47,129 nt of DNA from positions 1 to 47,129 of IMG/VR virus record IMGVR_UViG_3300042691_003166. One strand, given 5' to 3'. Made by a program: the position numbers and the translations under genes. This DNA comes from a virus. Shown here one piece after another: positions 1 through 47,129 of this stretch. The notes under the pieces were generated by a model. It was given only the letters and a program-made list of their open reading frames with translations, searched no databases and was not told the origin of the DNA. Positions within the stretch are counted from its first letter, which is position 1; each line of letters opens with the position of its first letter.

Positions 1-69
1 AAGCATTCTCTAACTCGATTGCGGAGATCCTGGCGCATCCGGATCTCAATCAGTGGGAGTACCTGCTGA
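1..69. repeat. Terminal direct repeat, left copy
   Basis: These 69 bases are identical to the last 69 bases of the window (47061-47129). The glycosyltransferase reading frame that runs off the right end continues in frame from the left end. The sequence is therefore a closed circle, or a permuted linear genome, with one overlap counted twice. The overlap lies inside a gene and has no hairpin or cos-like feature, so an assembly overlap is likelier than a true packaging repeat. Confidence 0.95.
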
Positions 70-506
70 CTATCGAGCACGATAACATCCCACCTTCGGA
101 TGGTTTAGTAAAGCTTATCCACCAGATGGAAACGCATCCTGAGTTCTCTTGTATTGGTGGATTGTATTGGACTAAGGGGCCTCAAGGCCAGCCCCAAATC
201 TGGGGAGATCCTAAGGATCCTGTGCTGAACTTCCGTCCACAGCCTCCTGATCCCAATGGTGGATTAGTTGAGTGCTGCGGAACAGGTATGGGATTCAACC
301 TCTGGCGACTGTCAATGTTCAAAGATGAGCGCTTGCGCCGTCCTTGGTTCAAAACTGTTGCAGGCGCAGACGGAGTAGGAACGCAGGACTTGTACTTCTG
401 GGGTGATGCTAGGAAGCACGGCTACCGTTGTGCAATTGACTGCTCCGTAAAGGTTGGTCATTACGATATGACCGGCCAGTTCGGCATCGAAGATTTTACT
501 TGGTAA
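1..506 (+). CDS. Glycosyltransferase, GT-A fold (3' part of gene crossing the genome join)
   Basis: This is the C-terminal part of a 243-residue protein whose start is the TTG at 46835; the two parts share the 69-bp terminal repeat and the frame is kept (first full codon here is position 3). It shows GT-A features: an EHDNIPP motif in the DxD position near the left end, a GTQDLYFW motif resembling the acidic (E/Q)D motif of GT2-like enzymes, and GHYD near the C terminus. It probably transfers a sugar from a nucleotide-sugar in the cytoplasm. Acceptor and donor are unknown. It is followed directly by a methyltransferase gene, and other glycosyltransferases lie upstream at 37435-40989, so virion or host-surface glycan modification is inferred. 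Confidence 0.75.
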   Translation, partial: AFSNSIAEILAHPDLNQWEYLLTIEHDNIPPSDGLVKLIHQMETHPEFSCIGGLYWTKGPQGQPQIWGDPKDPVLNFRPQPPDPNGGLVECCGTGMGFNLWRLSMFKDERLRRPWFKTVAGADGVGTQDLYFWGDARKHGYRCAIDCSVKVGHYDMTGQFGIEDFTW

Positions 507-514
507 GGATACTT

Positions 515-1057
515 ATGAAAATCGATTTGGGTTGCGGTAAGAACAAGAAGGAAGGTTTCATTGGGGTGGATCAGTACTCAATGGAAGGTGTGGACGTTGT
601 TCTGGATATTGGTACGGATCCTTGGCCTTGGGAGGACAACTCCGTTGATGAAGCGCACTGTAGTCATTTCCTTGAGCACTTGACTAATCTTGAAGGTAAG
701 TGGCAACGCATTCATTTCTTCAATGAACTGTACCGCGTACTCAAGCCCGGAGCTACTTGTGCAATTATTATCCCGCACTGGGCTTCAACTAGATACTATG
801 GTGATCCTACGCACAAGGAACCGTTCTCGGAGATGGGATTCTATTACCTGTCCAAAGAGTGGCGCATGGGGAATGCTCCGCATACGGATATTGAGATTAA
901 TCCTAATGGGTACTCCTGTGATTTCCAAGCGGTTTGGGGTAACGGAATGCATCCTGCTATTGCTCAGCGTAGTCAGGATTTCCAACAGTTCGCTATGGCA
1001 TGGTTTAAAGAAGCTATTCAAGACTTGCACACAACGCTGACTAAGCCAAACAAGTAG
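515..1057 (+). CDS. SAM-dependent methyltransferase (class I)
   Basis: The 180-residue product begins MKIDLGCGKNKKEG, the glycine-rich SAM-binding loop (motif I). It has an aspartate in GVDQYS for the ribose and an EELYRVLKPG-like post-motif (NELYRVLKPGA) typical of class I enzymes. An in-frame TTG exists at 500, but ATG 515 is preferred because AAGGA lies five bases upstream and the SAM loop starts at once. It resembles the shorter methyltransferase at 39827. Both sit beside glycosyltransferases, which suggests methylation of a sugar or of a glycosylated protein rather than DNA. The true substrate cannot be read from sequence. Confidence 0.8.
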   Translation: MKIDLGCGKNKKEGFIGVDQYSMEGVDVVLDIGTDPWPWEDNSVDEAHCSHFLEHLTNLEGKWQRIHFFNELYRVLKPGATCAIIIPHWASTRYYGDPTHKEPFSEMGFYYLSKEWRMGNAPHTDIEINPNGYSCDFQAVWGNGMHPAIAQRSQDFQQFAMAWFKEAIQDLHTTLTKPNK

Positions 1058-1063
1058 AATAAT

Positions 1064-1297
1064 ATGGATTACCAACTCCTCTTTAACATTGCATTCTCGT
1101 TCATTCTATTCCTTGTCGGTTGGTTTGTACGTATTGCTTACGATGCAGCTAATGCAATGAAGAATGATCTGATGGCGTTGGAACGAGAACTGCATTCCAG
1201 TTTTGTACGCAGAGAGGATTACAAAGAGGATATCCGAGAGATCAAGGATCTCTTGCTTTCTATTCAAGATCGAATCAATAACAAGGCTGACAAGTAG
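1064..1297 (+). CDS. Small one-span membrane protein with coiled-coil tail (lysis-type candidate)
   Basis: The 77-residue product has one hydrophobic segment at about residues 5-25 (FNIAFSFILFLVGWFV). A charged, heptad-like helical region follows to the C terminus (REDYKEDIREIKDLLLSIQDRI). This layout is seen in many small phage membrane proteins annotated as holins or inner-membrane spanins. Another gene (37031) is the better holin candidate, so this may be a second holin, an antiholin or an i-spanin. No lipobox-bearing o-spanin was found nearby. It is co-transcribed with the methyltransferase and tailspike genes. Confidence 0.6.
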   Translation: MDYQLLFNIAFSFILFLVGWFVRIAYDAANAMKNDLMALERELHSSFVRREDYKEDIREIKDLLLSIQDRINNKADK

Positions 1298-1306
1298 GAG
1301 CTAATA

Positions 1307-2899
1307 ATGGCTAAGATTACGCTGAACGATATTACGACTGAGTTCCGGGGTCAGGCTCAGATCAATAACAACTTTACCTCTATTGAGAACGAGTTCCAGA
1401 ATAAGGTTCTGTATCGTAATAATCCCGGAAATGAAGCCAATAGCATGCAGAACCATTTGGACATGAATGGTTTTAACTTGCTTAATGTAGGTAATCCAAC
1501 CGCTCTTGGGATATCTAATGCCACTGCTGTAAACATTCCTTACGAGAATTCAGCAACCGGAGCAGTAGCTGTTACCGTCCAGTCCAAGTTGTCAGAGTTC
1601 CTTAGCGTGAAGGACTTTGGAGCAGTTGGTAACGGATCAACGGATGACACTGTTGCTATCCAAGCAGCCTTTGACGCAGCAGAGGATCGTGTACTGCTTT
1701 TCCCTAAGGGCACGTACCTATGCGGCGCAGTAACTATCTCTAAGCAAGTACGCGCAGTAGGTGAAGGCGCTGATGCTACCTATATTAAAGCTAGCGGAGC
1801 AGCTATTAACCTCTGGAGCATCACAACTACTGCAAGAGTTGACGTCGAGAACATGACGTTTAGCCCAGCAGTAACTAACACGAAGCAAACCGCAGCAGCA
1901 TACATCAAGTACGAACCCACAAGCGGCTACAACTTTGGCTCCCGTATCCGTAACTGCGTATTTGCGTACAGCTACCGAGGAGTACAGTTCGTAAAGGCAG
2001 CTACTTGGAGTATTGAGGATTGCTACTTTGCATGGTACAGGTACGCAGTAGAAGTAGCCAACACGGATACCCCGGATGCAGGGGATTCTACTATTCGAGC
2101 TAACGTGTTCGATGCTGGGGACGCAACAGGGGATGCAGTCCGGCAATTAAGTTCAGGTGGCCTTAGGATTATTAACAACAAGATCCTGAACGGTAACTAC
2201 GGTTACGTAGGAGAGTTCAACAGTAATCCTAGTATGACAAGCATTCTGCTTATCCAAGGGAACTCTATCGAGTGGCCCGCAACAGCAGGTATTGCTTTGA
2301 ATGGCACCAGCAGTACTACTTTTGGCATGGTTATTATGGAAGGTAACCAACTCAGTGTACCCGCTAGTGGTATCGGATTCATTCTTTCTGATCCTGGCTA
2401 TGACTATCTGGACAGTGTGAACATCTCGGATAACTTGTTCAATCTTGGGAATAGCGCTGTTGGAGTCAACCTTGCTCGTGGGGCAAGGATTACTATGCTT
2501 CCTAATACGTTCTACGGGAATGGCACAAACGAGACTGCTGTAACCATTGGCGGTAACGTGGACTCCGTTGTGTTCTATCCACAGGTTGCTCTGGATTGTA
2601 CTACTGGCCTTGGTGGAGTACTAACTAATGTCACGTTCTACGCAGGACTCTCTCAGTCCGGTTCTGTAAGCGCTACTGCTAGTGCAGCCTATGCATCCTT
2701 GTATACCACTGCTCTTCAGAACGTAACATTCCCTCTGGCATTTCCTGTTACACCCAAAGTACAAGCTACTGTGAACTCTAAGACCGGAGGAGGTTTGTCA
2801 GCCAGTGTGTACGATATCAGTGCTGGCGGATTCAATATTGTGATGTTCGGAATAACAAGCGGTGGTGTAGTAAACGCCAACTGGTTCGCAACGATCTAA
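1307..2899 (+). CDS. Tailspike protein with pectate-lyase-type beta helix (spike 1)
   Basis: The 530-residue protein starts with a virion-attachment module (about 1-75; ENEFQNKVLYR) shared with the next gene. At about residues 100-120 it has VKDFGAVGNGSTDDTVAIQ, the hallmark start of pectin-lyase-fold tailspikes. Asn-, Gly- and Ser-rich parallel beta-helix coils follow to about 430, then a short C-terminal region. Such spikes bind and often cleave host surface polysaccharide. Catalytic residues cannot be assigned by eye. AGGAG lies seven bases before the ATG. Codon use and GTAC density match the rest of the phage, unlike spike 2. Confidence 0.85.
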   Translation: MAKITLNDITTEFRGQAQINNNFTSIENEFQNKVLYRNNPGNEANSMQNHLDMNGFNLLNVGNPTALGISNATAVNIPYENSATGAVAVTVQSKLSEFLSVKDFGAVGNGSTDDTVAIQAAFDAAEDRVLLFPKGTYLCGAVTISKQVRAVGEGADATYIKASGAAINLWSITTTARVDVENMTFSPAVTNTKQTAAAYIKYEPTSGYNFGSRIRNCVFAYSYRGVQFVKAATWSIEDCYFAWYRYAVEVANTDTPDAGDSTIRANVFDAGDATGDAVRQLSSGGLRIINNKILNGNYGYVGEFNSNPSMTSILLIQGNSIEWPATAGIALNGTSSTTFGMVIMEGNQLSVPASGIGFILSDPGYDYLDSVNISDNLFNLGNSAVGVNLARGARITMLPNTFYGNGTNETAVTIGGNVDSVVFYPQVALDCTTGLGGVLTNVTFYAGLSQSGSVSATASAAYASLYTTALQNVTFPLAFPVTPKVQATVNSKTGGGLSASVYDISAGGFNIVMFGITSGGVVNANWFATI

Positions 2900-2914
2900 T
2901 CAAAGGATAACAAC

Positions 2915-4510
2915 ATGGCAAAGATTGATCTAAATACCGTAAGTTCTGGCTACCTTAGCCAAGCAGCGTTGAACGCTAACTTCACTGCTATCGAGGATGA
3001 GTTCCAGAATAAAGTACTGTACAGGGATAATCCCAACGGGGAACCCAATAGTATGCAGTCCAACCTGGATATGAACGGGTACTATGTACTGAACGCTGGT
3101 AATACCTCTCTGGTAGATGCGGATAACATTGCGTACACAGCGGATGCCACTGGCGCTGAAACTAGAACTGTTGCTGAGAAGCTCAATGATGTTGTGAGTG
3201 TAAAGGATTTTGGTGCTGTTGGAGATGGGGTGACGGATGACACGGCGGCGATACAGGCTGCGATTGATTCTGGTGCAAAACAGGTGATTGCGCCAGCGGG
3301 CGGAATTTACCGCACCACAAACACACTCACTATAAATGTTTCCGGTGCATTTGAACTAAATTTCAACGATAGCCAATTGCTTCTTGATGATGCTAGCGGA
3401 ATCAAAAGTCATATCAAGATTGGCGACGGCATCACCCAGCGCTACGCAAAAATACAAAACGTCGCATTCACGCGGCAGCAAGTTGCTACTGCTGGCTATG
3501 CTATTGATTCAGACTATATTGGCGTCAGTGAAATTTCAGGCTGCCGCATTTATGGCAACAACGAGATATACAACGGAATCCGAATTTATCGCGGCACAAT
3601 AATCGACATTCAAAACAACTATATCGATAATTGCATTAATTATGGAATTTATCTTGAAGGTACTGACTCAAGCACTAATCGTACTGTTGACGTAGTTATT
3701 CGAGAGAATCGCATAGAAGGTGGTGTATCAGCTCTTGTCACTTGGGATTTTGTTGAAGGTGTGTATTGTCGAGATAACATATTTTTCAATACATCATCAA
3801 ATGGCGCAGGTTTAAATGCATCGTCAAATGCAAACGGATTGTATTCATTTAAGTTTGAAGGTAACGACTTTGACACTTGCGGAGGTTCCGGTCTTTACAT
3901 AGACAATATTTCTAATATCCAAATAACCGATTGCTGGTTTAGCACAATTACTGCCGATGCATTACAAATCAAATCAAATGTTGTCGCATGTATTGTTTCG
4001 GCAAATCAGTTTTACCCAACCGCTTATGGCATTCGCGTTGAGGGTACAGATTGCCGCATAGACGGCAACATCATATCTGGTGGCACCACTTGCATCAGTG
4101 TCACAAGTTTTGCAAACCGTACCGGGATTAGTAGCAACACCCTGCAAAACGCACAGATAGCGGTTGACTTGTCCACCGCGCAAAACACGCATTTTGTAAG
4201 CAACCTACTCACTAATCTGTCAGTCGCAGCCATCACTGGCGCTGGCGGTACAGGCACAGTAGTCCAAAGCAACAAAGGCGACCAGCTCGTAGGAACAAGC
4301 ACGTTCATTACCGTGGGCGCTTCTCCGTTTACCTATACCGCAGGAATTCGACCTGAGTACATTTCTATTTTTTCTGGCACTGTCAGCGAAATTGCATTGG
4401 GCGCAAACGCAATAGGTTTCACTTCAAACCGAAGCGTATCGCTGGCTCCCGGTCAGTCAGTGACTGTGACGTATTCGTCAGTTCCATTTATGGTCAAGAA
4501 TTTCTTGTGA
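2915..4510 (+). CDS. Tailspike protein with pectate-lyase-type beta helix (spike 2, chimeric)
   Basis: The 531-residue paralogue of the preceding spike shares its N-terminal attachment module (EDEFQNKVLYR, then SMQSNLDMNG). At about residues 95-112 it has VKDFGAVGDGVTDDTAAIQ, followed by a right-handed beta-helix body and a C-terminal domain. From about base 3230 the composition changes to AT-richer DNA with different codon choices and a random-level GTAC count. The receptor-binding body therefore seems to have been acquired from another phage, joined at the conserved VKDFGAVGDG motif, while the native N-terminal anchor was kept. It likely gives the virion a second polysaccharide specificity. 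Confidence 0.85.
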   Translation: MAKIDLNTVSSGYLSQAALNANFTAIEDEFQNKVLYRDNPNGEPNSMQSNLDMNGYYVLNAGNTSLVDADNIAYTADATGAETRTVAEKLNDVVSVKDFGAVGDGVTDDTAAIQAAIDSGAKQVIAPAGGIYRTTNTLTINVSGAFELNFNDSQLLLDDASGIKSHIKIGDGITQRYAKIQNVAFTRQQVATAGYAIDSDYIGVSEISGCRIYGNNEIYNGIRIYRGTIIDIQNNYIDNCINYGIYLEGTDSSTNRTVDVVIRENRIEGGVSALVTWDFVEGVYCRDNIFFNTSSNGAGLNASSNANGLYSFKFEGNDFDTCGGSGLYIDNISNIQITDCWFSTITADALQIKSNVVACIVSANQFYPTAYGIRVEGTDCRIDGNIISGGTTCISVTSFANRTGISSNTLQNAQIAVDLSTAQNTHFVSNLLTNLSVAAITGAGGTGTVVQSNKGDQLVGTSTFITVGASPFTYTAGIRPEYISIFSGTVSEIALGANAIGFTSNRSVSLAPGQSVTVTYSSVPFMVKNFL

Positions 4511-4512
4511 GG

Positions 4513-4554
4513 ATGGCTGCTATGGAAAACCTTATCTACCAGAACGGCATTTAA
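4513..4554 (+). CDS. Possible 13-codon leader cistron before terL
   Basis: A short frame (MAAMENLIYQNGI) begins just after the spike 2 stop and ends with TAA whose last base is the first base of the terL ATG (TAATG). Internal methionines and the weak ribosome site make it doubtful. It could provide translational coupling for terL or be a relic of a longer gene. Confidence 0.2.
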   Translation: MAAMENLIYQNGI

Positions 4555-6110
4555 TGACAACTAAGCAAGAGATACGAGAAGCGGCAGAAGCGGATCTGTG
4601 TACCTTTGCTCGCCTTGTAAATCCTATGCGGATATACGGGGAGATACATGAGAAGGTATTCCGCTTCTTGCAGCACTCGGAGAATGATCTTAACCAGTTA
4701 ATCATGCTGCCTCGGGGACACCAGAAGTCCCATTGCTTGGCAGTGTGGTGCGCTTGGTGGATCACTAAGCATCCTGAGTCCACGATCCTGTACATCTCGG
4801 CTACAGCCCAGTTAGCAGAGGATCAGTTGTACGCCATCAAGTGCATCATTGATTCTCCAGTGTACCGCAGGTACTGGCCTGAAATGCTGGATCAAGACGA
4901 AGGACGCAGGAGCAAGTGGTCCACTACGGCAATTAACGTAGACCATCCTGCTCGGGCTAAAGAGATGGTACGGGATAACACGATCCGTACTGCTGGTCTA
5001 ACTACGAACACTACTGGTTGGCACGCTGATGTCATCATTGCGGATGACGTAGTTGTTCCTGACAATGCGTACACAGAAGAAGGCCGTAGGAAGACTGCTG
5101 CATCTATGTCCCAGATGTCCAGCATCAAGAACGCTGGAGGAATGGTTAAGGCAGCGGGTACTCGGTATCATCCCGGAGATCAGTACAGCGTATGGCTTAA
5201 ACAAGAGGAAGCCATCTACAACGAGAATGATGAGATCGTTAAGTACATCCCAGTTTGGGATATGATGGAAGAAGTTGTAGAGGTGGACGGAGTATTCACT
5301 TGGCCTAGAGAGGCTAGACCGGACGGAAAACGCTTTGGCTTTGATCGTAAGATCCTCTCCAGGATCTATGCTGAGTACACTGACAAGACTCAGTTCTATG
5401 CACAGTACTACAACAATCCTAACGATCCTGAATCCAATCGAGTGGATCGCTCTAGGTTCCAGTACTACGATCAGAAGTTCCTAAAGCAAGTATCAGGCAC
5501 TTGGTTCTTCAAGGAGAACCGACTTAACGTATACGCAGGAGTTGACTTTGCGTTCAGTCTATCAAAAAAATCCGATTATACGGCTATCGTTGTCATTGGC
5601 GTTGATGCCTCTAACGATATCTATGTACTCGATATTGACCGCTTCAAGAGCGATAAGATCAGCGAGTACTACGATAGGCTCGTGGGTATGTACAACAAAT
5701 GGCAATTCAAGAAGCTCAGAGCAGAAGTCACGACGGCCCAACAAGTCATTGTGAATGACCTGAAGCAGAGATTTAAAGAGGGAGGCGTCTCTCTCAAGAT
5801 CGATGAGTACAGGCCTAACAGGAACCAGGGTTCAAAGGAAGAGCGCATTGCAGCAGTGCTGGAACCTCGGTACCAGCAGCAGGCAATGTGGCACTACCGT
5901 GGCGGATACATCCCTGTACTGGAAGACGAGATCCTTCTGGCTAGACCTGCTCACGATGACGTAGTGGATACTCTAGCCAGTATCGTAGAGATTGCTCAGA
6001 AGCCACGAGAGCGAACTGAGAAAGTAAAAGGTACTCCCGGACTAGCATTGTTCAACAAGCGGTTCGGCGGTTTTGGCACAACGATGGGCGGAATAGCATA
6101 TGGCAGGTAA
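4554..6110 (+). CDS. terL: Terminase large subunit (packaging ATPase/nuclease)
   Basis: The 518-residue protein has the two-domain terminase layout. The N-terminal ATPase carries the Walker A variant LPRGHQKS at about residues 52-59, as in T7-like terminases, and Walker B DVIIADD at about 159-165. The C-terminal RNase H-like nuclease begins with AGVDFAFS at about 327-334, whose aspartate is the first metal ligand. It would pump DNA into the prohead through the portal encoded next. The ATG overlaps the stop of a tiny frame, and the 3' end overlaps the portal start by 11 bases. The likely small subunit lies far away at 43268. Confidence 0.95.
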   Translation: MTTKQEIREAAEADLCTFARLVNPMRIYGEIHEKVFRFLQHSENDLNQLIMLPRGHQKSHCLAVWCAWWITKHPESTILYISATAQLAEDQLYAIKCIIDSPVYRRYWPEMLDQDEGRRSKWSTTAINVDHPARAKEMVRDNTIRTAGLTTNTTGWHADVIIADDVVVPDNAYTEEGRRKTAASMSQMSSIKNAGGMVKAAGTRYHPGDQYSVWLKQEEAIYNENDEIVKYIPVWDMMEEVVEVDGVFTWPREARPDGKRFGFDRKILSRIYAEYTDKTQFYAQYYNNPNDPESNRVDRSRFQYYDQKFLKQVSGTWFFKENRLNVYAGVDFAFSLSKKSDYTAIVVIGVDASNDIYVLDIDRFKSDKISEYYDRLVGMYNKWQFKKLRAEVTTAQQVIVNDLKQRFKEGGVSLKIDEYRPNRNQGSKEERIAAVLEPRYQQQAMWHYRGGYIPVLEDEILLARPAHDDVVDTLASIVEIAQKPRERTEKVKGTPGLALFNKRFGGFGTTMGGIAYGR

Positions 6111-7890
6111 TGTAGCGCAACTCAGGGATCAGCTTCGACCGGACAATCTTGCTGGTCAAATATACATGATGTGGAATGATTTCCATAATCAGCGTAAGCC
6201 GTGGGTAGAGGAACAGAAGGAACTTAGGAACTACCTGTTCGCTACGGATACAAGCAAGACTTCCAACAGGACCCTACCTTGGAGAAACAGCACAACTACT
6301 CCTAAACTGACGCAGATTCGGGATAACCTGCACGCCAACTACATGGCTGCTCTGTTCCCTAACGATCAGTGGATGAAGTGGGAAGGCTTTTCTCTGGATG
6401 ACGCTACCAAAGCAAAGCGGGAAGCCATTGAATCCTACATGCAGAACAAGACTCGCCTTGGCGGGTTCCGTACTGCAATCTCGCAACTGTTGTACGACTA
6501 CATTGACTACGGCAATGCCTTTGCGGACGTAGAGTGGGTAAACGAAACCAAAGAGGATCAACTCACAGGAGAAATGATTCCGGGCTATGTTGGCCCGCGT
6601 GTTATGCGGATCTCTCCTCTGGATATCCTGATCAATCCGGCAGCTTCTGCATTCAAGAACTCTCCCAAGATGACACGGAAGATCATGAATCTCGGGGAGT
6701 TAAAGGCACTAGCAGAGGACTTCCCTAACGAAGGTTGGGTAAAGGAAGCTCTGTCCAAGGCCATGAAGTTCCGGCATGACATTGCCAACGGTCAGTACAG
6801 CATCGAGGACTTCGACAAGGCTGCTGGGTACACCATTGATGGATTCGGTAACCTGTACGAGTACTACCAATCCCCGTATGTTGAACTGATCGAATTCGAG
6901 GGCGACCTGTATGATCCTAACACTGATACTCTTATGCGGAATCATTGCATTACGATTATTGATCGCTCGAAAGTAATCCGCAAGGAAGTCAATCCTAGTT
7001 GGTTCCCTAAGGGCTCCAAAGCTCACGTTGGTTGGCGCTTGCGTCCTGACAACCTGTACGCTATGGGACCGCTGCACAATCTTGTTGGTATGCAGTACAG
7101 GATCGATCACCTTGAGAACATCAAGGCTGACGTATTCGATCTGATTGCATTCCCTCCCCTGAAGATCAAGGGCGAGATAGAGGAGTTCGACTGGGCTCCC
7201 GGTGCTGAGATCCATATGGATGTCGAGGGCGATGTCACTATGCTTGTGCCTGATACTACGGCACTGGCTGCGGATACACAGATCGCTATTCTCGAACAGC
7301 GAATGGAGGACTACGCAGGAGCACCTAAGCAGGCTATGGGTATCCGTACTCCTGGCGAGAAGACTGCTTACGAGGTTCAGTCCTTGGAGAGTGCTGCTGG
7401 CCGTATCTTTCAAGAGAAGATCCAGAACTTTGAAGTAGAGATGCTGGAGCCTATCCTGAATGCCATGCTGGAAATCTCCCGCAGGAACATGGATGCAGCC
7501 GATATCGTTCGGGTCTTTGATGATGAACTGGGTGCACAGATCTTCAGCACTGTAACCAAGGAGAACATCACTGCTAACGGTAAGCTGCGTCCTGTAGGGG
7601 CAAGGCACTTTTTTAGCCAGCAACAGCTTATCCAAAACCTGACGGGATTGTTCAATAGCCCTGTCGGCCAGTTAATTGCTCCGCACGTAAGCTCCAAACA
7701 GTTGGCTCGTCTGGCAGAGGATCTCTTTGGCGTTGAACGCTATCAGTTGATCTCTGACAACATTGCTTTGATCGAGCAGTCCGAGCAACAGCGTCTTATG
7801 GCTGTTCTTCAGGAGCAGGCCGTAGGCGAGGATGCTGCAATGATGGCTGCGGATCAGGGCGGAATGCCCCCCGGTATGCCAGTTGGTTGA
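6100..7890 (+). CDS. Portal (head-tail connector) protein
   Basis: The 596-residue protein directly follows and overlaps terL. Its size fits podovirus portals, and it has the features of T7 gp8-type head-tail connectors: an N-terminal helical region (WNDFHNQRKPWVEEQKELR), many surface charges, and an APKQAMGIRTPGEKTAYEVQ segment of the kind found in podovirus portals. A Met- and Gly-rich C-terminal tail follows. It should form the dodecameric ring at the packaging vertex and bind TerL, then the tail adaptor from 11083. Gene order and length support the call more than any single motif. Confidence 0.9.
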   Translation: MAGNVAQLRDQLRPDNLAGQIYMMWNDFHNQRKPWVEEQKELRNYLFATDTSKTSNRTLPWRNSTTTPKLTQIRDNLHANYMAALFPNDQWMKWEGFSLDDATKAKREAIESYMQNKTRLGGFRTAISQLLYDYIDYGNAFADVEWVNETKEDQLTGEMIPGYVGPRVMRISPLDILINPAASAFKNSPKMTRKIMNLGELKALAEDFPNEGWVKEALSKAMKFRHDIANGQYSIEDFDKAAGYTIDGFGNLYEYYQSPYVELIEFEGDLYDPNTDTLMRNHCITIIDRSKVIRKEVNPSWFPKGSKAHVGWRLRPDNLYAMGPLHNLVGMQYRIDHLENIKADVFDLIAFPPLKIKGEIEEFDWAPGAEIHMDVEGDVTMLVPDTTALAADTQIAILEQRMEDYAGAPKQAMGIRTPGEKTAYEVQSLESAAGRIFQEKIQNFEVEMLEPILNAMLEISRRNMDAADIVRVFDDELGAQIFSTVTKENITANGKLRPVGARHFFSQQQLIQNLTGLFNSPVGQLIAPHVSSKQLARLAEDLFGVERYQLISDNIALIEQSEQQRLMAVLQEQAVGEDAAMMAADQGGMPPGMPVG

Positions 7891-7929
7891 CAGATCAACG
7901 GTATTCTGCGATAATCGGAGACTATAACT

Positions 7930-8205
7930 ATGGCTAAAAAGGGCGAATACAAAAGTACAGCGACTGCGGATAGTGTCCGACAGCGCAAGTACAACAGCCA
8001 GCCAGAACAGAAAAAGAATCGTGCTGCCAGGAATCAAGCTCGTCGAGAAGCTCTACGTGATGGGAAGGTCACTAAAGGTGACGGAAAGGACGTAGACCAC
8101 AAGCGACAACTAATGGAAGGCGGAACTAATCATAAGTCCAACCGCAGAGTAGTTAGCAGAAGTGCTAACAGGACTAGGGGTGGAAGTCTGGGAGGAAAGC
8201 GATAA
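7930..8205 (+). CDS. Small basic HNH-like protein
   Basis: The 91-residue, lysine- and arginine-rich product contains VDHKRQLMEGGTNHKSNRRV at about residues 57-76. This matches the DH...GG.N...N core of HNH nucleases. It lacks the usual zinc-binding cysteine pairs, so it is a minimal or degenerate HNH module. Similar small proteins sit between portal and capsid genes in other podoviruses, with unknown roles. The stop TAA overlaps the next ATG (TAATG), which indicates translational coupling. Confidence 0.6.
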   Translation: MAKKGEYKSTATADSVRQRKYNSQPEQKKNRAARNQARREALRDGKVTKGDGKDVDHKRQLMEGGTNHKSNRRVVSRSANRTRGGSLGGKR

Positions 8206-8465
8206 TGGCTTCTCCTGCATGGCAGCGTAAGGAAGGTAAGGCCGAGAAAGGCGGATTGAACGCCAAAGGCCGAGCCTCTTACAACAAAGCTACTGGCGGC
8301 AACCTAAAACCTCCTGCGCCTAACCCTAAGACAAAGAAGGATGCTGGTAGACGTAAGTCATTTTGTGCGCGTATGCAAGGCATGAAGGACAAGCTGACCA
8401 GTGAGAAAACCAAACGCGATCCTGACAGTAGGATCAACAAATCACTCAGAGCTTGGAACTGTTAA
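8205..8465 (+). CDS. Conserved small basic phage protein (DUF6321-like)
   Basis: The 86-residue product has the pattern SPAWQRKEGK...GGLNAKGRASYN...RRKSFCARMQGMK...DPDSRINKSLRAWNC. From memory this matches a widespread phage and marine-virus family named DUF6321. It is highly basic with two cysteines, one at the C terminus. No function is established. Its place among head genes suggests a DNA-associated virion or assembly role, which is inference only. Confidence 0.65.
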   Translation: MASPAWQRKEGKAEKGGLNAKGRASYNKATGGNLKPPAPNPKTKKDAGRRKSFCARMQGMKDKLTSEKTKRDPDSRINKSLRAWNC

Positions 8466-8478
8466 GGAGACAAACCCA

Positions 8479-8592
8479 ATGCCCATGCACTACGGCCACA
8501 AGAAAGAAATGAAAGGTATGAAAGGCAAGAAAGAAGAAATGGCTGAAATGAAAAAGGCCAAGCCCAAAGCCAAGAAGTCGAAGAAGAAGTAA
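8479..8592 (+). CDS. Lysine/methionine-rich microprotein
   Basis: The 37-residue product is almost entirely Lys, Met, Glu and Ala (for example KEMKGMKGKKEEMAEMKKA). The ATG at 8479 is chosen because AAGGAGA lies eight bases upstream; a second ATG at 8485 is also possible. Such Lys-rich peptides in head operons may bind packaged DNA, but no family is recognised. Confidence 0.6.
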   Translation: MPMHYGHKKEMKGMKGKKEEMAEMKKAKPKAKKSKKK

Positions 8593-8596
8593 CTGT

Positions 8597-8854
8597 TTGA
8601 AGACAATATGGTTCAAGGGTGCTAGGGACGATCAAGCTAAGTCGGACAGAAAGTCCCAGATCGTTTCAGCAGCCAAAGCTCTAGAGGTTCTGACCGGAAT
8701 CCTTGAGGAAAAGATTAAGGAAAAAGAGTCAGAAAGGAATCTGCCGAAATGCTACGAGCTGCCTAGCTTCGGGTACTTTCAAGCAGATGCGTCCGGTTAC
8801 ATTCGGGCGCTTCGGGAAGTGCAAAGCATTATTGACCTACAAGGAAAGGATTAA
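8597..8854 (+). CDS. Hypothetical protein between portal and scaffold genes
   Basis: The 85-residue product starts at TTG 8597; no ATG exists in this frame upstream of the conserved-looking region. It is mostly alpha-helical, with a charged stretch (ILEEKIKEKESERN) in the middle and GYFQADASGYIRALREVQSI near the end. The ribosome site is weak. I do not recognise it. It lies immediately before the scaffold gene and is probably a virion or assembly factor. Confidence 0.55.
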   Translation: MKTIWFKGARDDQAKSDRKSQIVSAAKALEVLTGILEEKIKEKESERNLPKCYELPSFGYFQADASGYIRALREVQSIIDLQGKD

Positions 8855-8856
8855 AT

Positions 8857-9570
8857 ATGTCTGAAGAATTCTTGGGCACGACCAACGCCCAGACGGCAGA
8901 GACTAGCCAACCAGCAGTCGAAGCGCAGGTAAAGCAAGAAGGTAAGCCGGAGTACGGTGAGTTCCTTCAAGCGATTACCAACCCTGAAGGAAAGCCTAAG
9001 TACAGGACTGTAGCAGATGCCTTGATCGGTGCAGCTAAAGCGCAGGAGCATATCCAGCGAATTGAGGCTGAGAACGCTGAACTCAGGACGGTTGCTAAGA
9101 AGGTCGATACGATGGAACAACTCCTTCAACGCCTTGAACAAGGTAAGGGTTCCGACCAAGCCCCGATGCCGAAAGTCGAGGATCAGGAGCAGATCGTACT
9201 CTCCGTACTGGAGAAGCGAGAACAGGCTCTTCGTGAACGCCAGAATAGGGAACAAGTTCTTGAATCGCTTAAAGGGAAGTTTGGAGATAAAGTCCAGGAT
9301 GCTCTTCAAGCAAAAGCTAACGACCTTGGTCTTAGCGTAGCGGAACTTGGTGCCTTGGCTGCGCGCTCACCTAAAGCAGTTCTTGGTTATTTCGATACGA
9401 GGGCGGCAGCTCCTTCCGTACAAAGTACGGTAAACACGCAGGCTCTTTCTCCAAAGGCAACTGAGGTGAAGGCACCAGAGAACATCATGTGGGGCGCAAG
9501 CACCAAAGATGTTGTCGGGTTCTTCCGTCAGGTCAAGGAGGAAGTGAATAAGGAACTCGGACTAGCATAA
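8857..9570 (+). CDS. Capsid scaffolding protein
   Basis: The 237-residue product is acidic and Gln/Glu-rich. It has a central coiled-coil region (about residues 60-140, EAENAELRTVAKKVDTMEQL) and a helical C terminus (VVGFFRQVKEEVNKELGLA) like the capsid-binding tail of podovirus scaffolds. It precedes the major capsid gene by 12 bases. By analogy with T7 gp9, it would guide prohead assembly and leave before DNA packaging. No protease is seen nearby. The assignment rests on position, length and composition. Confidence 0.8.
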   Translation: MSEEFLGTTNAQTAETSQPAVEAQVKQEGKPEYGEFLQAITNPEGKPKYRTVADALIGAAKAQEHIQRIEAENAELRTVAKKVDTMEQLLQRLEQGKGSDQAPMPKVEDQEQIVLSVLEKREQALRERQNREQVLESLKGKFGDKVQDALQAKANDLGLSVAELGALAARSPKAVLGYFDTRAAAPSVQSTVNTQALSPKATEVKAPENIMWGASTKDVVGFFRQVKEEVNKELGLA

Positions 9571-9582
9571 TAGGAGACTACT

Positions 9583-10545
9583 ATGTCCAACTATACGCTG
9601 AATACCCCTTCGTTTATCGAAGCCCAGCAGTACAGTCAGTTCATCCTTCGCACCCTGCCGACTGCGATCCTTCCCCAAGGTTTTTATCGGGATGTATCGG
9701 ATTTCGGTGCGGGTTCGACGCTGAACATCAAAACTATCGGTACGGCCACGATTCAAGAAGTAGAAGAGGATTCGCCTCTTATCTATAACGCGATCGAAAC
9801 CGGCAACGTAACCCTGTCCATCACCGATTACATTGGCGATGCTTGGTACGTAACCGATATCCTTCGTCAGGATGGTTCGCAGATCGAGGCCCTGATGGCT
9901 GCACGCGCCCAAGAGGCAACCCGTGCAATCCAGCAGCGCTTTGAGAGCCGCTTCTATCAGGTGGCTTACAACGGTCAAACGGCTGCTAACCAGAACCTCG
10001 TCAACGGTTTCGCACACCGCCAGCGTGCTACGGGCACCAACTGGACGATGAGCGAGGACGATCTGATCTCGATGCGTCTTGCCTTCGATAAGGCCAACGT
10101 ACCGCAGTTCGGTCGTGTTGCTGTTGTTGATCCGGTTGTTGCTGCTACCTTCCAGAAGAAAGTAGTCATCACTTCGCAGCTTGATCGTCATCCGGCGTAC
10201 CAAGAAGTCATGATGAACGGCTTTGCTAACGAGCACCAGTTCGTTATGCGAATCCACGGCTGGGACATCTGGACCTCCAACCTGCTTCCGCAAGTAGCGG
10301 CTGGCACTTCGGTTGATGGTTCGGCATCCGCTTCCACCACTTGTGTTGCTAACCTGTTCATGTGCATTGCGGACGATAACTGCAAGCCCGTGATGAATGC
10401 CTGGCGCCAACAGCCCAAGGTAGAAGGTGAGCGTAACAAGGATCGGCAGCGTGATGAGTTCCTTACCACTGCTCGTTGGGGCATGGGTCTTCAGCGCAAG
10501 GACACCCTTGGCGTTGTTGTATCCGATGCCGTAAAGACGGCTTAA
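9583..10545 (+). CDS. Major capsid protein
   Basis: The 320-residue protein follows the scaffold gene and has a strong ribosome site (TAGGAGA). Its length fits an HK97-fold podovirus capsid protein, and codon use looks optimised with few rare codons. The N-terminal arm (SFIEAQQYSQFILRTLPTAI) precedes a long helix (ALMAARAQEATRAIQQRFES) that fits the spine helix of the fold. A C-terminal domain follows with LGVVVSDAVKTA at the end. The next gene is a decoration-like protein. Confidence 0.85.
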   Translation: MSNYTLNTPSFIEAQQYSQFILRTLPTAILPQGFYRDVSDFGAGSTLNIKTIGTATIQEVEEDSPLIYNAIETGNVTLSITDYIGDAWYVTDILRQDGSQIEALMAARAQEATRAIQQRFESRFYQVAYNGQTAANQNLVNGFAHRQRATGTNWTMSEDDLISMRLAFDKANVPQFGRVAVVDPVVAATFQKKVVITSQLDRHPAYQEVMMNGFANEHQFVMRIHGWDIWTSNLLPQVAAGTSVDGSASASTTCVANLFMCIADDNCKPVMNAWRQQPKVEGERNKDRQRDEFLTTARWGMGLQRKDTLGVVVSDAVKTA

Positions 10546-10560
10546 TAGGAGGAATGCACA

Positions 10561-11013
10561 ATGGCTAAAGAAAATAGCTCCGGTCTTGGCGTTAACACTC
10601 GCTATGGCGCTATCTCGATCCCCGATGGGGCTCGCGGTGCGCTGGGCGGGCACGAAGGTGCGTTGAACTATCTTGCGGTAGAGTTCTCTGCTGATAAGAT
10701 TAACAACGACTCCATCAACGCTCCCACTACGATTCTCTTCAATGCACTCCCGCTTCGGGCGTGGGTGGAAGTAGAAACGGCTCTCTCGCTCTCGGGTGCA
10801 GGCGCAGCACTCTCCTTTGGTCGTCAAGGGGCTCTCGGTACGGACAGTGCCGATATCTCCGGTACGGCTAAGGGTGTAGGCTTCGCTGTTGCCGCCCTCA
10901 AGGGTACGTTCTCGACGGGTATTACCGCTACGACTACGGTTGTAATCGGTGTAGCCGGCGGTTCGATCAACGAGGGCTCCGGTCGATTCGTTATTGAGTA
11001 CCTCAAAGTCTAA
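10561..11013 (+). CDS. Putative capsid decoration or minor head protein
   Basis: The 150-residue product is rich in Ala, Gly, Ser, Thr and Val, with alternating beta-strand pattern (TTTVVIGVAGGSINEGSGRF). It lacks charged helices. It has one of the strongest ribosome sites here (AGGAGGAAT) and sits between the capsid gene and a strong terminator, which suggests high expression. A decoration or head-fibre base protein fits best. No family was recognised with confidence. Confidence 0.6.
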   Translation: MAKENSSGLGVNTRYGAISIPDGARGALGGHEGALNYLAVEFSADKINNDSINAPTTILFNALPLRAWVEVETALSLSGAGAALSFGRQGALGTDSADISGTAKGVGFAVAALKGTFSTGITATTTVVIGVAGGSINEGSGRFVIEYLKV

Positions 11014-11030
11014 TAACGAGTAACCCATTA

Positions 11031-11069
11031 GGGGTGCGGCGGGAGTGATCCCTCCCACCCCTTTTTTAT
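11031..11069 (+). terminator. Rho-independent terminator after the capsid genes
   Basis: A GC-rich hairpin pairs GGGGTG and GGGAG on the left with CCCTCCC and CACCCC on the right around a short loop, followed by TTTTTT. It lies 17 bases after the decoration gene and just before the tail adaptor gene. It should partly separate high-level capsid expression from the tail and ejection genes downstream. Confidence 0.85.
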
Positions 11070-11082
11070 TTCAGGACATAAC

Positions 11083-11871
11083 ATGAAGCTAAGTCTGCTG
11101 GATATCGTACAGGACATCCTGAATGAGATGGATGGCGATACTATTAACTCGATTGACGATACGGTAGAAGCCCAGCAAGTAGCCCAGATTGTAAAGACTA
11201 CGTACCTTGAGATGATGGCTAACCGCAACTGGCCGCATCTGCAAACAGGATTCAGTTGCACATCTTTTACCGATGTAGATTATCCGACCTCTTTGGCTCT
11301 TCCTGAGAACATCAAGGAACTGCGCTGGATCAAGTACAACAAGCGCACGAGTACGGACGCCAAGGATAAGTGGGATGAACTCTCGTACCTCCAGCCAGAG
11401 GATTTCTTTACGCACTGTGCAGGTAGGGATTCCTCTGCCAGCAACGTACAGGTTGTGGATGTCTCTGGCGTTAAACTAAACATTCGTAATGACGTTGCTC
11501 CAACGTACTGGACTACCTTCGATGACTCCGCCCTCATCTTGGATTCTTGGGATAGCGCAGTGGATTCAGTGCTACAAACAGGAAAGAATTCTTGTTGGGG
11601 CATTAAGAATCCTCAGTGGTCTGGCTTGGATAACAGCGTGCCTGATCTTCCCGCTGAGGCTTTTCCTGCGCTCCTTGAAGAAGCGAAGAGCACTGCTTTC
11701 TATACGCTTCGTCAGGCTGCAAATGAGAAGGCTGAACAGAAGGCTTCGCGCCAGCATCGATGGCTTTCTCGTAGAGCATGGAGAGCTAAGGGCGGTATTC
11801 GTCTGCCTAACTACGGTCGGAGAAAGGCTTTCTCTGGCTATGAAAAGAACCCACTCTTGGATAAAGGATAA
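11083..11871 (+). CDS. Head-tail adaptor / tail tubular protein A-like (T7 gp11 position)
   Basis: The 262-residue protein begins with a helical region (LLDIVQDILNEMDGDTINSI) followed by VAQIVKTTYLEMMANRNWPH, a pattern typical of podovirus gp11/gp4-type adaptors that dock under the portal. The C-terminal part contains ALLEEAKSTAFYTLRQAANE, another helix, and a basic tail. It is the first gene after the capsid terminator and lies just before the gp12-like nozzle gene, as in T7. AGGA lies upstream of the ATG. Confidence 0.8.
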   Translation: MKLSLLDIVQDILNEMDGDTINSIDDTVEAQQVAQIVKTTYLEMMANRNWPHLQTGFSCTSFTDVDYPTSLALPENIKELRWIKYNKRTSTDAKDKWDELSYLQPEDFFTHCAGRDSSASNVQVVDVSGVKLNIRNDVAPTYWTTFDDSALILDSWDSAVDSVLQTGKNSCWGIKNPQWSGLDNSVPDLPAEAFPALLEEAKSTAFYTLRQAANEKAEQKASRQHRWLSRRAWRAKGGIRLPNYGRRKAFSGYEKNPLLDKG

Positions 11872-11873
11872 AC

Positions 11874-12086
11874 ATGGAAGTAGTGCCTAGTGGAATTTAC
11901 TGGATAGTCAAGAATACTCGTGGGCCTGTGCCTAAAGTACTGGATGGTGATTGGGTATCCAAGGCTAAGGCTGAAGAAGCAGTTCGTATGTTTCAGAAGC
12001 AAGTTCAGAGTCGAGCAGTTAACGTAAGTCAACGTAGCAGAGAACGGAGAGAACGTGCGAGCGAGAACGCAACGGCAGCCGGTTGA
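11874..12086 (+). CDS. Hypothetical small basic protein between tail genes
   Basis: The 70-residue product starts three bases after the adaptor stop. It has a short beta-like N-terminal half (GIYWIVKNTRGPVPKVLDG) and a basic, coiled C-terminal half rich in Arg and Glu. Its last 32 bases overlap the start of the nozzle gene in another frame. No family is recognised. It may be a tail assembly factor. Confidence 0.55.
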   Translation: MEVVPSGIYWIVKNTRGPVPKVLDGDWVSKAKAEEAVRMFQKQVQSRAVNVSQRSRERRERASENATAAG

Positions 12087-14274
12087 AGCGAACCAGTGGG
12101 TCAAGGGACTGATTACAGAGGCATCCCCTCTTAACTTCCCTGAAGGATCCTCTGTTGACGAAGAGAACTTTATCCTTGACAGGAATGGTTCTCGTGCTCG
12201 TCGTCTTGGTATGGACTACGAGTCCCAGTACTCTTTGGTTAATCTGGCAATTACCGCTACTGCAACTACGTGCGCTGTACAGAACTATTTGTGGGAGAAC
12301 GTAGGCCAGGATCCTGAAGCTAATTACTTGGTGCATCAGTTCGGCAACAAGCTGTACGTATTCGATGCGGATACTACCGCTGTCTCCAGTAACATTCTCT
12401 TTGGTGGCGCTATCTCTCTGACAGCTACTGTTCGAGAGCGATTCTCATTTGCCAGTATCCAAGGTAACTTGATTGTTGCTGTAGGCGATCAAGCCCTCCG
12501 AGTAATCCAACCCGTAAGCAGTACTTACACGTTGACCTTTACTCGCTTGAAGGTACGTGACTTCTGGGGTGTGGATGACGGCTTTGCTACGGATGAGCGC
12601 ACTAGCACTCTGACGGATCTGCACGCTTACAATCTGTACAATCAGGGCTGGCCTCCTGAGTTCTTCTGCTCTGCTGATCCAGAGAATCCCAGTACCATGA
12701 ACAACGGTACAGTAGAGGATCCCGTAGAGCGCACGTTTACTTCCTTGGGAGTATATCCCAGCAATGCGGATGTGATGGTATCCGCAATGACGTTCCTCCA
12801 GAATGGACGTAAGGCTTACTACCCGCATGCTCTGGATAACATTGTGGCAGGCAATACTCCTGCTGCTTCAGGGCATTACATCATCGATCTCTTTGATCGC
12901 AGTCAGGGCCGTAAGGATACTTACGATGAAGATGTTGCTTCCGGTTGGTCTGCTCGCAGGAACTACAAGACTTCCATCCCAACGGATCAATCCACAGGAG
13001 GCATCAAGGCTGTTGCTGCGTATGCTGGCAGGATCTTCTTTGCTTGCTCTCCTGGCGAAACAGGTGGAGATTCCAAAAGCCCCAAGGTAGGAACCTTCGT
13101 ACTGTTCTCGCAGCTTGTGGATAACCTGACGGATCTGGAGGCTTGTTACCAAGAGGCTGATCCTACCGCAGAGGACATAAGCGATCTAATTGACACAGAT
13201 GGCGGTTACTTGCAATTGCCCGATGCTGTCAACATCAAGGCACTCATTCCGTTCAAGTCATCCTTGCTTGTCTTTGCCGATAACGGTGTATGGGCTATTG
13301 CTGGCGGTGATCGAGGCTTTACTGCTACGGAGTACCAGTCCCAGTTCCTGACCAACAACGGTGCAATTGCGGCTGAGAGTATTATCGTAACAACGGATGC
13401 TGTGCTGTACTGGAGCCGTAACGGTATCTTTGCTCTTGGTATGGGACAAGGTGGAATTGAGATTCAGTCCTTGACGGAATTCACTATTCAGACTTTGTAC
13501 AATGCCATTCCGTACAGCTCTAAGAAGTACGCAGTGGGGTACTTCGATGACGTATCCCAGCGTTGCCGTTGGCTGTACAGAGCAGTAGAGAATAGATTCC
13601 TGTACCGGCACAGGTACACGCACGAACTGATTCTGGATCTCTCCATGCCAGCGTGGAGTAGGTTCACGTTCAAGGATGCTGGCTCTCGTAGTCCTCTGGT
13701 AACGGGGTACATTCCTGTTCCTGTGCAATCCAGAAGCCTCGCTAATTCGGACTTCAAGTACAGCACAATGCGATCGGATACATCCGGTACGTACCTGATG
13801 ACTGCATCGTATTTCAAGGACAATACTTTCAAGGACTGGTATACTGGTGCTAGCGGTACGGATGCTGCGGCTTATCTTGTTACGGGGTACATCACTGGCG
13901 GAGATAGTGCCAGAAAGAAGTACGCTCCGTACCTGACTGTTCACTGTAACCGTACTGAGACTAATTGGACTGACGAAGGCTCAGGTACGCTTACTCTCTC
14001 TGCTCCTTCTAGTTGCTTGATTCAAGCTCAGTGGGAATGGTGTACCTCTGAGGATGCTGGTCGATGGGGCCAGCAGTTCCAGGCGTACCGATACAGGCAG
14101 AACTTTATTCCTTCTAGCGCAGGAAGTCTGAGCTACGGGTACTCTGTGATTACCACTCGGAATAAGATCCGGGGTAATGGCAGGGCACTCTCGTTCAAGT
14201 TCGCTACGGAAGCAGGCAAGGATCTCCAATTGCTTGGATGGAATATTGAGATGGGAGCTAACAAAGAACCATGA
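12055..14274 (+). CDS. Tail nozzle / tail tubular protein B-like (T7 gp12 family)
   Basis: The 739-residue protein has the expected length and place for a T7 gp12-like nozzle. The N terminus (WVKGLITEASPLNFPEGSSV) followed by NGSRARRLGMDYE is characteristic of this family: the 'G..TE.SPLNFP..S..DE.N..L...G.R..R.G' pattern. The rest is predicted beta-rich, consistent with the beta-propeller of gp12. The GTG start at 12055 is supported by GGAG five bases upstream. It would form the distal tail tube and carry fibres and spikes. Confidence 0.9.
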   Translation: MRARTQRQPVEANQWVKGLITEASPLNFPEGSSVDEENFILDRNGSRARRLGMDYESQYSLVNLAITATATTCAVQNYLWENVGQDPEANYLVHQFGNKLYVFDADTTAVSSNILFGGAISLTATVRERFSFASIQGNLIVAVGDQALRVIQPVSSTYTLTFTRLKVRDFWGVDDGFATDERTSTLTDLHAYNLYNQGWPPEFFCSADPENPSTMNNGTVEDPVERTFTSLGVYPSNADVMVSAMTFLQNGRKAYYPHALDNIVAGNTPAASGHYIIDLFDRSQGRKDTYDEDVASGWSARRNYKTSIPTDQSTGGIKAVAAYAGRIFFACSPGETGGDSKSPKVGTFVLFSQLVDNLTDLEACYQEADPTAEDISDLIDTDGGYLQLPDAVNIKALIPFKSSLLVFADNGVWAIAGGDRGFTATEYQSQFLTNNGAIAAESIIVTTDAVLYWSRNGIFALGMGQGGIEIQSLTEFTIQTLYNAIPYSSKKYAVGYFDDVSQRCRWLYRAVENRFLYRHRYTHELILDLSMPAWSRFTFKDAGSRSPLVTGYIPVPVQSRSLANSDFKYSTMRSDTSGTYLMTASYFKDNTFKDWYTGASGTDAAAYLVTGYITGGDSARKKYAPYLTVHCNRTETNWTDEGSGTLTLSAPSSCLIQAQWEWCTSEDAGRWGQQFQAYRYRQNFIPSSAGSLSYGYSVITTRNKIRGNGRALSFKFATEAGKDLQLLGWNIEMGANKEP

Positions 14275-14561
14275 TGACGGTACTGGATGAGAATCTGTAC
14301 TGGAGGATATCAGGAGATCGCGCTCCTTCGGGAGAAGTTATCCTGCACTGCACGGTAAAAAAGTGGACGCACTCAATCTATAAGGCGCTCATGGCTACTG
14401 TGTGCCAGTTGCAGATGCAAATCAAGGAAGTGCTGTACGCTCCTTGGATTAGCGAGAAACAAGAGAAGTTCCTTTGCATGATGGGGTTCTACCCTACGGA
14501 TAAGTTCATGCTGGGAGTCGATGGTAATACGTATCAACTGTTCAGGTTCGAGGTGCATTAA
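14271..14561 (+). CDS. Small protein in T7 gp13 position
   Basis: The 96-residue product begins at overlapping ATGATG codons inside the nozzle stop. It has KFLCMMGFYPTDKFMLGVDGNTYQLFRFE near the C terminus in pattern terms similar to T7 gp13 (a GNAT-like small virion-assembly protein whose tail has an aromatic Q-L-F motif). Similarity is weak and the call depends largely on order: nozzle, this gene, then three ejection proteins. Confidence 0.45.
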   Translation: MMTVLDENLYWRISGDRAPSGEVILHCTVKKWTHSIYKALMATVCQLQMQIKEVLYAPWISEKQEKFLCMMGFYPTDKFMLGVDGNTYQLFRFEVH

Positions 14562-15002
14562 ATGGGTATTGAAGCGGCTATTATTACAGCACTGGTAGCG
14601 CAAACAGGCTCTCAAATTATGGCTGCTAAAGAAGCCAAAGAGGCTGCTCAACAACAGCGTAAAGCCCAGAAGGTAGAGACTGCTATCCAAATGGAGCAGA
14701 ACAAGAAGAACGCTGTACAAGCTATGCGAGAGGCGCGTATCCGCTCCGCTATGGTACAGCAATCTGCTGTGTCTACTGGCGCTACAGGAAGCGGGCAAGC
14801 TGGAGCAATGGGAAGCATTCGTAGCCAAGCCGGTGCTGCTATTGGCTTCCAAGGTATGCAGCAGCAGGCAGCACTCAATCAATCCCAGTTCCTTGCTAAC
14901 GCTTCTAGGGCACAGAGTCGAGCAGGTCAGTTCGGCGCTGCTGCGGATATCTTTGGTAACCTCGCCTCATTTGGTCTTAATGCTTCGCAAGGCAAAGCGT
15001 AA
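14562..15002 (+). CDS. Internal virion (ejection) protein, T7 gp14-like
   Basis: The 146-residue product starts with a hydrophobic stretch (MGIEAAIITALVAQTGSQI). It continues as an Ala/Gln/Met-rich helix with a long charged coil (about 25-70) and a Gly-rich C-terminal half. This layout matches T7 gp14, which is ejected first and inserts in the outer membrane. Its TAA overlaps the next ATG (TAATG). Assigned from composition and position. Confidence 0.7.
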   Translation: MGIEAAIITALVAQTGSQIMAAKEAKEAAQQQRKAQKVETAIQMEQNKKNAVQAMREARIRSAMVQQSAVSTGATGSGQAGAMGSIRSQAGAAIGFQGMQQQAALNQSQFLANASRAQSRAGQFGAAADIFGNLASFGLNASQGKA

Positions 15003-18000
15003 TGCAAATAACTCCGACGTACTCTATTAAGCCTCCTGTCCAAGAGCAACCCCTGTATTCTCCGGATCAACTGGAGTCCTTGGCGTTACAGTTCAGCATG
15101 GCACAGGGAAGCGTCTCTCAAGATCAAATGAATCTTAACAGGACGCGCTTGTCTTTTGGCGATGAGCAAAGAATGCGAACAGAGTTACAATTAAAATCAG
15201 AGCAGGAAAGCAAAGGAATTGCTGCAAGTACTCTGGATTCTGCTCTTGCGAGCGGGAACGTAGACCTCGCCCAGCAAGTAGTAACTCAAGGTATTCCTAA
15301 AGAAACCAACATGGTGATGGAGAACTATGCTGCGGATTTTGCAGCAACTATAAAGGATTCAGATCCGGCAGAAGTAGTTCGTCCTGAAGACATAGGCTCT
15401 GACATTAGAAAGAATGCGCGTCTGTTGCGATTAAACAACGCATTTAACGAAATAACAAGGGAGTTAGAAACCAAGTACGTACCAAAAGATCAAGCTGATA
15501 TTCAGCCATTGGCTGTTGGTCCTCAAGGAGAACCCATATACACAGACGTAGCAATGTATCGACAAACAATCGATTTGCTGAAAACGTTTGTTAACAGTAT
15601 TTATGCTGGCGCAAAGAGCGGTGTTAGTACATTCTTCTTTTTCCCTGGAACTAAGAGTGAAGTAAATGCGGATCAGTTGTGGGATCCTGCCATAAGCGAT
15701 GAAGAATTCGGCAAAAGACTTAATACTCTTATGCAGGGTATTCGGGATTCTTTTCTTGATAAAGGCGCACTGGATAATCCACTGCAAGCAATGTCAATGC
15801 TTAGGGATATGATCTCTACTAGCCAGCTTGATAAGCCTGAGTTTCAGGAGTTGCTTGCAATAAAAGGGGTAATTGACGAGCAAGGGCAAGTCCAAGAAAA
15901 CATCCTTGGAAAGAGTTTTGATCCGGCAAGTACAGTAGATCAAGTTTTCTCCAACAAGACATTCCAGAACTTCATAGATAATCCTTTGTTTGATATTCCT
16001 CTGGCGCTATCCAGCATTGATCTAATTAAAGCAACCATGGGTAGCACAACTGCTGGTCGTTTGCTTGCCAATCAAATACAGGGCGGGAAAGTCACTGCCC
16101 AGAACTTTCGCTACCGTACCCAAATGAATTATCCCGGCGGGATACAGAATCCTGAATTGCTTTCTATTGTTCAAAGAGAGATGGTAGAACCGCTTGCAGA
16201 AGGACTAGAGAAAGCAGTAGATCCTTTGCGTATAAAAGGCAGCGCTGCACAAATATCAGCAGAGCAACAAAGGATTCAACGAACAGAGTTCCCCGGTAAG
16301 AACCTGGCTTACTTTGAACACGTTGTAGAAGGGCCAAACCAATTCATGGCTGTTAACATTCAGTCAAGGGCAGGCATTCCTTTCTATACAGAACAAAGTG
16401 CTAGGCAGGCAGGTAATGCTCAAGGTCTTTCTAATTTCAAAGTAATCCCTAATGCTAGAGGAAATGGCTGGCTTATCCAGATACGTCGCGGTATTGATGA
16501 ATCCGGATGGATGGATACAACAATAACTAAAGATGCCAACTGGATCGATAATCTTTTTGGTATCGGTAAGTACGCTTGGAGTCCAAAGAGAACCAGTACT
16601 AAATCTCAACTGCGCGGAGCAACAAGTGCTGCTCTGGAAACATCCGAGTACGCTAAGAATTACAGCAGGTTGTACAAGTTCTGGGAAGCACTTGGAGGCG
16701 ATGAGTTAGATAAAGTGCAGGAGTTGATGCTAAAAGGTATGCGTACTCCTAACCCTAGTGATCCTACTGGAAGAACACTGGGTAAGTGGTTTGATGAAAC
16801 CGAAATAGATCAGCACTACATTAGCGTGTACGGCAGACAAGCATCTCTTGAGGAGAAGTCAGCTTACTATGCGTACAGGGCGTCGTACGATCTTGACTAC
16901 GAGCTTATGAATAAAAGGCAGTACGACAATGCAGCAGCGGCTGGATTAAGCCATTACACCGTTGATGATATTGCAGGTATCGATGACTTCCTTCTTGCCC
17001 GAGCGGTAGATAACCGAACGGCTATTTCAGAAAATGCAAGATTTGTTCTATCAAACGGAATGGTGGTTGATAAAGCAGGAGCCGCCACTGAATTAGCGGA
17101 TAAAACAAATACTGTACTGCGACTGCACGGTAGGATGGATTATGCAGGACAAGAAGTAACACACATCATCCAGAAGTACAGCAAAGTAAAATCCAGCGGG
17201 CTTAATCCGTACGTGCTTGGTTACACGGAGGGTGGTGCGCGCAGGTACGCAGAAAAGTGGCTAGTAAAACAAGAGATGGGGGATGTTAGTCCTTCTGTCC
17301 ATGCGATATTCCCCAGCGAAGCTCATGCGATGAAGTACGCAGAGCAAATGACGCAGATCCAAGCAAAGTACAATGATTACCAGAGAGCAATTACCAGACT
17401 AGGGGCTAATGCTAACCAGGTGCAGTTGAATGCTCTTCGTAGGCAATACGATGCTGACATTCACAATATCCATGACGGATACACGCTACAAAGAGTTCAG
17501 CAAGAAATTGCTAACGGTAAGTTCAGTAGGGACGGTAAGTTCAACTCTGTGTTCGACAGAGAGGATCTTCCAATGAAAGGGATTGCAGAGAACGAACAAG
17601 TCTTGCAATTGAACCAGCACAAAGGAAAACTGTATTACTCCAAACGAGGAGAGCATCTGACAGACGGTTACGTTGGTAACTACGCTGAACTGGTTCCTCC
17701 TTTTGAAGCATTGGCGCAGCAGATGACACACGCTAGTCGGATGGCTGGCTACAGCAATTTCGCCATCAAAGAAGTTAATTCCTGGATGGCTAAGTACGGG
17801 AAATGGCTGCGTCTTGATAATCCTAATGTCCGATTCCCCGCACCAGAACAGTTGTTTAGGGATGGGGTGTGGATCAAGAATCCTGAAGGAATATCAGAGA
17901 ACGTACTTCAAGTAGCACAAGCACAAAGGATGCACATCCTTCGGGAACTGAGGCACCCTGATGCTCTTGGTGCGAAGGTTATGGAGAAGAAGCTCTCGCT

Positions 18001-19654
18001 TGCTAAAGGCATGGCTAGGCTACTTGGAGACAAGGATTACTTGCGTTGGTTGCCAAAAGCGGTACAGCGAGGGACAATTGTAACCGAAAACGATGCACTG
18101 AACTTTATGAAGACAGTGACGTACTCGCTTACAATGGGTTTGGGTAACTTCGGTCACTTCGTACTACAAGCATTGAGCTTGAAGGACGCAGTACTTAAAT
18201 CACCTATTCATGGAACCTTTGCGTTTAAGGATGCGCCATTCATTGTTATGGCTAGCCTTGGAGACTTCAATAATAAACTTGTGAAAGTTCTGGATACTCG
18301 GGCAGCAACTGCGCTCGGTTATTATAAAAAAGGAGAATTTACAGAAGTTCTTTATGATTGGCAGCGCACTGGGTGGAAAGAAGTAGGGACAACTGAAGCA
18401 ACGCTAGACACTACAAAGATTGTTTCTACTCTTCCAACAAGCAGACCAAAACAAATCGTAATAAAACAAGTAGATAAACTTGTGCATCCTCTTGTCAGGT
18501 TCCTTAGAGAGGCGGAACAAGTTGGCCGAGTACCCACTTATAAAGGCGAGGAATTTTTTAGAGCAACTTCCTTTGGAATTGCCAGAAGGGAAGCTCTGGA
18601 CAAGGCAGCTAAGGGTGCATTTCCTAAAGGAAGCGATGAGTACATTGAGTGGATTCGCGGAAGAACTAACGAGCTGATGAGTCATACATCTCCTGGCGCT
18701 AGCGCATTCTGGCAAAGGAACGAAGCTACTGGCCTATTCATGCAAATGCGACAGTACGGATGGAAGATGTCGGAGGATATGCTTTTCCTTAGCAGGGATG
18801 TTACTGCTGGGGAAAGGTTCCGTCTGATTATCGGGAACATTGCTTTGTTCGGTGCCGCTGGTTATCCGTTTGGTCAACAGATTGCGGATGCAATATACAA
18901 TCTTACTGGCCGTAAGCCCGACATGGAAGAGATCAAGGATGTGTACTTGGGAGGCCTTGATTCCTTCATGCGTAATGTCATGGAGCAAGATACTGCCTTT
19001 GCAGCACGTATGGGTAACGGGCAATCGTTGTATATGATCTACGATGCGTTGCTTGGCGACAATGCTAAGCCAATGACTGCGTTCCTTGGTGTGTCCGCTA
19101 CCACTGTTAAGAACATTAACGACAAATTCGGAATGATCGGGCAGATCCTGCAAGGGACAAGGATGAAAGAACTTGAGCTAACCCCTGTTCTGTACGCATC
19201 TGATCTTGTAGCCGCGCAGTTGGCTGAGTTGGCAGGCAGTACAAGCAACATTACGAAAGCGTACATGGCGCACAGGTATGGCCTTGTAATGAATAAGGCT
19301 CAGGACTCCATCTCTGCGAGGAACGATTCTTCTTACAGTACATTGCTTCGATTGCTTGGCATAGAAACAGCAAGCAAATCCTTGCTCTACAAATTTGATA
19401 AGGATTCAAAGCAGCACGATCAGGTGCTTTGGGATCTTTCGAGGATTGCGGCAGAGTACAGGATTCAAATAGGTCTAGCGTTGTCTGATAAGGACTACGC
19501 AAAAAAGGACGTACTGGAGCAGGGGTACTCAACGTTCATGGCAACAATAGACGATCTCGATAGAGCAGAAGTACTTAGCAGAGCAACCAGCAACCTCTTG
19601 AATGACGATAACACTCGTCGCATGAAAGACAGAAACCTTACTCCAGGGAACTAA
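15002..19654 (+). CDS. Large internal virion (ejection) protein, T7 gp16-like
   Basis: At 1550 residues this is the largest gene in the genome. Its size and place among three consecutive genes fit the large ejection protein that spans the cell envelope and helps pull DNA in. No N-terminal lytic transglycosylase motif is visible, unlike T7 gp16. Long helical and Gln/Asn-rich regions dominate. A hydrophobic patch occurs around residues 1045-1065 (NFGHFVLQALSL) and another near 1275-1290 (IGNIALFGAAGYPFG). Codon choice is slightly less biased than in the capsid genes. Confidence 0.75.
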   Translation: MQITPTYSIKPPVQEQPLYSPDQLESLALQFSMAQGSVSQDQMNLNRTRLSFGDEQRMRTELQLKSEQESKGIAASTLDSALASGNVDLAQQVVTQGIPKETNMVMENYAADFAATIKDSDPAEVVRPEDIGSDIRKNARLLRLNNAFNEITRELETKYVPKDQADIQPLAVGPQGEPIYTDVAMYRQTIDLLKTFVNSIYAGAKSGVSTFFFFPGTKSEVNADQLWDPAISDEEFGKRLNTLMQGIRDSFLDKGALDNPLQAMSMLRDMISTSQLDKPEFQELLAIKGVIDEQGQVQENILGKSFDPASTVDQVFSNKTFQNFIDNPLFDIPLALSSIDLIKATMGSTTAGRLLANQIQGGKVTAQNFRYRTQMNYPGGIQNPELLSIVQREMVEPLAEGLEKAVDPLRIKGSAAQISAEQQRIQRTEFPGKNLAYFEHVVEGPNQFMAVNIQSRAGIPFYTEQSARQAGNAQGLSNFKVIPNARGNGWLIQIRRGIDESGWMDTTITKDANWIDNLFGIGKYAWSPKRTSTKSQLRGATSAALETSEYAKNYSRLYKFWEALGGDELDKVQELMLKGMRTPNPSDPTGRTLGKWFDETEIDQHYISVYGRQASLEEKSAYYAYRASYDLDYELMNKRQYDNAAAAGLSHYTVDDIAGIDDFLLARAVDNRTAISENARFVLSNGMVVDKAGAATELADKTNTVLRLHGRMDYAGQEVTHIIQKYSKVKSSGLNPYVLGYTEGGARRYAEKWLVKQEMGDVSPSVHAIFPSEAHAMKYAEQMTQIQAKYNDYQRAITRLGANANQVQLNALRRQYDADIHNIHDGYTLQRVQQEIANGKFSRDGKFNSVFDREDLPMKGIAENEQVLQLNQHKGKLYYSKRGEHLTDGYVGNYAELVPPFEALAQQMTHASRMAGYSNFAIKEVNSWMAKYGKWLRLDNPNVRFPAPEQLFRDGVWIKNPEGISENVLQVAQAQRMHILRELRHPDALGAKVMEKKLSLAKGMARLLGDKDYLRWLPKAVQRGTIVTENDALNFMKTVTYSLTMGLGNFGHFVLQALSLKDAVLKSPIHGTFAFKDAPFIVMASLGDFNNKLVKVLDTRAATALGYYKKGEFTEVLYDWQRTGWKEVGTTEATLDTTKIVSTLPTSRPKQIVIKQVDKLVHPLVRFLREAEQVGRVPTYKGEEFFRATSFGIARREALDKAAKGAFPKGSDEYIEWIRGRTNELMSHTSPGASAFWQRNEATGLFMQMRQYGWKMSEDMLFLSRDVTAGERFRLIIGNIALFGAAGYPFGQQIADAIYNLTGRKPDMEEIKDVYLGGLDSFMRNVMEQDTAFAARMGNGQSLYMIYDALLGDNAKPMTAFLGVSATTVKNINDKFGMIGQILQGTRMKELELTPVLYASDLVAAQLAELAGSTSNITKAYMAHRYGLVMNKAQDSISARNDSSYSTLLRLLGIETASKSLLYKFDKDSKQHDQVLWDLSRIAAEYRIQIGLALSDKDYAKKDVLEQGYSTFMATIDDLDRAEVLSRATSNLLNDDNTRRMKDRNLTPGN

Positions 19655-19656
19655 TA

Positions 19657-21435
19657 ATGGCAGACTTTAGCATTCAGTCCACTAACATTAACCAAGTAGC
19701 AAACGCAGTTACTCCGCAAGCAGGGGTAGTGGATCAATCAGGAGAGATGCTTCTTAAGGCAGCAGGAGGAGCCGTTGCTGGTGGACTAGAACTCTACGGA
19801 ACGGTAAAAGAAAATCAGTTCAAGAGCGAAATGGAGAAATCTTTTCGGATGGATCTTGGGTACACCGCTGATCCTCTTGGGGAGCAGTACACTCCTATGA
19901 CTGCGGGAGAAAAAGAGGTAGCGCAGAAAGCTGACAGGGTTGCTCAATTGCAATCTATGGGACGATCAACAAATGCTGAACTGGGCCTAGAGGCTAGACT
20001 GCGGGAAAAGATTGCAAAAGAACCTTGGTTTGCTGAGAGGTATCGCAGGGCTGCTGGTGCTGTTGGTTCAGAGTACAAGCAAACAATTGAGTTGCTTCGG
20101 GCACAAGAAGCGCAAGCGGCTGCATCAATAACAGCGGAACAGGCTGCAAGGAACAAACAAGTTAATAACGTACAAAGCAATTTGATGCAGGCAAAACTTG
20201 CTCCTCCTAAGCCTGTAGATACCATGTCTCCTGAAGAACTTACCTTCTGGAACTGGCAAGCAATCATGAAGCTCCAGAACGATGATCTTGTGCAGCAAGA
20301 AGCAACTCGCGTAGAGCAAGTGCGGGCGGCAAGAGCCGAAGGAAGAGCTGAGCAGTCATTTGCTTGGCAAGCCTCTGATAGGGCACAAACGGATTTTTCT
20401 AACAATTATGTTGCTAACGTAGAAAAACAAGTCCTTCCTGCTTTGTCCAAAGAACTAGATTTTTTAATGAAAGGAATTAACTTGAGTGATCCGGCAGCAG
20501 CGCAAGAACAATTCAATTCTGGCGCTTTGGCTGTTGGGCGGCAGCTTGATGTTGCTTTCGGAACGACAGTACAAGCAGCAGACGGAACAGTCCTGCGAGT
20601 AGATCCAGCAATTGCACAGCAATCTCGCGCAAGAGTGCAAGCAACAATCGACAATCTTAACGAGTACTTGTTCGGAGATAAGAGTCAGTTCGCAATCCGA
20701 GCAAGAACTCTTGAGGATTTGAAAACTAGGTACGGTGTGGATGTGTTCAGCAATCCTACTGTTGGGAGATTGCTGGCAAGTGGACTTGCTCCGGAATTGC
20801 TGCGAACCTCAGTAGCAGATGCTTTGAGGACAGAAGAAGGCAAAAGCATAATCACTGAACTAGCCGGACAAGTTGTGAGGGCAGTCGCTACTACTGAGAA
20901 CAGGCTTCAAGGCGTAGTTAATGCTACCACTGGTCTGCCTGTAGATCCTGCCGTAGCACCAGGAGCAACTGCTGCGACTATCAGTATTGTTGCTGATCCT
21001 AATGCGGCTACCAACAGCCCAAATGCATTCTATAACAGTCTTAACTACAGTGCTGGTCAAATATGGGCAGTACAGAAACTGGATAGAGCGGGTATCTACA
21101 ATCGTATCTTTAACGATAAGCTGGCGCAGGATGTTGCATCTCTTCCAGCAGATAAAAGGGCTGGGGCTGCACTAAGCGTACAGAGGATTGCCCAACAGAA
21201 CATCTCCGATCTTAAAGCAGATGCCGGCGGAGCCCTAAGCAACATTAGGTACGGTGATGGGAAGTTCGTATCCAGCGTAGAAGAACCGTTCAGTCAAGCA
21301 TTGGCTACCAAAATGAACGTAGCTTTGGGTGTCCTAGAGCAAGTGGATACGTTTTCTCCTAATGCGCGAGGCAGTCGGGATGCTCTTGCTAGGGACTTCT
21401 TTGAGGTACAAGTACCTGAGCAGGCTCCGCAATGA
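19657..21435 (+). CDS. Internal virion (ejection) protein, T7 gp15-like
   Basis: The 592-residue product is Ala/Gln-rich and mostly helical. An N-terminal region has a Gly/Ala-rich segment (LLKAAGGAVAGGLELYG) followed by charged coils to about residue 250. It follows the giant ejection protein, and its last four bases overlap the endolysin start (ATGA). The gp15-like call is from order, length and composition. Order of the 15- and 16-like genes is reversed compared with T7. Confidence 0.65.
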   Translation: MADFSIQSTNINQVANAVTPQAGVVDQSGEMLLKAAGGAVAGGLELYGTVKENQFKSEMEKSFRMDLGYTADPLGEQYTPMTAGEKEVAQKADRVAQLQSMGRSTNAELGLEARLREKIAKEPWFAERYRRAAGAVGSEYKQTIELLRAQEAQAAASITAEQAARNKQVNNVQSNLMQAKLAPPKPVDTMSPEELTFWNWQAIMKLQNDDLVQQEATRVEQVRAARAEGRAEQSFAWQASDRAQTDFSNNYVANVEKQVLPALSKELDFLMKGINLSDPAAAQEQFNSGALAVGRQLDVAFGTTVQAADGTVLRVDPAIAQQSRARVQATIDNLNEYLFGDKSQFAIRARTLEDLKTRYGVDVFSNPTVGRLLASGLAPELLRTSVADALRTEEGKSIITELAGQVVRAVATTENRLQGVVNATTGLPVDPAVAPGATAATISIVADPNAATNSPNAFYNSLNYSAGQIWAVQKLDRAGIYNRIFNDKLAQDVASLPADKRAGAALSVQRIAQQNISDLKADAGGALSNIRYGDGKFVSSVEEPFSQALATKMNVALGVLEQVDTFSPNARGSRDALARDFFEVQVPEQAPQ

Positions 21436-21767
21436 CACTCTCCCAGAAGCAGAGACTCTTTTCCAAGATGATCTCAGAGTTAATCCTCTGGGCTTATGAG
21501 CAGGGCTACGAGGTTACTCTGGGTGATGCGTACCGTGATCCCCGATTGCACGGAGCACTAGGAGAGAAGGTAGGGTACGGATCAAGGAACTCTTGTCACA
21601 AACTGAGACTCGCAATGGATCTCAATCTGTTCAAGGATGGGAAGTACTGTACGGATGGAGAGGCGCACAAGCCTCTGGGAGAAAAGTGGGAGTCAATGGG
21701 TGGATCCTGGGGTGGACGATTCCAAGATGCCAACCATTACTCCCTTGAGCATGACGGGTTTAAGTAA
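21432..21767 (+). CDS. Endolysin, M15-family peptidase
   Basis: The 111-residue enzyme has the M15/VanY signature. YGSRNSCHKLRLAMDLNLF supplies the zinc ligands His and Asp (HK...A.D.N), and DANHYSLEHDG near the C terminus gives the third ligand His. Such enzymes (L-alanyl-D-glutamate or D-Ala-D-Ala peptidases) cut peptidoglycan cross-links or stems during lysis. There is no signal peptide, so release needs the holin, probably the gene at 37031. Its stop codon abuts the stop of the opposing gene with no gap. Confidence 0.85.
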   Translation: MTLSQKQRLFSKMISELILWAYEQGYEVTLGDAYRDPRLHGALGEKVGYGSRNSCHKLRLAMDLNLFKDGKYCTDGEAHKPLGEKWESMGGSWGGRFQDANHYSLEHDGFK

Positions 21768-22022
21768 TCACTCTCCCTCGAAACAGTCCAGTACAGTCTG
21801 CATATCCAGACCCAATCCACAGTTAGAGCAGATGAACCACAGGCCATCTCCTTTCATGTGGATGGCCCACTTGAATGACTGGATGTTATCGTCCACTGAG
21901 CACACGTGAGCCAGAGGGAGGGCTTCCCAATCATCCGGGGTAGCCCTCTTTGCTTTGGGGAACGTAGTTACCTTTGAGTCCGGTTTGTCAGAGTCCACAG
22001 ACACCTCCGAGACATTGATCAT
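21768..22022 (-). CDS. Small Cys-containing protein after ribonucleotide reductase
   Basis: The product (84 residues from ATG 22022) has a tryptophan-rich middle (FKWAIHMKGDGLWFICSNC) with a CxxC pair and a further Cys near the acidic C terminus (LDCFEGE), suggesting a small zinc-ribbon-like or redox fold. The start is uncertain: GTG codons about 20-30 bases inside have a better-spaced GGAG. The 5' end overlaps the reductase 3' end. It could be a reductant or accessory for the reductase, but no family is recognised. Confidence 0.5.
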   Translation of the reverse strand: MINVSEVSVDSDKPDSKVTTFPKAKRATPDDWEALPLAHVCSVDDNIQSFKWAIHMKGDGLWFICSNCGLGLDMQTVLDCFEGE

Positions 22023-23616
22023 TCTCCTCGTACACAACGCCCTTGTGTTTAATGGCTTCCTTGTACGACACAGCCTCTAGCGGCTGACCTCCTCTAGCAC
22101 CATCGGGGTAGCAAGTAAAACCGCGAAGACGATGAGCGTACCTAGCCAGAATACTGGAGAACTCCCCAACACGATCATCATTATTGAGATCGCTGCCCCA
22201 AGAGGGGAGGTTAATAGTACTAGAGATAGACATATCGACGTAATCCTGGACATCAGCTTGGAACCTCACTCGGCGTTCCCAATCGGGAACTAGATCAATA
22301 GCAGTCTCGATGGTATCGGGATTGATTCCCTCACGGATCAGAGCATCCGCAGTAGCATCCACAACGTACTCGTACTTCCACTTCGTACCATCTACTAGGT
22401 ATCGTCGCTTGTAAGCCACAGCAAACAAAGGCTCAATACCAGTAGTAGTCCCAGCCAGTATGCCGATAGACCCTGTGGGCGCGATAGCGCGGTAGGCAAC
22501 AGGACGGCTGATGCTAAGGCGGTCGCAGAGGCTATTCGCTGCACGTTCGGACTCTTCGCGATATACCTCCATCCACTGGCGAAGCTCAGGAACCATTTCA
22601 TATTTGTAATTCCTCTTCAGAAGCCATTCATGTATTCCCATGAGTCCAAGACCCAATCGGCGGTTCTTCTTGCGAACCTCGTATACCTTTTTGTAGGGAA
22701 GGTCCGCCGTAATAGTTCCGCATACCAGGAACCCAGACGCAAGCCGAACGACTTCCCTGAATTCCTGTAGTGTATCAATCCGGCCAATGTTAATAGAGCC
22801 AAGGTTGCACACATCAGAGTCATCAGCAGAAGTAACTTCAGTGCACGCATTACGTAGCGTTTCATTCTCTTTGTCTCCGAAGTTAAAGGAGAATCCGGGC
22901 TCACCGGATGACATAGCTTGGCGGCAGTTCTCTACGAACACAGAGGGAATGTACCCCTGCTGCACTGCATCCAAGAATGCATCATCGTAGTTCAGGGATA
23001 CGTTCGTCATATCCAGAGGAGCAGGGAAGTTGAAGTTGTCGTTCTTCGCGTCATGCAAAGAGTACCCTTCGTGCACAGGCATGTCCTTCCAGTTCTTTAC
23101 CTTCAGGAAGGCTTCTGCGTCCCCGTGTCGCCAGTTGATGCTGGCATAGATCGCAGAGCGTCGGCTTCCACCCTGCATAACATTTCTTCCGACTTCGTTG
23201 ATAGAGTGCATGAGGGGGATAGGCCCGCTTGCTCGACCTCCAGTACGGCCCAGAGTTGCCCCATGAGGACGGAAGACAGAGTAATCCACGCCAATACCGC
23301 CGCCTGACATCAGGCAATCACTAGCTCTTTTAAGGAGGCGACCCCATTCCTCCCTTGTATCCTCCTCTCCCTTTAACAAATAGCAGTTATTGTAGAAGCG
23401 AGCTTGTCGTCCTGCGTAGTAGACATACCGGCCACCAGGAATAAACTTGAACGATGCGATGAACTTCTCCAAGGAATCCTGATGATCCTTGGCAAAGAGG
23501 TTAGTGGTTACATCGTGAACGATATCTTTGGACTTCTCTGCCCAAGTCTGATCAGGGAAGAGAGCGTACTTGTTCTTGAATACGTTCTCACCGAAGCTGT
23601 TGCGGAACTCACTCAT
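21988..23616 (-). CDS. nrdJ: Ribonucleotide reductase, class II (adenosylcobalamin-dependent)
   Basis: The 542-residue enzyme has the ribonucleotide reductase barrel motifs: first active-site Cys in FYNNC (C78), the radical site NACTE (N256, C258, E260), second Cys in VCNLGSINI (C270), and APTGSIGILAGTTTG (about 379-393). The C terminus ends in CLGGVC, a likely external redox pair. No nrdB-like radical subunit or nrdG-like activase is present and the sequence pattern is that of B12-dependent class II enzymes. It would make deoxynucleotides for replication. It overlaps the DUF3310 gene by four bases. Confidence 0.9.
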   Translation of the reverse strand: MSEFRNSFGENVFKNKYALFPDQTWAEKSKDIVHDVTTNLFAKDHQDSLEKFIASFKFIPGGRYVYYAGRQARFYNNCYLLKGEEDTREEWGRLLKRASDCLMSGGGIGVDYSVFRPHGATLGRTGGRASGPIPLMHSINEVGRNVMQGGSRRSAIYASINWRHGDAEAFLKVKNWKDMPVHEGYSLHDAKNDNFNFPAPLDMTNVSLNYDDAFLDAVQQGYIPSVFVENCRQAMSSGEPGFSFNFGDKENETLRNACTEVTSADDSDVCNLGSINIGRIDTLQEFREVVRLASGFLVCGTITADLPYKKVYEVRKKNRRLGLGLMGIHEWLLKRNYKYEMVPELRQWMEVYREESERAANSLCDRLSISRPVAYRAIAPTGSIGILAGTTTGIEPLFAVAYKRRYLVDGTKWKYEYVVDATADALIREGINPDTIETAIDLVPDWERRVRFQADVQDYVDMSISSTINLPSWGSDLNNDDRVGEFSSILARYAHRLRGFTCYPDGARGGQPLEAVSYKEAIKHKGVVYEENDQCLGGVCGL

Positions 23617-23855
23617 GCTATTCTCCTTTCAATCTCACGTTCAATGTACCAAATGGCCTTGCGTAGATCCTGTATTGTATCGTCCTTCAGTCCTGCCCTC
23701 CAGAGGTATTTGATTGCATTACCAACACAGAAATTGAAGTGCTCCGTGATCTGGATGCACTCTATTCCAGATGGGTGCTGTGTGTAGTGCTTAGGATGAT
23801 TTACACGATCTCCTGTGTAGTCGTTGAGATTGAAGTCGATTTCGGAATCGTCCAT
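23613..23855 (-). CDS. DUF3310 protein
   Basis: The 80-residue product contains the family pattern VNHPKHYTQHPSGIECIQI then CVGNAIKYLWRAGLK, which I recognise as DUF3310, common in phages and sometimes labelled a nucleotide kinase-like protein. It is helical and probably linked to nucleotide metabolism, in keeping with its position just before the reductase (ATGA overlap). The exact activity is not known. Confidence 0.85.
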   Translation of the reverse strand: MDDSEIDFNLNDYTGDRVNHPKHYTQHPSGIECIQITEHFNFCVGNAIKYLWRAGLKDDTIQDLRKAIWYIEREIERRIA

Positions 23856-23856
23856 A

Positions 23857-24402
23857 TTAACCCCACTGTTCTGCCATTGCTTGAGCTACTCCGGTAAAGG
23901 TTCGGGATCTTTCTTTCCAACGGTCAGGGCTAGGAGCCATCTTGTGTACCCTAGCCTCCCTGCCATCCACGATATTCGTAGGAACAAGGTCAGGCAAGTT
24001 CTTCAGCCAGAGACAGGTTGCCTTAGTTTCTCCGTGTCCGAACATCCAAGGCTGGATGATCTGATCCGGCTTGCGTATCTTGGAGGAGATGATGGAGATG
24101 GGATTCTCCAGTGCAATCCTTGGGATAGGCGCGTCCAGTAGTTCCTGTACGAACGCAAGAGCTTCCTTCTGTTCCTCTCGCTTATCCTTGAACCAACGTG
24201 CTCCACTGACTGCAAGATGAGTACAAGGAGGATGCGCGATCATCAGATCCCATCCATCGTGCAGGATATCTCGTACATCTCCTTCGTAGTGTTCTCCAGG
24301 AATCTCTGTAGGAAGCAGATCGCAAGACATTGCGTAGTGTCCTTTGGCTTTAAAGGCTTCTCGGACAGTCGCACTGTACTCGCAAGCTACCAGTACCTTC
24401 AC
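23857..24402 (-). CDS. C5-cytosine-methyltransferase-like protein
   Basis: The 181-residue product has VLVACEYS near the start in the SAM-binding motif position, AHPPC at residues 56-60 (catalytic PPC, motif IV) and ALENP at 97-101 (ENP/ENV, motif VI). These are hallmarks of cytosine-C5 or related pyrimidine methyltransferases. It is far shorter than typical C5 enzymes and lacks an obvious target-recognition domain. Start GTG 24402 is chosen over TTG 24408 because AGGA lies seven bases upstream and the GTGA overlap matches neighbouring genes. It might modify phage DNA or a nucleotide; next to the reductase, the latter is possible. Confidence 0.7.
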   Translation of the reverse strand: MKVLVACEYSATVREAFKAKGHYAMSCDLLPTEIPGEHYEGDVRDILHDGWDLMIAHPPCTHLAVSGARWFKDKREEQKEALAFVQELLDAPIPRIALENPISIISSKIRKPDQIIQPWMFGHGETKATCLWLKNLPDLVPTNIVDGREARVHKMAPSPDRWKERSRTFTGVAQAMAEQWG

Positions 24403-25166
24403 AGCCAATTCCTCAAGAGATAGTCAATGGATAGAGTGACGATATCGTAGGAGCCGTTCTGTACTTCTGTACACATCAGGGCACCGCGCCAATGCTGGTT
24501 CCCTTGGTACTGCATGTAATCCTCTTCATGCTGGTAGAACGCTCCAGCAATGATGCACTGTACTCGTGAGCCATCTGTCTTTACATGCGGAGAGATGTAG
24601 TAATCAAAGGTCTGCTGGTGTCCTACGATCCATGACTCGTGCTTCTTGGTAGCGATCAGGTGGGCACGGGAGATTGCTCTTCCCATGGCTCCTCCTTGTG
24701 CATAGTGACAGAAATTAACTCCGTTGATTCGGACAGGGCTAAGGAAATCATGTTCCTCCCATCCATAGCGTCTACACAGATCGTAACCAGGCAAGGCCCC
24801 CTGCAAAAAAGGCTCCTGGGCAATGAGTCTGTCCCTTCTAGCTTCGTGATTGCCATAGCAGAATACCTTCCTCGGTCTGTAGGGTCTGTGCTTGCTGCGG
24901 ATCTGGATATCGTTGTGCCTGTTCAGCGGGGAAAGAAGAGCCTCCATGCCCTCCCATCCAGCCTCCAAGTCCGAGAGCATCCGTGCTCCCTCATAGACAA
25001 TGTGCCCCTTGGAGTTATGCTGTCCCAAAGATGGCATATCGAAGAAATCGCCAATGTTTACTATTACATCTGGTTTTTTATCCATTATGTAATTCCCAAG
25101 CGCTGTTAGATGCCCAAGAGGCACATCTTTTTTTACTTGGGCATCCGGTATTACTATAATACGCAT
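24399..25166 (-). CDS. Calcineurin-like metallophosphoesterase
   Basis: The 255-residue protein has the metallophosphoesterase motif series: PDAQ at 7-10 (where DxH is usual, so Gln replaces His), GDFFD at 39-43, GNHE at 105-108, FCHY at 152-155 and GHQQ at 182-185 (usual GHxH). It should hydrolyse a phosphomonoester or diester. The first 35-40 codons are AT-rich and use ATA, AAA and TTA-type codons unlike the rest, matching the adjacent HNH gene. An alternative ATG lies four codons upstream at 25178. The 5' end overlaps the HNH 3' end by 13 bases. Confidence 0.8.
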   Translation of the reverse strand: MRIIVIPDAQVKKDVPLGHLTALGNYIMDKKPDVIVNIGDFFDMPSLGQHNSKGHIVYEGARMLSDLEAGWEGMEALLSPLNRHNDIQIRSKHRPYRPRKVFCYGNHEARRDRLIAQEPFLQGALPGYDLCRRYGWEEHDFLSPVRINGVNFCHYAQGGAMGRAISRAHLIATKKHESWIVGHQQTFDYYISPHVKTDGSRVQCIIAGAFYQHEEDYMQYQGNQHWRGALMCTEVQNGSYDIVTLSIDYLLRNWL

Positions 25167-25627
25167 TTGTTTACCCATTTAGCAAAAAGTTTCAGTTCTT
25201 CAAAAGAAGCATCATTTTTCATCATATTAGCTTTTGCAGATATGACCTGAACGTTTCCTTTGATATATCCTTTTTTAATATCTATTCTATCTAAAGAAGG
25301 AGAACCTCTATCTATTTTACCTAGACCTCTTAGAAGAGGTATGCCAAGTATTGGGCATACACTTGGTATAATTATGTCAGCAACATCTATATTAAACTCC
25401 AAGTTTTTTAACTTAGCTCTTCTTTTTGCAACTAAGTGCATTCGTTTTTCTGGATTCTGATCTCTCCATTTTTTAGCCGAAGTAGAATTATTTTTTGGAT
25501 TTGCTTTGTTATAAGCGGACGAAGCCGCAATAATCTTGGTTTTATTTTTTTCGTAATATTTTCTTTTAGCTCTGATCTGTGCTTCAGAATATACTACCTT
25601 GTTTCCAGAAGTTGTATCTATTTGCAT
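25154..25627 (-). CDS. HNH endonuclease (free-standing, homing type)
   Basis: The 157-residue protein has a basic N-terminal half (about 20-80; AKRKYYEKNKTKIIA) and a C-terminal HNH core: SLDRIDIKKGYIKGNVQVIS then A.MMKNDASFEELKLFAKW. That pattern is typical of free-standing phage HNH nucleases. The DNA is much more AT-rich than its surroundings and contains no GTAC at all. Its 5' end overlaps the upstream small gene by 10 bases and its 3' end overlaps the phosphoesterase start, which suggests precise insertion between two genes. Confidence 0.85.
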   Translation of the reverse strand: MQIDTTSGNKVVYSEAQIRAKRKYYEKNKTKIIAASSAYNKANPKNNSTSAKKWRDQNPEKRMHLVAKRRAKLKNLEFNIDVADIIIPSVCPILGIPLLRGLGKIDRGSPSLDRIDIKKGYIKGNVQVISAKANMMKNDASFEELKLFAKWVNKCVL

Positions 25628-25800
25628 ACATCTTCCATGTCAGGGTTAAGATCCCAGAAGTGCTCGCAGGCTCCCTTCTCTGTATCGTAAGGAGGGATTG
25701 TGAAGTACGCTTGGTACAACTCATGGGATTGCGCCATAGCTCGGTAGCATCTGTACTTGAATGGACAATCTCTTCCAGTACACATTGTGATGTCAGCCAT
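25618..25800 (-). CDS. Small cysteine-containing protein (metal-binding type)
   Basis: The 60-residue product starts MADITMCTGRDCPFKYRCYR and has a further Cys in CEHFW, giving a Cys-rich pattern that could bind zinc or a metal cluster. Start ATG 25800 has GGAG eight bases upstream, so the longer upstream in-frame start is not used. Similar CxGxxCPxxxxCYR proteins are frequent in phage early regions. Function unknown. Confidence 0.65.
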   Translation of the reverse strand: MADITMCTGRDCPFKYRCYRAMAQSHELYQAYFTIPPYDTEKGACEHFWDLNPDMEDVCK

Positions 25801-25984
25801 ACTTGTCTCCAAAGAGTTCCTTGAATTTAGCTAGGACATCATCAGGTATGCCTAGCCTCTGTGCCCATTCCCTGCACTTCTCTCGGGTAGGCAACTCTGC
25901 TGCTCCTATCGCTACCTGCCAGAGTTCGTTCTCGACTTTTACCCTAGCGTTCAGGGACTTTGCGTATAACTCCAGATCAGACAT
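25793..25984 (-). CDS. Hypothetical small helical protein
   Basis: The 63-residue product (MSDLELYAKSLNARV...) is helical and acidic at the C terminus (FKELFGDKYG). Its ATG lies within the stop of the upstream gene (ATGTCTGA), and its own 3' end carries the ribosome site for the next gene. No family recognised. Confidence 0.6.
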   Translation of the reverse strand: MSDLELYAKSLNARVKVENELWQVAIGAAELPTREKCREWAQRLGIPDDVLAKFKELFGDKYG

Positions 25985-26171
25985 TCGACTCTTTAATCCA
26001 AGGCCGCTCGATGTGGAACCACTCCAGGATAGAATCCATCACTGCATTGACCATGGCGAGCTCTTTGTAAGTATCAAAGATATCGTCATCTTCTGGATAG
26101 ATTTTCAGAAAGCCATTCATTACGCCTTCTTCGATAGCCGTTTGAAGAACTCGGTACTCATCCGCTTTCAT
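25977..26171 (-). CDS. Hypothetical small acidic protein
   Basis: The 64-residue product is helical and acidic (IYPEDDDIFDTYKELAM), with a Trp-containing C-terminal segment. It overlaps its neighbours by four and eight bases, so it is translationally coupled. No recognised domain. Confidence 0.6.
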   Translation of the reverse strand: MKADEYRVLQTAIEEGVMNGFLKIYPEDDDIFDTYKELAMVNAVMDSILEWFHIERPWIKESNV

Positions 26172-26350
26172 TGCTTCTGCTCCTCAAGTTGGATTTGGAT
26201 CGTCTTCTTTCCCTTTCTAACGAGATCATCCTTGTTCATCTCGCCGAACCTAGCTTGACCGTACAGGAACTCTACGTGCTTGTACGTAGCATCCAGCTTA
26301 CGATCAGACCAGAATATCGTATCCTTAGTCTCAACGGTGTACACCTTCAT
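26168..26350 (-). CDS. Hypothetical small basic protein
   Basis: The 60-residue product (MKVYTVETKDTIFW...) has alternating beta strands followed by a basic and Gln-rich tail (KGKKTIQIQLEEQKQ). It overlaps both neighbours through ATGA junctions. No recognised domain. Confidence 0.6.
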   Translation of the reverse strand: MKVYTVETKDTIFWSDRKLDATYKHVEFLYGQARFGEMNKDDLVRKGKKTIQIQLEEQKQ

Positions 26351-26679
26351 TTGCGTCTCCTGCGTCTGCGCTTCCCATGACTTGGATGCACTACAGTTGT
26401 CTGCGGAGCCTCCAAGTAGTGTACTACGGCCTTGAGGAAGTCGATCTTATCGATCCCACTCCTGCCTGCCCAGTTCTCTACCCTACCAAGCACAGAGTTG
26501 CACCATCTGTGCAGTACCCTGCGGATCATTCCTGTCTTGTGGCAGTGATCCAGTGCTGCCTCATCGAGAGCTATCATCCTTCTGCACAGAGGGCAGATGT
26601 ACAGTTGCTTCTCTAACTGCTGCTCCCTGTACTTCCGTATCTCTGTGGCCTTTAGAGCAGTCCCTCTGGTGGCTCCCAC
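26347..26679 (-). CDS. Recombination endonuclease VII-like (Holliday junction resolvase)
   Basis: The product has the endonuclease VII signature: CPLC then ALDHCHKTGMIRRVLHRWCN, giving two Cys pairs for zinc and the catalytic DHCHKTG, followed by LGRVENW. It would resolve branched DNA before packaging. The start is ambiguous. GTG 26679 gives a 110-residue protein that overlaps the exonuclease by 28 bases and begins just before the usual helix (EIRKYREQQLEKQ). GTG 26772, with AAGGA upstream, would add a 31-residue Arg-rich extension. The C terminus ends in a run of arginines. Confidence 0.85.
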   Translation of the reverse strand: MGATRGTALKATEIRKYREQQLEKQLYICPLCRRMIALDEAALDHCHKTGMIRRVLHRWCNSVLGRVENWAGRSGIDKIDFLKAVVHYLEAPQTTVVHPSHGKRRRRRRK

Positions 26680-27455
26680 AGTACTGGTGTTCCGTCTGCG
26701 TGCATCCTTCTTGTCATCCACAGGAGTCTTCCTTGCTCGACGAAGTACTCTTGTACGTCCTGTTGCGACCACTCTACTTCCTTACCGTACTCTTGGTACA
26801 GGCGCCAGACTTCTTGAATGCGCTCCTGATTGGTATTCAGGGAGTTCAGGATTCGGGTTGCTTTGGTTTCTCCAACCCCTCCTGCTCGTACACCCTCAAG
26901 CGCCAAGCGTTCGATACTGGATTGTGCCAGTCTCGGCAGTCCAGGAACGTTGTCTGAGCGATCGCCTGTGACCAACTGCTTGAGGAAGTTGTAGTCGGCT
27001 TCCGCAACCGTAACGTACTCCGTAGTCCACTTTCTTGGGTCATAGTTAAAGTGCCATCCCGGTGTATTCCAGAGATCCTTATCCATTGCAGCTATTACAA
27101 CACCGGAGTCCCTCTCTTGGAACTCGTACAGTATCGCAGAGCAGCGATCGTCGGCTTCCATGCCATCCACTTCCTTTGCCCCGTGGACTTCCTTAATGTA
27201 GTCCCTGAGGGCTGGGTAATGAGTGGGCACCCTGTTCTCTCTCGTTCCCTTGTACGTACAAGAGACGGCAATCTCTGTCCTGAAATTGCCCTTCCCCTTG
27301 ATGTACAACTCTACGTTATCGCAGCCCAGCACTTCCTTTATGCTGGCTATCTGCTGCTTCAAGTTGTGGCAAGCGTGGGACACGGGTTCCTGTTCCGCAG
27401 CGAATCCGCAACGGTACAAAAGAGAATCCGCGTCCACCACAACTCTGGAGAACAT
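26652..27455 (-). CDS. 5'-3' exonuclease (FEN/PIN family)
   Basis: The 267-residue enzyme has the acidic metal-site motifs of phage 5' nucleases: VVVDADS near the N terminus, DGMEADDRCS, AAMDKDLW and TGDRSDNVPGLP, followed by the helix-hairpin-helix region (GVGETKATRIL). It resembles T7 gp6 and the exonuclease domain of bacterial DNA polymerase I. It removes RNA primers and degrades or recombines DNA ends. Its ATG overlaps the stop of the ssDNA-binding gene, and it is followed by endonuclease VII. Confidence 0.9.
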   Translation of the reverse strand: MFSRVVVDADSLLYRCGFAAEQEPVSHACHNLKQQIASIKEVLGCDNVELYIKGKGNFRTEIAVSCTYKGTRENRVPTHYPALRDYIKEVHGAKEVDGMEADDRCSAILYEFQERDSGVVIAAMDKDLWNTPGWHFNYDPRKWTTEYVTVAEADYNFLKQLVTGDRSDNVPGLPRLAQSSIERLALEGVRAGGVGETKATRILNSLNTNQERIQEVWRLYQEYGKEVEWSQQDVQEYFVEQGRLLWMTRRMHADGTPVLWEPPEGLL

Positions 27456-27913
27456 CAGAAGATGCTCTCTTCTTCGGCAGGAGCAGGAGCAGGCGCTTCA
27501 GCGGGCTTGCTCATATCTGAGCGCAGCGCGGACATAGCCTTGTATACCTTGCGTGTGTGCTTCATCCAGTCCGCATAGAAGTCATCATCGCCAACATTAC
27601 GAGGATCGTGCATAGCCAAGACAAGATCCATAGCCAGCTTGGATGCGTGACCAAGTTCAACACCCAAGTTGGAGTACCCGCCACTGCCGCCCGTAACCTG
27701 AGCAGGAGCGCGAGGAGCACCGCCAAGAACAGAGACGCTCTTGATGTTGCGGTACTTCCCGGTCTTATCGAAGTCCCAATCCACTTGGACAGTGTGTCCT
27801 TGTTCAATTGTTTCAAGTCCTTTCCCCTTGAATGCGCCGTACCAGTCATCCCCGATCTTGATCGAAGAACCGTTACGAGCTTTGGATGCAACAGTGCCAG
27901 TGAGCGTAGCCAT
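27455..27913 (-). CDS. Single-stranded DNA-binding protein, OB-fold type
   Basis: The 152-residue product has a beta-rich N-terminal half (about 1-60; LTGTVASKARNGSSIKIGDD and VQVDWDFDKTGKYRNIKSVS) fitting an OB fold. A Gly-rich linker, a helical stretch, and an Ala/Pro/Glu tail ending in EEESIF follow. The acidic tail with a terminal Phe is the mark of SSB proteins that recruit replication partners, as in T7 gp2.5. It lies between the polymerase and exonuclease genes. A strong AAGGAG precedes the ATG. Confidence 0.75.
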   Translation of the reverse strand: MATLTGTVASKARNGSSIKIGDDWYGAFKGKGLETIEQGHTVQVDWDFDKTGKYRNIKSVSVLGGAPRAPAQVTGGSGGYSNLGVELGHASKLAMDLVLAMHDPRNVGDDDFYADWMKHTRKVYKAMSALRSDMSKPAEAPAPAPAEEESIF

Positions 27914-27924
27914 ATCAATCTCCT

Positions 27925-29835
27925 TCAGTGAGTTTCAGCCCAATTGTTTCCTATCTTGTATTCCCCTGTCAAGGGAACATTCAACTTCAGCATCTTCCCT
28001 GCGTTCACAATGCTTTCAATTCCTATCCTCCCTATGTCATCAGCAATGTAATGCCGTGCCTCCCATTGTTCCTCGTCATGGTAGCGTATCAATCCGTATG
28101 CGTCCAATCCAAGACCTTTGATCTCCTTATCAGCGAGGTACATGGCGTACTTCATAGTGATTGCACCCGCTGATTGGAACAATCTATTCAGTGCGGAGTG
28201 CATGGAATCAACAGGTATGCGCCGGCGATCCAGTGCTACAAGGTAGCCCCTAGCTGCCGCTCTCTGTACTCGACCGTGCAGATCCTTTAGTGCTGGGTTA
28301 GTGTCCCAGAAAGCCTGGTACACATCCTCTGCATGGGACTGACTCCATCCGAACTGGCTAGCGAGTTTCTTAGCAGAGGCACCATAGGTTACCGCGTACT
28401 TGAATGTCTTGGCTTGTGCCCTTGTGGGCAGGCCCAGTGCCTGCTGATTCTTGGTATGAATGTCTCCTTCCAGCAGTTCAGCAGCGTACGCTCCACCATC
28501 AATCGGGAATGTATAGTGTGCCTCCATCCTAGCTTCGAGGGAACTGGCATCCCATCCCACCATGACATAGCCGGGGCGTGCGGTGAATAGAGCTCTAATC
28601 TCCGCACCGTATGCGGAGGTTGACCTCGGTATGTTGGCTACCACTCTGTGCGTGAATCTCCCAGTAACAGCACCAACGGTATCAGCATCCGATCCAATCA
28701 GCCCTTCTCGCACCACTCGCGTATGGTTCAACCAGCCTGATCCGGAGTCAGAGGCAAGGACATTCCTGCGATTGCGGATAGTCAGGTACTCCTTGATCTT
28801 GCGTACTGTCGCTTCAGCGCCAGGAATCGTATCCAATCCGGTACACATTGACCCGTCATCCCCGTGCAGCTTGGGGGAGGTCTTAGTCTTCTTGCGTGTC
28901 ACGGGATCAATCTTGTGGTTCCAGATCGTAGGCTCCCATCCAAGGCCAAGAAGGTACTCCTTCACCTCATCAGAGGAACCAATGTCCAGCTTGCGATGAA
29001 GGTTCAATGGGATAGACAACGGCAAAGGATAACTCATAAGAGAGTTCTTCCATGCTCGCCAGCCATCCTTCTCATGCGTCAGTTCCCATCCGTTGCGCTC
29101 GATGTACTTGTGTATCGCTACACTGGGAGTTCCATCCTTCTTGAACTGTGCCTTGGGTGGATTATCCAGTTTGTTCTGCGGGATCTTCATCCAGCCCGCC
29201 TCATCCGCTACCTCAGTAGCCAAGGCATTCATGCGATCACTGAGCAGAGAATGCAATTGCATTGCCGCCGGTACGTTGAAAGTAATACCGCGCTCGTGCT
29301 GCTCCGCAACGATACGGGCTACATGGGCCTCGATCACAAAGGCCTGAGAGCTCATTCCCTTGGAGAGGGACTCATCTCGGATCTTCTCGTACAGTTTACG
29401 GGTGACCTGCACATCCTCACGGCAACGGGCAACCATATCACCTAGTCCATCAGACAGCGGGCGCTTCTCCATACCGAAGTCCTTGTACCATGAGTCCAGC
29501 GAGTGACTCGGGCGCTCGTACATCATCTTAGACATGAGCAAGGTATCGTGGATCATGCCGTGATCCCAGAGATCCATACCAAAGAGGCGCTTGAGAATAG
29601 GCGCATCAAAGCGACAGATGTTGTGCCCTACGAATACAGGCTTGTGTTCCTCTACGCACTGCCGAAAGAACGTGAAGTTATCGGTGTGTACATCCGTTAT
29701 CACCTCGGTGTACTCATTCGCCCCATCCCATACTGTGAACGCAAGGCAGGTAACTCTATCCACTGCCATCTGCCCCAGATCTTGGAATTCCTTCTGCTCG
29801 GGGAAGTTAGTCTCAAGGTCAAGGTATACGATCAT
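27925..29835 (-). CDS. DNA polymerase, family A, with proofreading domain
   Basis: The 636-residue enzyme begins with a 3'-5' exonuclease: DLET at residues 6-9 (Exo I), NICRFDAPIL (Exo II), and a GDMVARCREDVQVT Exo III-like segment. The polymerase domain has motif A WDASSLEAR (about 425-433), motif B RAQAKTFKYAVTYG, and motif C YHDEEQW (about 585). All key acidic residues are present. It is shorter than T7 gp5 and no thioredoxin-binding insertion is obvious. It replicates the phage genome together with the primase-helicase and SSB. Confidence 0.95.
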   Translation of the reverse strand: MIVYLDLETNFPEQKEFQDLGQMAVDRVTCLAFTVWDGANEYTEVITDVHTDNFTFFRQCVEEHKPVFVGHNICRFDAPILKRLFGMDLWDHGMIHDTLLMSKMMYERPSHSLDSWYKDFGMEKRPLSDGLGDMVARCREDVQVTRKLYEKIRDESLSKGMSSQAFVIEAHVARIVAEQHERGITFNVPAAMQLHSLLSDRMNALATEVADEAGWMKIPQNKLDNPPKAQFKKDGTPSVAIHKYIERNGWELTHEKDGWRAWKNSLMSYPLPLSIPLNLHRKLDIGSSDEVKEYLLGLGWEPTIWNHKIDPVTRKKTKTSPKLHGDDGSMCTGLDTIPGAEATVRKIKEYLTIRNRRNVLASDSGSGWLNHTRVVREGLIGSDADTVGAVTGRFTHRVVANIPRSTSAYGAEIRALFTARPGYVMVGWDASSLEARMEAHYTFPIDGGAYAAELLEGDIHTKNQQALGLPTRAQAKTFKYAVTYGASAKKLASQFGWSQSHAEDVYQAFWDTNPALKDLHGRVQRAAARGYLVALDRRRIPVDSMHSALNRLFQSAGAITMKYAMYLADKEIKGLGLDAYGLIRYHDEEQWEARHYIADDIGRIGIESIVNAGKMLKLNVPLTGEYKIGNNWAETH

Positions 29836-30056
29836 GCGTCACCCCTTGCGCGGATGGCTTTGGAGCAGTCCATACAACCCTCGTTGTACTCCATCTCTGA
29901 CCACGCAGCAGTGACCTGCTCACAGACCAGCGCACACGCCTCGCGCTCTTCTGCGGCAATCAACTCAGCGAACTTGTACCGCGTATACAATTCTCCTTGC
30001 TGCATGGCCTGCGACATGGCTTTGTACCATAGCTTATCAACGTCTTCCTGCTTCAT
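29832..30056 (-). CDS. Small conserved phage protein with Cys pairs
   Basis: The 74-residue product is helical with EEREACALVCEQV in the middle and EGCMDCSKAIRARG at the C terminus. This arrangement (A.ERE.CA..C...C..AIR.RG) recurs in small phage proteins without known function. It is coupled to the helicase stop and the polymerase start by ATGA overlaps. Confidence 0.65.
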   Translation of the reverse strand: MKQEDVDKLWYKAMSQAMQQGELYTRYKFAELIAAEEREACALVCEQVTAAWSEMEYNEGCMDCSKAIRARGDA

Positions 30057-31720
30057 GCGTACACCTCATCGAGCGATTGAGGATCGGGTACTGGCAGTTC
30101 ATCATCCACTGGAAGCATACGCCCGGAGGAATGCACGTACTTGGCCCTACCGCAGGAGCCAGTGAATCCCCACGTTCTGTTCTTCAGTACGCGCAGGGAT
30201 ACAAAGTCCTCGCTGCCATCCTCTGCCTGCTGGTTGCGCTCCATTGCCAATACTCCCCAGCTCAGTTGCTCCAGCGCAGCAGATCCTCGGAGATCCGTAA
30301 GGCTAACAGCGCCTCCCTCGTTCAGGGATTTGCCTGCATCCCTGGATTCTCTGCGCTTGAGATGCACTACGTTGATCAGGCCAACGCCAGTGGACACTAC
30401 CATCTGTGCGAGGTCAGTCATGATCTTGTCTATCTCCTTGCGCTCATTCTGTACATCAGACCCAGAGATAACCATGCTCAGGTGATCCAAGATAATGAAG
30501 TCCACGCCACTGCGAGCATAGTAGAACAGCTTCTCCTTGAATGTGGACGAATCAATTGATCCGAAGTGATTGAAGAAGTACATCTTCCGCACTGTACGAT
30601 CCATACTCGCCTCAACAAGACGCATAGGGATACAACCCGGATCGGTACGGAATCGAGAGGATGGTACGTTGTTGTCCATTGCGATATAGCTGGCTGCGGT
30701 AGCCTCTACGACATCCTCTAGTGCGATGTGGCACACCTTCAGGCCATGACGCACTACCAGATCGTAGCCTATCTCCTTCACCAGTGTGCTCTTACCAATG
30801 CCTGAGCCAGCGCATACAGTAAGGATCTCTCCTTTGCGTACACCATGCAACTTGTCGTTCAGTCCGGGATAGGGAGTGCTGAATCCTTCAGGTACTGAGC
30901 GCATGAGATCCTGAATGCTAATCTCTGAGCCATGCACAATTCCCTCTGGCCGGAACTGCGGCGTACTCTTCACTGCTGCTGCGAACTCAGCCTTGTGCCC
31001 TCCCATCAGGCAGGCAGAGGCATCCTTGTTTGGAACCTCGACTAGGCGTACATCGGGCACGAAACCGGATAACCATCCTGCCAGCTTTTTTGCCGTCGCC
31101 CTTCCCGGTTCGTCGTTGTCCAAGCACAGGTAGACTTTGGCGTATCTACGGATGAAATCAATGTCGGCTTGAACGCTTGCATCAACCCTGCCGTCACTGT
31201 TAGCGCCATGAGGTACAGAAACAACGTCATGCACAGCCCCAGGACTATTCCGTAACATCTCTGCGATAGCGAGCGCATCTTCCTCTCCTTCTGTAATGAT
31301 TAACGCACCGTGCGGTGTCTTGTGTGCAGCCTGTTTACCCCACAGGCCATTGAGTTTTCCTGCGATAAAGAACTCTTTACTCTGAATGTTCCTCACCTTG
31401 AAGCCGGTAACCTTTCCGTCTCGATCAGCGTACGGGTAATAGGTGCGCTTGGCTTTTCCTGTAGACGTGTCGTACACGCAACGTATGCCGTACTTCTGGA
31501 CGATCTCGTCACTGATTTTACGCTCAGGATCATGGCCCGCAGGTTCTGACAGACAATCCTGTACGCTTATCTTGCTTTCCATCCGTGTCACCTCTGTTTG
31601 CTGGCCGGACACTATACCATGACCAGCATGGCAGAATGTTCTGCCGTCCGGGTACGTGGTTGCATTAGTTCCACGCTGATCCCTCCCTTCCTCGGCACAC
31701 TTTGGGCACCTGATTTTCAT
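30053..31720 (-). CDS. DNA primase-helicase (T7 gp4-like)
   Basis: The 555-residue protein combines both activities. An N-terminal zinc motif (CPKC, then FCHAGHG) is followed by a TOPRIM fold with ITEGEEDALA (about 142-151) and LCLDNDEPGR (about 198-207). The C-terminal RecA-like helicase has Walker A GSGIGKST at about 302-309 and Walker B FIILDHLS (about 408-415). The second zinc ligand pair is degenerate (Cys/His). It would unwind the fork and make primers, as T7 gp4 does. A 56-base gap precedes it, with AAAGGTG and GAGG upstream of the ATG. Confidence 0.95.
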   Translation of the reverse strand: MKIRCPKCAEEGRDQRGTNATTYPDGRTFCHAGHGIVSGQQTEVTRMESKISVQDCLSEPAGHDPERKISDEIVQKYGIRCVYDTSTGKAKRTYYPYADRDGKVTGFKVRNIQSKEFFIAGKLNGLWGKQAAHKTPHGALIITEGEEDALAIAEMLRNSPGAVHDVVSVPHGANSDGRVDASVQADIDFIRRYAKVYLCLDNDEPGRATAKKLAGWLSGFVPDVRLVEVPNKDASACLMGGHKAEFAAAVKSTPQFRPEGIVHGSEISIQDLMRSVPEGFSTPYPGLNDKLHGVRKGEILTVCAGSGIGKSTLVKEIGYDLVVRHGLKVCHIALEDVVEATAASYIAMDNNVPSSRFRTDPGCIPMRLVEASMDRTVRKMYFFNHFGSIDSSTFKEKLFYYARSGVDFIILDHLSMVISGSDVQNERKEIDKIMTDLAQMVVSTGVGLINVVHLKRRESRDAGKSLNEGGAVSLTDLRGSAALEQLSWGVLAMERNQQAEDGSEDFVSLRVLKNRTWGFTGSCGRAKYVHSSGRMLPVDDELPVPDPQSLDEVYA

Positions 31721-31770
31721 ACCTCGTCACCTTTGTCGAATCCGCAGGTATTATGGCTGTATCTCGCCAC

Positions 31771-31914
31771 TTATGCCGAAGTCTCGGCCTCGTCCAGACT
31801 GTTCAGCATGTCGGCCAGCATCTCTCGGGTTAGCACTACAGTCTCATCCCCAAGATCCACCATCACAACATACCTACGCTGCGTGTCGCTGAAATCCACA
31901 TCCCACTCAATCAT
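31771..31914 (-). CDS. Small acidic protein (47 residues)
   Basis: The short frame starts MIEWDVDFSDTQRRY and ends LDEAETSA. Its ATG overlaps the stop of the preceding gene (ATGATTGA), the same coupling as its neighbours. It is acidic with a short beta then helix pattern (VMVDLGDETVVLTREMLADM). It fills what would otherwise be an unusual gap in a packed operon. No family recognised. Confidence 0.6.
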   Translation of the reverse strand: MIEWDVDFSDTQRRYVVMVDLGDETVVLTREMLADMLNSLDEAETSA

Positions 31915-32161
31915 CACTCATTCCCTCCAGTATGCTTCCCCATTCGCTGTTACGATCAGGCACAAGCCAGCTATCATCAACATCCTTCGGCTCTATGTCC
32001 ACAAGGATCTGCTCCTGACTCACGGATTCTTCATCCTTCCCGTACATCTTGGCACGCATGTCTCGTGCCACATAACTGCGGCACATATAGCACAGATCCT
32101 CAAAGCCGCCATGCTTGGACCGCAGGACTTCCATCTTCCTGTTACAGGCACGGCACCTCAA
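31907..32161 (-). CDS. Zinc-finger-like small protein
   Basis: The 84-residue product begins MRCRACNRKME and has CYMC about 20 residues later, forming a four-Cys zinc finger. An acidic C-terminal half follows. The TTG start at 32161 is chosen because it overlaps the TGA of the upstream microprotein (TTGA) and AGGAG lies eight bases upstream. A longer in-frame extension to 32215 would cross that microprotein. Zinc-finger proteins of this size may bind DNA or host proteins. Confidence 0.6.
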   Translation of the reverse strand: MRCRACNRKMEVLRSKHGGFEDLCYMCRSYVARDMRAKMYGKDEESVSQEQILVDIEPKDVDDSWLVPDRNSEWGSILEGMSDD

Positions 32162-32244
32162 GGCCAGCGCTCCTGGTCGTACCACATGCAGAACCCGATC
32201 AAACCGATTAGGCAAACGAACATCACCACATCATTTCCGTTCAT
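32158..32244 (-). CDS. Membrane microprotein (28 residues)
   Basis: A short frame starts MNGNDVVMFVCLIGLIGFCM and ends in a charged tail (WYDQERWP). Residues 6-21 form one strongly hydrophobic segment, so it is probably a single-span membrane peptide. ATG lies two bases after the previous stop (TGATCATG) and its TGA overlaps the next TTG start, so it fits the operon layout exactly. Could modulate a host membrane function; unknown. Confidence 0.5.
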   Translation of the reverse strand: MNGNDVVMFVCLIGLIGFCMWYDQERWP

Positions 32245-32246
32245 GA

Positions 32247-32465
32247 TCAGTACACCCTCGCAGGTTTAAGCACTGCCTCTGCTCTGTGCCAGAAGCCCGC
32301 AAACGCCCTCGTCACTTCCTGTTCTGGGCAGTTAGCAGCGTACATGCTCATCAAATAGCCTTGATGCTTGTTAATGCACCATTGCACCTCAGGATCGTCT
32401 ATGTCCCACCCACGAGACACCAATACATCCTCGATCCAGATACTAAAGTCAGACATTGCGCTCAT
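32247..32465 (-). CDS. Hypothetical small protein
   Basis: The 72-residue product (MSAMSDFSIWIEDV...) is helical with several Trp residues and a C-terminal AFAGFWHRAEAVL segment. ATG overlaps the previous stop (ATGA) with GAGG seven bases upstream. No recognised domain. Confidence 0.6.
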   Translation of the reverse strand: MSAMSDFSIWIEDVLVSRGWDIDDPEVQWCINKHQGYLMSMYAANCPEQEVTRAFAGFWHRAEAVLKPARVY

Positions 32466-32668
32466 ACTGGCACCTCGATTGTGAATGGGAGGATCCTGTG
32501 ATCCATCTTCCTCAAATTGGGGATGGGGTTAGCCTCTTCCCATCTTTCAAAAGAACGGATTTTGTCTTCCGCATCCTTGATCGTTTCGTGCGTGCTGGAC
32601 AGCAGGAACCAAAAGTGCGGTTCCAGAGGATCGTAAGCCTGGATTGCGAATCTTGTCACGGTTTCCAT
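32462..32668 (-). CDS. Hypothetical small protein
   Basis: The 68-residue product starts METVTRFAIQAYDPL and is followed by HFWFLLSSTHETIKDAEDKI. The ATG at 32668 is chosen because GGAG lies six bases upstream in the 3' end of the preceding gene; a longer frame to 32740 has no ribosome site. No domain recognised. Confidence 0.6.
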   Translation of the reverse strand: METVTRFAIQAYDPLEPHFWFLLSSTHETIKDAEDKIRSFERWEEANPIPNLRKMDHRILPFTIEVPV

Positions 32669-32669
32669 T

Positions 32670-32951
32670 TCATTCTCCGTCGTAGTCGTCGTCAATTGTG
32701 TCTGCTGCCTGCTGCATAGCAAGCTTCCAGAGAACATCAATGATCAGTCCGCCGATCAATGCGTGAGTACTGCCATGCACATACGGCCCAGCGATTGTTT
32801 TGAACAGGCCTTTTCCCGATACCAAGCCATCCTCGAACTGGCAAGCAACCCAATCCTCGTCGTCCATCAGACGGTTAGCACGGCGCTCGATCGCATCTTC
32901 AAGCATTCCAGGATACGGATCCGGCTCGTCTGCTGTCATTGGATTCCACAT
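32670..32951 (-). CDS. Hypothetical small acidic protein
   Basis: The product (93 residues from ATG 32951) is acidic at both ends with an amphipathic, moderately hydrophobic middle (HALIGGLIIDVLWKLAMQQA). GGGAG lies eight bases before this ATG; the overlapping ATG at 32957 is only two bases away from it, so the second start is preferred. No recognised domain. Confidence 0.6.
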   Translation of the reverse strand: MWNPMTADEPDPYPGMLEDAIERRANRLMDDEDWVACQFEDGLVSGKGLFKTIAGPYVHGSTHALIGGLIIDVLWKLAMQQAADTIDDDYDGE

Positions 32952-32953
32952 TT

Positions 32954-33145
32954 TCATTCTCCCAAGTTAGCCCACTCACGGGCAAGTTTAATTGCTACTT
33001 CCAGATTGTCAACGTGACGAGCGTACGGCAGCACCTCCCCAGAATCCAGGTCCATGAGTGTCACGGCGTACCACCCCGGCCGGGATCGTAGAGCCACTAC
33101 CCTGCTTTGTGTGCCTTCGCCCTCGTTCGTGAACAGCATTCGCAT
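32954..33145 (-). CDS. Hypothetical small protein, first gene after the 33.2 kb repeat block
   Basis: The 63-residue product has a beta-rich middle (RPGWYAVTLMDLDSGEVL) and a helical C terminus. GAGGAG lies five bases before ATG. Directly upstream lies the AGTACT repeat block at 33157-33222, so this gene is probably the first of a separately controlled sub-operon that includes replication genes. Confidence 0.6.
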   Translation of the reverse strand: MRMLFTNEGEGTQSRVVALRSRPGWYAVTLMDLDSGEVLPYARHVDNLEVAIKLAREWANLGE

Positions 33146-33156
33146 TCGATCTCCTC

Positions 33157-33222
33157 AGTACTAGCACTAGTACTATTAAATAAACCTTAAGGTTTAGTAC
33201 TGTACTTACTAGTACTAGTACT
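33157..33222. repeat. AGTACT repeat block with TAAACCT palindrome (early copy)
   Basis: Five AGTACT palindromes occur in 66 bases, beside a perfect 16-bp palindrome TAAACCTTAAGGTTTA at 33181-33196 that is followed by GTACTGTACT. The same combination occurs at 36311-36429. It sits in the gene-free space 33146-33412, immediately upstream of the minus-strand gene at 33145. It is probably an operator for a phage or host regulator of the replication sub-operon, or an origin element. Confidence 0.7.
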
Positions 33223-33381
33223 AGTGAGTAAAAATACTCTACATCCTGAGCATATCCACCCCTACTAGTGCCAACTAATGCACACAATAGAGGGTTTGAC
33301 ACGCTCCCTGTTTCATGGTAGCGGAGCACCTAGTAACTGGTATCGAGCGCATTCACCCAACCTAGTGCGAAGCTATCATCA

Positions 33382-33403
33382 AGCCCGCCATCCGTGGCAG
33401 GCT
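33382..33403 (-). terminator. Hairpin just past the GP88 gene
   Basis: AGCCTGCC and GGCGGGCT on the minus strand can form an 8-bp stem (one G-T pair) with a six-base loop, about 10 bases after the GP88 stop. There is no T-run, so it could be a weak terminator or an mRNA 3'-end stabiliser between early sub-operons. The rest of 33223-33381 shows no gene. Confidence 0.4.
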
Positions 33404-33412
33404 CGCCCCCAT

Positions 33413-34120
33413 TCACGCTACATTCCGCACCACAAATCCTGTACGATCCCGCTTTGCCTTGCCTTTAGCAGTCAACGCCACTACGTGACCAGGAGAGTCC
33501 AAGAATCGTAGATCGTTCGCGTCCCCATCCAATGTAGGCCGACCGATGAAACGAGCGGGCCGATCCGATGCGAACACAACCGCCACATTGTGCCCGCTAC
33601 GGTGGACCTTGGCGGCATATTTAGGATTCGCGCCCGAATACGAGACCGTCAAATGGTAATTCGTGGGCGTCTTCCGCCCGGGAAGCTTCGTGTAGTCATA
33701 AAACTGTACGTCAGGAAACATTGCCATTATGTTCTGGTAGTTCCCGCCCGTATTGGCGACCGGGATATTCTCCCATGCAATGTCAGAAGTACCATTCAAT
33801 CTAACAGCAAGGCGCACGCCAAGCTTGTGTGCCTTCCGATTGGCAGTCAGGATATCGGCCGCAATATCCCGCATGAATTGATCCCGATCATCACGAAATG
33901 CGATTGTCTTGGAAATCCTGGCCTGCTGCACATTGTTAAATGCGCCACGCCCCGCAGTGTACAGGCAAGCTTCCTTGCACCCTGCCAATTCTGCCATTGG
34001 GCACACGTTGATACCTTCGACAGTATCGGCCGGAGCGAGATACAGGATGGCAGTAAGCCACTCCCCACCCTTGTCTGATTTGATGGTCTTAGCATTGTTC
34101 CCGATGGCAAGGTATCTCAT
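33413..34120 (-). CDS. GP88-family phage protein
   Basis: The 235-residue product begins MRYLAIGNNAKTIKSDKGGE and contains INVCPMAELAGCKEACLYTAGRG then a QQARISKT segment and VRLNGTSDIAWENIP. I recognise this as the family annotated 'gene product 88' in mycobacteriophages and many environmental phages. The three-Cys cluster with TAGRG is invariant in pattern and suggests a metal or Fe-S site, but the function is unknown. ATG 34120 has CGGAG eight bases upstream; the longer frame upstream is not supported. Fewer GTAC sites than late genes. Confidence 0.8.
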   Translation of the reverse strand: MRYLAIGNNAKTIKSDKGGEWLTAILYLAPADTVEGINVCPMAELAGCKEACLYTAGRGAFNNVQQARISKTIAFRDDRDQFMRDIAADILTANRKAHKLGVRLAVRLNGTSDIAWENIPVANTGGNYQNIMAMFPDVQFYDYTKLPGRKTPTNYHLTVSYSGANPKYAAKVHRSGHNVAVVFASDRPARFIGRPTLDGDANDLRFLDSPGHVVALTAKGKAKRDRTGFVVRNVA

Positions 34121-34156
34121 GGCATAAGCTCCGAGTTTGATGCGGATTGCACCATG

Positions 34157-34180
34157 GTGAGCACTTGCGAGAATGCTCAC
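34157..34180. promoter_or_regulatory. Perfect inverted repeat between early genes
   Basis: GTGAGCA and TGCTCAC form a 7-bp perfect inverted repeat around a 10-base loop in the 74-base gap between the acidic protein gene and the GP88 gene. No T-run follows on either strand. It may be an mRNA processing hairpin or an operator. Confidence 0.4.
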
Positions 34181-34194
34181 ACTGTTGCATACCA

Positions 34195-34572
34195 CTAATG
34201 CTGACGATACACAAACCCGTAGTCAGTCTCGCCGATCAGCATACCCTGATCTTCCAGATACTCCCGAACGATGTCGGTGATCTCATCTTCCCGATTGCTG
34301 TTACGTACCTCATACTCGTCCGCATCACCGAAAATGTCGATATTGTACTGGTTGGCAATCTCCGTAGCCGTGTCATGCGAGAACTCGCAGCACAGAGCGA
34401 TCACGTCGAGCTCTATGTTGTCGTCGGAATCCTCCAGATAGTCGAACAGCACGCGCATAGCATCGTATGCTCCGACAGGGATATTCTCGTAGTAGTACGC
34501 CGCGAATTGGTTATAGCGATCCATACTGCGGAACGCATCAACGAACATGCTAAAGCTGACGGTCTGGTACAT
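34195..34572 (-). CDS. Strongly acidic early protein
   Basis: The 125-residue product has 28 Asp/Glu, seven Arg and no Lys, giving a net charge near -21. It includes LFDYLEDSDDNIELDVIALCCEFS, a pattern that recurs in small acidic phage and plasmid proteins of unknown role. The charge and early position would fit a DNA-mimic or antirestriction protein; that is an inference from charge only. TTGGAG lies eight bases before ATG. Confidence 0.65.
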   Translation of the reverse strand: MYQTVSFSMFVDAFRSMDRYNQFAAYYYENIPVGAYDAMRVLFDYLEDSDDNIELDVIALCCEFSHDTATEIANQYNIDIFGDADEYEVRNSNREDEITDIVREYLEDQGMLIGETDYGFVYRQH

Positions 34573-34575
34573 GGT

Positions 34576-34686
34576 CTAGGCTCCAATGATGAGTTTGACG
34601 GATGCTACGAACACGAGTACGGAGTAGGCGATGCACATTGCATAGACTATGCCACGCTCGACCTGAGTAATAATTGAGTCGTACAT
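34576..34686 (-). CDS. Membrane microprotein (36 residues)
   Basis: A short frame (MYDSIITQVERGIVYAMCIA and onward) contains one hydrophobic span (about residues 13-34). The start has an excellent ribosome site, AAAGGAG, eight bases upstream within the end of the previous gene, and the TGATCATG junction copies that of the other microprotein at 32244. It is probably expressed early as a single-span membrane peptide. Function unknown. Confidence 0.6.
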   Translation of the reverse strand: MYDSIITQVERGIVYAMCIAYSVLVFVASVKLIIGA

Positions 34687-34688
34687 GA

Positions 34689-34901
34689 TCACACTCCTTT
34701 GGACAGGCAAGCGATGCGCTCGCGAGCGGCATCGAGCTCTGCCATAAGCTTAGCTTCGTACGGCGTGCGACCGTAATGGTGAACGAGAGTTTCGTATATG
34801 TCTTTGCGGGCACCTAAGCAAGCCGCGAGCGGCGCAGCGCGGTAAGCTTCCTGGAATTTAGGGTAGTGGGCGGCATAGGATTCTTCGTATGTACGGTGCA
34901 T
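34689..34901 (-). CDS. Hypothetical small early protein
   Basis: The 70-residue product starts MHRTYEESYAAHYPKF and is helical, with a repeated Ala-rich composition (ELDAARERIACL). ATG 34901 is chosen since GGGGGAG lies seven bases upstream; the earlier ATG at 34907 is too close. No domain recognised. Confidence 0.6.
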   Translation of the reverse strand: MHRTYEESYAAHYPKFQEAYRAAPLAACLGARKDIYETLVHHYGRTPYEAKLMAELDAARERIACLSKGV

Positions 34902-34903
34902 GA

Positions 34904-35221
34904 TCATTCTCCCCCAAATTGAATACGGACAAGATCACGTGCTTCTTCGAGCGTGATCGGCGGCAACCCCTCAGCTGCGCTATCCTCGTCCGTGTACACG
35001 CCATGGCGGTCATTCCAAGACAACCACCGGATCAAAAAGGATCGGTCTGCTACTGACAGCTGCTCAAGCGTTACGTGCTGCATGGTCTGTTCTCCTGTGT
35101 GCTTTGCCGGTGTGGCATCACCTTCATTATCGACAATATCCCCCCGGTCGAATCCGTCAAAACGGTCGGATCGGGAGAACCAAGCATTGTTGTCTTCAAT
35201 CCAATTTTCGTAGCTGTACAT
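34904..35221 (-). CDS. Hypothetical early protein, possible dual start
   Basis: From ATG 35221 (AAAGGA upstream) the product is 105 residues. The C-terminal half (LSVADRSFLIRWLSWNDRHG then AAEGLPPITLEEARDLV) looks like a complete, helical module that I have the impression occurs alone in other phages. An internal ATG, about 46 codons in, has its own AGGAG eight bases upstream, so a 59-residue form may also be made. The N-terminal half is Asp/Asn/Arg-rich and low in complexity. Confidence 0.55.
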   Translation of the reverse strand: MYSYENWIEDNNAWFSRSDRFDGFDRGDIVDNEGDATPAKHTGEQTMQHVTLEQLSVADRSFLIRWLSWNDRHGVYTDEDSAAEGLPPITLEEARDLVRIQFGGE

Positions 35222-35222
35222 A

Positions 35223-35429
35223 TCAAGATCCTTTGTTCGCGACGCGAGAATCGAAAACAGCCCAAGCTTCGCGTTCGTATTCGCTTGCGCGGTATTCCTG
35301 CAACGTGCAACGAATGTTCTCGCGCGCGATATCGATTGACTCTTGCAGGGATGAATAATCGCTAGCATATGCGAATGCGGAATCAGCACTATCAGAGGCA
35401 AAAGCCAAGCAGTCGTCTTTAGTCCACAT
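35223..35429 (-). CDS. Hypothetical small protein, first early gene
   Basis: The 68-residue product (MWTKDDCLAFASDSADSAFA...) is acidic, Ala/Ser-rich and helical. CGGAGA lies nine bases before ATG. As the first gene of the minus-strand unit beside the control region it is probably expressed immediately after infection, a place often used for host-takeover proteins. No family recognised. Confidence 0.6.
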   Translation of the reverse strand: MWTKDDCLAFASDSADSAFAYASDYSSLQESIDIARENIRCTLQEYRASEYEREAWAVFDSRVANKGS

Positions 35430-35613
35430 ATCAGGCTCTCCGTTTGTGTTTCCTGTTTCCCTGTTTCCGTCCCGCGCATCCTTGCGCTCGACCCGAATTC
35501 TAGTGCTTTTGTCAAAAATCAGAAGCCCGAAAACATATGATATTTTTTCAACAGTCCAAGTAACCAATCAGCTCGTGCCATTGCACTAAATGAGATGCGT
35601 GCGTGCGCGCGTA

Positions 35614-35629
35614 GCATCAAGTGTGCCAA
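35614..35629 (-). promoter_or_regulatory. Sigma-54-like -24/-12 element facing the early genes
   Basis: On the minus strand the sequence TTGGCACACTTGATGC fits the -24/-12 consensus TTGGCACG-N4-TTGC with two mismatches and the exact ten-base gap between GG and GC. It points to the first early gene, starting 185 bases away. No sigma-70 -10 box is found at a proper distance in the GC-rich DNA after it. Confidence 0.4.
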
Positions 35630-35916
35630 AATCCTGGACTACTGTACAAACCTCCAGTGTACAGGTGTACATGCCGCTGAAACGCTCTCAGAAGCGCCAC
35701 AGCGCACAGAATGGGTGGAATGCTAGTGGGCTAGCAGGTAGATGCTCAGCGCACTAATGAGAATGACTCGCATCTCGAGGGTATTCATGGCGTGAATGGT
35801 GTAAGGATTAGTTGACACATCAAGGTGTTGCGATCGATTGACACTGATTGATGGGGTAGTAACGTGCTACAGTGTGTTATGCACCAATCACATACATCTA
35901 TAGCAATTATGCATAG

Positions 35917-35977
35917 TGCTCGATCTGTCTCGATCATGCAGCGATATGTCGCTAGATGTCTCGATCATGCTCGATCG
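35917..35977. repeat. CGATC iteron-like cluster
   Basis: TGTCTCGATCATGC occurs twice (35926-35939 and 35957-35970), spaced 31 bases or about three helical turns. TGCTCGATC occurs at both edges, and another CGATCGAT lies 85 bases upstream. The regular spacing suggests binding of an initiator or regulator. Confidence 0.55.
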
Positions 35978-35987
35978 TGCAGCAACT

Positions 35988-36060
35988 AGCGCGCGCCTGG
36001 GCGCGCCTGGGCACGCGTGCGTGCGCGAGCGCGAGTGGGTAGCCCCGGGGGTGCGGGGGG
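35988..36060. other. GC-rich block with two-copy 10-bp repeat
   Basis: The block contains GCGCGCCTGG twice in tandem (35991-36010), a third degenerate copy, then alternating GCGTGCGTGCGCGAGCGCG and a G-rich run with CCCCGGGG. The alternating purine-pyrimidine tract could adopt Z-DNA. It stands out sharply from the AT-rich DNA that follows. Confidence 0.5.
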
Positions 36061-36310
36061 CTGGACTATAGTGCATTGCACCTCAAAAATTTCTCCAATG
36101 TTTTCTACAACCCGAGTCGTTCACCTCAACAAAATTTGCAATATTTTTAGCAATCACCCCGATCGGTACATTATTCCCAGTAAACCCAAGTAAACTTAAT
36201 AATTTTCCTGTTCGGGAAATATATTCTCCTCTCCGTATACTCGGTTATACTTGGTTATAATTATTTATAATCCAATAGTGATCCGTTCTGAATGACTCTT
36301 CGTATCTCTT

Positions 36311-36429
36311 AGTACTAAGTACAGTACTCTTACAGTACTAAGTACTAGTACAGTACAAGTACTATACTTAAACCTTCTAGGTTTATACTGTACTAAGTAC
36401 TAAGTACTAAGTACTAAGTACTAAGTACT
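36311..36429. repeat. AGTACT array with five-copy 7-bp tandem repeat and TAAACCT palindrome
   Basis: Ten AGTACT palindromes occur in 119 bases. The right part is five perfect copies of TACTAAG (36391-36425). An inverted repeat TAAACCT-TCT-AGGTTTA lies at 36369-36385 and is followed by TACTGTACT, as in the block at 33157-33222. The array sits about 100 bases upstream of the plus-strand promoter. A role as operator array or origin iterons is inferred. Confidence 0.75.
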
Positions 36430-36492
36430 GGTAATGTCCTCCATTCCATTCCGGACTGAATGGTACTCAGTGATTCATTCTCACTTAGCGTT

Positions 36493-36510
36493 ACAAACCA
36501 AGGGGTTTGT
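36493..36510. promoter_or_regulatory. Perfect inverted repeat upstream of the late promoter
   Basis: ACAAACC-AAGG-GGTTTGT has a 7-bp stem and four-base loop, and is followed by TTT. It could be a weak terminator blocking read-through into the late unit, or an operator for the promoter that starts 18 bases later. Confidence 0.45.
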
Positions 36511-36527
36511 TTTAAAGTATTCCAATC

Positions 36528-36556
36528 TGGACTGTATATACCAATACTGGTATAAT
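36528..36556 (+). promoter_or_regulatory. Sigma-70-type promoter with extended -10 for the plus-strand unit
   Basis: A perfect TATAAT at 36551-36556 is preceded by TGG (extended -10) and, with a 17-base spacer, by TGGACT (four of six -35 consensus bases). Transcription would start near 36563 and give a leader of about 200 bases before the first gene at 36763. Confidence 0.6.
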
Positions 36557-36601
36557 TACTCTACCTTCTGAGCGTTAAGCGATAGCGACCAAGTGTTAGG
36601 G

Positions 36602-36617
36602 TTGGCACGATAATTGC
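36602..36617 (+). promoter_or_regulatory. Sigma-54-like -24/-12 element facing the late genes
   Basis: TTGGCACGATAATTGC matches TTGGCACG-N4-TTGC at every fixed base, with the required ten bases between GG and GC. It is directed to the plus-strand unit; the first gene begins about 146 bases later. Confidence 0.5.
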
Positions 36618-36669
36618 GCCAGATACAAGAACTTCCTAGAAAGCCTTAGGATCGATTCCAGAACAGACA

Positions 36670-36685
36670 AGCTACCCTTGTAGCT
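36670..36685. other. Short hairpin in the late mRNA leader
   Basis: AGCTAC-CCTT-GTAGCT forms a 6-bp perfect stem with a tetraloop in the untranslated leader before the first late gene. It may stabilise the mRNA 5' end. Confidence 0.35.
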
Positions 36686-36762
36686 CCCATAGCCAGAAAA
36701 TCGCTTACAGCGCTTCCTAGAGCGTTTAAACAGTACTGAACAGAGACACCAAGGAGAACCAA

Positions 36763-36894
36763 GTGCCCAAGATGCTAGAAGACCTCCGGAAGAAGATCCA
36801 GAAGACTGGGAAGTCCAAGGAGTCCGCTTACGCTATTGCTACCGCTGCTCTCCAGAAGCAAGGCAAGATGCCCAAGAAGAGGAAGTCCAAGTGA
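36763..36894 (+). CDS. Small conserved basic phage protein (SAYAIATA motif)
   Basis: The 43-residue product is Lys-rich and contains KESAYAIATAALQKQG, a motif of small proteins found in many podoviruses. GTG 36763 has AAGGAG six bases upstream; the in-frame ATG at 36772 is less well spaced. Its TGA overlaps the next GTG (GTGA). Function unknown; perhaps a DNA- or capsid-binding peptide. Confidence 0.65.
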   Translation: MPKMLEDLRKKIQKTGKSKESAYAIATAALQKQGKMPKKRKSK

Positions 36895-37034
36895 AACCCG
36901 GACTGTACGCTAACATCCATGCCAAGAGGAAACGGATCAAAGAGGGTAGCAAGGAGAAGATGCGCCTTCCTGGATCCAAGGGAGCACCTACCGCTAAGGC
37001 GTTCAAGCAGTCCGCCAAGACAGCCAAGAAATGA
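36891..37034 (+). CDS. Small conserved basic phage protein (KPGLYANI motif)
   Basis: The 47-residue product starts MKPGLYANIHAKRKRIKEGS and includes MRLPGSKGAPTAKAFKQSAK. KPGLYANI and PGSKGAPT are familiar from short proteins in podovirus genomes. It begins at an overlapping GTG and ends at an overlapping ATG, so three genes are translated as one coupled block with the holin. Confidence 0.65.
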   Translation: MKPGLYANIHAKRKRIKEGSKEKMRLPGSKGAPTAKAFKQSAKTAKK

Positions 37035-37426
37035 ATCCACTCCTGCTTTCCCCTGCCCTTGATCTAGTCTCCAAGGTACTGGATAGGGTCATTCCTGACA
37101 AAGCTCAGGCTGAGAAAGCCAAAGCTGAGTACGCTCTACTGGTAGCCAAGCAGGGTCAGGACGAAGTTGACAGTTTCAGAAAGTTCGTAGTACAGTACGA
37201 AGGAGAGGGGGCGAGTGTATCTCCTCCCTTGCAATTCCTCAGAGGATCGGTACGCCCAGTACTCACTTACATTCTTGCTGGACTGTACGGTTGGGGATTC
37301 TTGCATCCCGGTACGTTTACACCCGATGGTATGCAAGGACTCTTTCAGTTGAATCTCATCTCACTAGGATTCTGGTACGGTGAGCGCGCACTATCCAATC
37401 TGGGGCTGAATCTATCGAAGACATGA
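37031..37426 (+). CDS. Holin, 3TM gene-transfer-agent type
   Basis: The 131-residue product has a charged N-terminal part (VLDRVIPDKAQAEKAKAEYA) then FVVQYEGE, LRGSVRPVLTYILAGLYGW and a second hydrophobic region (FQLNLISLGFWYGERAL). This layout, with PDKAQAEKAK and SVRPVLTY, matches the family known as GTA_holin_3TM. It would form membrane lesions that let the endolysin out. The lysis genes are split: holin here, endolysin at 21432, which lies in the same transcription direction but at its far end. Confidence 0.75.
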   Translation: MNPLLLSPALDLVSKVLDRVIPDKAQAEKAKAEYALLVAKQGQDEVDSFRKFVVQYEGEGASVSPPLQFLRGSVRPVLTYILAGLYGWGFLHPGTFTPDGMQGLFQLNLISLGFWYGERALSNLGLNLSKT

Positions 37427-37434
37427 GGTAATCA

Positions 37435-38943
37435 GTGCAAGACGAACTCCAGGGAATGGATCCAGAATTCAAACAAGGATTGTCCGAAGCCTCTCAGTAC
37501 CACCAGACCTTTATTCAAATGACCTCCCAGAAGGGTCGTTTTGATACCCATCAAGCCGCTCAATGCGTCGAACGCTCGGAGAGTATTTACTCCGAACTCC
37601 TCAACAAGGACATCCATAACGAGATAGTCCTGTACCAACTAGCCACACTGTACATGCAGACCAATCGAAACGGTCTCGCCATTAATCTCCTAGAACCCCT
37701 CGTACAGAACTCCAAGAAACCAAAGATCGAGTGGCTCAATAACCTCGGGGCTGCGTACCGCAATGAGCACTGCAATGCAGAGGCCAGAGAAGCCTTTGAG
37801 CAAGCTCTGAAGCTGGAGTACCACCCCGATGTACTGGCTAACCTGTGCGCTCTCTGGGTAAACGAGGGTAATCCAGCTAAGGGTATTCCCTATGGCAGGC
37901 AGTGCCTTGAGTTGCGTCCTGACCATCCTCAGGGTAACTGGAACCTTGGCCTACTGCTAATCGAGAACAAGCAGTACGAAGAGGGCTTCAAGTTCTACGC
38001 AGAAGGATTCCAAACTGGAGAGCGTATTGTTCGATCCTACAAGGACAAGGGTGGTAAGGAAGCCAAGTTCTGGAAAGGAGAGGATCTGACAGATAAGACG
38101 ATTGTTCTGCACGGAGAGCAAGGTATTGGGGATGAACTCCTGTTCATGCAATTCGTTCCTGAGTTCCTCAAGGCTAATCCCAATACTCGGGTAATCCTGG
38201 ATGTGCATCCCCGGTTGTACACCGCTATCCAGCGATCCTTGCCAGAGATTAACGATATCTTCCCAACCCGTAAATCCAAACAAACACCCGAGTGGAATGA
38301 CACTATTCGAGTGGATTACAAGGATGGATTGGGATCATTGCCTCGTTGGTACCACCAGCAAAGGCGGGTTAACTCAGGATGGCTAAAGCCCAATCCTGAG
38401 CTTGTATCTAAATACAAAGGAATTGTACGTACCATTCAGGAAGAAACGGGTCAAATTGGGCGTCCTATTGTCGGGATAGCCTGGACTGGAGGTAAGAAGA
38501 AAACCCGTGTGGACTTGCGAAGCATCCCGCTTGAGAAACTCGTACCTGTACTCGAAAATGATGCAACCTTCGTTTCATTGGAGTACCTGCCCGGAGCAGA
38601 GAAACAGACTGGAGAGTTGCTCAAGAGGCACGGAATCTACCTGCACCACTGGCCTGACGTTGTGGAGGATCAGGATTACGAGCACTCAATGGCACTCGCT
38701 GCGGCCTGTGATCTCGTCATCTGTGTGAACACCAGTATGGTGCATGTACGGGGCTCCATGGATCTCCTTACGTGGACTCTGACACCGCATGGTCACGCTT
38801 GGCGTTATGGTAAGAAGGATGAACTGAATCCCTTCTACAACTCCGTTATCCAGTACCATCAAGATGAAGGCGTTGACTGGGATATCCCAATTAGTAAAGT
38901 AGCCAAGGATCTCAAGAAATTCTGCCGAGGGTTCAAGCCGTGA
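37435..38943 (+). CDS. TPR-repeat glycosyltransferase
   Basis: The 502-residue protein has tetratricopeptide-like repeats at about residues 40-190 (for example WLNNLGAAYRNEHCNAEARE and ALKLEYHPDVLANLCALWVN). A GT-B domain follows, starting with IVLHGEQGIGDELLFMQFVP, the motif of bacterial TPR-linked heptosyltransferase-like enzymes. VGIAWTGGKKKTRVDLRS and CVNTSMVHVRGSM are the later GT-B motifs. Such enzymes act on LPS or on proteins; TPRs bind protein substrates in GT41-type O-glycosyltransferases. GTG 37435 has GAGG six bases upstream. It heads the sugar-modification gene block. Confidence 0.8.
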   Translation: MQDELQGMDPEFKQGLSEASQYHQTFIQMTSQKGRFDTHQAAQCVERSESIYSELLNKDIHNEIVLYQLATLYMQTNRNGLAINLLEPLVQNSKKPKIEWLNNLGAAYRNEHCNAEAREAFEQALKLEYHPDVLANLCALWVNEGNPAKGIPYGRQCLELRPDHPQGNWNLGLLLIENKQYEEGFKFYAEGFQTGERIVRSYKDKGGKEAKFWKGEDLTDKTIVLHGEQGIGDELLFMQFVPEFLKANPNTRVILDVHPRLYTAIQRSLPEINDIFPTRKSKQTPEWNDTIRVDYKDGLGSLPRWYHQQRRVNSGWLKPNPELVSKYKGIVRTIQEETGQIGRPIVGIAWTGGKKKTRVDLRSIPLEKLVPVLENDATFVSLEYLPGAEKQTGELLKRHGIYLHHWPDVVEDQDYEHSMALAAACDLVICVNTSMVHVRGSMDLLTWTLTPHGHAWRYGKKDELNPFYNSVIQYHQDEGVDWDIPISKVAKDLKKFCRGFKP

Positions 38944-39830
38944 TGAATGTATCCTACGTAACCACAGGGAATGACAATATTGCTTCCTTTCGGTACCGAA
39001 TCCTCTCTCCTGCCCAGAATCTGGGTAAGCATCTCATCATTCCTAGTGTAAGCAGCCTAGCTCGAAAGGAGTCCGAGGTTGTTGTATTCAGTAAGCACTG
39101 GACGTACAACGATTGGAGTTACGCTAAGTTCTGTAAACTTCGTGGACAAAAAGTAATCTTTGATGTCTGTGATGATCACTTTGAAGGAAAAATGTCGGAT
39201 CACTACCGTAGGATGTCAGATGTTGCTGACACTATTACGTGTAACTCCTACGAGATGGCTGAGGTTATTAAGGAAAAAGTAAACCGGGACGCAATAGTTA
39301 TCCCTGATCCTGTCCTTTCTCCTCAACTTTCCTACGATCCTGACATGCCAACCAGTCTTTGCTGGTACGGACAATCCATGAACATCCATGGTTTGTACGA
39401 TGTGTACACAGAGGACTGCACGTACCCACTAGAAATCGTACTTCCGAGTAATGTCCAGCCTCCTGCGTACTTCCAAGCTCCTCAAATTCGATGGACTCCT
39501 TGGCACAAGGATATAATTCCTGATCTTGCTGAGCGCAATACGGTAGCAGTTTTGCCTTATAGGCAGGGAAAAGCAGCGAAAAGCGCCAATCGTGTACTGG
39601 AAGCCCTGCAATGCGGGATGGTTGTTCTGACGGATTCAATTCCCAGTGTACAGGAACTTCCGAAAGCAGGAATTGCGTACTTGGATCGACCCATTAACGA
39701 GATTATGGAGTCAGTTCGTGGCTGGAACTGGGGACTAGAGATAGAAAAGGCCCAAAAGCATATTGCTGAGAACTACAGTCCAGAGGTAATTGCGGATAAG
39801 TGGGCACGAGTCTTTGGGAGTCTCGCATGA
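38943..39830 (+). CDS. Glycosyltransferase, GT4-like (GT-B fold)
   Basis: The 295-residue product starts MNVSYVTTGNDNIASFRYRI and has a C-terminal region with LPYRQGKAAKSANRVLEALQ CG, which is the sugar-nucleotide site of GT4-like enzymes, followed by DSIPSVQELP. The N-terminal domain has FDVCDDHFE. It would add a sugar to a glycan made by the neighbouring enzymes. The start ATG 38943 is right at the end of the TPR gene and the 3' end overlaps the methyltransferase start (ATGA). Confidence 0.8.
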   Translation: MNVSYVTTGNDNIASFRYRILSPAQNLGKHLIIPSVSSLARKESEVVVFSKHWTYNDWSYAKFCKLRGQKVIFDVCDDHFEGKMSDHYRRMSDVADTITCNSYEMAEVIKEKVNRDAIVIPDPVLSPQLSYDPDMPTSLCWYGQSMNIHGLYDVYTEDCTYPLEIVLPSNVQPPAYFQAPQIRWTPWHKDIIPDLAERNTVAVLPYRQGKAAKSANRVLEALQCGMVVLTDSIPSVQELPKAGIAYLDRPINEIMESVRGWNWGLEIEKAQKHIAENYSPEVIADKWARVFGSLA

Positions 39831-40297
39831 AACTCAATCTAGGCTCAGGTAATCGCCCTCTTGAGGGTTACATTGGCGTGGATTTAGCGCCTAATGCGGA
39901 TATCAAGTGCGATTTGCGTAAGTTGGAGTTCGCAGAGGACAACAGTGTAGAGGAGATCATTGCAATCCATGTTATCGAGCACTTCTACAAGTGGGAAGTG
40001 CAAGGAATGCTGCAAGAGTGGCGCAGGGTACTGAAGCCAGGAGGCAAGATTATCCTTGAGTGCCCGGATCTGAAGAAAGCAGCTCATGCATTCCTTATGG
40101 GAGCAGGGGATCAAATGGGAATGTGGGCCTTCTATGGCAATCCTGACCTAAAGAATGAGTTCCACTGTCACCACTGGGGTTACACGCCTGAGACGCTGGC
40201 ATACGAGCTACAACAGGCAGGATTCAGGGATATCCAGAAGTGCCAAGCCCAGTTCAAGATACCCGCAAGAGATCTCCGCATGGAAGCATTCAAATGA
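39827..40297 (+). CDS. SAM-dependent methyltransferase (class I)
   Basis: The 156-residue product starts MKLNLGSGNRPLEGYIGVDL, the SAM-binding loop plus acidic residue, and has HVIEHFYKWEVQGMLQEWRR then VLKPGGKIILECPD, as in class I methyltransferases (type 11/UbiE-like). It is paralogous to the gene at 515. Embedded between two glycosyltransferases and coupled to both by ATGA overlaps, it is likely to methylate a sugar. Confidence 0.8.
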   Translation: MKLNLGSGNRPLEGYIGVDLAPNADIKCDLRKLEFAEDNSVEEIIAIHVIEHFYKWEVQGMLQEWRRVLKPGGKIILECPDLKKAAHAFLMGAGDQMGMWAFYGNPDLKNEFHCHHWGYTPETLAYELQQAGFRDIQKCQAQFKIPARDLRMEAFK

Positions 40298-40989
40298 GGG
40301 AAACCCACAAGATTCCTGTGTACATTGGGTACGATCCAGTAGAGTCCGGAGCCTTCTGGACTTGTGCTGCCAGTATCCTTGAGCACAGCTCTGAACCCGT
40401 ACAGATTACCCCTCTCAAGAAAGCACAACTCCCTCTTACAAGAGCTAAGGATCCCAAGCAATCCAACGAGTTCTCCTTTACTCGCTGGCTAGTACCTCAC
40501 TTGCAAAATTTCAAAGGGCATGGTATATTCGTAGATTGCGACTTCCTGTTTTTAACTGATATTGCGGAACTGTGGTTCCTGCGAGATAGCACTAAAGCAG
40601 TGCAAGTCTGTAAGCACAATACGGATACCTTCAAGGAAGGTAAAAAGTACCTGGGAACAGAGCAAACAGTATACGAAAAGAAGTGCTGGTCCAGTCTGAT
40701 GTTGTTCAATTGTGAGCACCAATCAACCAGCAGGCTTACTCCAGGGTATATAGACAGAGCCAGTGGACTCGATCTGCATCAATTCAAGTGGTGCAAGGAT
40801 GAGGAAATTGGCTCTTTGCCTATTGAGTGGAATCATCTTGTTGGGCACTACCCTTACAGGGATGATGCCAAGGCTGTTCACTTCACCGAAGGTGGGCCGT
40901 ACTTCAAGGATTACTCTGATGTGGATTATACCCAAGCGTGGTGGAAAGCATTCCGTAAAATGAAATACGTCAAAGAAGGACTTACGTGA
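40294..40989 (+). CDS. Glycosyltransferase, GT8-like (GT-A fold)
   Basis: The 231-residue product has IPVYIGYDPVESGAFWTCAA near the N terminus and GHGIFVDCDFLFLTDIAEL at about 72-90, the DxD motif (DCD) with its flanking strands as in GT8 and related retaining enzymes. NEFSFTRWLVP precedes it, also typical. Late motifs include AVHFTEGGPY. ATG 40294 overlaps the previous stop; the upstream in-frame extension is not used. The GTGA overlap with the next gene links sugar enzymes and adhesins in one operon. Confidence 0.8.
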   Translation: MRETHKIPVYIGYDPVESGAFWTCAASILEHSSEPVQITPLKKAQLPLTRAKDPKQSNEFSFTRWLVPHLQNFKGHGIFVDCDFLFLTDIAELWFLRDSTKAVQVCKHNTDTFKEGKKYLGTEQTVYEKKCWSSLMLFNCEHQSTSRLTPGYIDRASGLDLHQFKWCKDEEIGSLPIEWNHLVGHYPYRDDAKAVHFTEGGPYFKDYSDVDYTQAWWKAFRKMKYVKEGLT

Positions 40990-41843
40990 CAATTAATGCC
41001 ACTAGAAAAATTATCTCTTTGACAGGCCCGAACTGTTCGTTCGGCAATACTAGCGCGTGTCGGGTGGATGTGGTGGTGGGGGCTACTCCGTTTTTTACTG
41101 ACGGTTTTGAGTCCGGCAACCTTACATACACTGAGAACGGCGCTAACTGGCTGGCTGGAACAAACACAAGCGTCCAGTCAGGGCGAGGTAATCCGGGTTA
41201 CGCGCTGCAGTTTACATTTACAGGGACACCCGACGCAGACAACCCCGCCAATGCCATCGGCGAGCAGCGATTTGAGTTGGGTGCTTTGTATGTCGGCCTG
41301 ACAACCGAATTCGACCTCTACATCCCAGACGGCGCGGAAGCGTGGGGCGGTGCCGCATACACGCACCGCACAGCGACAAGCGGCGGAAGCAACAATAAGT
41401 TTTATCGTGTATGGCCGGGAAATGGGTCAGAAGCGTCGCCGAACGACACGTACAACGAGCCGGGCAAGCTAGGTCTTTCACTGTTGCCAGAGGGTTCGTA
41501 TTCACGGTTGTATTGCGACTGGAATTCAGTAGACGACGGTCTAGGGCAGACGCAACGCGGAACGCCAGCAGATGGGTTTATAAACGCCAGCGATCTTGGC
41601 ACATGGGTGTCGGTGAAAGTTTATTTCTACCACGCTCAAAGCGCTTCAGAGCGCTCAATCATTCGCGTTTGGAAAAATGGATCGTTGGTTATAAACGAGA
41701 CGAACATAAATAACTACCGCGCCGATCAGGTCGGTGGATGGGGTGCGTGGTACGGTTATTTTCTTGGCGCGGCAAATACAGGCTTCCTCAACACAACGTA
41801 TCTGCAAGTCGATAACGTCCGTTGGTACGGCGGAGAAGCGTAA
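40986..41843 (+). CDS. Adhesin / receptor-binding candidate with jelly-roll (lyase-like) domain
   Basis: The 285-residue protein has a short native N terminus (MTINATRKIISLTGPNCSFG) then FFTDGFESGNLTYTENGANW. A lectin/polysaccharide-lyase-like beta-sandwich follows, ending TYLQVDNVRWYGGEA, a layout common in concanavalin-like carbohydrate-binding domains. From about base 41085 the DNA is GC-richer with GTAC at random level, unlike flanking genes, so this body looks imported. It probably binds or degrades a host polysaccharide. GTG start overlaps the previous TGA. Confidence 0.65.
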   Translation: MTINATRKIISLTGPNCSFGNTSACRVDVVVGATPFFTDGFESGNLTYTENGANWLAGTNTSVQSGRGNPGYALQFTFTGTPDADNPANAIGEQRFELGALYVGLTTEFDLYIPDGAEAWGGAAYTHRTATSGGSNNKFYRVWPGNGSEASPNDTYNEPGKLGLSLLPEGSYSRLYCDWNSVDDGLGQTQRGTPADGFINASDLGTWVSVKVYFYHAQSASERSIIRVWKNGSLVINETNINNYRADQVGGWGAWYGYFLGAANTGFLNTTYLQVDNVRWYGGEA

Positions 41844-42727
41844 TGGCGTTGGTATTTGGCAACGTAGAAAACACCGATTGGAAATACGTTGATTCAAGCG
41901 TAGTTGCCACATCTGTCAACGTCCCAATCCCAGCGTGTTCTGCCGGGGAGTTAATTGTAATCGTTGGGTACATAGACGTAGGAACCGCGTCATTCTCAAC
42001 GCCTACCGACTTTGCTGTTGGTTTTACAGGATCAAACAACGAGGGTGGCCTTGGAATCTTTACCAAAACAGTGACGGGTTCTGAAGGGTGGGGCGGCGGT
42101 AGCGGCACAGTAACGCTATCTCGGTCCGGCGGCTCGGACGCATTGATTCAAGCAATATCGCTTCGCCTCACAGGCCACAATACGACAACGCCCTACAATG
42201 TGGGCGCACAGGCGACGGCCACAGGCGGCGCTAACTGGAACAGCCCAAGCATCACGACAACGGAGAACGGGTGCATTCTGTTCTTTGGCGGTGGCTCGCG
42301 TGACACTGCGGGCACGTTTGACGTAGGAGACGAGCCAGACACGACTACGCTTATCAAACAATGGGCGACGTCGGCTTCGTGGCTCGGTCTGGCATACGAG
42401 ACACAAACAACCGCTGGCGCAACAGGCACGCGACAGTGGACAAACCCTACGAACGCAAAGCGAGCTTTCTCGTTTGCTATTGCGCCGGCTGTAGCCACCG
42501 GCCTCACCATCACCAGCGTCAATACGACGAATACAGCTTTTTCTGCTCAAACTAATTCAGCAGTAATTGGAACAGGGCTTAGCGCGAGTGTTGTATGCAC
42601 CTATGCAGGTATTGCTTGCACTAACGAATCCGCTAGCAGCTCTACAAGCCTCAAGATTACATTCCCTAATTTCTTTACCAACAATATAAAGTTGGGAAGA
42701 AACTATGAATTCAAGGTGGTTGGATAA
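41843..42727 (+). CDS. Virion surface / adhesin protein (composition-mosaic)
   Basis: The 294-residue product (MALVFGNVENTDWKYVDSSV...) is Thr/Ser/Gly-rich and beta-structured, with motifs such as GCILFFGGGSRDTAG. The first 230 residues have GC-rich, foreign-looking codons. The last 60 (from about base 42535) return to native codon style, so one recombination join lies inside this gene. It starts by TAATG overlap. It is probably a tail-associated decoration or adhesin. No family is recognised with confidence. Confidence 0.55.
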   Translation: MALVFGNVENTDWKYVDSSVVATSVNVPIPACSAGELIVIVGYIDVGTASFSTPTDFAVGFTGSNNEGGLGIFTKTVTGSEGWGGGSGTVTLSRSGGSDALIQAISLRLTGHNTTTPYNVGAQATATGGANWNSPSITTTENGCILFFGGGSRDTAGTFDVGDEPDTTTLIKQWATSASWLGLAYETQTTAGATGTRQWTNPTNAKRAFSFAIAPAVATGLTITSVNTTNTAFSAQTNSAVIGTGLSASVVCTYAGIACTNESASSSTSLKITFPNFFTNNIKLGRNYEFKVVG

Positions 42728-43275
42728 TGGCTACTGCTACGCTTACTTTATCCGCATCAGCTCCGGCAGGATACAAGTACGTAGAAATTGTGACTCCGGA
42801 CTTAAGTAATACGCTAGGTATTGCTTATAGCCTGAGTCCTACACTGGCAACATCCGATCTTATTGTATTCAATAAGTGGTACTTGTCGAACGGAGTTACT
42901 AGCACTTGGTCCGTAACAATCAGTACCAACGGTGTTCCGCAGTTTTCGCATATATCCGGTACGCAATCTCTTACATTTAACTATTTTATTTGGGATGAAT
43001 CCACATCCGCTTATGGCACAACCGCTGCGTACAGCATTGCCTATACTGGAGGAGTAACGTATTTGCCTGTAAATAATATTTGGCAATGGATACAACAAAC
43101 AGAAACTTCTCCTGGCGGAGTAACCGATAAGATTCAAGTTTACCTTACTGGTCTTGGCTATACAGGAGCAACTAACGAAACTTTGTACGCTTGGCTTGGA
43201 GCGCTTGGGTACGTAGGTACTCTGGCAGAACGCATTTCTGCTTTTGAAAGAGTTAACACGGCACGTTATGGCTGA
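42727..43275 (+). CDS. Tail-associated protein of unknown function
   Basis: The 182-residue product is beta-rich and low in charge (TLTLSASAPAGYKYVEIVTP), and ends in a helical segment (AERISAFERVNTARYG). It has native codon use. It lies between the adhesin gene and the small terminase candidate and is coupled to the adhesin by TAATG. A role in the virion surface is inferred. Confidence 0.5.
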   Translation: MATATLTLSASAPAGYKYVEIVTPDLSNTLGIAYSLSPTLATSDLIVFNKWYLSNGVTSTWSVTISTNGVPQFSHISGTQSLTFNYFIWDESTSAYGTTAAYSIAYTGGVTYLPVNNIWQWIQQTETSPGGVTDKIQVYLTGLGYTGATNETLYAWLGALGYVGTLAERISAFERVNTARYG

Positions 43276-43684
43276 AGAAATCAAGATCGTTGGGGCGCAT
43301 CATTTCCGTACCTGTAACAGGGATCAGAAGGATTTCTGGCGCACGCGATTCCTTGAGAGTAACGATCCCACTGGGTACGTATTTGCTGAAGCATGGATTG
43401 AAGATGGCTACCGTAAATGGAGAGACTTCGTAGGAGCGCACGGTGTAAAGAGCGAGATCCAGGAATGGCAGGACACACTGGCAACTAAACTGATTGCACA
43501 AGGTATCCTGAATATTGCTACGCAGAGGGATTCGTTCCAAGCATCCAAGTGGCTTGCTGACCGTGGATGGCTGGAGAAGGAAGACAAACGCACCAAAGAA
43601 GCTAAGAAGAAAGCAGAGAAAGCTCACGACGAGATCCAAGAAGACATGGAACGATTGGGGCTGAGACTTGTCAAAGCGAAGTAA
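43268..43684 (+). CDS. Terminase small subunit candidate
   Basis: The 138-residue product has a helical N-terminal part (NRDQKDFWRTRFLESNDPTG), then a helical bundle, with QRDSFQASKWLADRGWLEKE and a basic coiled-coil C terminus (EAKKKAEKAHDEIQEDMERL). The F.A.KWLADRGW motif is frequent in small terminases. No large-scale motif proves it. It lies about 7.9 kb upstream of terL around the circle, separated by fibre and sugar genes, which is an unusual placement. Confidence 0.6.
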   Translation: MAEEIKIVGAHHFRTCNRDQKDFWRTRFLESNDPTGYVFAEAWIEDGYRKWRDFVGAHGVKSEIQEWQDTLATKLIAQGILNIATQRDSFQASKWLADRGWLEKEDKRTKEAKKKAEKAHDEIQEDMERLGLRLVKAK

Positions 43685-43739
43685 CAACCAGCGATCTCAT
43701 GGCATACGTCAATCGGAGATTCGTGCAAACAGATTGCAG

Positions 43740-44006
43740 ATGCCGTTGGTATACGGCCTATCGGGCTTGTATGCCTCTGCGTCTCACGTTCACAGCACAG
43801 GTGCGATTACTTCAGGGATCTTTGATCCAGCTAGGCTAGGCTCTGGTACTGCTACAGCCACTACATTTCTTAGAGGTGATGGTGTCTGGGCAACGGTTAC
43901 ATTAGGTGGTGGAGGAGCAGCATGGGATTTCGATGAAGGCAGTAGTTCCATGTCGTACACATTCGGTGCAATTGATTTAGACGAAGGCGATTCAGTAAGT
44001 CTCTAA
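43740..44006 (+). CDS. Tail-fibre fragment-like ORF
   Basis: The 88-residue frame from ATG 43740 has LYASASHVHSTGAITSGIFD then FLRGDGVWATV. This repeats an internal segment of the next gene (ASASHAHSTGDITSGIFAPS and FLRGDGSWALP). No ribosome site precedes this ATG, and an upstream TTG at 43668 overlaps the terminase gene. It is either a small separate fibre module or a remnant of a broken fibre gene. Codon use is native. Confidence 0.4.
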   Translation: MPLVYGLSGLYASASHVHSTGAITSGIFDPARLGSGTATATTFLRGDGVWATVTLGGGGAAWDFDEGSSSMSYTFGAIDLDEGDSVSL

Positions 44007-44013
44007 TATAAAT

Positions 44014-46671
44014 ATGGCAACAACCGCAGTTCTTCGACATCGCAGGGATACCGCAGCAAACTGGACTTCCAATAATCCAGTTATGCAAGCAGGCCAGCTT
44101 GGCTACGAAACCGATACTCTGAAATTCAAGTTCGGAGACGGTTCTACGTCATGGATATCCTTGTCGTACGCTGCTGCTGTTAGCACTGGTGGAATCTCTG
44201 ACGGCGATAAAGGAGACATCGTTGTCTCTGGTAGTGGCGCAACCTGGACTATCGATACAGGCGTAGTCAGTACCTCCAAGATGGGAGGGGATGTTACAAC
44301 TGCTGGTAAAGCTCTCCTTGATGATGCGGATGCAACTGCTCAAAGGGTTACTCTCGGCCTTGGCAGCATAGCTACTCAGAACGCTAACGCAGTCTCCATT
44401 ACAGGTGGAACGCTTACGGGTGTAGTTGTAAGCACCGGAGCGTACTCCAGCAATGTAAATGAAACCCTGATGCGGATTGTACGCAAGTCAACCGCTGGAA
44501 CAATCACAAAGGGACAAGCAGTCTATGTAGTTGGTTCCACGGGTACGCACCTTACCGTTGAACTCGCGGATGCTTCTACGGAAGCAACAGCAGCTACTAC
44601 TATTGGTGTAGCAGCAGAAAGCATCAGCGACGTAAGCGATGGTTATATGATCGTTGCTGGTTTGCTTACAGGCCTGAGCACTCTTCCTACAGCATCCTTT
44701 ACAAACGGAGCAGCTCTCTGGCTATCCGAAACGGCTGGAGCTTTGACTACCACTCGTCCTACTCAACCCGCGCACGGCGTTGCAATGGGATGGGTAATCA
44801 ACGCAAGTAACGGTTCCGCTGGTTCTGCTTATATTAAGATCATTAACGGGCAAGAACTTGAAGAGTTGCACGATGTACTAATTGTTAGCGCAACTGCTGA
44901 CAACGTACTCATGTATGATTCGGCAGTCAGTCTCTGGAAGAATCGCTCTGCTGGGTACTTGTCTACCCTCATTACGGGCTTTGCCTCTGCAAGTCACGCT
45001 CACAGTACCGGGGACATTACCTCCGGTATCTTTGCCCCTAGTTTCCTTGGTTCAGGATCTCCTTCAAGTACTAACTTCCTTCGCGGGGACGGATCCTGGG
45101 CATTGCCTGCTGGAGGAGGCGGTGTTGCTATTGCTGCGGGTACTCAGACGGGTACATCCGGCACAATTAACTTCGCTAACTCTAATGGCATCACGTTCGG
45201 GATGTCGGGCAGTACCCAAATTACGGCTAGCCATAACGGGATTACAATACAGACTGTCCAAACACAAGCATCGGGAAATATCGTTGGTGCTGGTTTCTCC
45301 AGTACAACTACGACTGGTGTAAACATTGTTGGTACTAACAACAGTCTTGGGTTGAGTCTTGGTGTTCCAGCTTATTTGACTACCCAATCCGTACAGACGC
45401 AAGCCTCTGGGAACATAGCGCGTACAGGCTTTACCAGTACAAGCACTACAGGAACAGCTCTTGTCGGTACTCTGAACACAAGTGGTTTGAGCTTAGGTAT
45501 TCCTGCGTACCTGACAACTCAGTCCGTACAGACTCAGGCTTCTGGCAACATCGTTGGTTCTGGATTCTCTAGTACTACGACTACTGGTACGGCCATCGTA
45601 GGGACTAACAATAGCAACGGCCTTAGTCTTGGCGTACCCGCGTACCTTACGACACAATCAGTTCAAACGCAGGCATCCGGCAATATTGCAGGATCGGGTT
45701 TTACTGGGGCAAATGCTTCGGGTACACTGAACTCAAACGGATTGTCTTTATCCATTGCCGCTCCTGGCGCAGCTAACTACTCTATTGGTGTATCCAACCT
45801 TGGCAACACTGCGGGATCAACAGGGATCACAGGGACGCGTATTGTCTTTGTCGGTACGAACAATATCTCGCTTAGTCAGTCCACGGATGCAAACGGTGCC
45901 ACAATCTCTATTAACCAAACAGGTGGAGGAGGTGGAGGACTTACCAACATTAACGTCTCCGCAGGGACCACCTCTAATAACCTGTCGAACATTGTCTTTA
46001 GTAACAGTAACGGTGTCACGTTCGGACTAAATGGTTCAACAGTTACAGCAAGTGTTGCAGCAGGAGGCGGAGTTATTGAGTCAGGTTACTCTCCGCACGG
46101 AGACTATCCGCTCGTAGTAGGCCAGATCGGTCAAGGTACGTTAGCATTGGATCCGGATATTTTCCCGGACCTAACCATGAATATGGTAGCCATGCCGATT
46201 AACTTTTCTAACGCATCGAACTCAACGGGATCGTTCACAGTATCGAACTGGCTTGGATTGTACAGTCGAAACGTAAGCACTATCTCTCTCGCGCATTCAA
46301 CGTCTTTTACAACAGGTATTACGTTCTCTGGTTCTGCAAACAGTAGTTTGTACCAAGGTTGGCGCAATCTTACATTCCCTTGGAGTACATCCGTTTCTGG
46401 TGGACGGTACTGGATCGGTCAGATTGTTAGAACGACAACAGGCGGCGCTAACTGTTCGTTCTCTCAATATCTTGCTTCGCAGGTAAACACTAACTTCCTT
46501 GGAAATTTCGGAGTCGCAACAAACGCTAGCGCACAGCTTACGTTGGGTCAGGGCTTTTATAGCGCATCAACAACTGCACTACCCGGATCAATAGCGTTTA
46601 CTCAGATTCAAGGAACTAACTCTCTTGCTCAGCGCTTTCCCATGGTAGCGTTTGGTTTTAATACGGTATAA
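44014..46671 (+). CDS. Main tail fibre with Mtd-like N terminus and 45-residue repeats
   Basis: The 885-residue protein starts with RHRRDTAANWTSNNPVMQAG then LGYETDTLKFKFGDGSTSW, the Mtd_N-type attachment domain (about 1-52). A segment with ASASHAHSTGDITSGIF follows at about 327-343. Four repeats of 45 residues (QSVQTQASGNI... GLSLGVPAYLTT) lie at about 413-580, then a Gly-rich linker (GGGGG) and a C-terminal domain. The protein is very rich in Ser, Thr, Gly and Asn. It probably contacts the host cell; no diversity-generating reverse transcriptase or repeats are found. Confidence 0.8.
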   Translation: MATTAVLRHRRDTAANWTSNNPVMQAGQLGYETDTLKFKFGDGSTSWISLSYAAAVSTGGISDGDKGDIVVSGSGATWTIDTGVVSTSKMGGDVTTAGKALLDDADATAQRVTLGLGSIATQNANAVSITGGTLTGVVVSTGAYSSNVNETLMRIVRKSTAGTITKGQAVYVVGSTGTHLTVELADASTEATAATTIGVAAESISDVSDGYMIVAGLLTGLSTLPTASFTNGAALWLSETAGALTTTRPTQPAHGVAMGWVINASNGSAGSAYIKIINGQELEELHDVLIVSATADNVLMYDSAVSLWKNRSAGYLSTLITGFASASHAHSTGDITSGIFAPSFLGSGSPSSTNFLRGDGSWALPAGGGGVAIAAGTQTGTSGTINFANSNGITFGMSGSTQITASHNGITIQTVQTQASGNIVGAGFSSTTTTGVNIVGTNNSLGLSLGVPAYLTTQSVQTQASGNIARTGFTSTSTTGTALVGTLNTSGLSLGIPAYLTTQSVQTQASGNIVGSGFSSTTTTGTAIVGTNNSNGLSLGVPAYLTTQSVQTQASGNIAGSGFTGANASGTLNSNGLSLSIAAPGAANYSIGVSNLGNTAGSTGITGTRIVFVGTNNISLSQSTDANGATISINQTGGGGGGLTNINVSAGTTSNNLSNIVFSNSNGVTFGLNGSTVTASVAAGGGVIESGYSPHGDYPLVVGQIGQGTLALDPDIFPDLTMNMVAMPINFSNASNSTGSFTVSNWLGLYSRNVSTISLAHSTSFTTGITFSGSANSSLYQGWRNLTFPWSTSVSGGRYWIGQIVRTTTGGANCSFSQYLASQVNTNFLGNFGVATNASAQLTLGQGFYSASTTALPGSIAFTQIQGTNSLAQRFPMVAFGFNTV
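45250..45759 (+). repeat. Four 135-bp coding repeats in the tail fibre gene
   Basis: Repeat starts at 45250, 45385, 45520 and 45655 are exactly 135 bases apart; the fourth is shortened. The protein motif QTQASGN is identical in all four, yet the codons differ at nearly every synonymous position. Each unit also carries GLSLG(V/I)PAYLTT in the complete copies. Confidence 0.8.
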
Positions 46672-46673
46672 GT

Positions 46674-46838
46674 ATGGATATTAATGATTTTTCTGCGTAC
46701 ACACGGTTCTTTTTAAACGAAGATGAATATATAGTATTAGTTGATCTTCCTGTACAGAAAACCCTGTGCTGTCGCGTAGCGGACGTAGAAGGAGGAGCTA
46801 CGTTTGTACCTGTAATACTAATGGAGGCCCCTGTTTGA
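46674..46838 (+). CDS. Small protein downstream of the fibre gene
   Basis: The 54-residue product (MDINDFSAYTRFFLNEDEYI...) is acidic, ending VPVILMEAPV. It lies two bases after the fibre stop and its TGA overlaps the TTG start of the glycosyltransferase at 46835. It also carries that gene's ribosome site (GGAGG). It may be a fibre chaperone or linked to the glycosyltransferase. No family recognised. Confidence 0.6.
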   Translation: MDINDFSAYTRFFLNEDEYIVLVDLPVQKTLCCRVADVEGGATFVPVILMEAPV

Positions 46839-47129
46839 AGCCACAAATTGTCTCGTTGGATAGCGGACATCACAACGAAGACCTCGCTGGATCAACTACC
46901 AGAGTAGTTCAAGGCGGGAGTTGGAAGAAACAACGAACGGTTATGCTTATACCAGCGGGAACGACTATACCAACTAAGGTATATCTTTCGCACTGCGGCA
47001 TAATCTTTCCACCTAACCAAGCAGCACATCGGATGGCAGCTATTGGGATGGAAGTAGGAGAAGCATTCTCTAACTCGATTGCGGAGATCCTGGCGCATCC
47101 GGATCTCAATCAGTGGGAGTACCTGCTGA
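46835..47129 (+). CDS. Glycosyltransferase, 5' part (continues at window start)
   Basis: This is the N-terminal part of the protein described at 1-506. TTG 46835 is supported by GGAGG seven bases upstream and by TTGA overlap with the previous gene. The N terminus (LKPQIVSLDSGHHNEDLAGS read from TTG) leads into LIPAGTTIPTKVYLS and HPDLNQWEYLLT at the window edge. The complete gene across the join is 732 bases (243 residues). Confidence 0.7.
   Translation, partial: MKPQIVSLDSGHHNEDLAGSTTRVVQGGSWKKQRTVMLIPAGTTIPTKVYLSHCGIIFPPNQAAHRMAAIGMEVGEAFSNSIAEILAHPDLNQWEYLL
47061..47129. repeat. Terminal direct repeat, right copy
   Basis: This copy is identical to bases 1-69. Both copies lie inside the glycosyltransferase coding frame, which is continuous through the join. 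Confidence 0.95.

Follow-up and report, generated by a model that had tools for sequence, protein, structure and literature searches.

Glycosylation of virion proteins has been described in mycobacteriophages, whose capsid and tail tube proteins are glycosylated, a modification read as a shield (Freeman et al. 2023, Cell Host Microbe, as cited in PMC12619734). In the chlorovirus PBCV-1, A064R, a GT-GT-methyltransferase, acts in capsid glycosylation (PMC9614988). In Caulobacter crescentus, FlmG binds flagellin through a TPR domain and modifies it with a glycosyltransferase (GT) domain (PMC7591256). The window analyzed here, 47,129 nucleotides of viral DNA, represents a podovirus with two sets of genes for sugar-attaching and methylating enzymes, which we call cassettes A and B (Table 1). 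As in phage-encoded virion glycosylation, its glycosyltransferases are encoded among virion genes. We consider it likely, though well short of certain, that the two cassettes form a phage-encoded system that glycosylates and sugar-methylates the phage's own virion proteins; the comparative data speak for virion proteins as the targets rather than for DNA or a host glycan, and they point to two substrates. This much of an earlier note on the same DNA is supported: probable enzymes of virion protein glycosylation and sugar methylation, TPR-guided and encoded together with virion genes. The note's word undescribed goes too far as regards the principle, which has already been published for mycobacteriophage virions.

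Table 1. Features of the two cassettes and of their candidate substrates
Feature	Position	Strand	Remarks
Major capsid protein (MCP), alternative substrate	9583..10545	+	phrog_267 1.6e-44
150-aa protein directly 3′ of capsid gene	10561..11013	+	candidate cement by position
Holin-like gene, left border of cassette A	37031..37426	+	PF11351 1e-5
Cassette A gene 1, TPR-GT	37435..38943	+	GTG start, 502 aa
TPR-GT domains	TPR ~res. 40-200; GT-B glycosyltransferase ~res. 215-502		TPR Pfam matches
Cassette A gene 2, GT4-like glycosyltransferase	38943..39830	+	PF13692/PF13524 sub-threshold
Cassette A gene 3, small class-I SAM methyltransferase (MT)	39827..40297	+	PF08241 9e-9, phrog_6636
Cassette A gene 4, GT8-like (GT-A) glycosyltransferase	40294..40989	+	phrog_28018 2.5e-52; DxD motif FVDCDFLF
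Adhesin/fiber genes directly 3′ of cassette A	40986..42727	+	40986-41843 weakly polysaccharide-lyase-like; 41822-42727
Main fiber	44014..46671	+	N-terminal Mtd_N domain, PF18454 3.3e-10
Main fiber, distal S/T/N-rich repeat region	res. 371-650		40.7% S+T+N
Main fiber, tip domain	res. 700-885		
Cassette B gene 1, GT2-like glycosyltransferase	46835..47129 + 1..506	+	243 aa across circular join
Cassette B gene 2, class-I MT	500..1057	+	PF08241 3.7e-6, phrog_6636 8.7e-12

Cassette A is placed between a holin-like gene and fiber genes, and the enzyme genes of both cassettes are all intact; gene content, overlaps, selection, folds and linkage were established directly. Its junctions are stop/start overlaps of 1–4 bp (TGATG, ATGA), which make translational coupling plausible. 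The likely starts are ATG 38943 for the GT4-like gene (the longest ORF begins at 38940), ATG 39827 rather than 39800 for the MT, and ATG 40294 rather than GTG 40240 for the GT8-like gene, the last preferred because the proteins of relatives start there. The four genes occupy the same place in 5/5 relatives, where the TPR-GT is 74–100% identical and the holin-like gene is syntenic and 94–100% identical. Where dS is unsaturated, dN/dS is ~0.04–0.2 for the four genes (0.04–0.07 for the MT and ~0.2 for the GT4-like gene, the fastest evolving), and all four are under purifying selection. Because the cassette is kept in place in the five relatives at low dN/dS, it is not a chance arrangement, and the coupled block that the earlier note had drawn at 37435–40989 is borne out by the gene calls, the overlaps and this conservation. 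GT genes are often mobile, and the GT4-like gene evolves fast, as might be expected of moron genes, cargo picked up at random that serves no purpose in the virion; but purifying selection, retention in every relative and recurrence of the same trio across many diverse phages make that explanation disfavored and very improbable. Late transcription with the virion genes is inferred only from strand and neighboring genes, as promoter and terminator matches were no more frequent than in shuffled sequence and are uninformative on this point.

We propose that the TPR-GT is a protein-directed initiating glycosyltransferase. As judged from Pfam, a structural model and hydrophobicity, it fuses an N-terminal TPR to a GT-B domain and lacks a TM segment. 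Structure prediction of the GT domains had been suggested as a check; for the TPR-GT, the AlphaFold2 model (pLDDT 93.9) has SPINDLY and OGT as its closest PDB folds (top Foldseek matches), at TM-scores of only 0.28–0.37 and ~13% identity, a likeness partly due to the TPR part. The protein does not match the GT41 Pfam; its homologues fall below the cut-off of GT9 (PF01075; E 0.007–0.27), and the window protein gives no GT9 match. The GT4-like protein carries an RVLEALxCG motif kept in relatives and has no match among the phage records searched. The GT8-like protein is 44–51% identical to relatives in other phages, with the DxD motif kept; PF01501 matches the window copy weakly (20.0 bits versus a cut-off of 24.3) and is matched at E ≤ 0.001 by 19 downstream neighbors of viral TPR-GTs. 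The MT of the cassette is proposed to be a sugar O-methyltransferase.

Relatives of the TPR-GT are encoded in at least 378 viral stretches, and their surroundings bear on what the enzyme may modify. Of 43 non-redundant loci with viral homologues, 40 have the major capsid gene a short way 5′ of the TPR-GT; in 37 of them a ~140-aa cement protein is encoded between the two, and in the other three the MCP is of an unrelated family (phrog_1328). On the 3′ side, a GT8-like gene is found in 33 of 44 loci and an MT in 29 of 44. The ~140-aa protein is identified as capsid cement by PDB-profile search (8h89, 7eel, 7dou, 7dn2) and by fold search, in which cement folds are the top four matches; fold and profile are as in the cement proteins of Pam1, GP4, KHP30 and KHP40. 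Phage TPR-GTs form one clade in the tree, so that the position behind the MCP may partly reflect shared ancestry. Among bacterial members of the family, flagellin occurs within 10 kb in 20 of 119 hits (1.6 expected; Alphaproteobacteria), and a whole-genome test, which extended an earlier motif-based one (5 of 79 loci), found 11 of 27 genomes with the TPR-GT near flagellin versus 1.5 expected. One bacterial contig has the order flagellin, MT, GT8-like, TPR-GT. The homologues are, in short, linked to genes for candidate protein substrates: flagellin in bacteria and cement/MCP in phages.

These surroundings also bear on DNA hypermodification. Base glucosylation of the T4 kind is the best-known role of phage GTs, and a neighbor in phage ctKR88 is annotated as a beta4glucosyltransferase. 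Against this, the cassette is grouped with virion genes, its relatives adjoin capsid, cement and flagellin genes, and the TPR-GT fold comes closest to those of protein GTs. We rejected a DNA-modification role, which we regard as highly improbable, as no partner gene, whether hydroxymethylase or thymidylate synthase-like, was found among the scanned ORFs (a set that leaves out some small ORFs).

The window phage is an exception among the phages with this gene: its TPR-GT, nested inside the phage clade, lies beside fiber genes and away from the capsid genes. The protein behind its own capsid gene is by position a candidate cement protein and alternative substrate of cassette A; its profile similarity to the cement family is suggestive and falls short of significance (hmmsearch E 0.86; hhalign E 0.09 over 50 columns), and a PDB search gave it no cement match. 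In ctKR88, GT genes follow shortly after the capsid gene, and the 165-aa protein behind that gene falls outside the cement family. Nor does the fiber side of cassette A settle the matter. Among the five relatives, ORF 40986–41843 is present only in a near-identical one, and the adjoining adhesins are swapped while the cassette is kept; adjacency therefore does not identify the substrate. From its position in relatives versus here, the substrate of cassette A in this phage may be either a cement/capsid protein or a fiber.

Cassette B gives a clearer picture. A 69-bp sequence is repeated at the two ends of the contig; once one copy is taken out, the 243-aa GT2-like ORF is continuous and is followed by the MT (likely start ATG 515); the join confirms the second glycosyltransferase/methyltransferase pair that had been noticed behind the main fiber (46835–1057). 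The GT2-like protein is 70.7% identical to a ctKR88 protein and has homologues in 42 viral loci, with an ORF of MT-matching size directly 3′ in most related loci. It has no Pfam match, and the GT2 label comes from its appearance, with EHDN as a putative DxD-like motif. The Ser/Thr/Asn richness of the main fiber, which the earlier note had called extreme, is real (33.8% S+T+N, 26.8% S+T, compared with 14–22% in most other virion/packaging proteins) and is partly typical of beta-rich fibers (25–32% in the phage's other adhesins and spikes). Because such richness is common in fibers and weak as evidence by itself, we relied instead on tests of linkage and co-absence. An S/T/N-rich ORF lies 5′ of the GT2 in 24 of 31 non-redundant loci (permutation p ~1e-4; median S+T+N of the 5′ ORF 36% versus 17.7%), and 20 of 30 such ORFs are homologues of the main fiber. 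The homology is confined to its distal part, residues ~371–885, and does not take in the N-terminus. Conversely, in relative G004 the fiber N-terminus is 90% identical, the distal part is unrelated, and the GT2/MT pair is absent. A PHROG scan of the S/T/N-rich ORFs gave almost no fiber annotation, and two single-sequence fiber searches for the most part led back to contigs of the GT2 set, which makes for a weak converse test. The link of the GT2/MT pair to the fiber is well supported by the linkage and the co-absence; cassette B is probably a fiber-dedicated module within the virion glycosylation system, with the main fiber as its proposed substrate. The earlier idea of a tail fiber system is thus supported for this pair but, in the form given, not for the TPR-GT block, whose relatives lie behind MCP and cement genes in nearly all other phages and which may here act on head proteins or on fibers.

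A narrower form of our reading is that both cassettes act on tail fibers only. Both do flank fiber genes in the window phage, cassette B is linked to the distal fiber, and the nested position of the window TPR-GT is consistent with a move of cassette A from the head cluster to the fiber cluster. But in other phages cassette A is almost always found next to capsid/cement genes, the neighboring adhesins are not kept with it, and enzymes can work in trans; we give this form perhaps one chance in four.

The linkage of fiber and enzymes would also be expected if a receptor binder traveled with a receptor modifier, that is, if the enzymes altered a host surface polysaccharide (O-antigen, capsule) against superinfection or re-adsorption of progeny and the fibers bound the same glycan. 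GT clusters of jumbo cyanophages have been interpreted so (PMC7824862), and GTs commonly use lipid-linked glycans. Serotype-conversion (gtr) cassettes, typified by membrane GTs or a flippase and a temperate lifestyle, are likewise phage-encoded glycosyltransferases possibly tied to receptor recognition. Unlike them, the window phage has no recognized membrane flippase, lipid-linked GT or GtrA/GtrB-like partner; no enzyme of either cassette has a strongly hydrophobic (TM-like) segment; and the genome appears to be lytic and T7-like, with no integrase recognized among the scanned genes. As the enzyme genes are also grouped with virion genes, and TPR-GT homologues lie beside capsid/cement genes in phages and often beside flagellins in bacteria, we regard a host surface target as unlikely.

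If virion proteins are the targets, glycosylation and sugar methylation would take place in the host cytoplasm, ahead of assembly. In cassette A, the TPR domain would hold the virion protein while the GT-B domain adds the first sugar, in the manner of FlmG on flagellin; the GT8-like and GT4-like enzymes would then lengthen the glycan, and the MT would cap it. In cassette B, the GT2-like enzyme and its own MT would give a second, separate decoration on the Ser/Thr/Asn-rich distal fiber, with which the cassette would be inherited jointly. We infer the substrates, the order of steps, the glycan and the benefit, which may be shielding, receptor tuning or stability. Among the points against this reading is that no nucleotide-sugar synthesis genes were recognized among the scanned genes. 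More tentatively, and at somewhat less than even odds, many uncultured phages may carry a FlmG-like TPR-guided cassette for O-glycosylation and sugar methylation, with capsid cement as its ancestral substrate; distal fiber segments may, independently of this, spread from phage to phage with a dedicated GT2/MT that decorates them, in which case receptor-binding parts would travel with their own glycosylation enzymes.

If true, virion glycosylation would extend beyond mycobacteriophages, into the many viral stretches with TPR-GT relatives, and there would be an explanation for a widespread group of genes that has had none (MCP, cement, TPR-GT, MT, GT8-like). The cassettes would also offer a genetically simple toolkit for bacterial protein O-glycosylation. 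Phage-host recognition would gain a further level, at which a fiber segment and its decorating enzymes are swapped as one unit.

Our literature search found no description of the TPR-GT/GT8/MT trio beside cement genes, or of a fiber-linked GT2/MT pair. OGT and SPINDLY (CAZy GT41) are protein O-glycosyltransferases that also combine TPR and GT-B domains and are the best PDB fold matches, although TM-scores are low and the weak sequence likeness of TPR-GT homologues is to GT9. The FlmG system shares the N-terminal TPR and C-terminal GT-B, a likeness of architecture, and bacterial members of the TPR-GT family cluster with flagellin genes. Unlike FlmG, the TPR-GT is phage-encoded, has MT, GT8-like and GT4-like partners, and presumably modifies a virion protein. 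PBCV-1 resembles the window phage in its virus-encoded glycosyltransferases and O-methylation of a capsid glycan sugar, and differs as a eukaryotic virus with an N-linked glycan and another architecture. Mycobacteriophages, as far as the cited account goes, carry glycans on virion proteins, as is proposed for the window phage. Set beside them, the system described here is probably a variant of known phage virion glycosylation, set apart by the TPR-GT cassette and the fiber-dedicated GT2/MT module.

The ends of the 47,129-bp virus record share 69 bp, so that the map closes into a circle of about 47,060 bp; this direct repeat (1-69 and 47061-47129) is circular assembly redundancy inside the GT2-like gene, which it splits in the linear record. 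The phage looks like a T7-like podovirus because a T7-type terminase, a head-tail connector, a family-A DNA polymerase and a primase-helicase are present. Replication genes occupy the minus strand and virion genes the plus strand, from 37 kb over the join to 21 kb; the roughly 1.5 kb between these divergent sets (35516-37030), mostly free of long ORFs, is a probable control region. A probable internal or ejection protein of 1550 aa (15002-19654) shares only 26-47% identity with its counterparts in relatives in which the genes for RNR and at 21432-21767 reach about 90% or higher, and the presumed ejection proteins appear strongly mosaic. Two tandem tailspike-like genes with pectate-lyase/beta-helix folds (1307-4510) both find their matches in relatives at the same N-terminal stretches, which suggests modular spike exchange.

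Positions of the two glycosylation cassettes and the preceding gene
Feature	Position	Strand	Remark
Holin-like gene	37031-37426	+	directly precedes cassette A
TPR-GT (TPR domain fused to a GT-B glycosyltransferase domain)	37435-38943	+	cassette A, gene 1
GT4-like	38943-39830	+	cassette A, gene 2
Methyltransferase	39827-40297	+	cassette A, gene 3
GT8-like	40294-40989	+	cassette A, gene 4
GT2-like + methyltransferase	behind main fibre	+	cassette B; GT2-like 243 aa without end redundancy

Start codons in cassette A were corrected from relatives and from ATGA/TGATG overlaps. Five related contigs carry all four genes in the corresponding position (TPR-GT identity 74-100%), with dN/dS, where dS is not saturated, of about 0.04-0.1 for the TPR-GT, methyltransferase and GT8-like genes and about 0.2 for the GT4-like gene. 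Among these relatives the adhesin immediately 3' of the cassette (40986-41843) is present only in the near-identical one; thus, cassette A is not tied to that adhesin.

The AlphaFold2 model of the TPR-GT (52 sequences, pLDDT 93.9) finds its best PDB folds in SPINDLY and O-GlcNAc transferase, both TPR-bearing protein O-glycosyltransferases. Because TM-scores are low and the match is partly to the TPR domain, and because Pfam reports only the TPR domain in the window protein, with a sub-threshold GT9 signal in homologues, we describe the enzyme as a predicted TPR-linked GT-B enzyme and assign it to neither GT41 nor GT9.

A viral search with a five-sequence alignment gave 378 stretches encoding TPR-GT relatives, of which 80 were kept, yielding 57 non-redundant sequences, 43 of them with at least 2 kb upstream. 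Directly upstream lie a major capsid protein (MCP) gene and a gene for a protein of about 140 aa in 37 of the 43 loci; in three more the TPR-GT follows an MCP gene of another family (phrog_1328), leaving as exceptions the two window-type phages and a single locus where an HNH endonuclease precedes the TPR-GT. Both profile matches and the four top folds of a model (pLDDT 85.3) relate the 140-aa family to the cement proteins of phages GP4, Pam1, KHP40 and KHP30. Within 4 kb downstream are GT8-like genes (33/44) and methyltransferases (29/44). This arrangement in most phage loci argues that TPR-GT, methyltransferase and GT8-like form an old unit adjoining capsid genes. In the TPR-GT tree the phage sequences group as a single clade (support 100) within which the window copy is nested, so the position of cassette A beside fibres is probably derived; the conserved capsid-gene synteny probably reflects, in part, shared ancestry. 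One contig filed as a Nitrospiraceae genome (L088, OMJK01000028.1) carries major capsid, cement, TPR-GT, methyltransferase and GT8-like genes; its TPR-GT groups within the phage clade, and it appears to be viral sequence in a bacterial bin.

In bacteria, part of the family clusters with flagellin genes. Strong TPR-GT matches occur in 54 of 115 alphaproteobacterial genomes. Of the 119 matches listed for genomes that also have listed flagellins, 20 are no more than 10 kb from a flagellin gene (1.6 expected), and such a neighbourhood is present in 11 of the 27 genomes (1.5 expected). The same proximity is seen at four planctomycete loci and on contig L110 (CAMAPQ010000010.1), with flagellins identified by PF00669; on L110 the genes for flagellin, the methyltransferase, a GT8-like enzyme from the same family and the TPR-GT are consecutive. 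This contig is filed as a Klebsiella pneumoniae MAG, a species label that looks wrong. Caulobacter FlmG has the same architecture as the TPR-GT and binds flagellins through its TPR domain, which is both necessary and sufficient for this (PMC7591256). By analogy with FlmG and the flagellin-adjacent relatives, the phage TPR-GT would have a protein substrate.

Cassette B shows a linkage of its own. Its GT2-like protein shares 70.7% identity with one of phage ctKR88, whose gene lies behind a fibre-like ORF rich in repeats and an additional methyltransferase, about 8 kb downstream of a capsid gene and among other GT genes. Shortly behind that capsid gene (locus L185, MW202524.1, 3147-7307) lie three more GT-like genes (761 aa with a GT2-like start, 309 aa and 333 aa), possibly another virion glycosylation array. 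Starting from 42 viral loci and ctKR88, upstream sequence was readable at 31 non-redundant loci. There, the closest ORF upstream with 120 aa or more has a median Ser+Thr+Asn content of 36%, with 24 of 31 at or above the 30% cut-off, versus 17.7% and 36 of 315 for other ORFs of these loci (permutation p ~1e-4). Twenty of 30 upstream ORFs, one from a near-identical phage, have matches (E <= 1e-5) to the window fibre, located in its distal part (residues ~371-885, densest at 600-680) and never, close relatives excepted, in the N-terminal attachment domain. Relative G004 serves as a natural control: with 90% identity over fibre residues 1-338 and an unrelated distal part, it lacks the GT2/methyltransferase pair, and the next shared gene lies directly 3' of the fibre. 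Relative G001 keeps the pair; its fibre has the repeat region and shows no match to the tip, suggesting that the repeat region (40.7% Ser+Thr+Asn in the window fibre) is the linked segment.

The serious rival is that the enzymes modify host polysaccharide, as has been proposed for jumbo cyanophage GT clusters (PMC7824862), because co-transfer of a fibre with an enzyme altering its receptor would produce the same linkage for cassette B. It accounts poorly for the cement and flagellin linkage of cassette A.

If virion proteins are the substrates, the cassette enzymes, which contain no strongly hydrophobic segments, would be soluble and work late, in the cytoplasm, on host nucleotide sugars; no scanned gene was recognised as serving nucleotide-sugar synthesis. 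The TPR-GT would grip a virion protein and begin the glycan, the GT8-like and GT4-like enzymes would lengthen it and the methyltransferase would cap it, while GT2 and its methyltransferase would act on the distal fibre. Substrates, step order and benefit are what we infer.

In the literature searched, mostly without subscription papers, we found neither the cement-linked TPR-GT trio nor the fibre-linked GT2/methyltransferase pair described. Virion glycosylation has been published for mycobacteriophages, according to passages of PMC12619734 citing that work; phage XacN1 was found to contain glycoproteins (PMC5852040), and chloroviruses encode their own GT and methyltransferase enzymes for a capsid glycan (PMC9614988). 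Phage virion glycosylation as such is thus already known, and the trio and the pair appear, within that literature, to be a new form of it.
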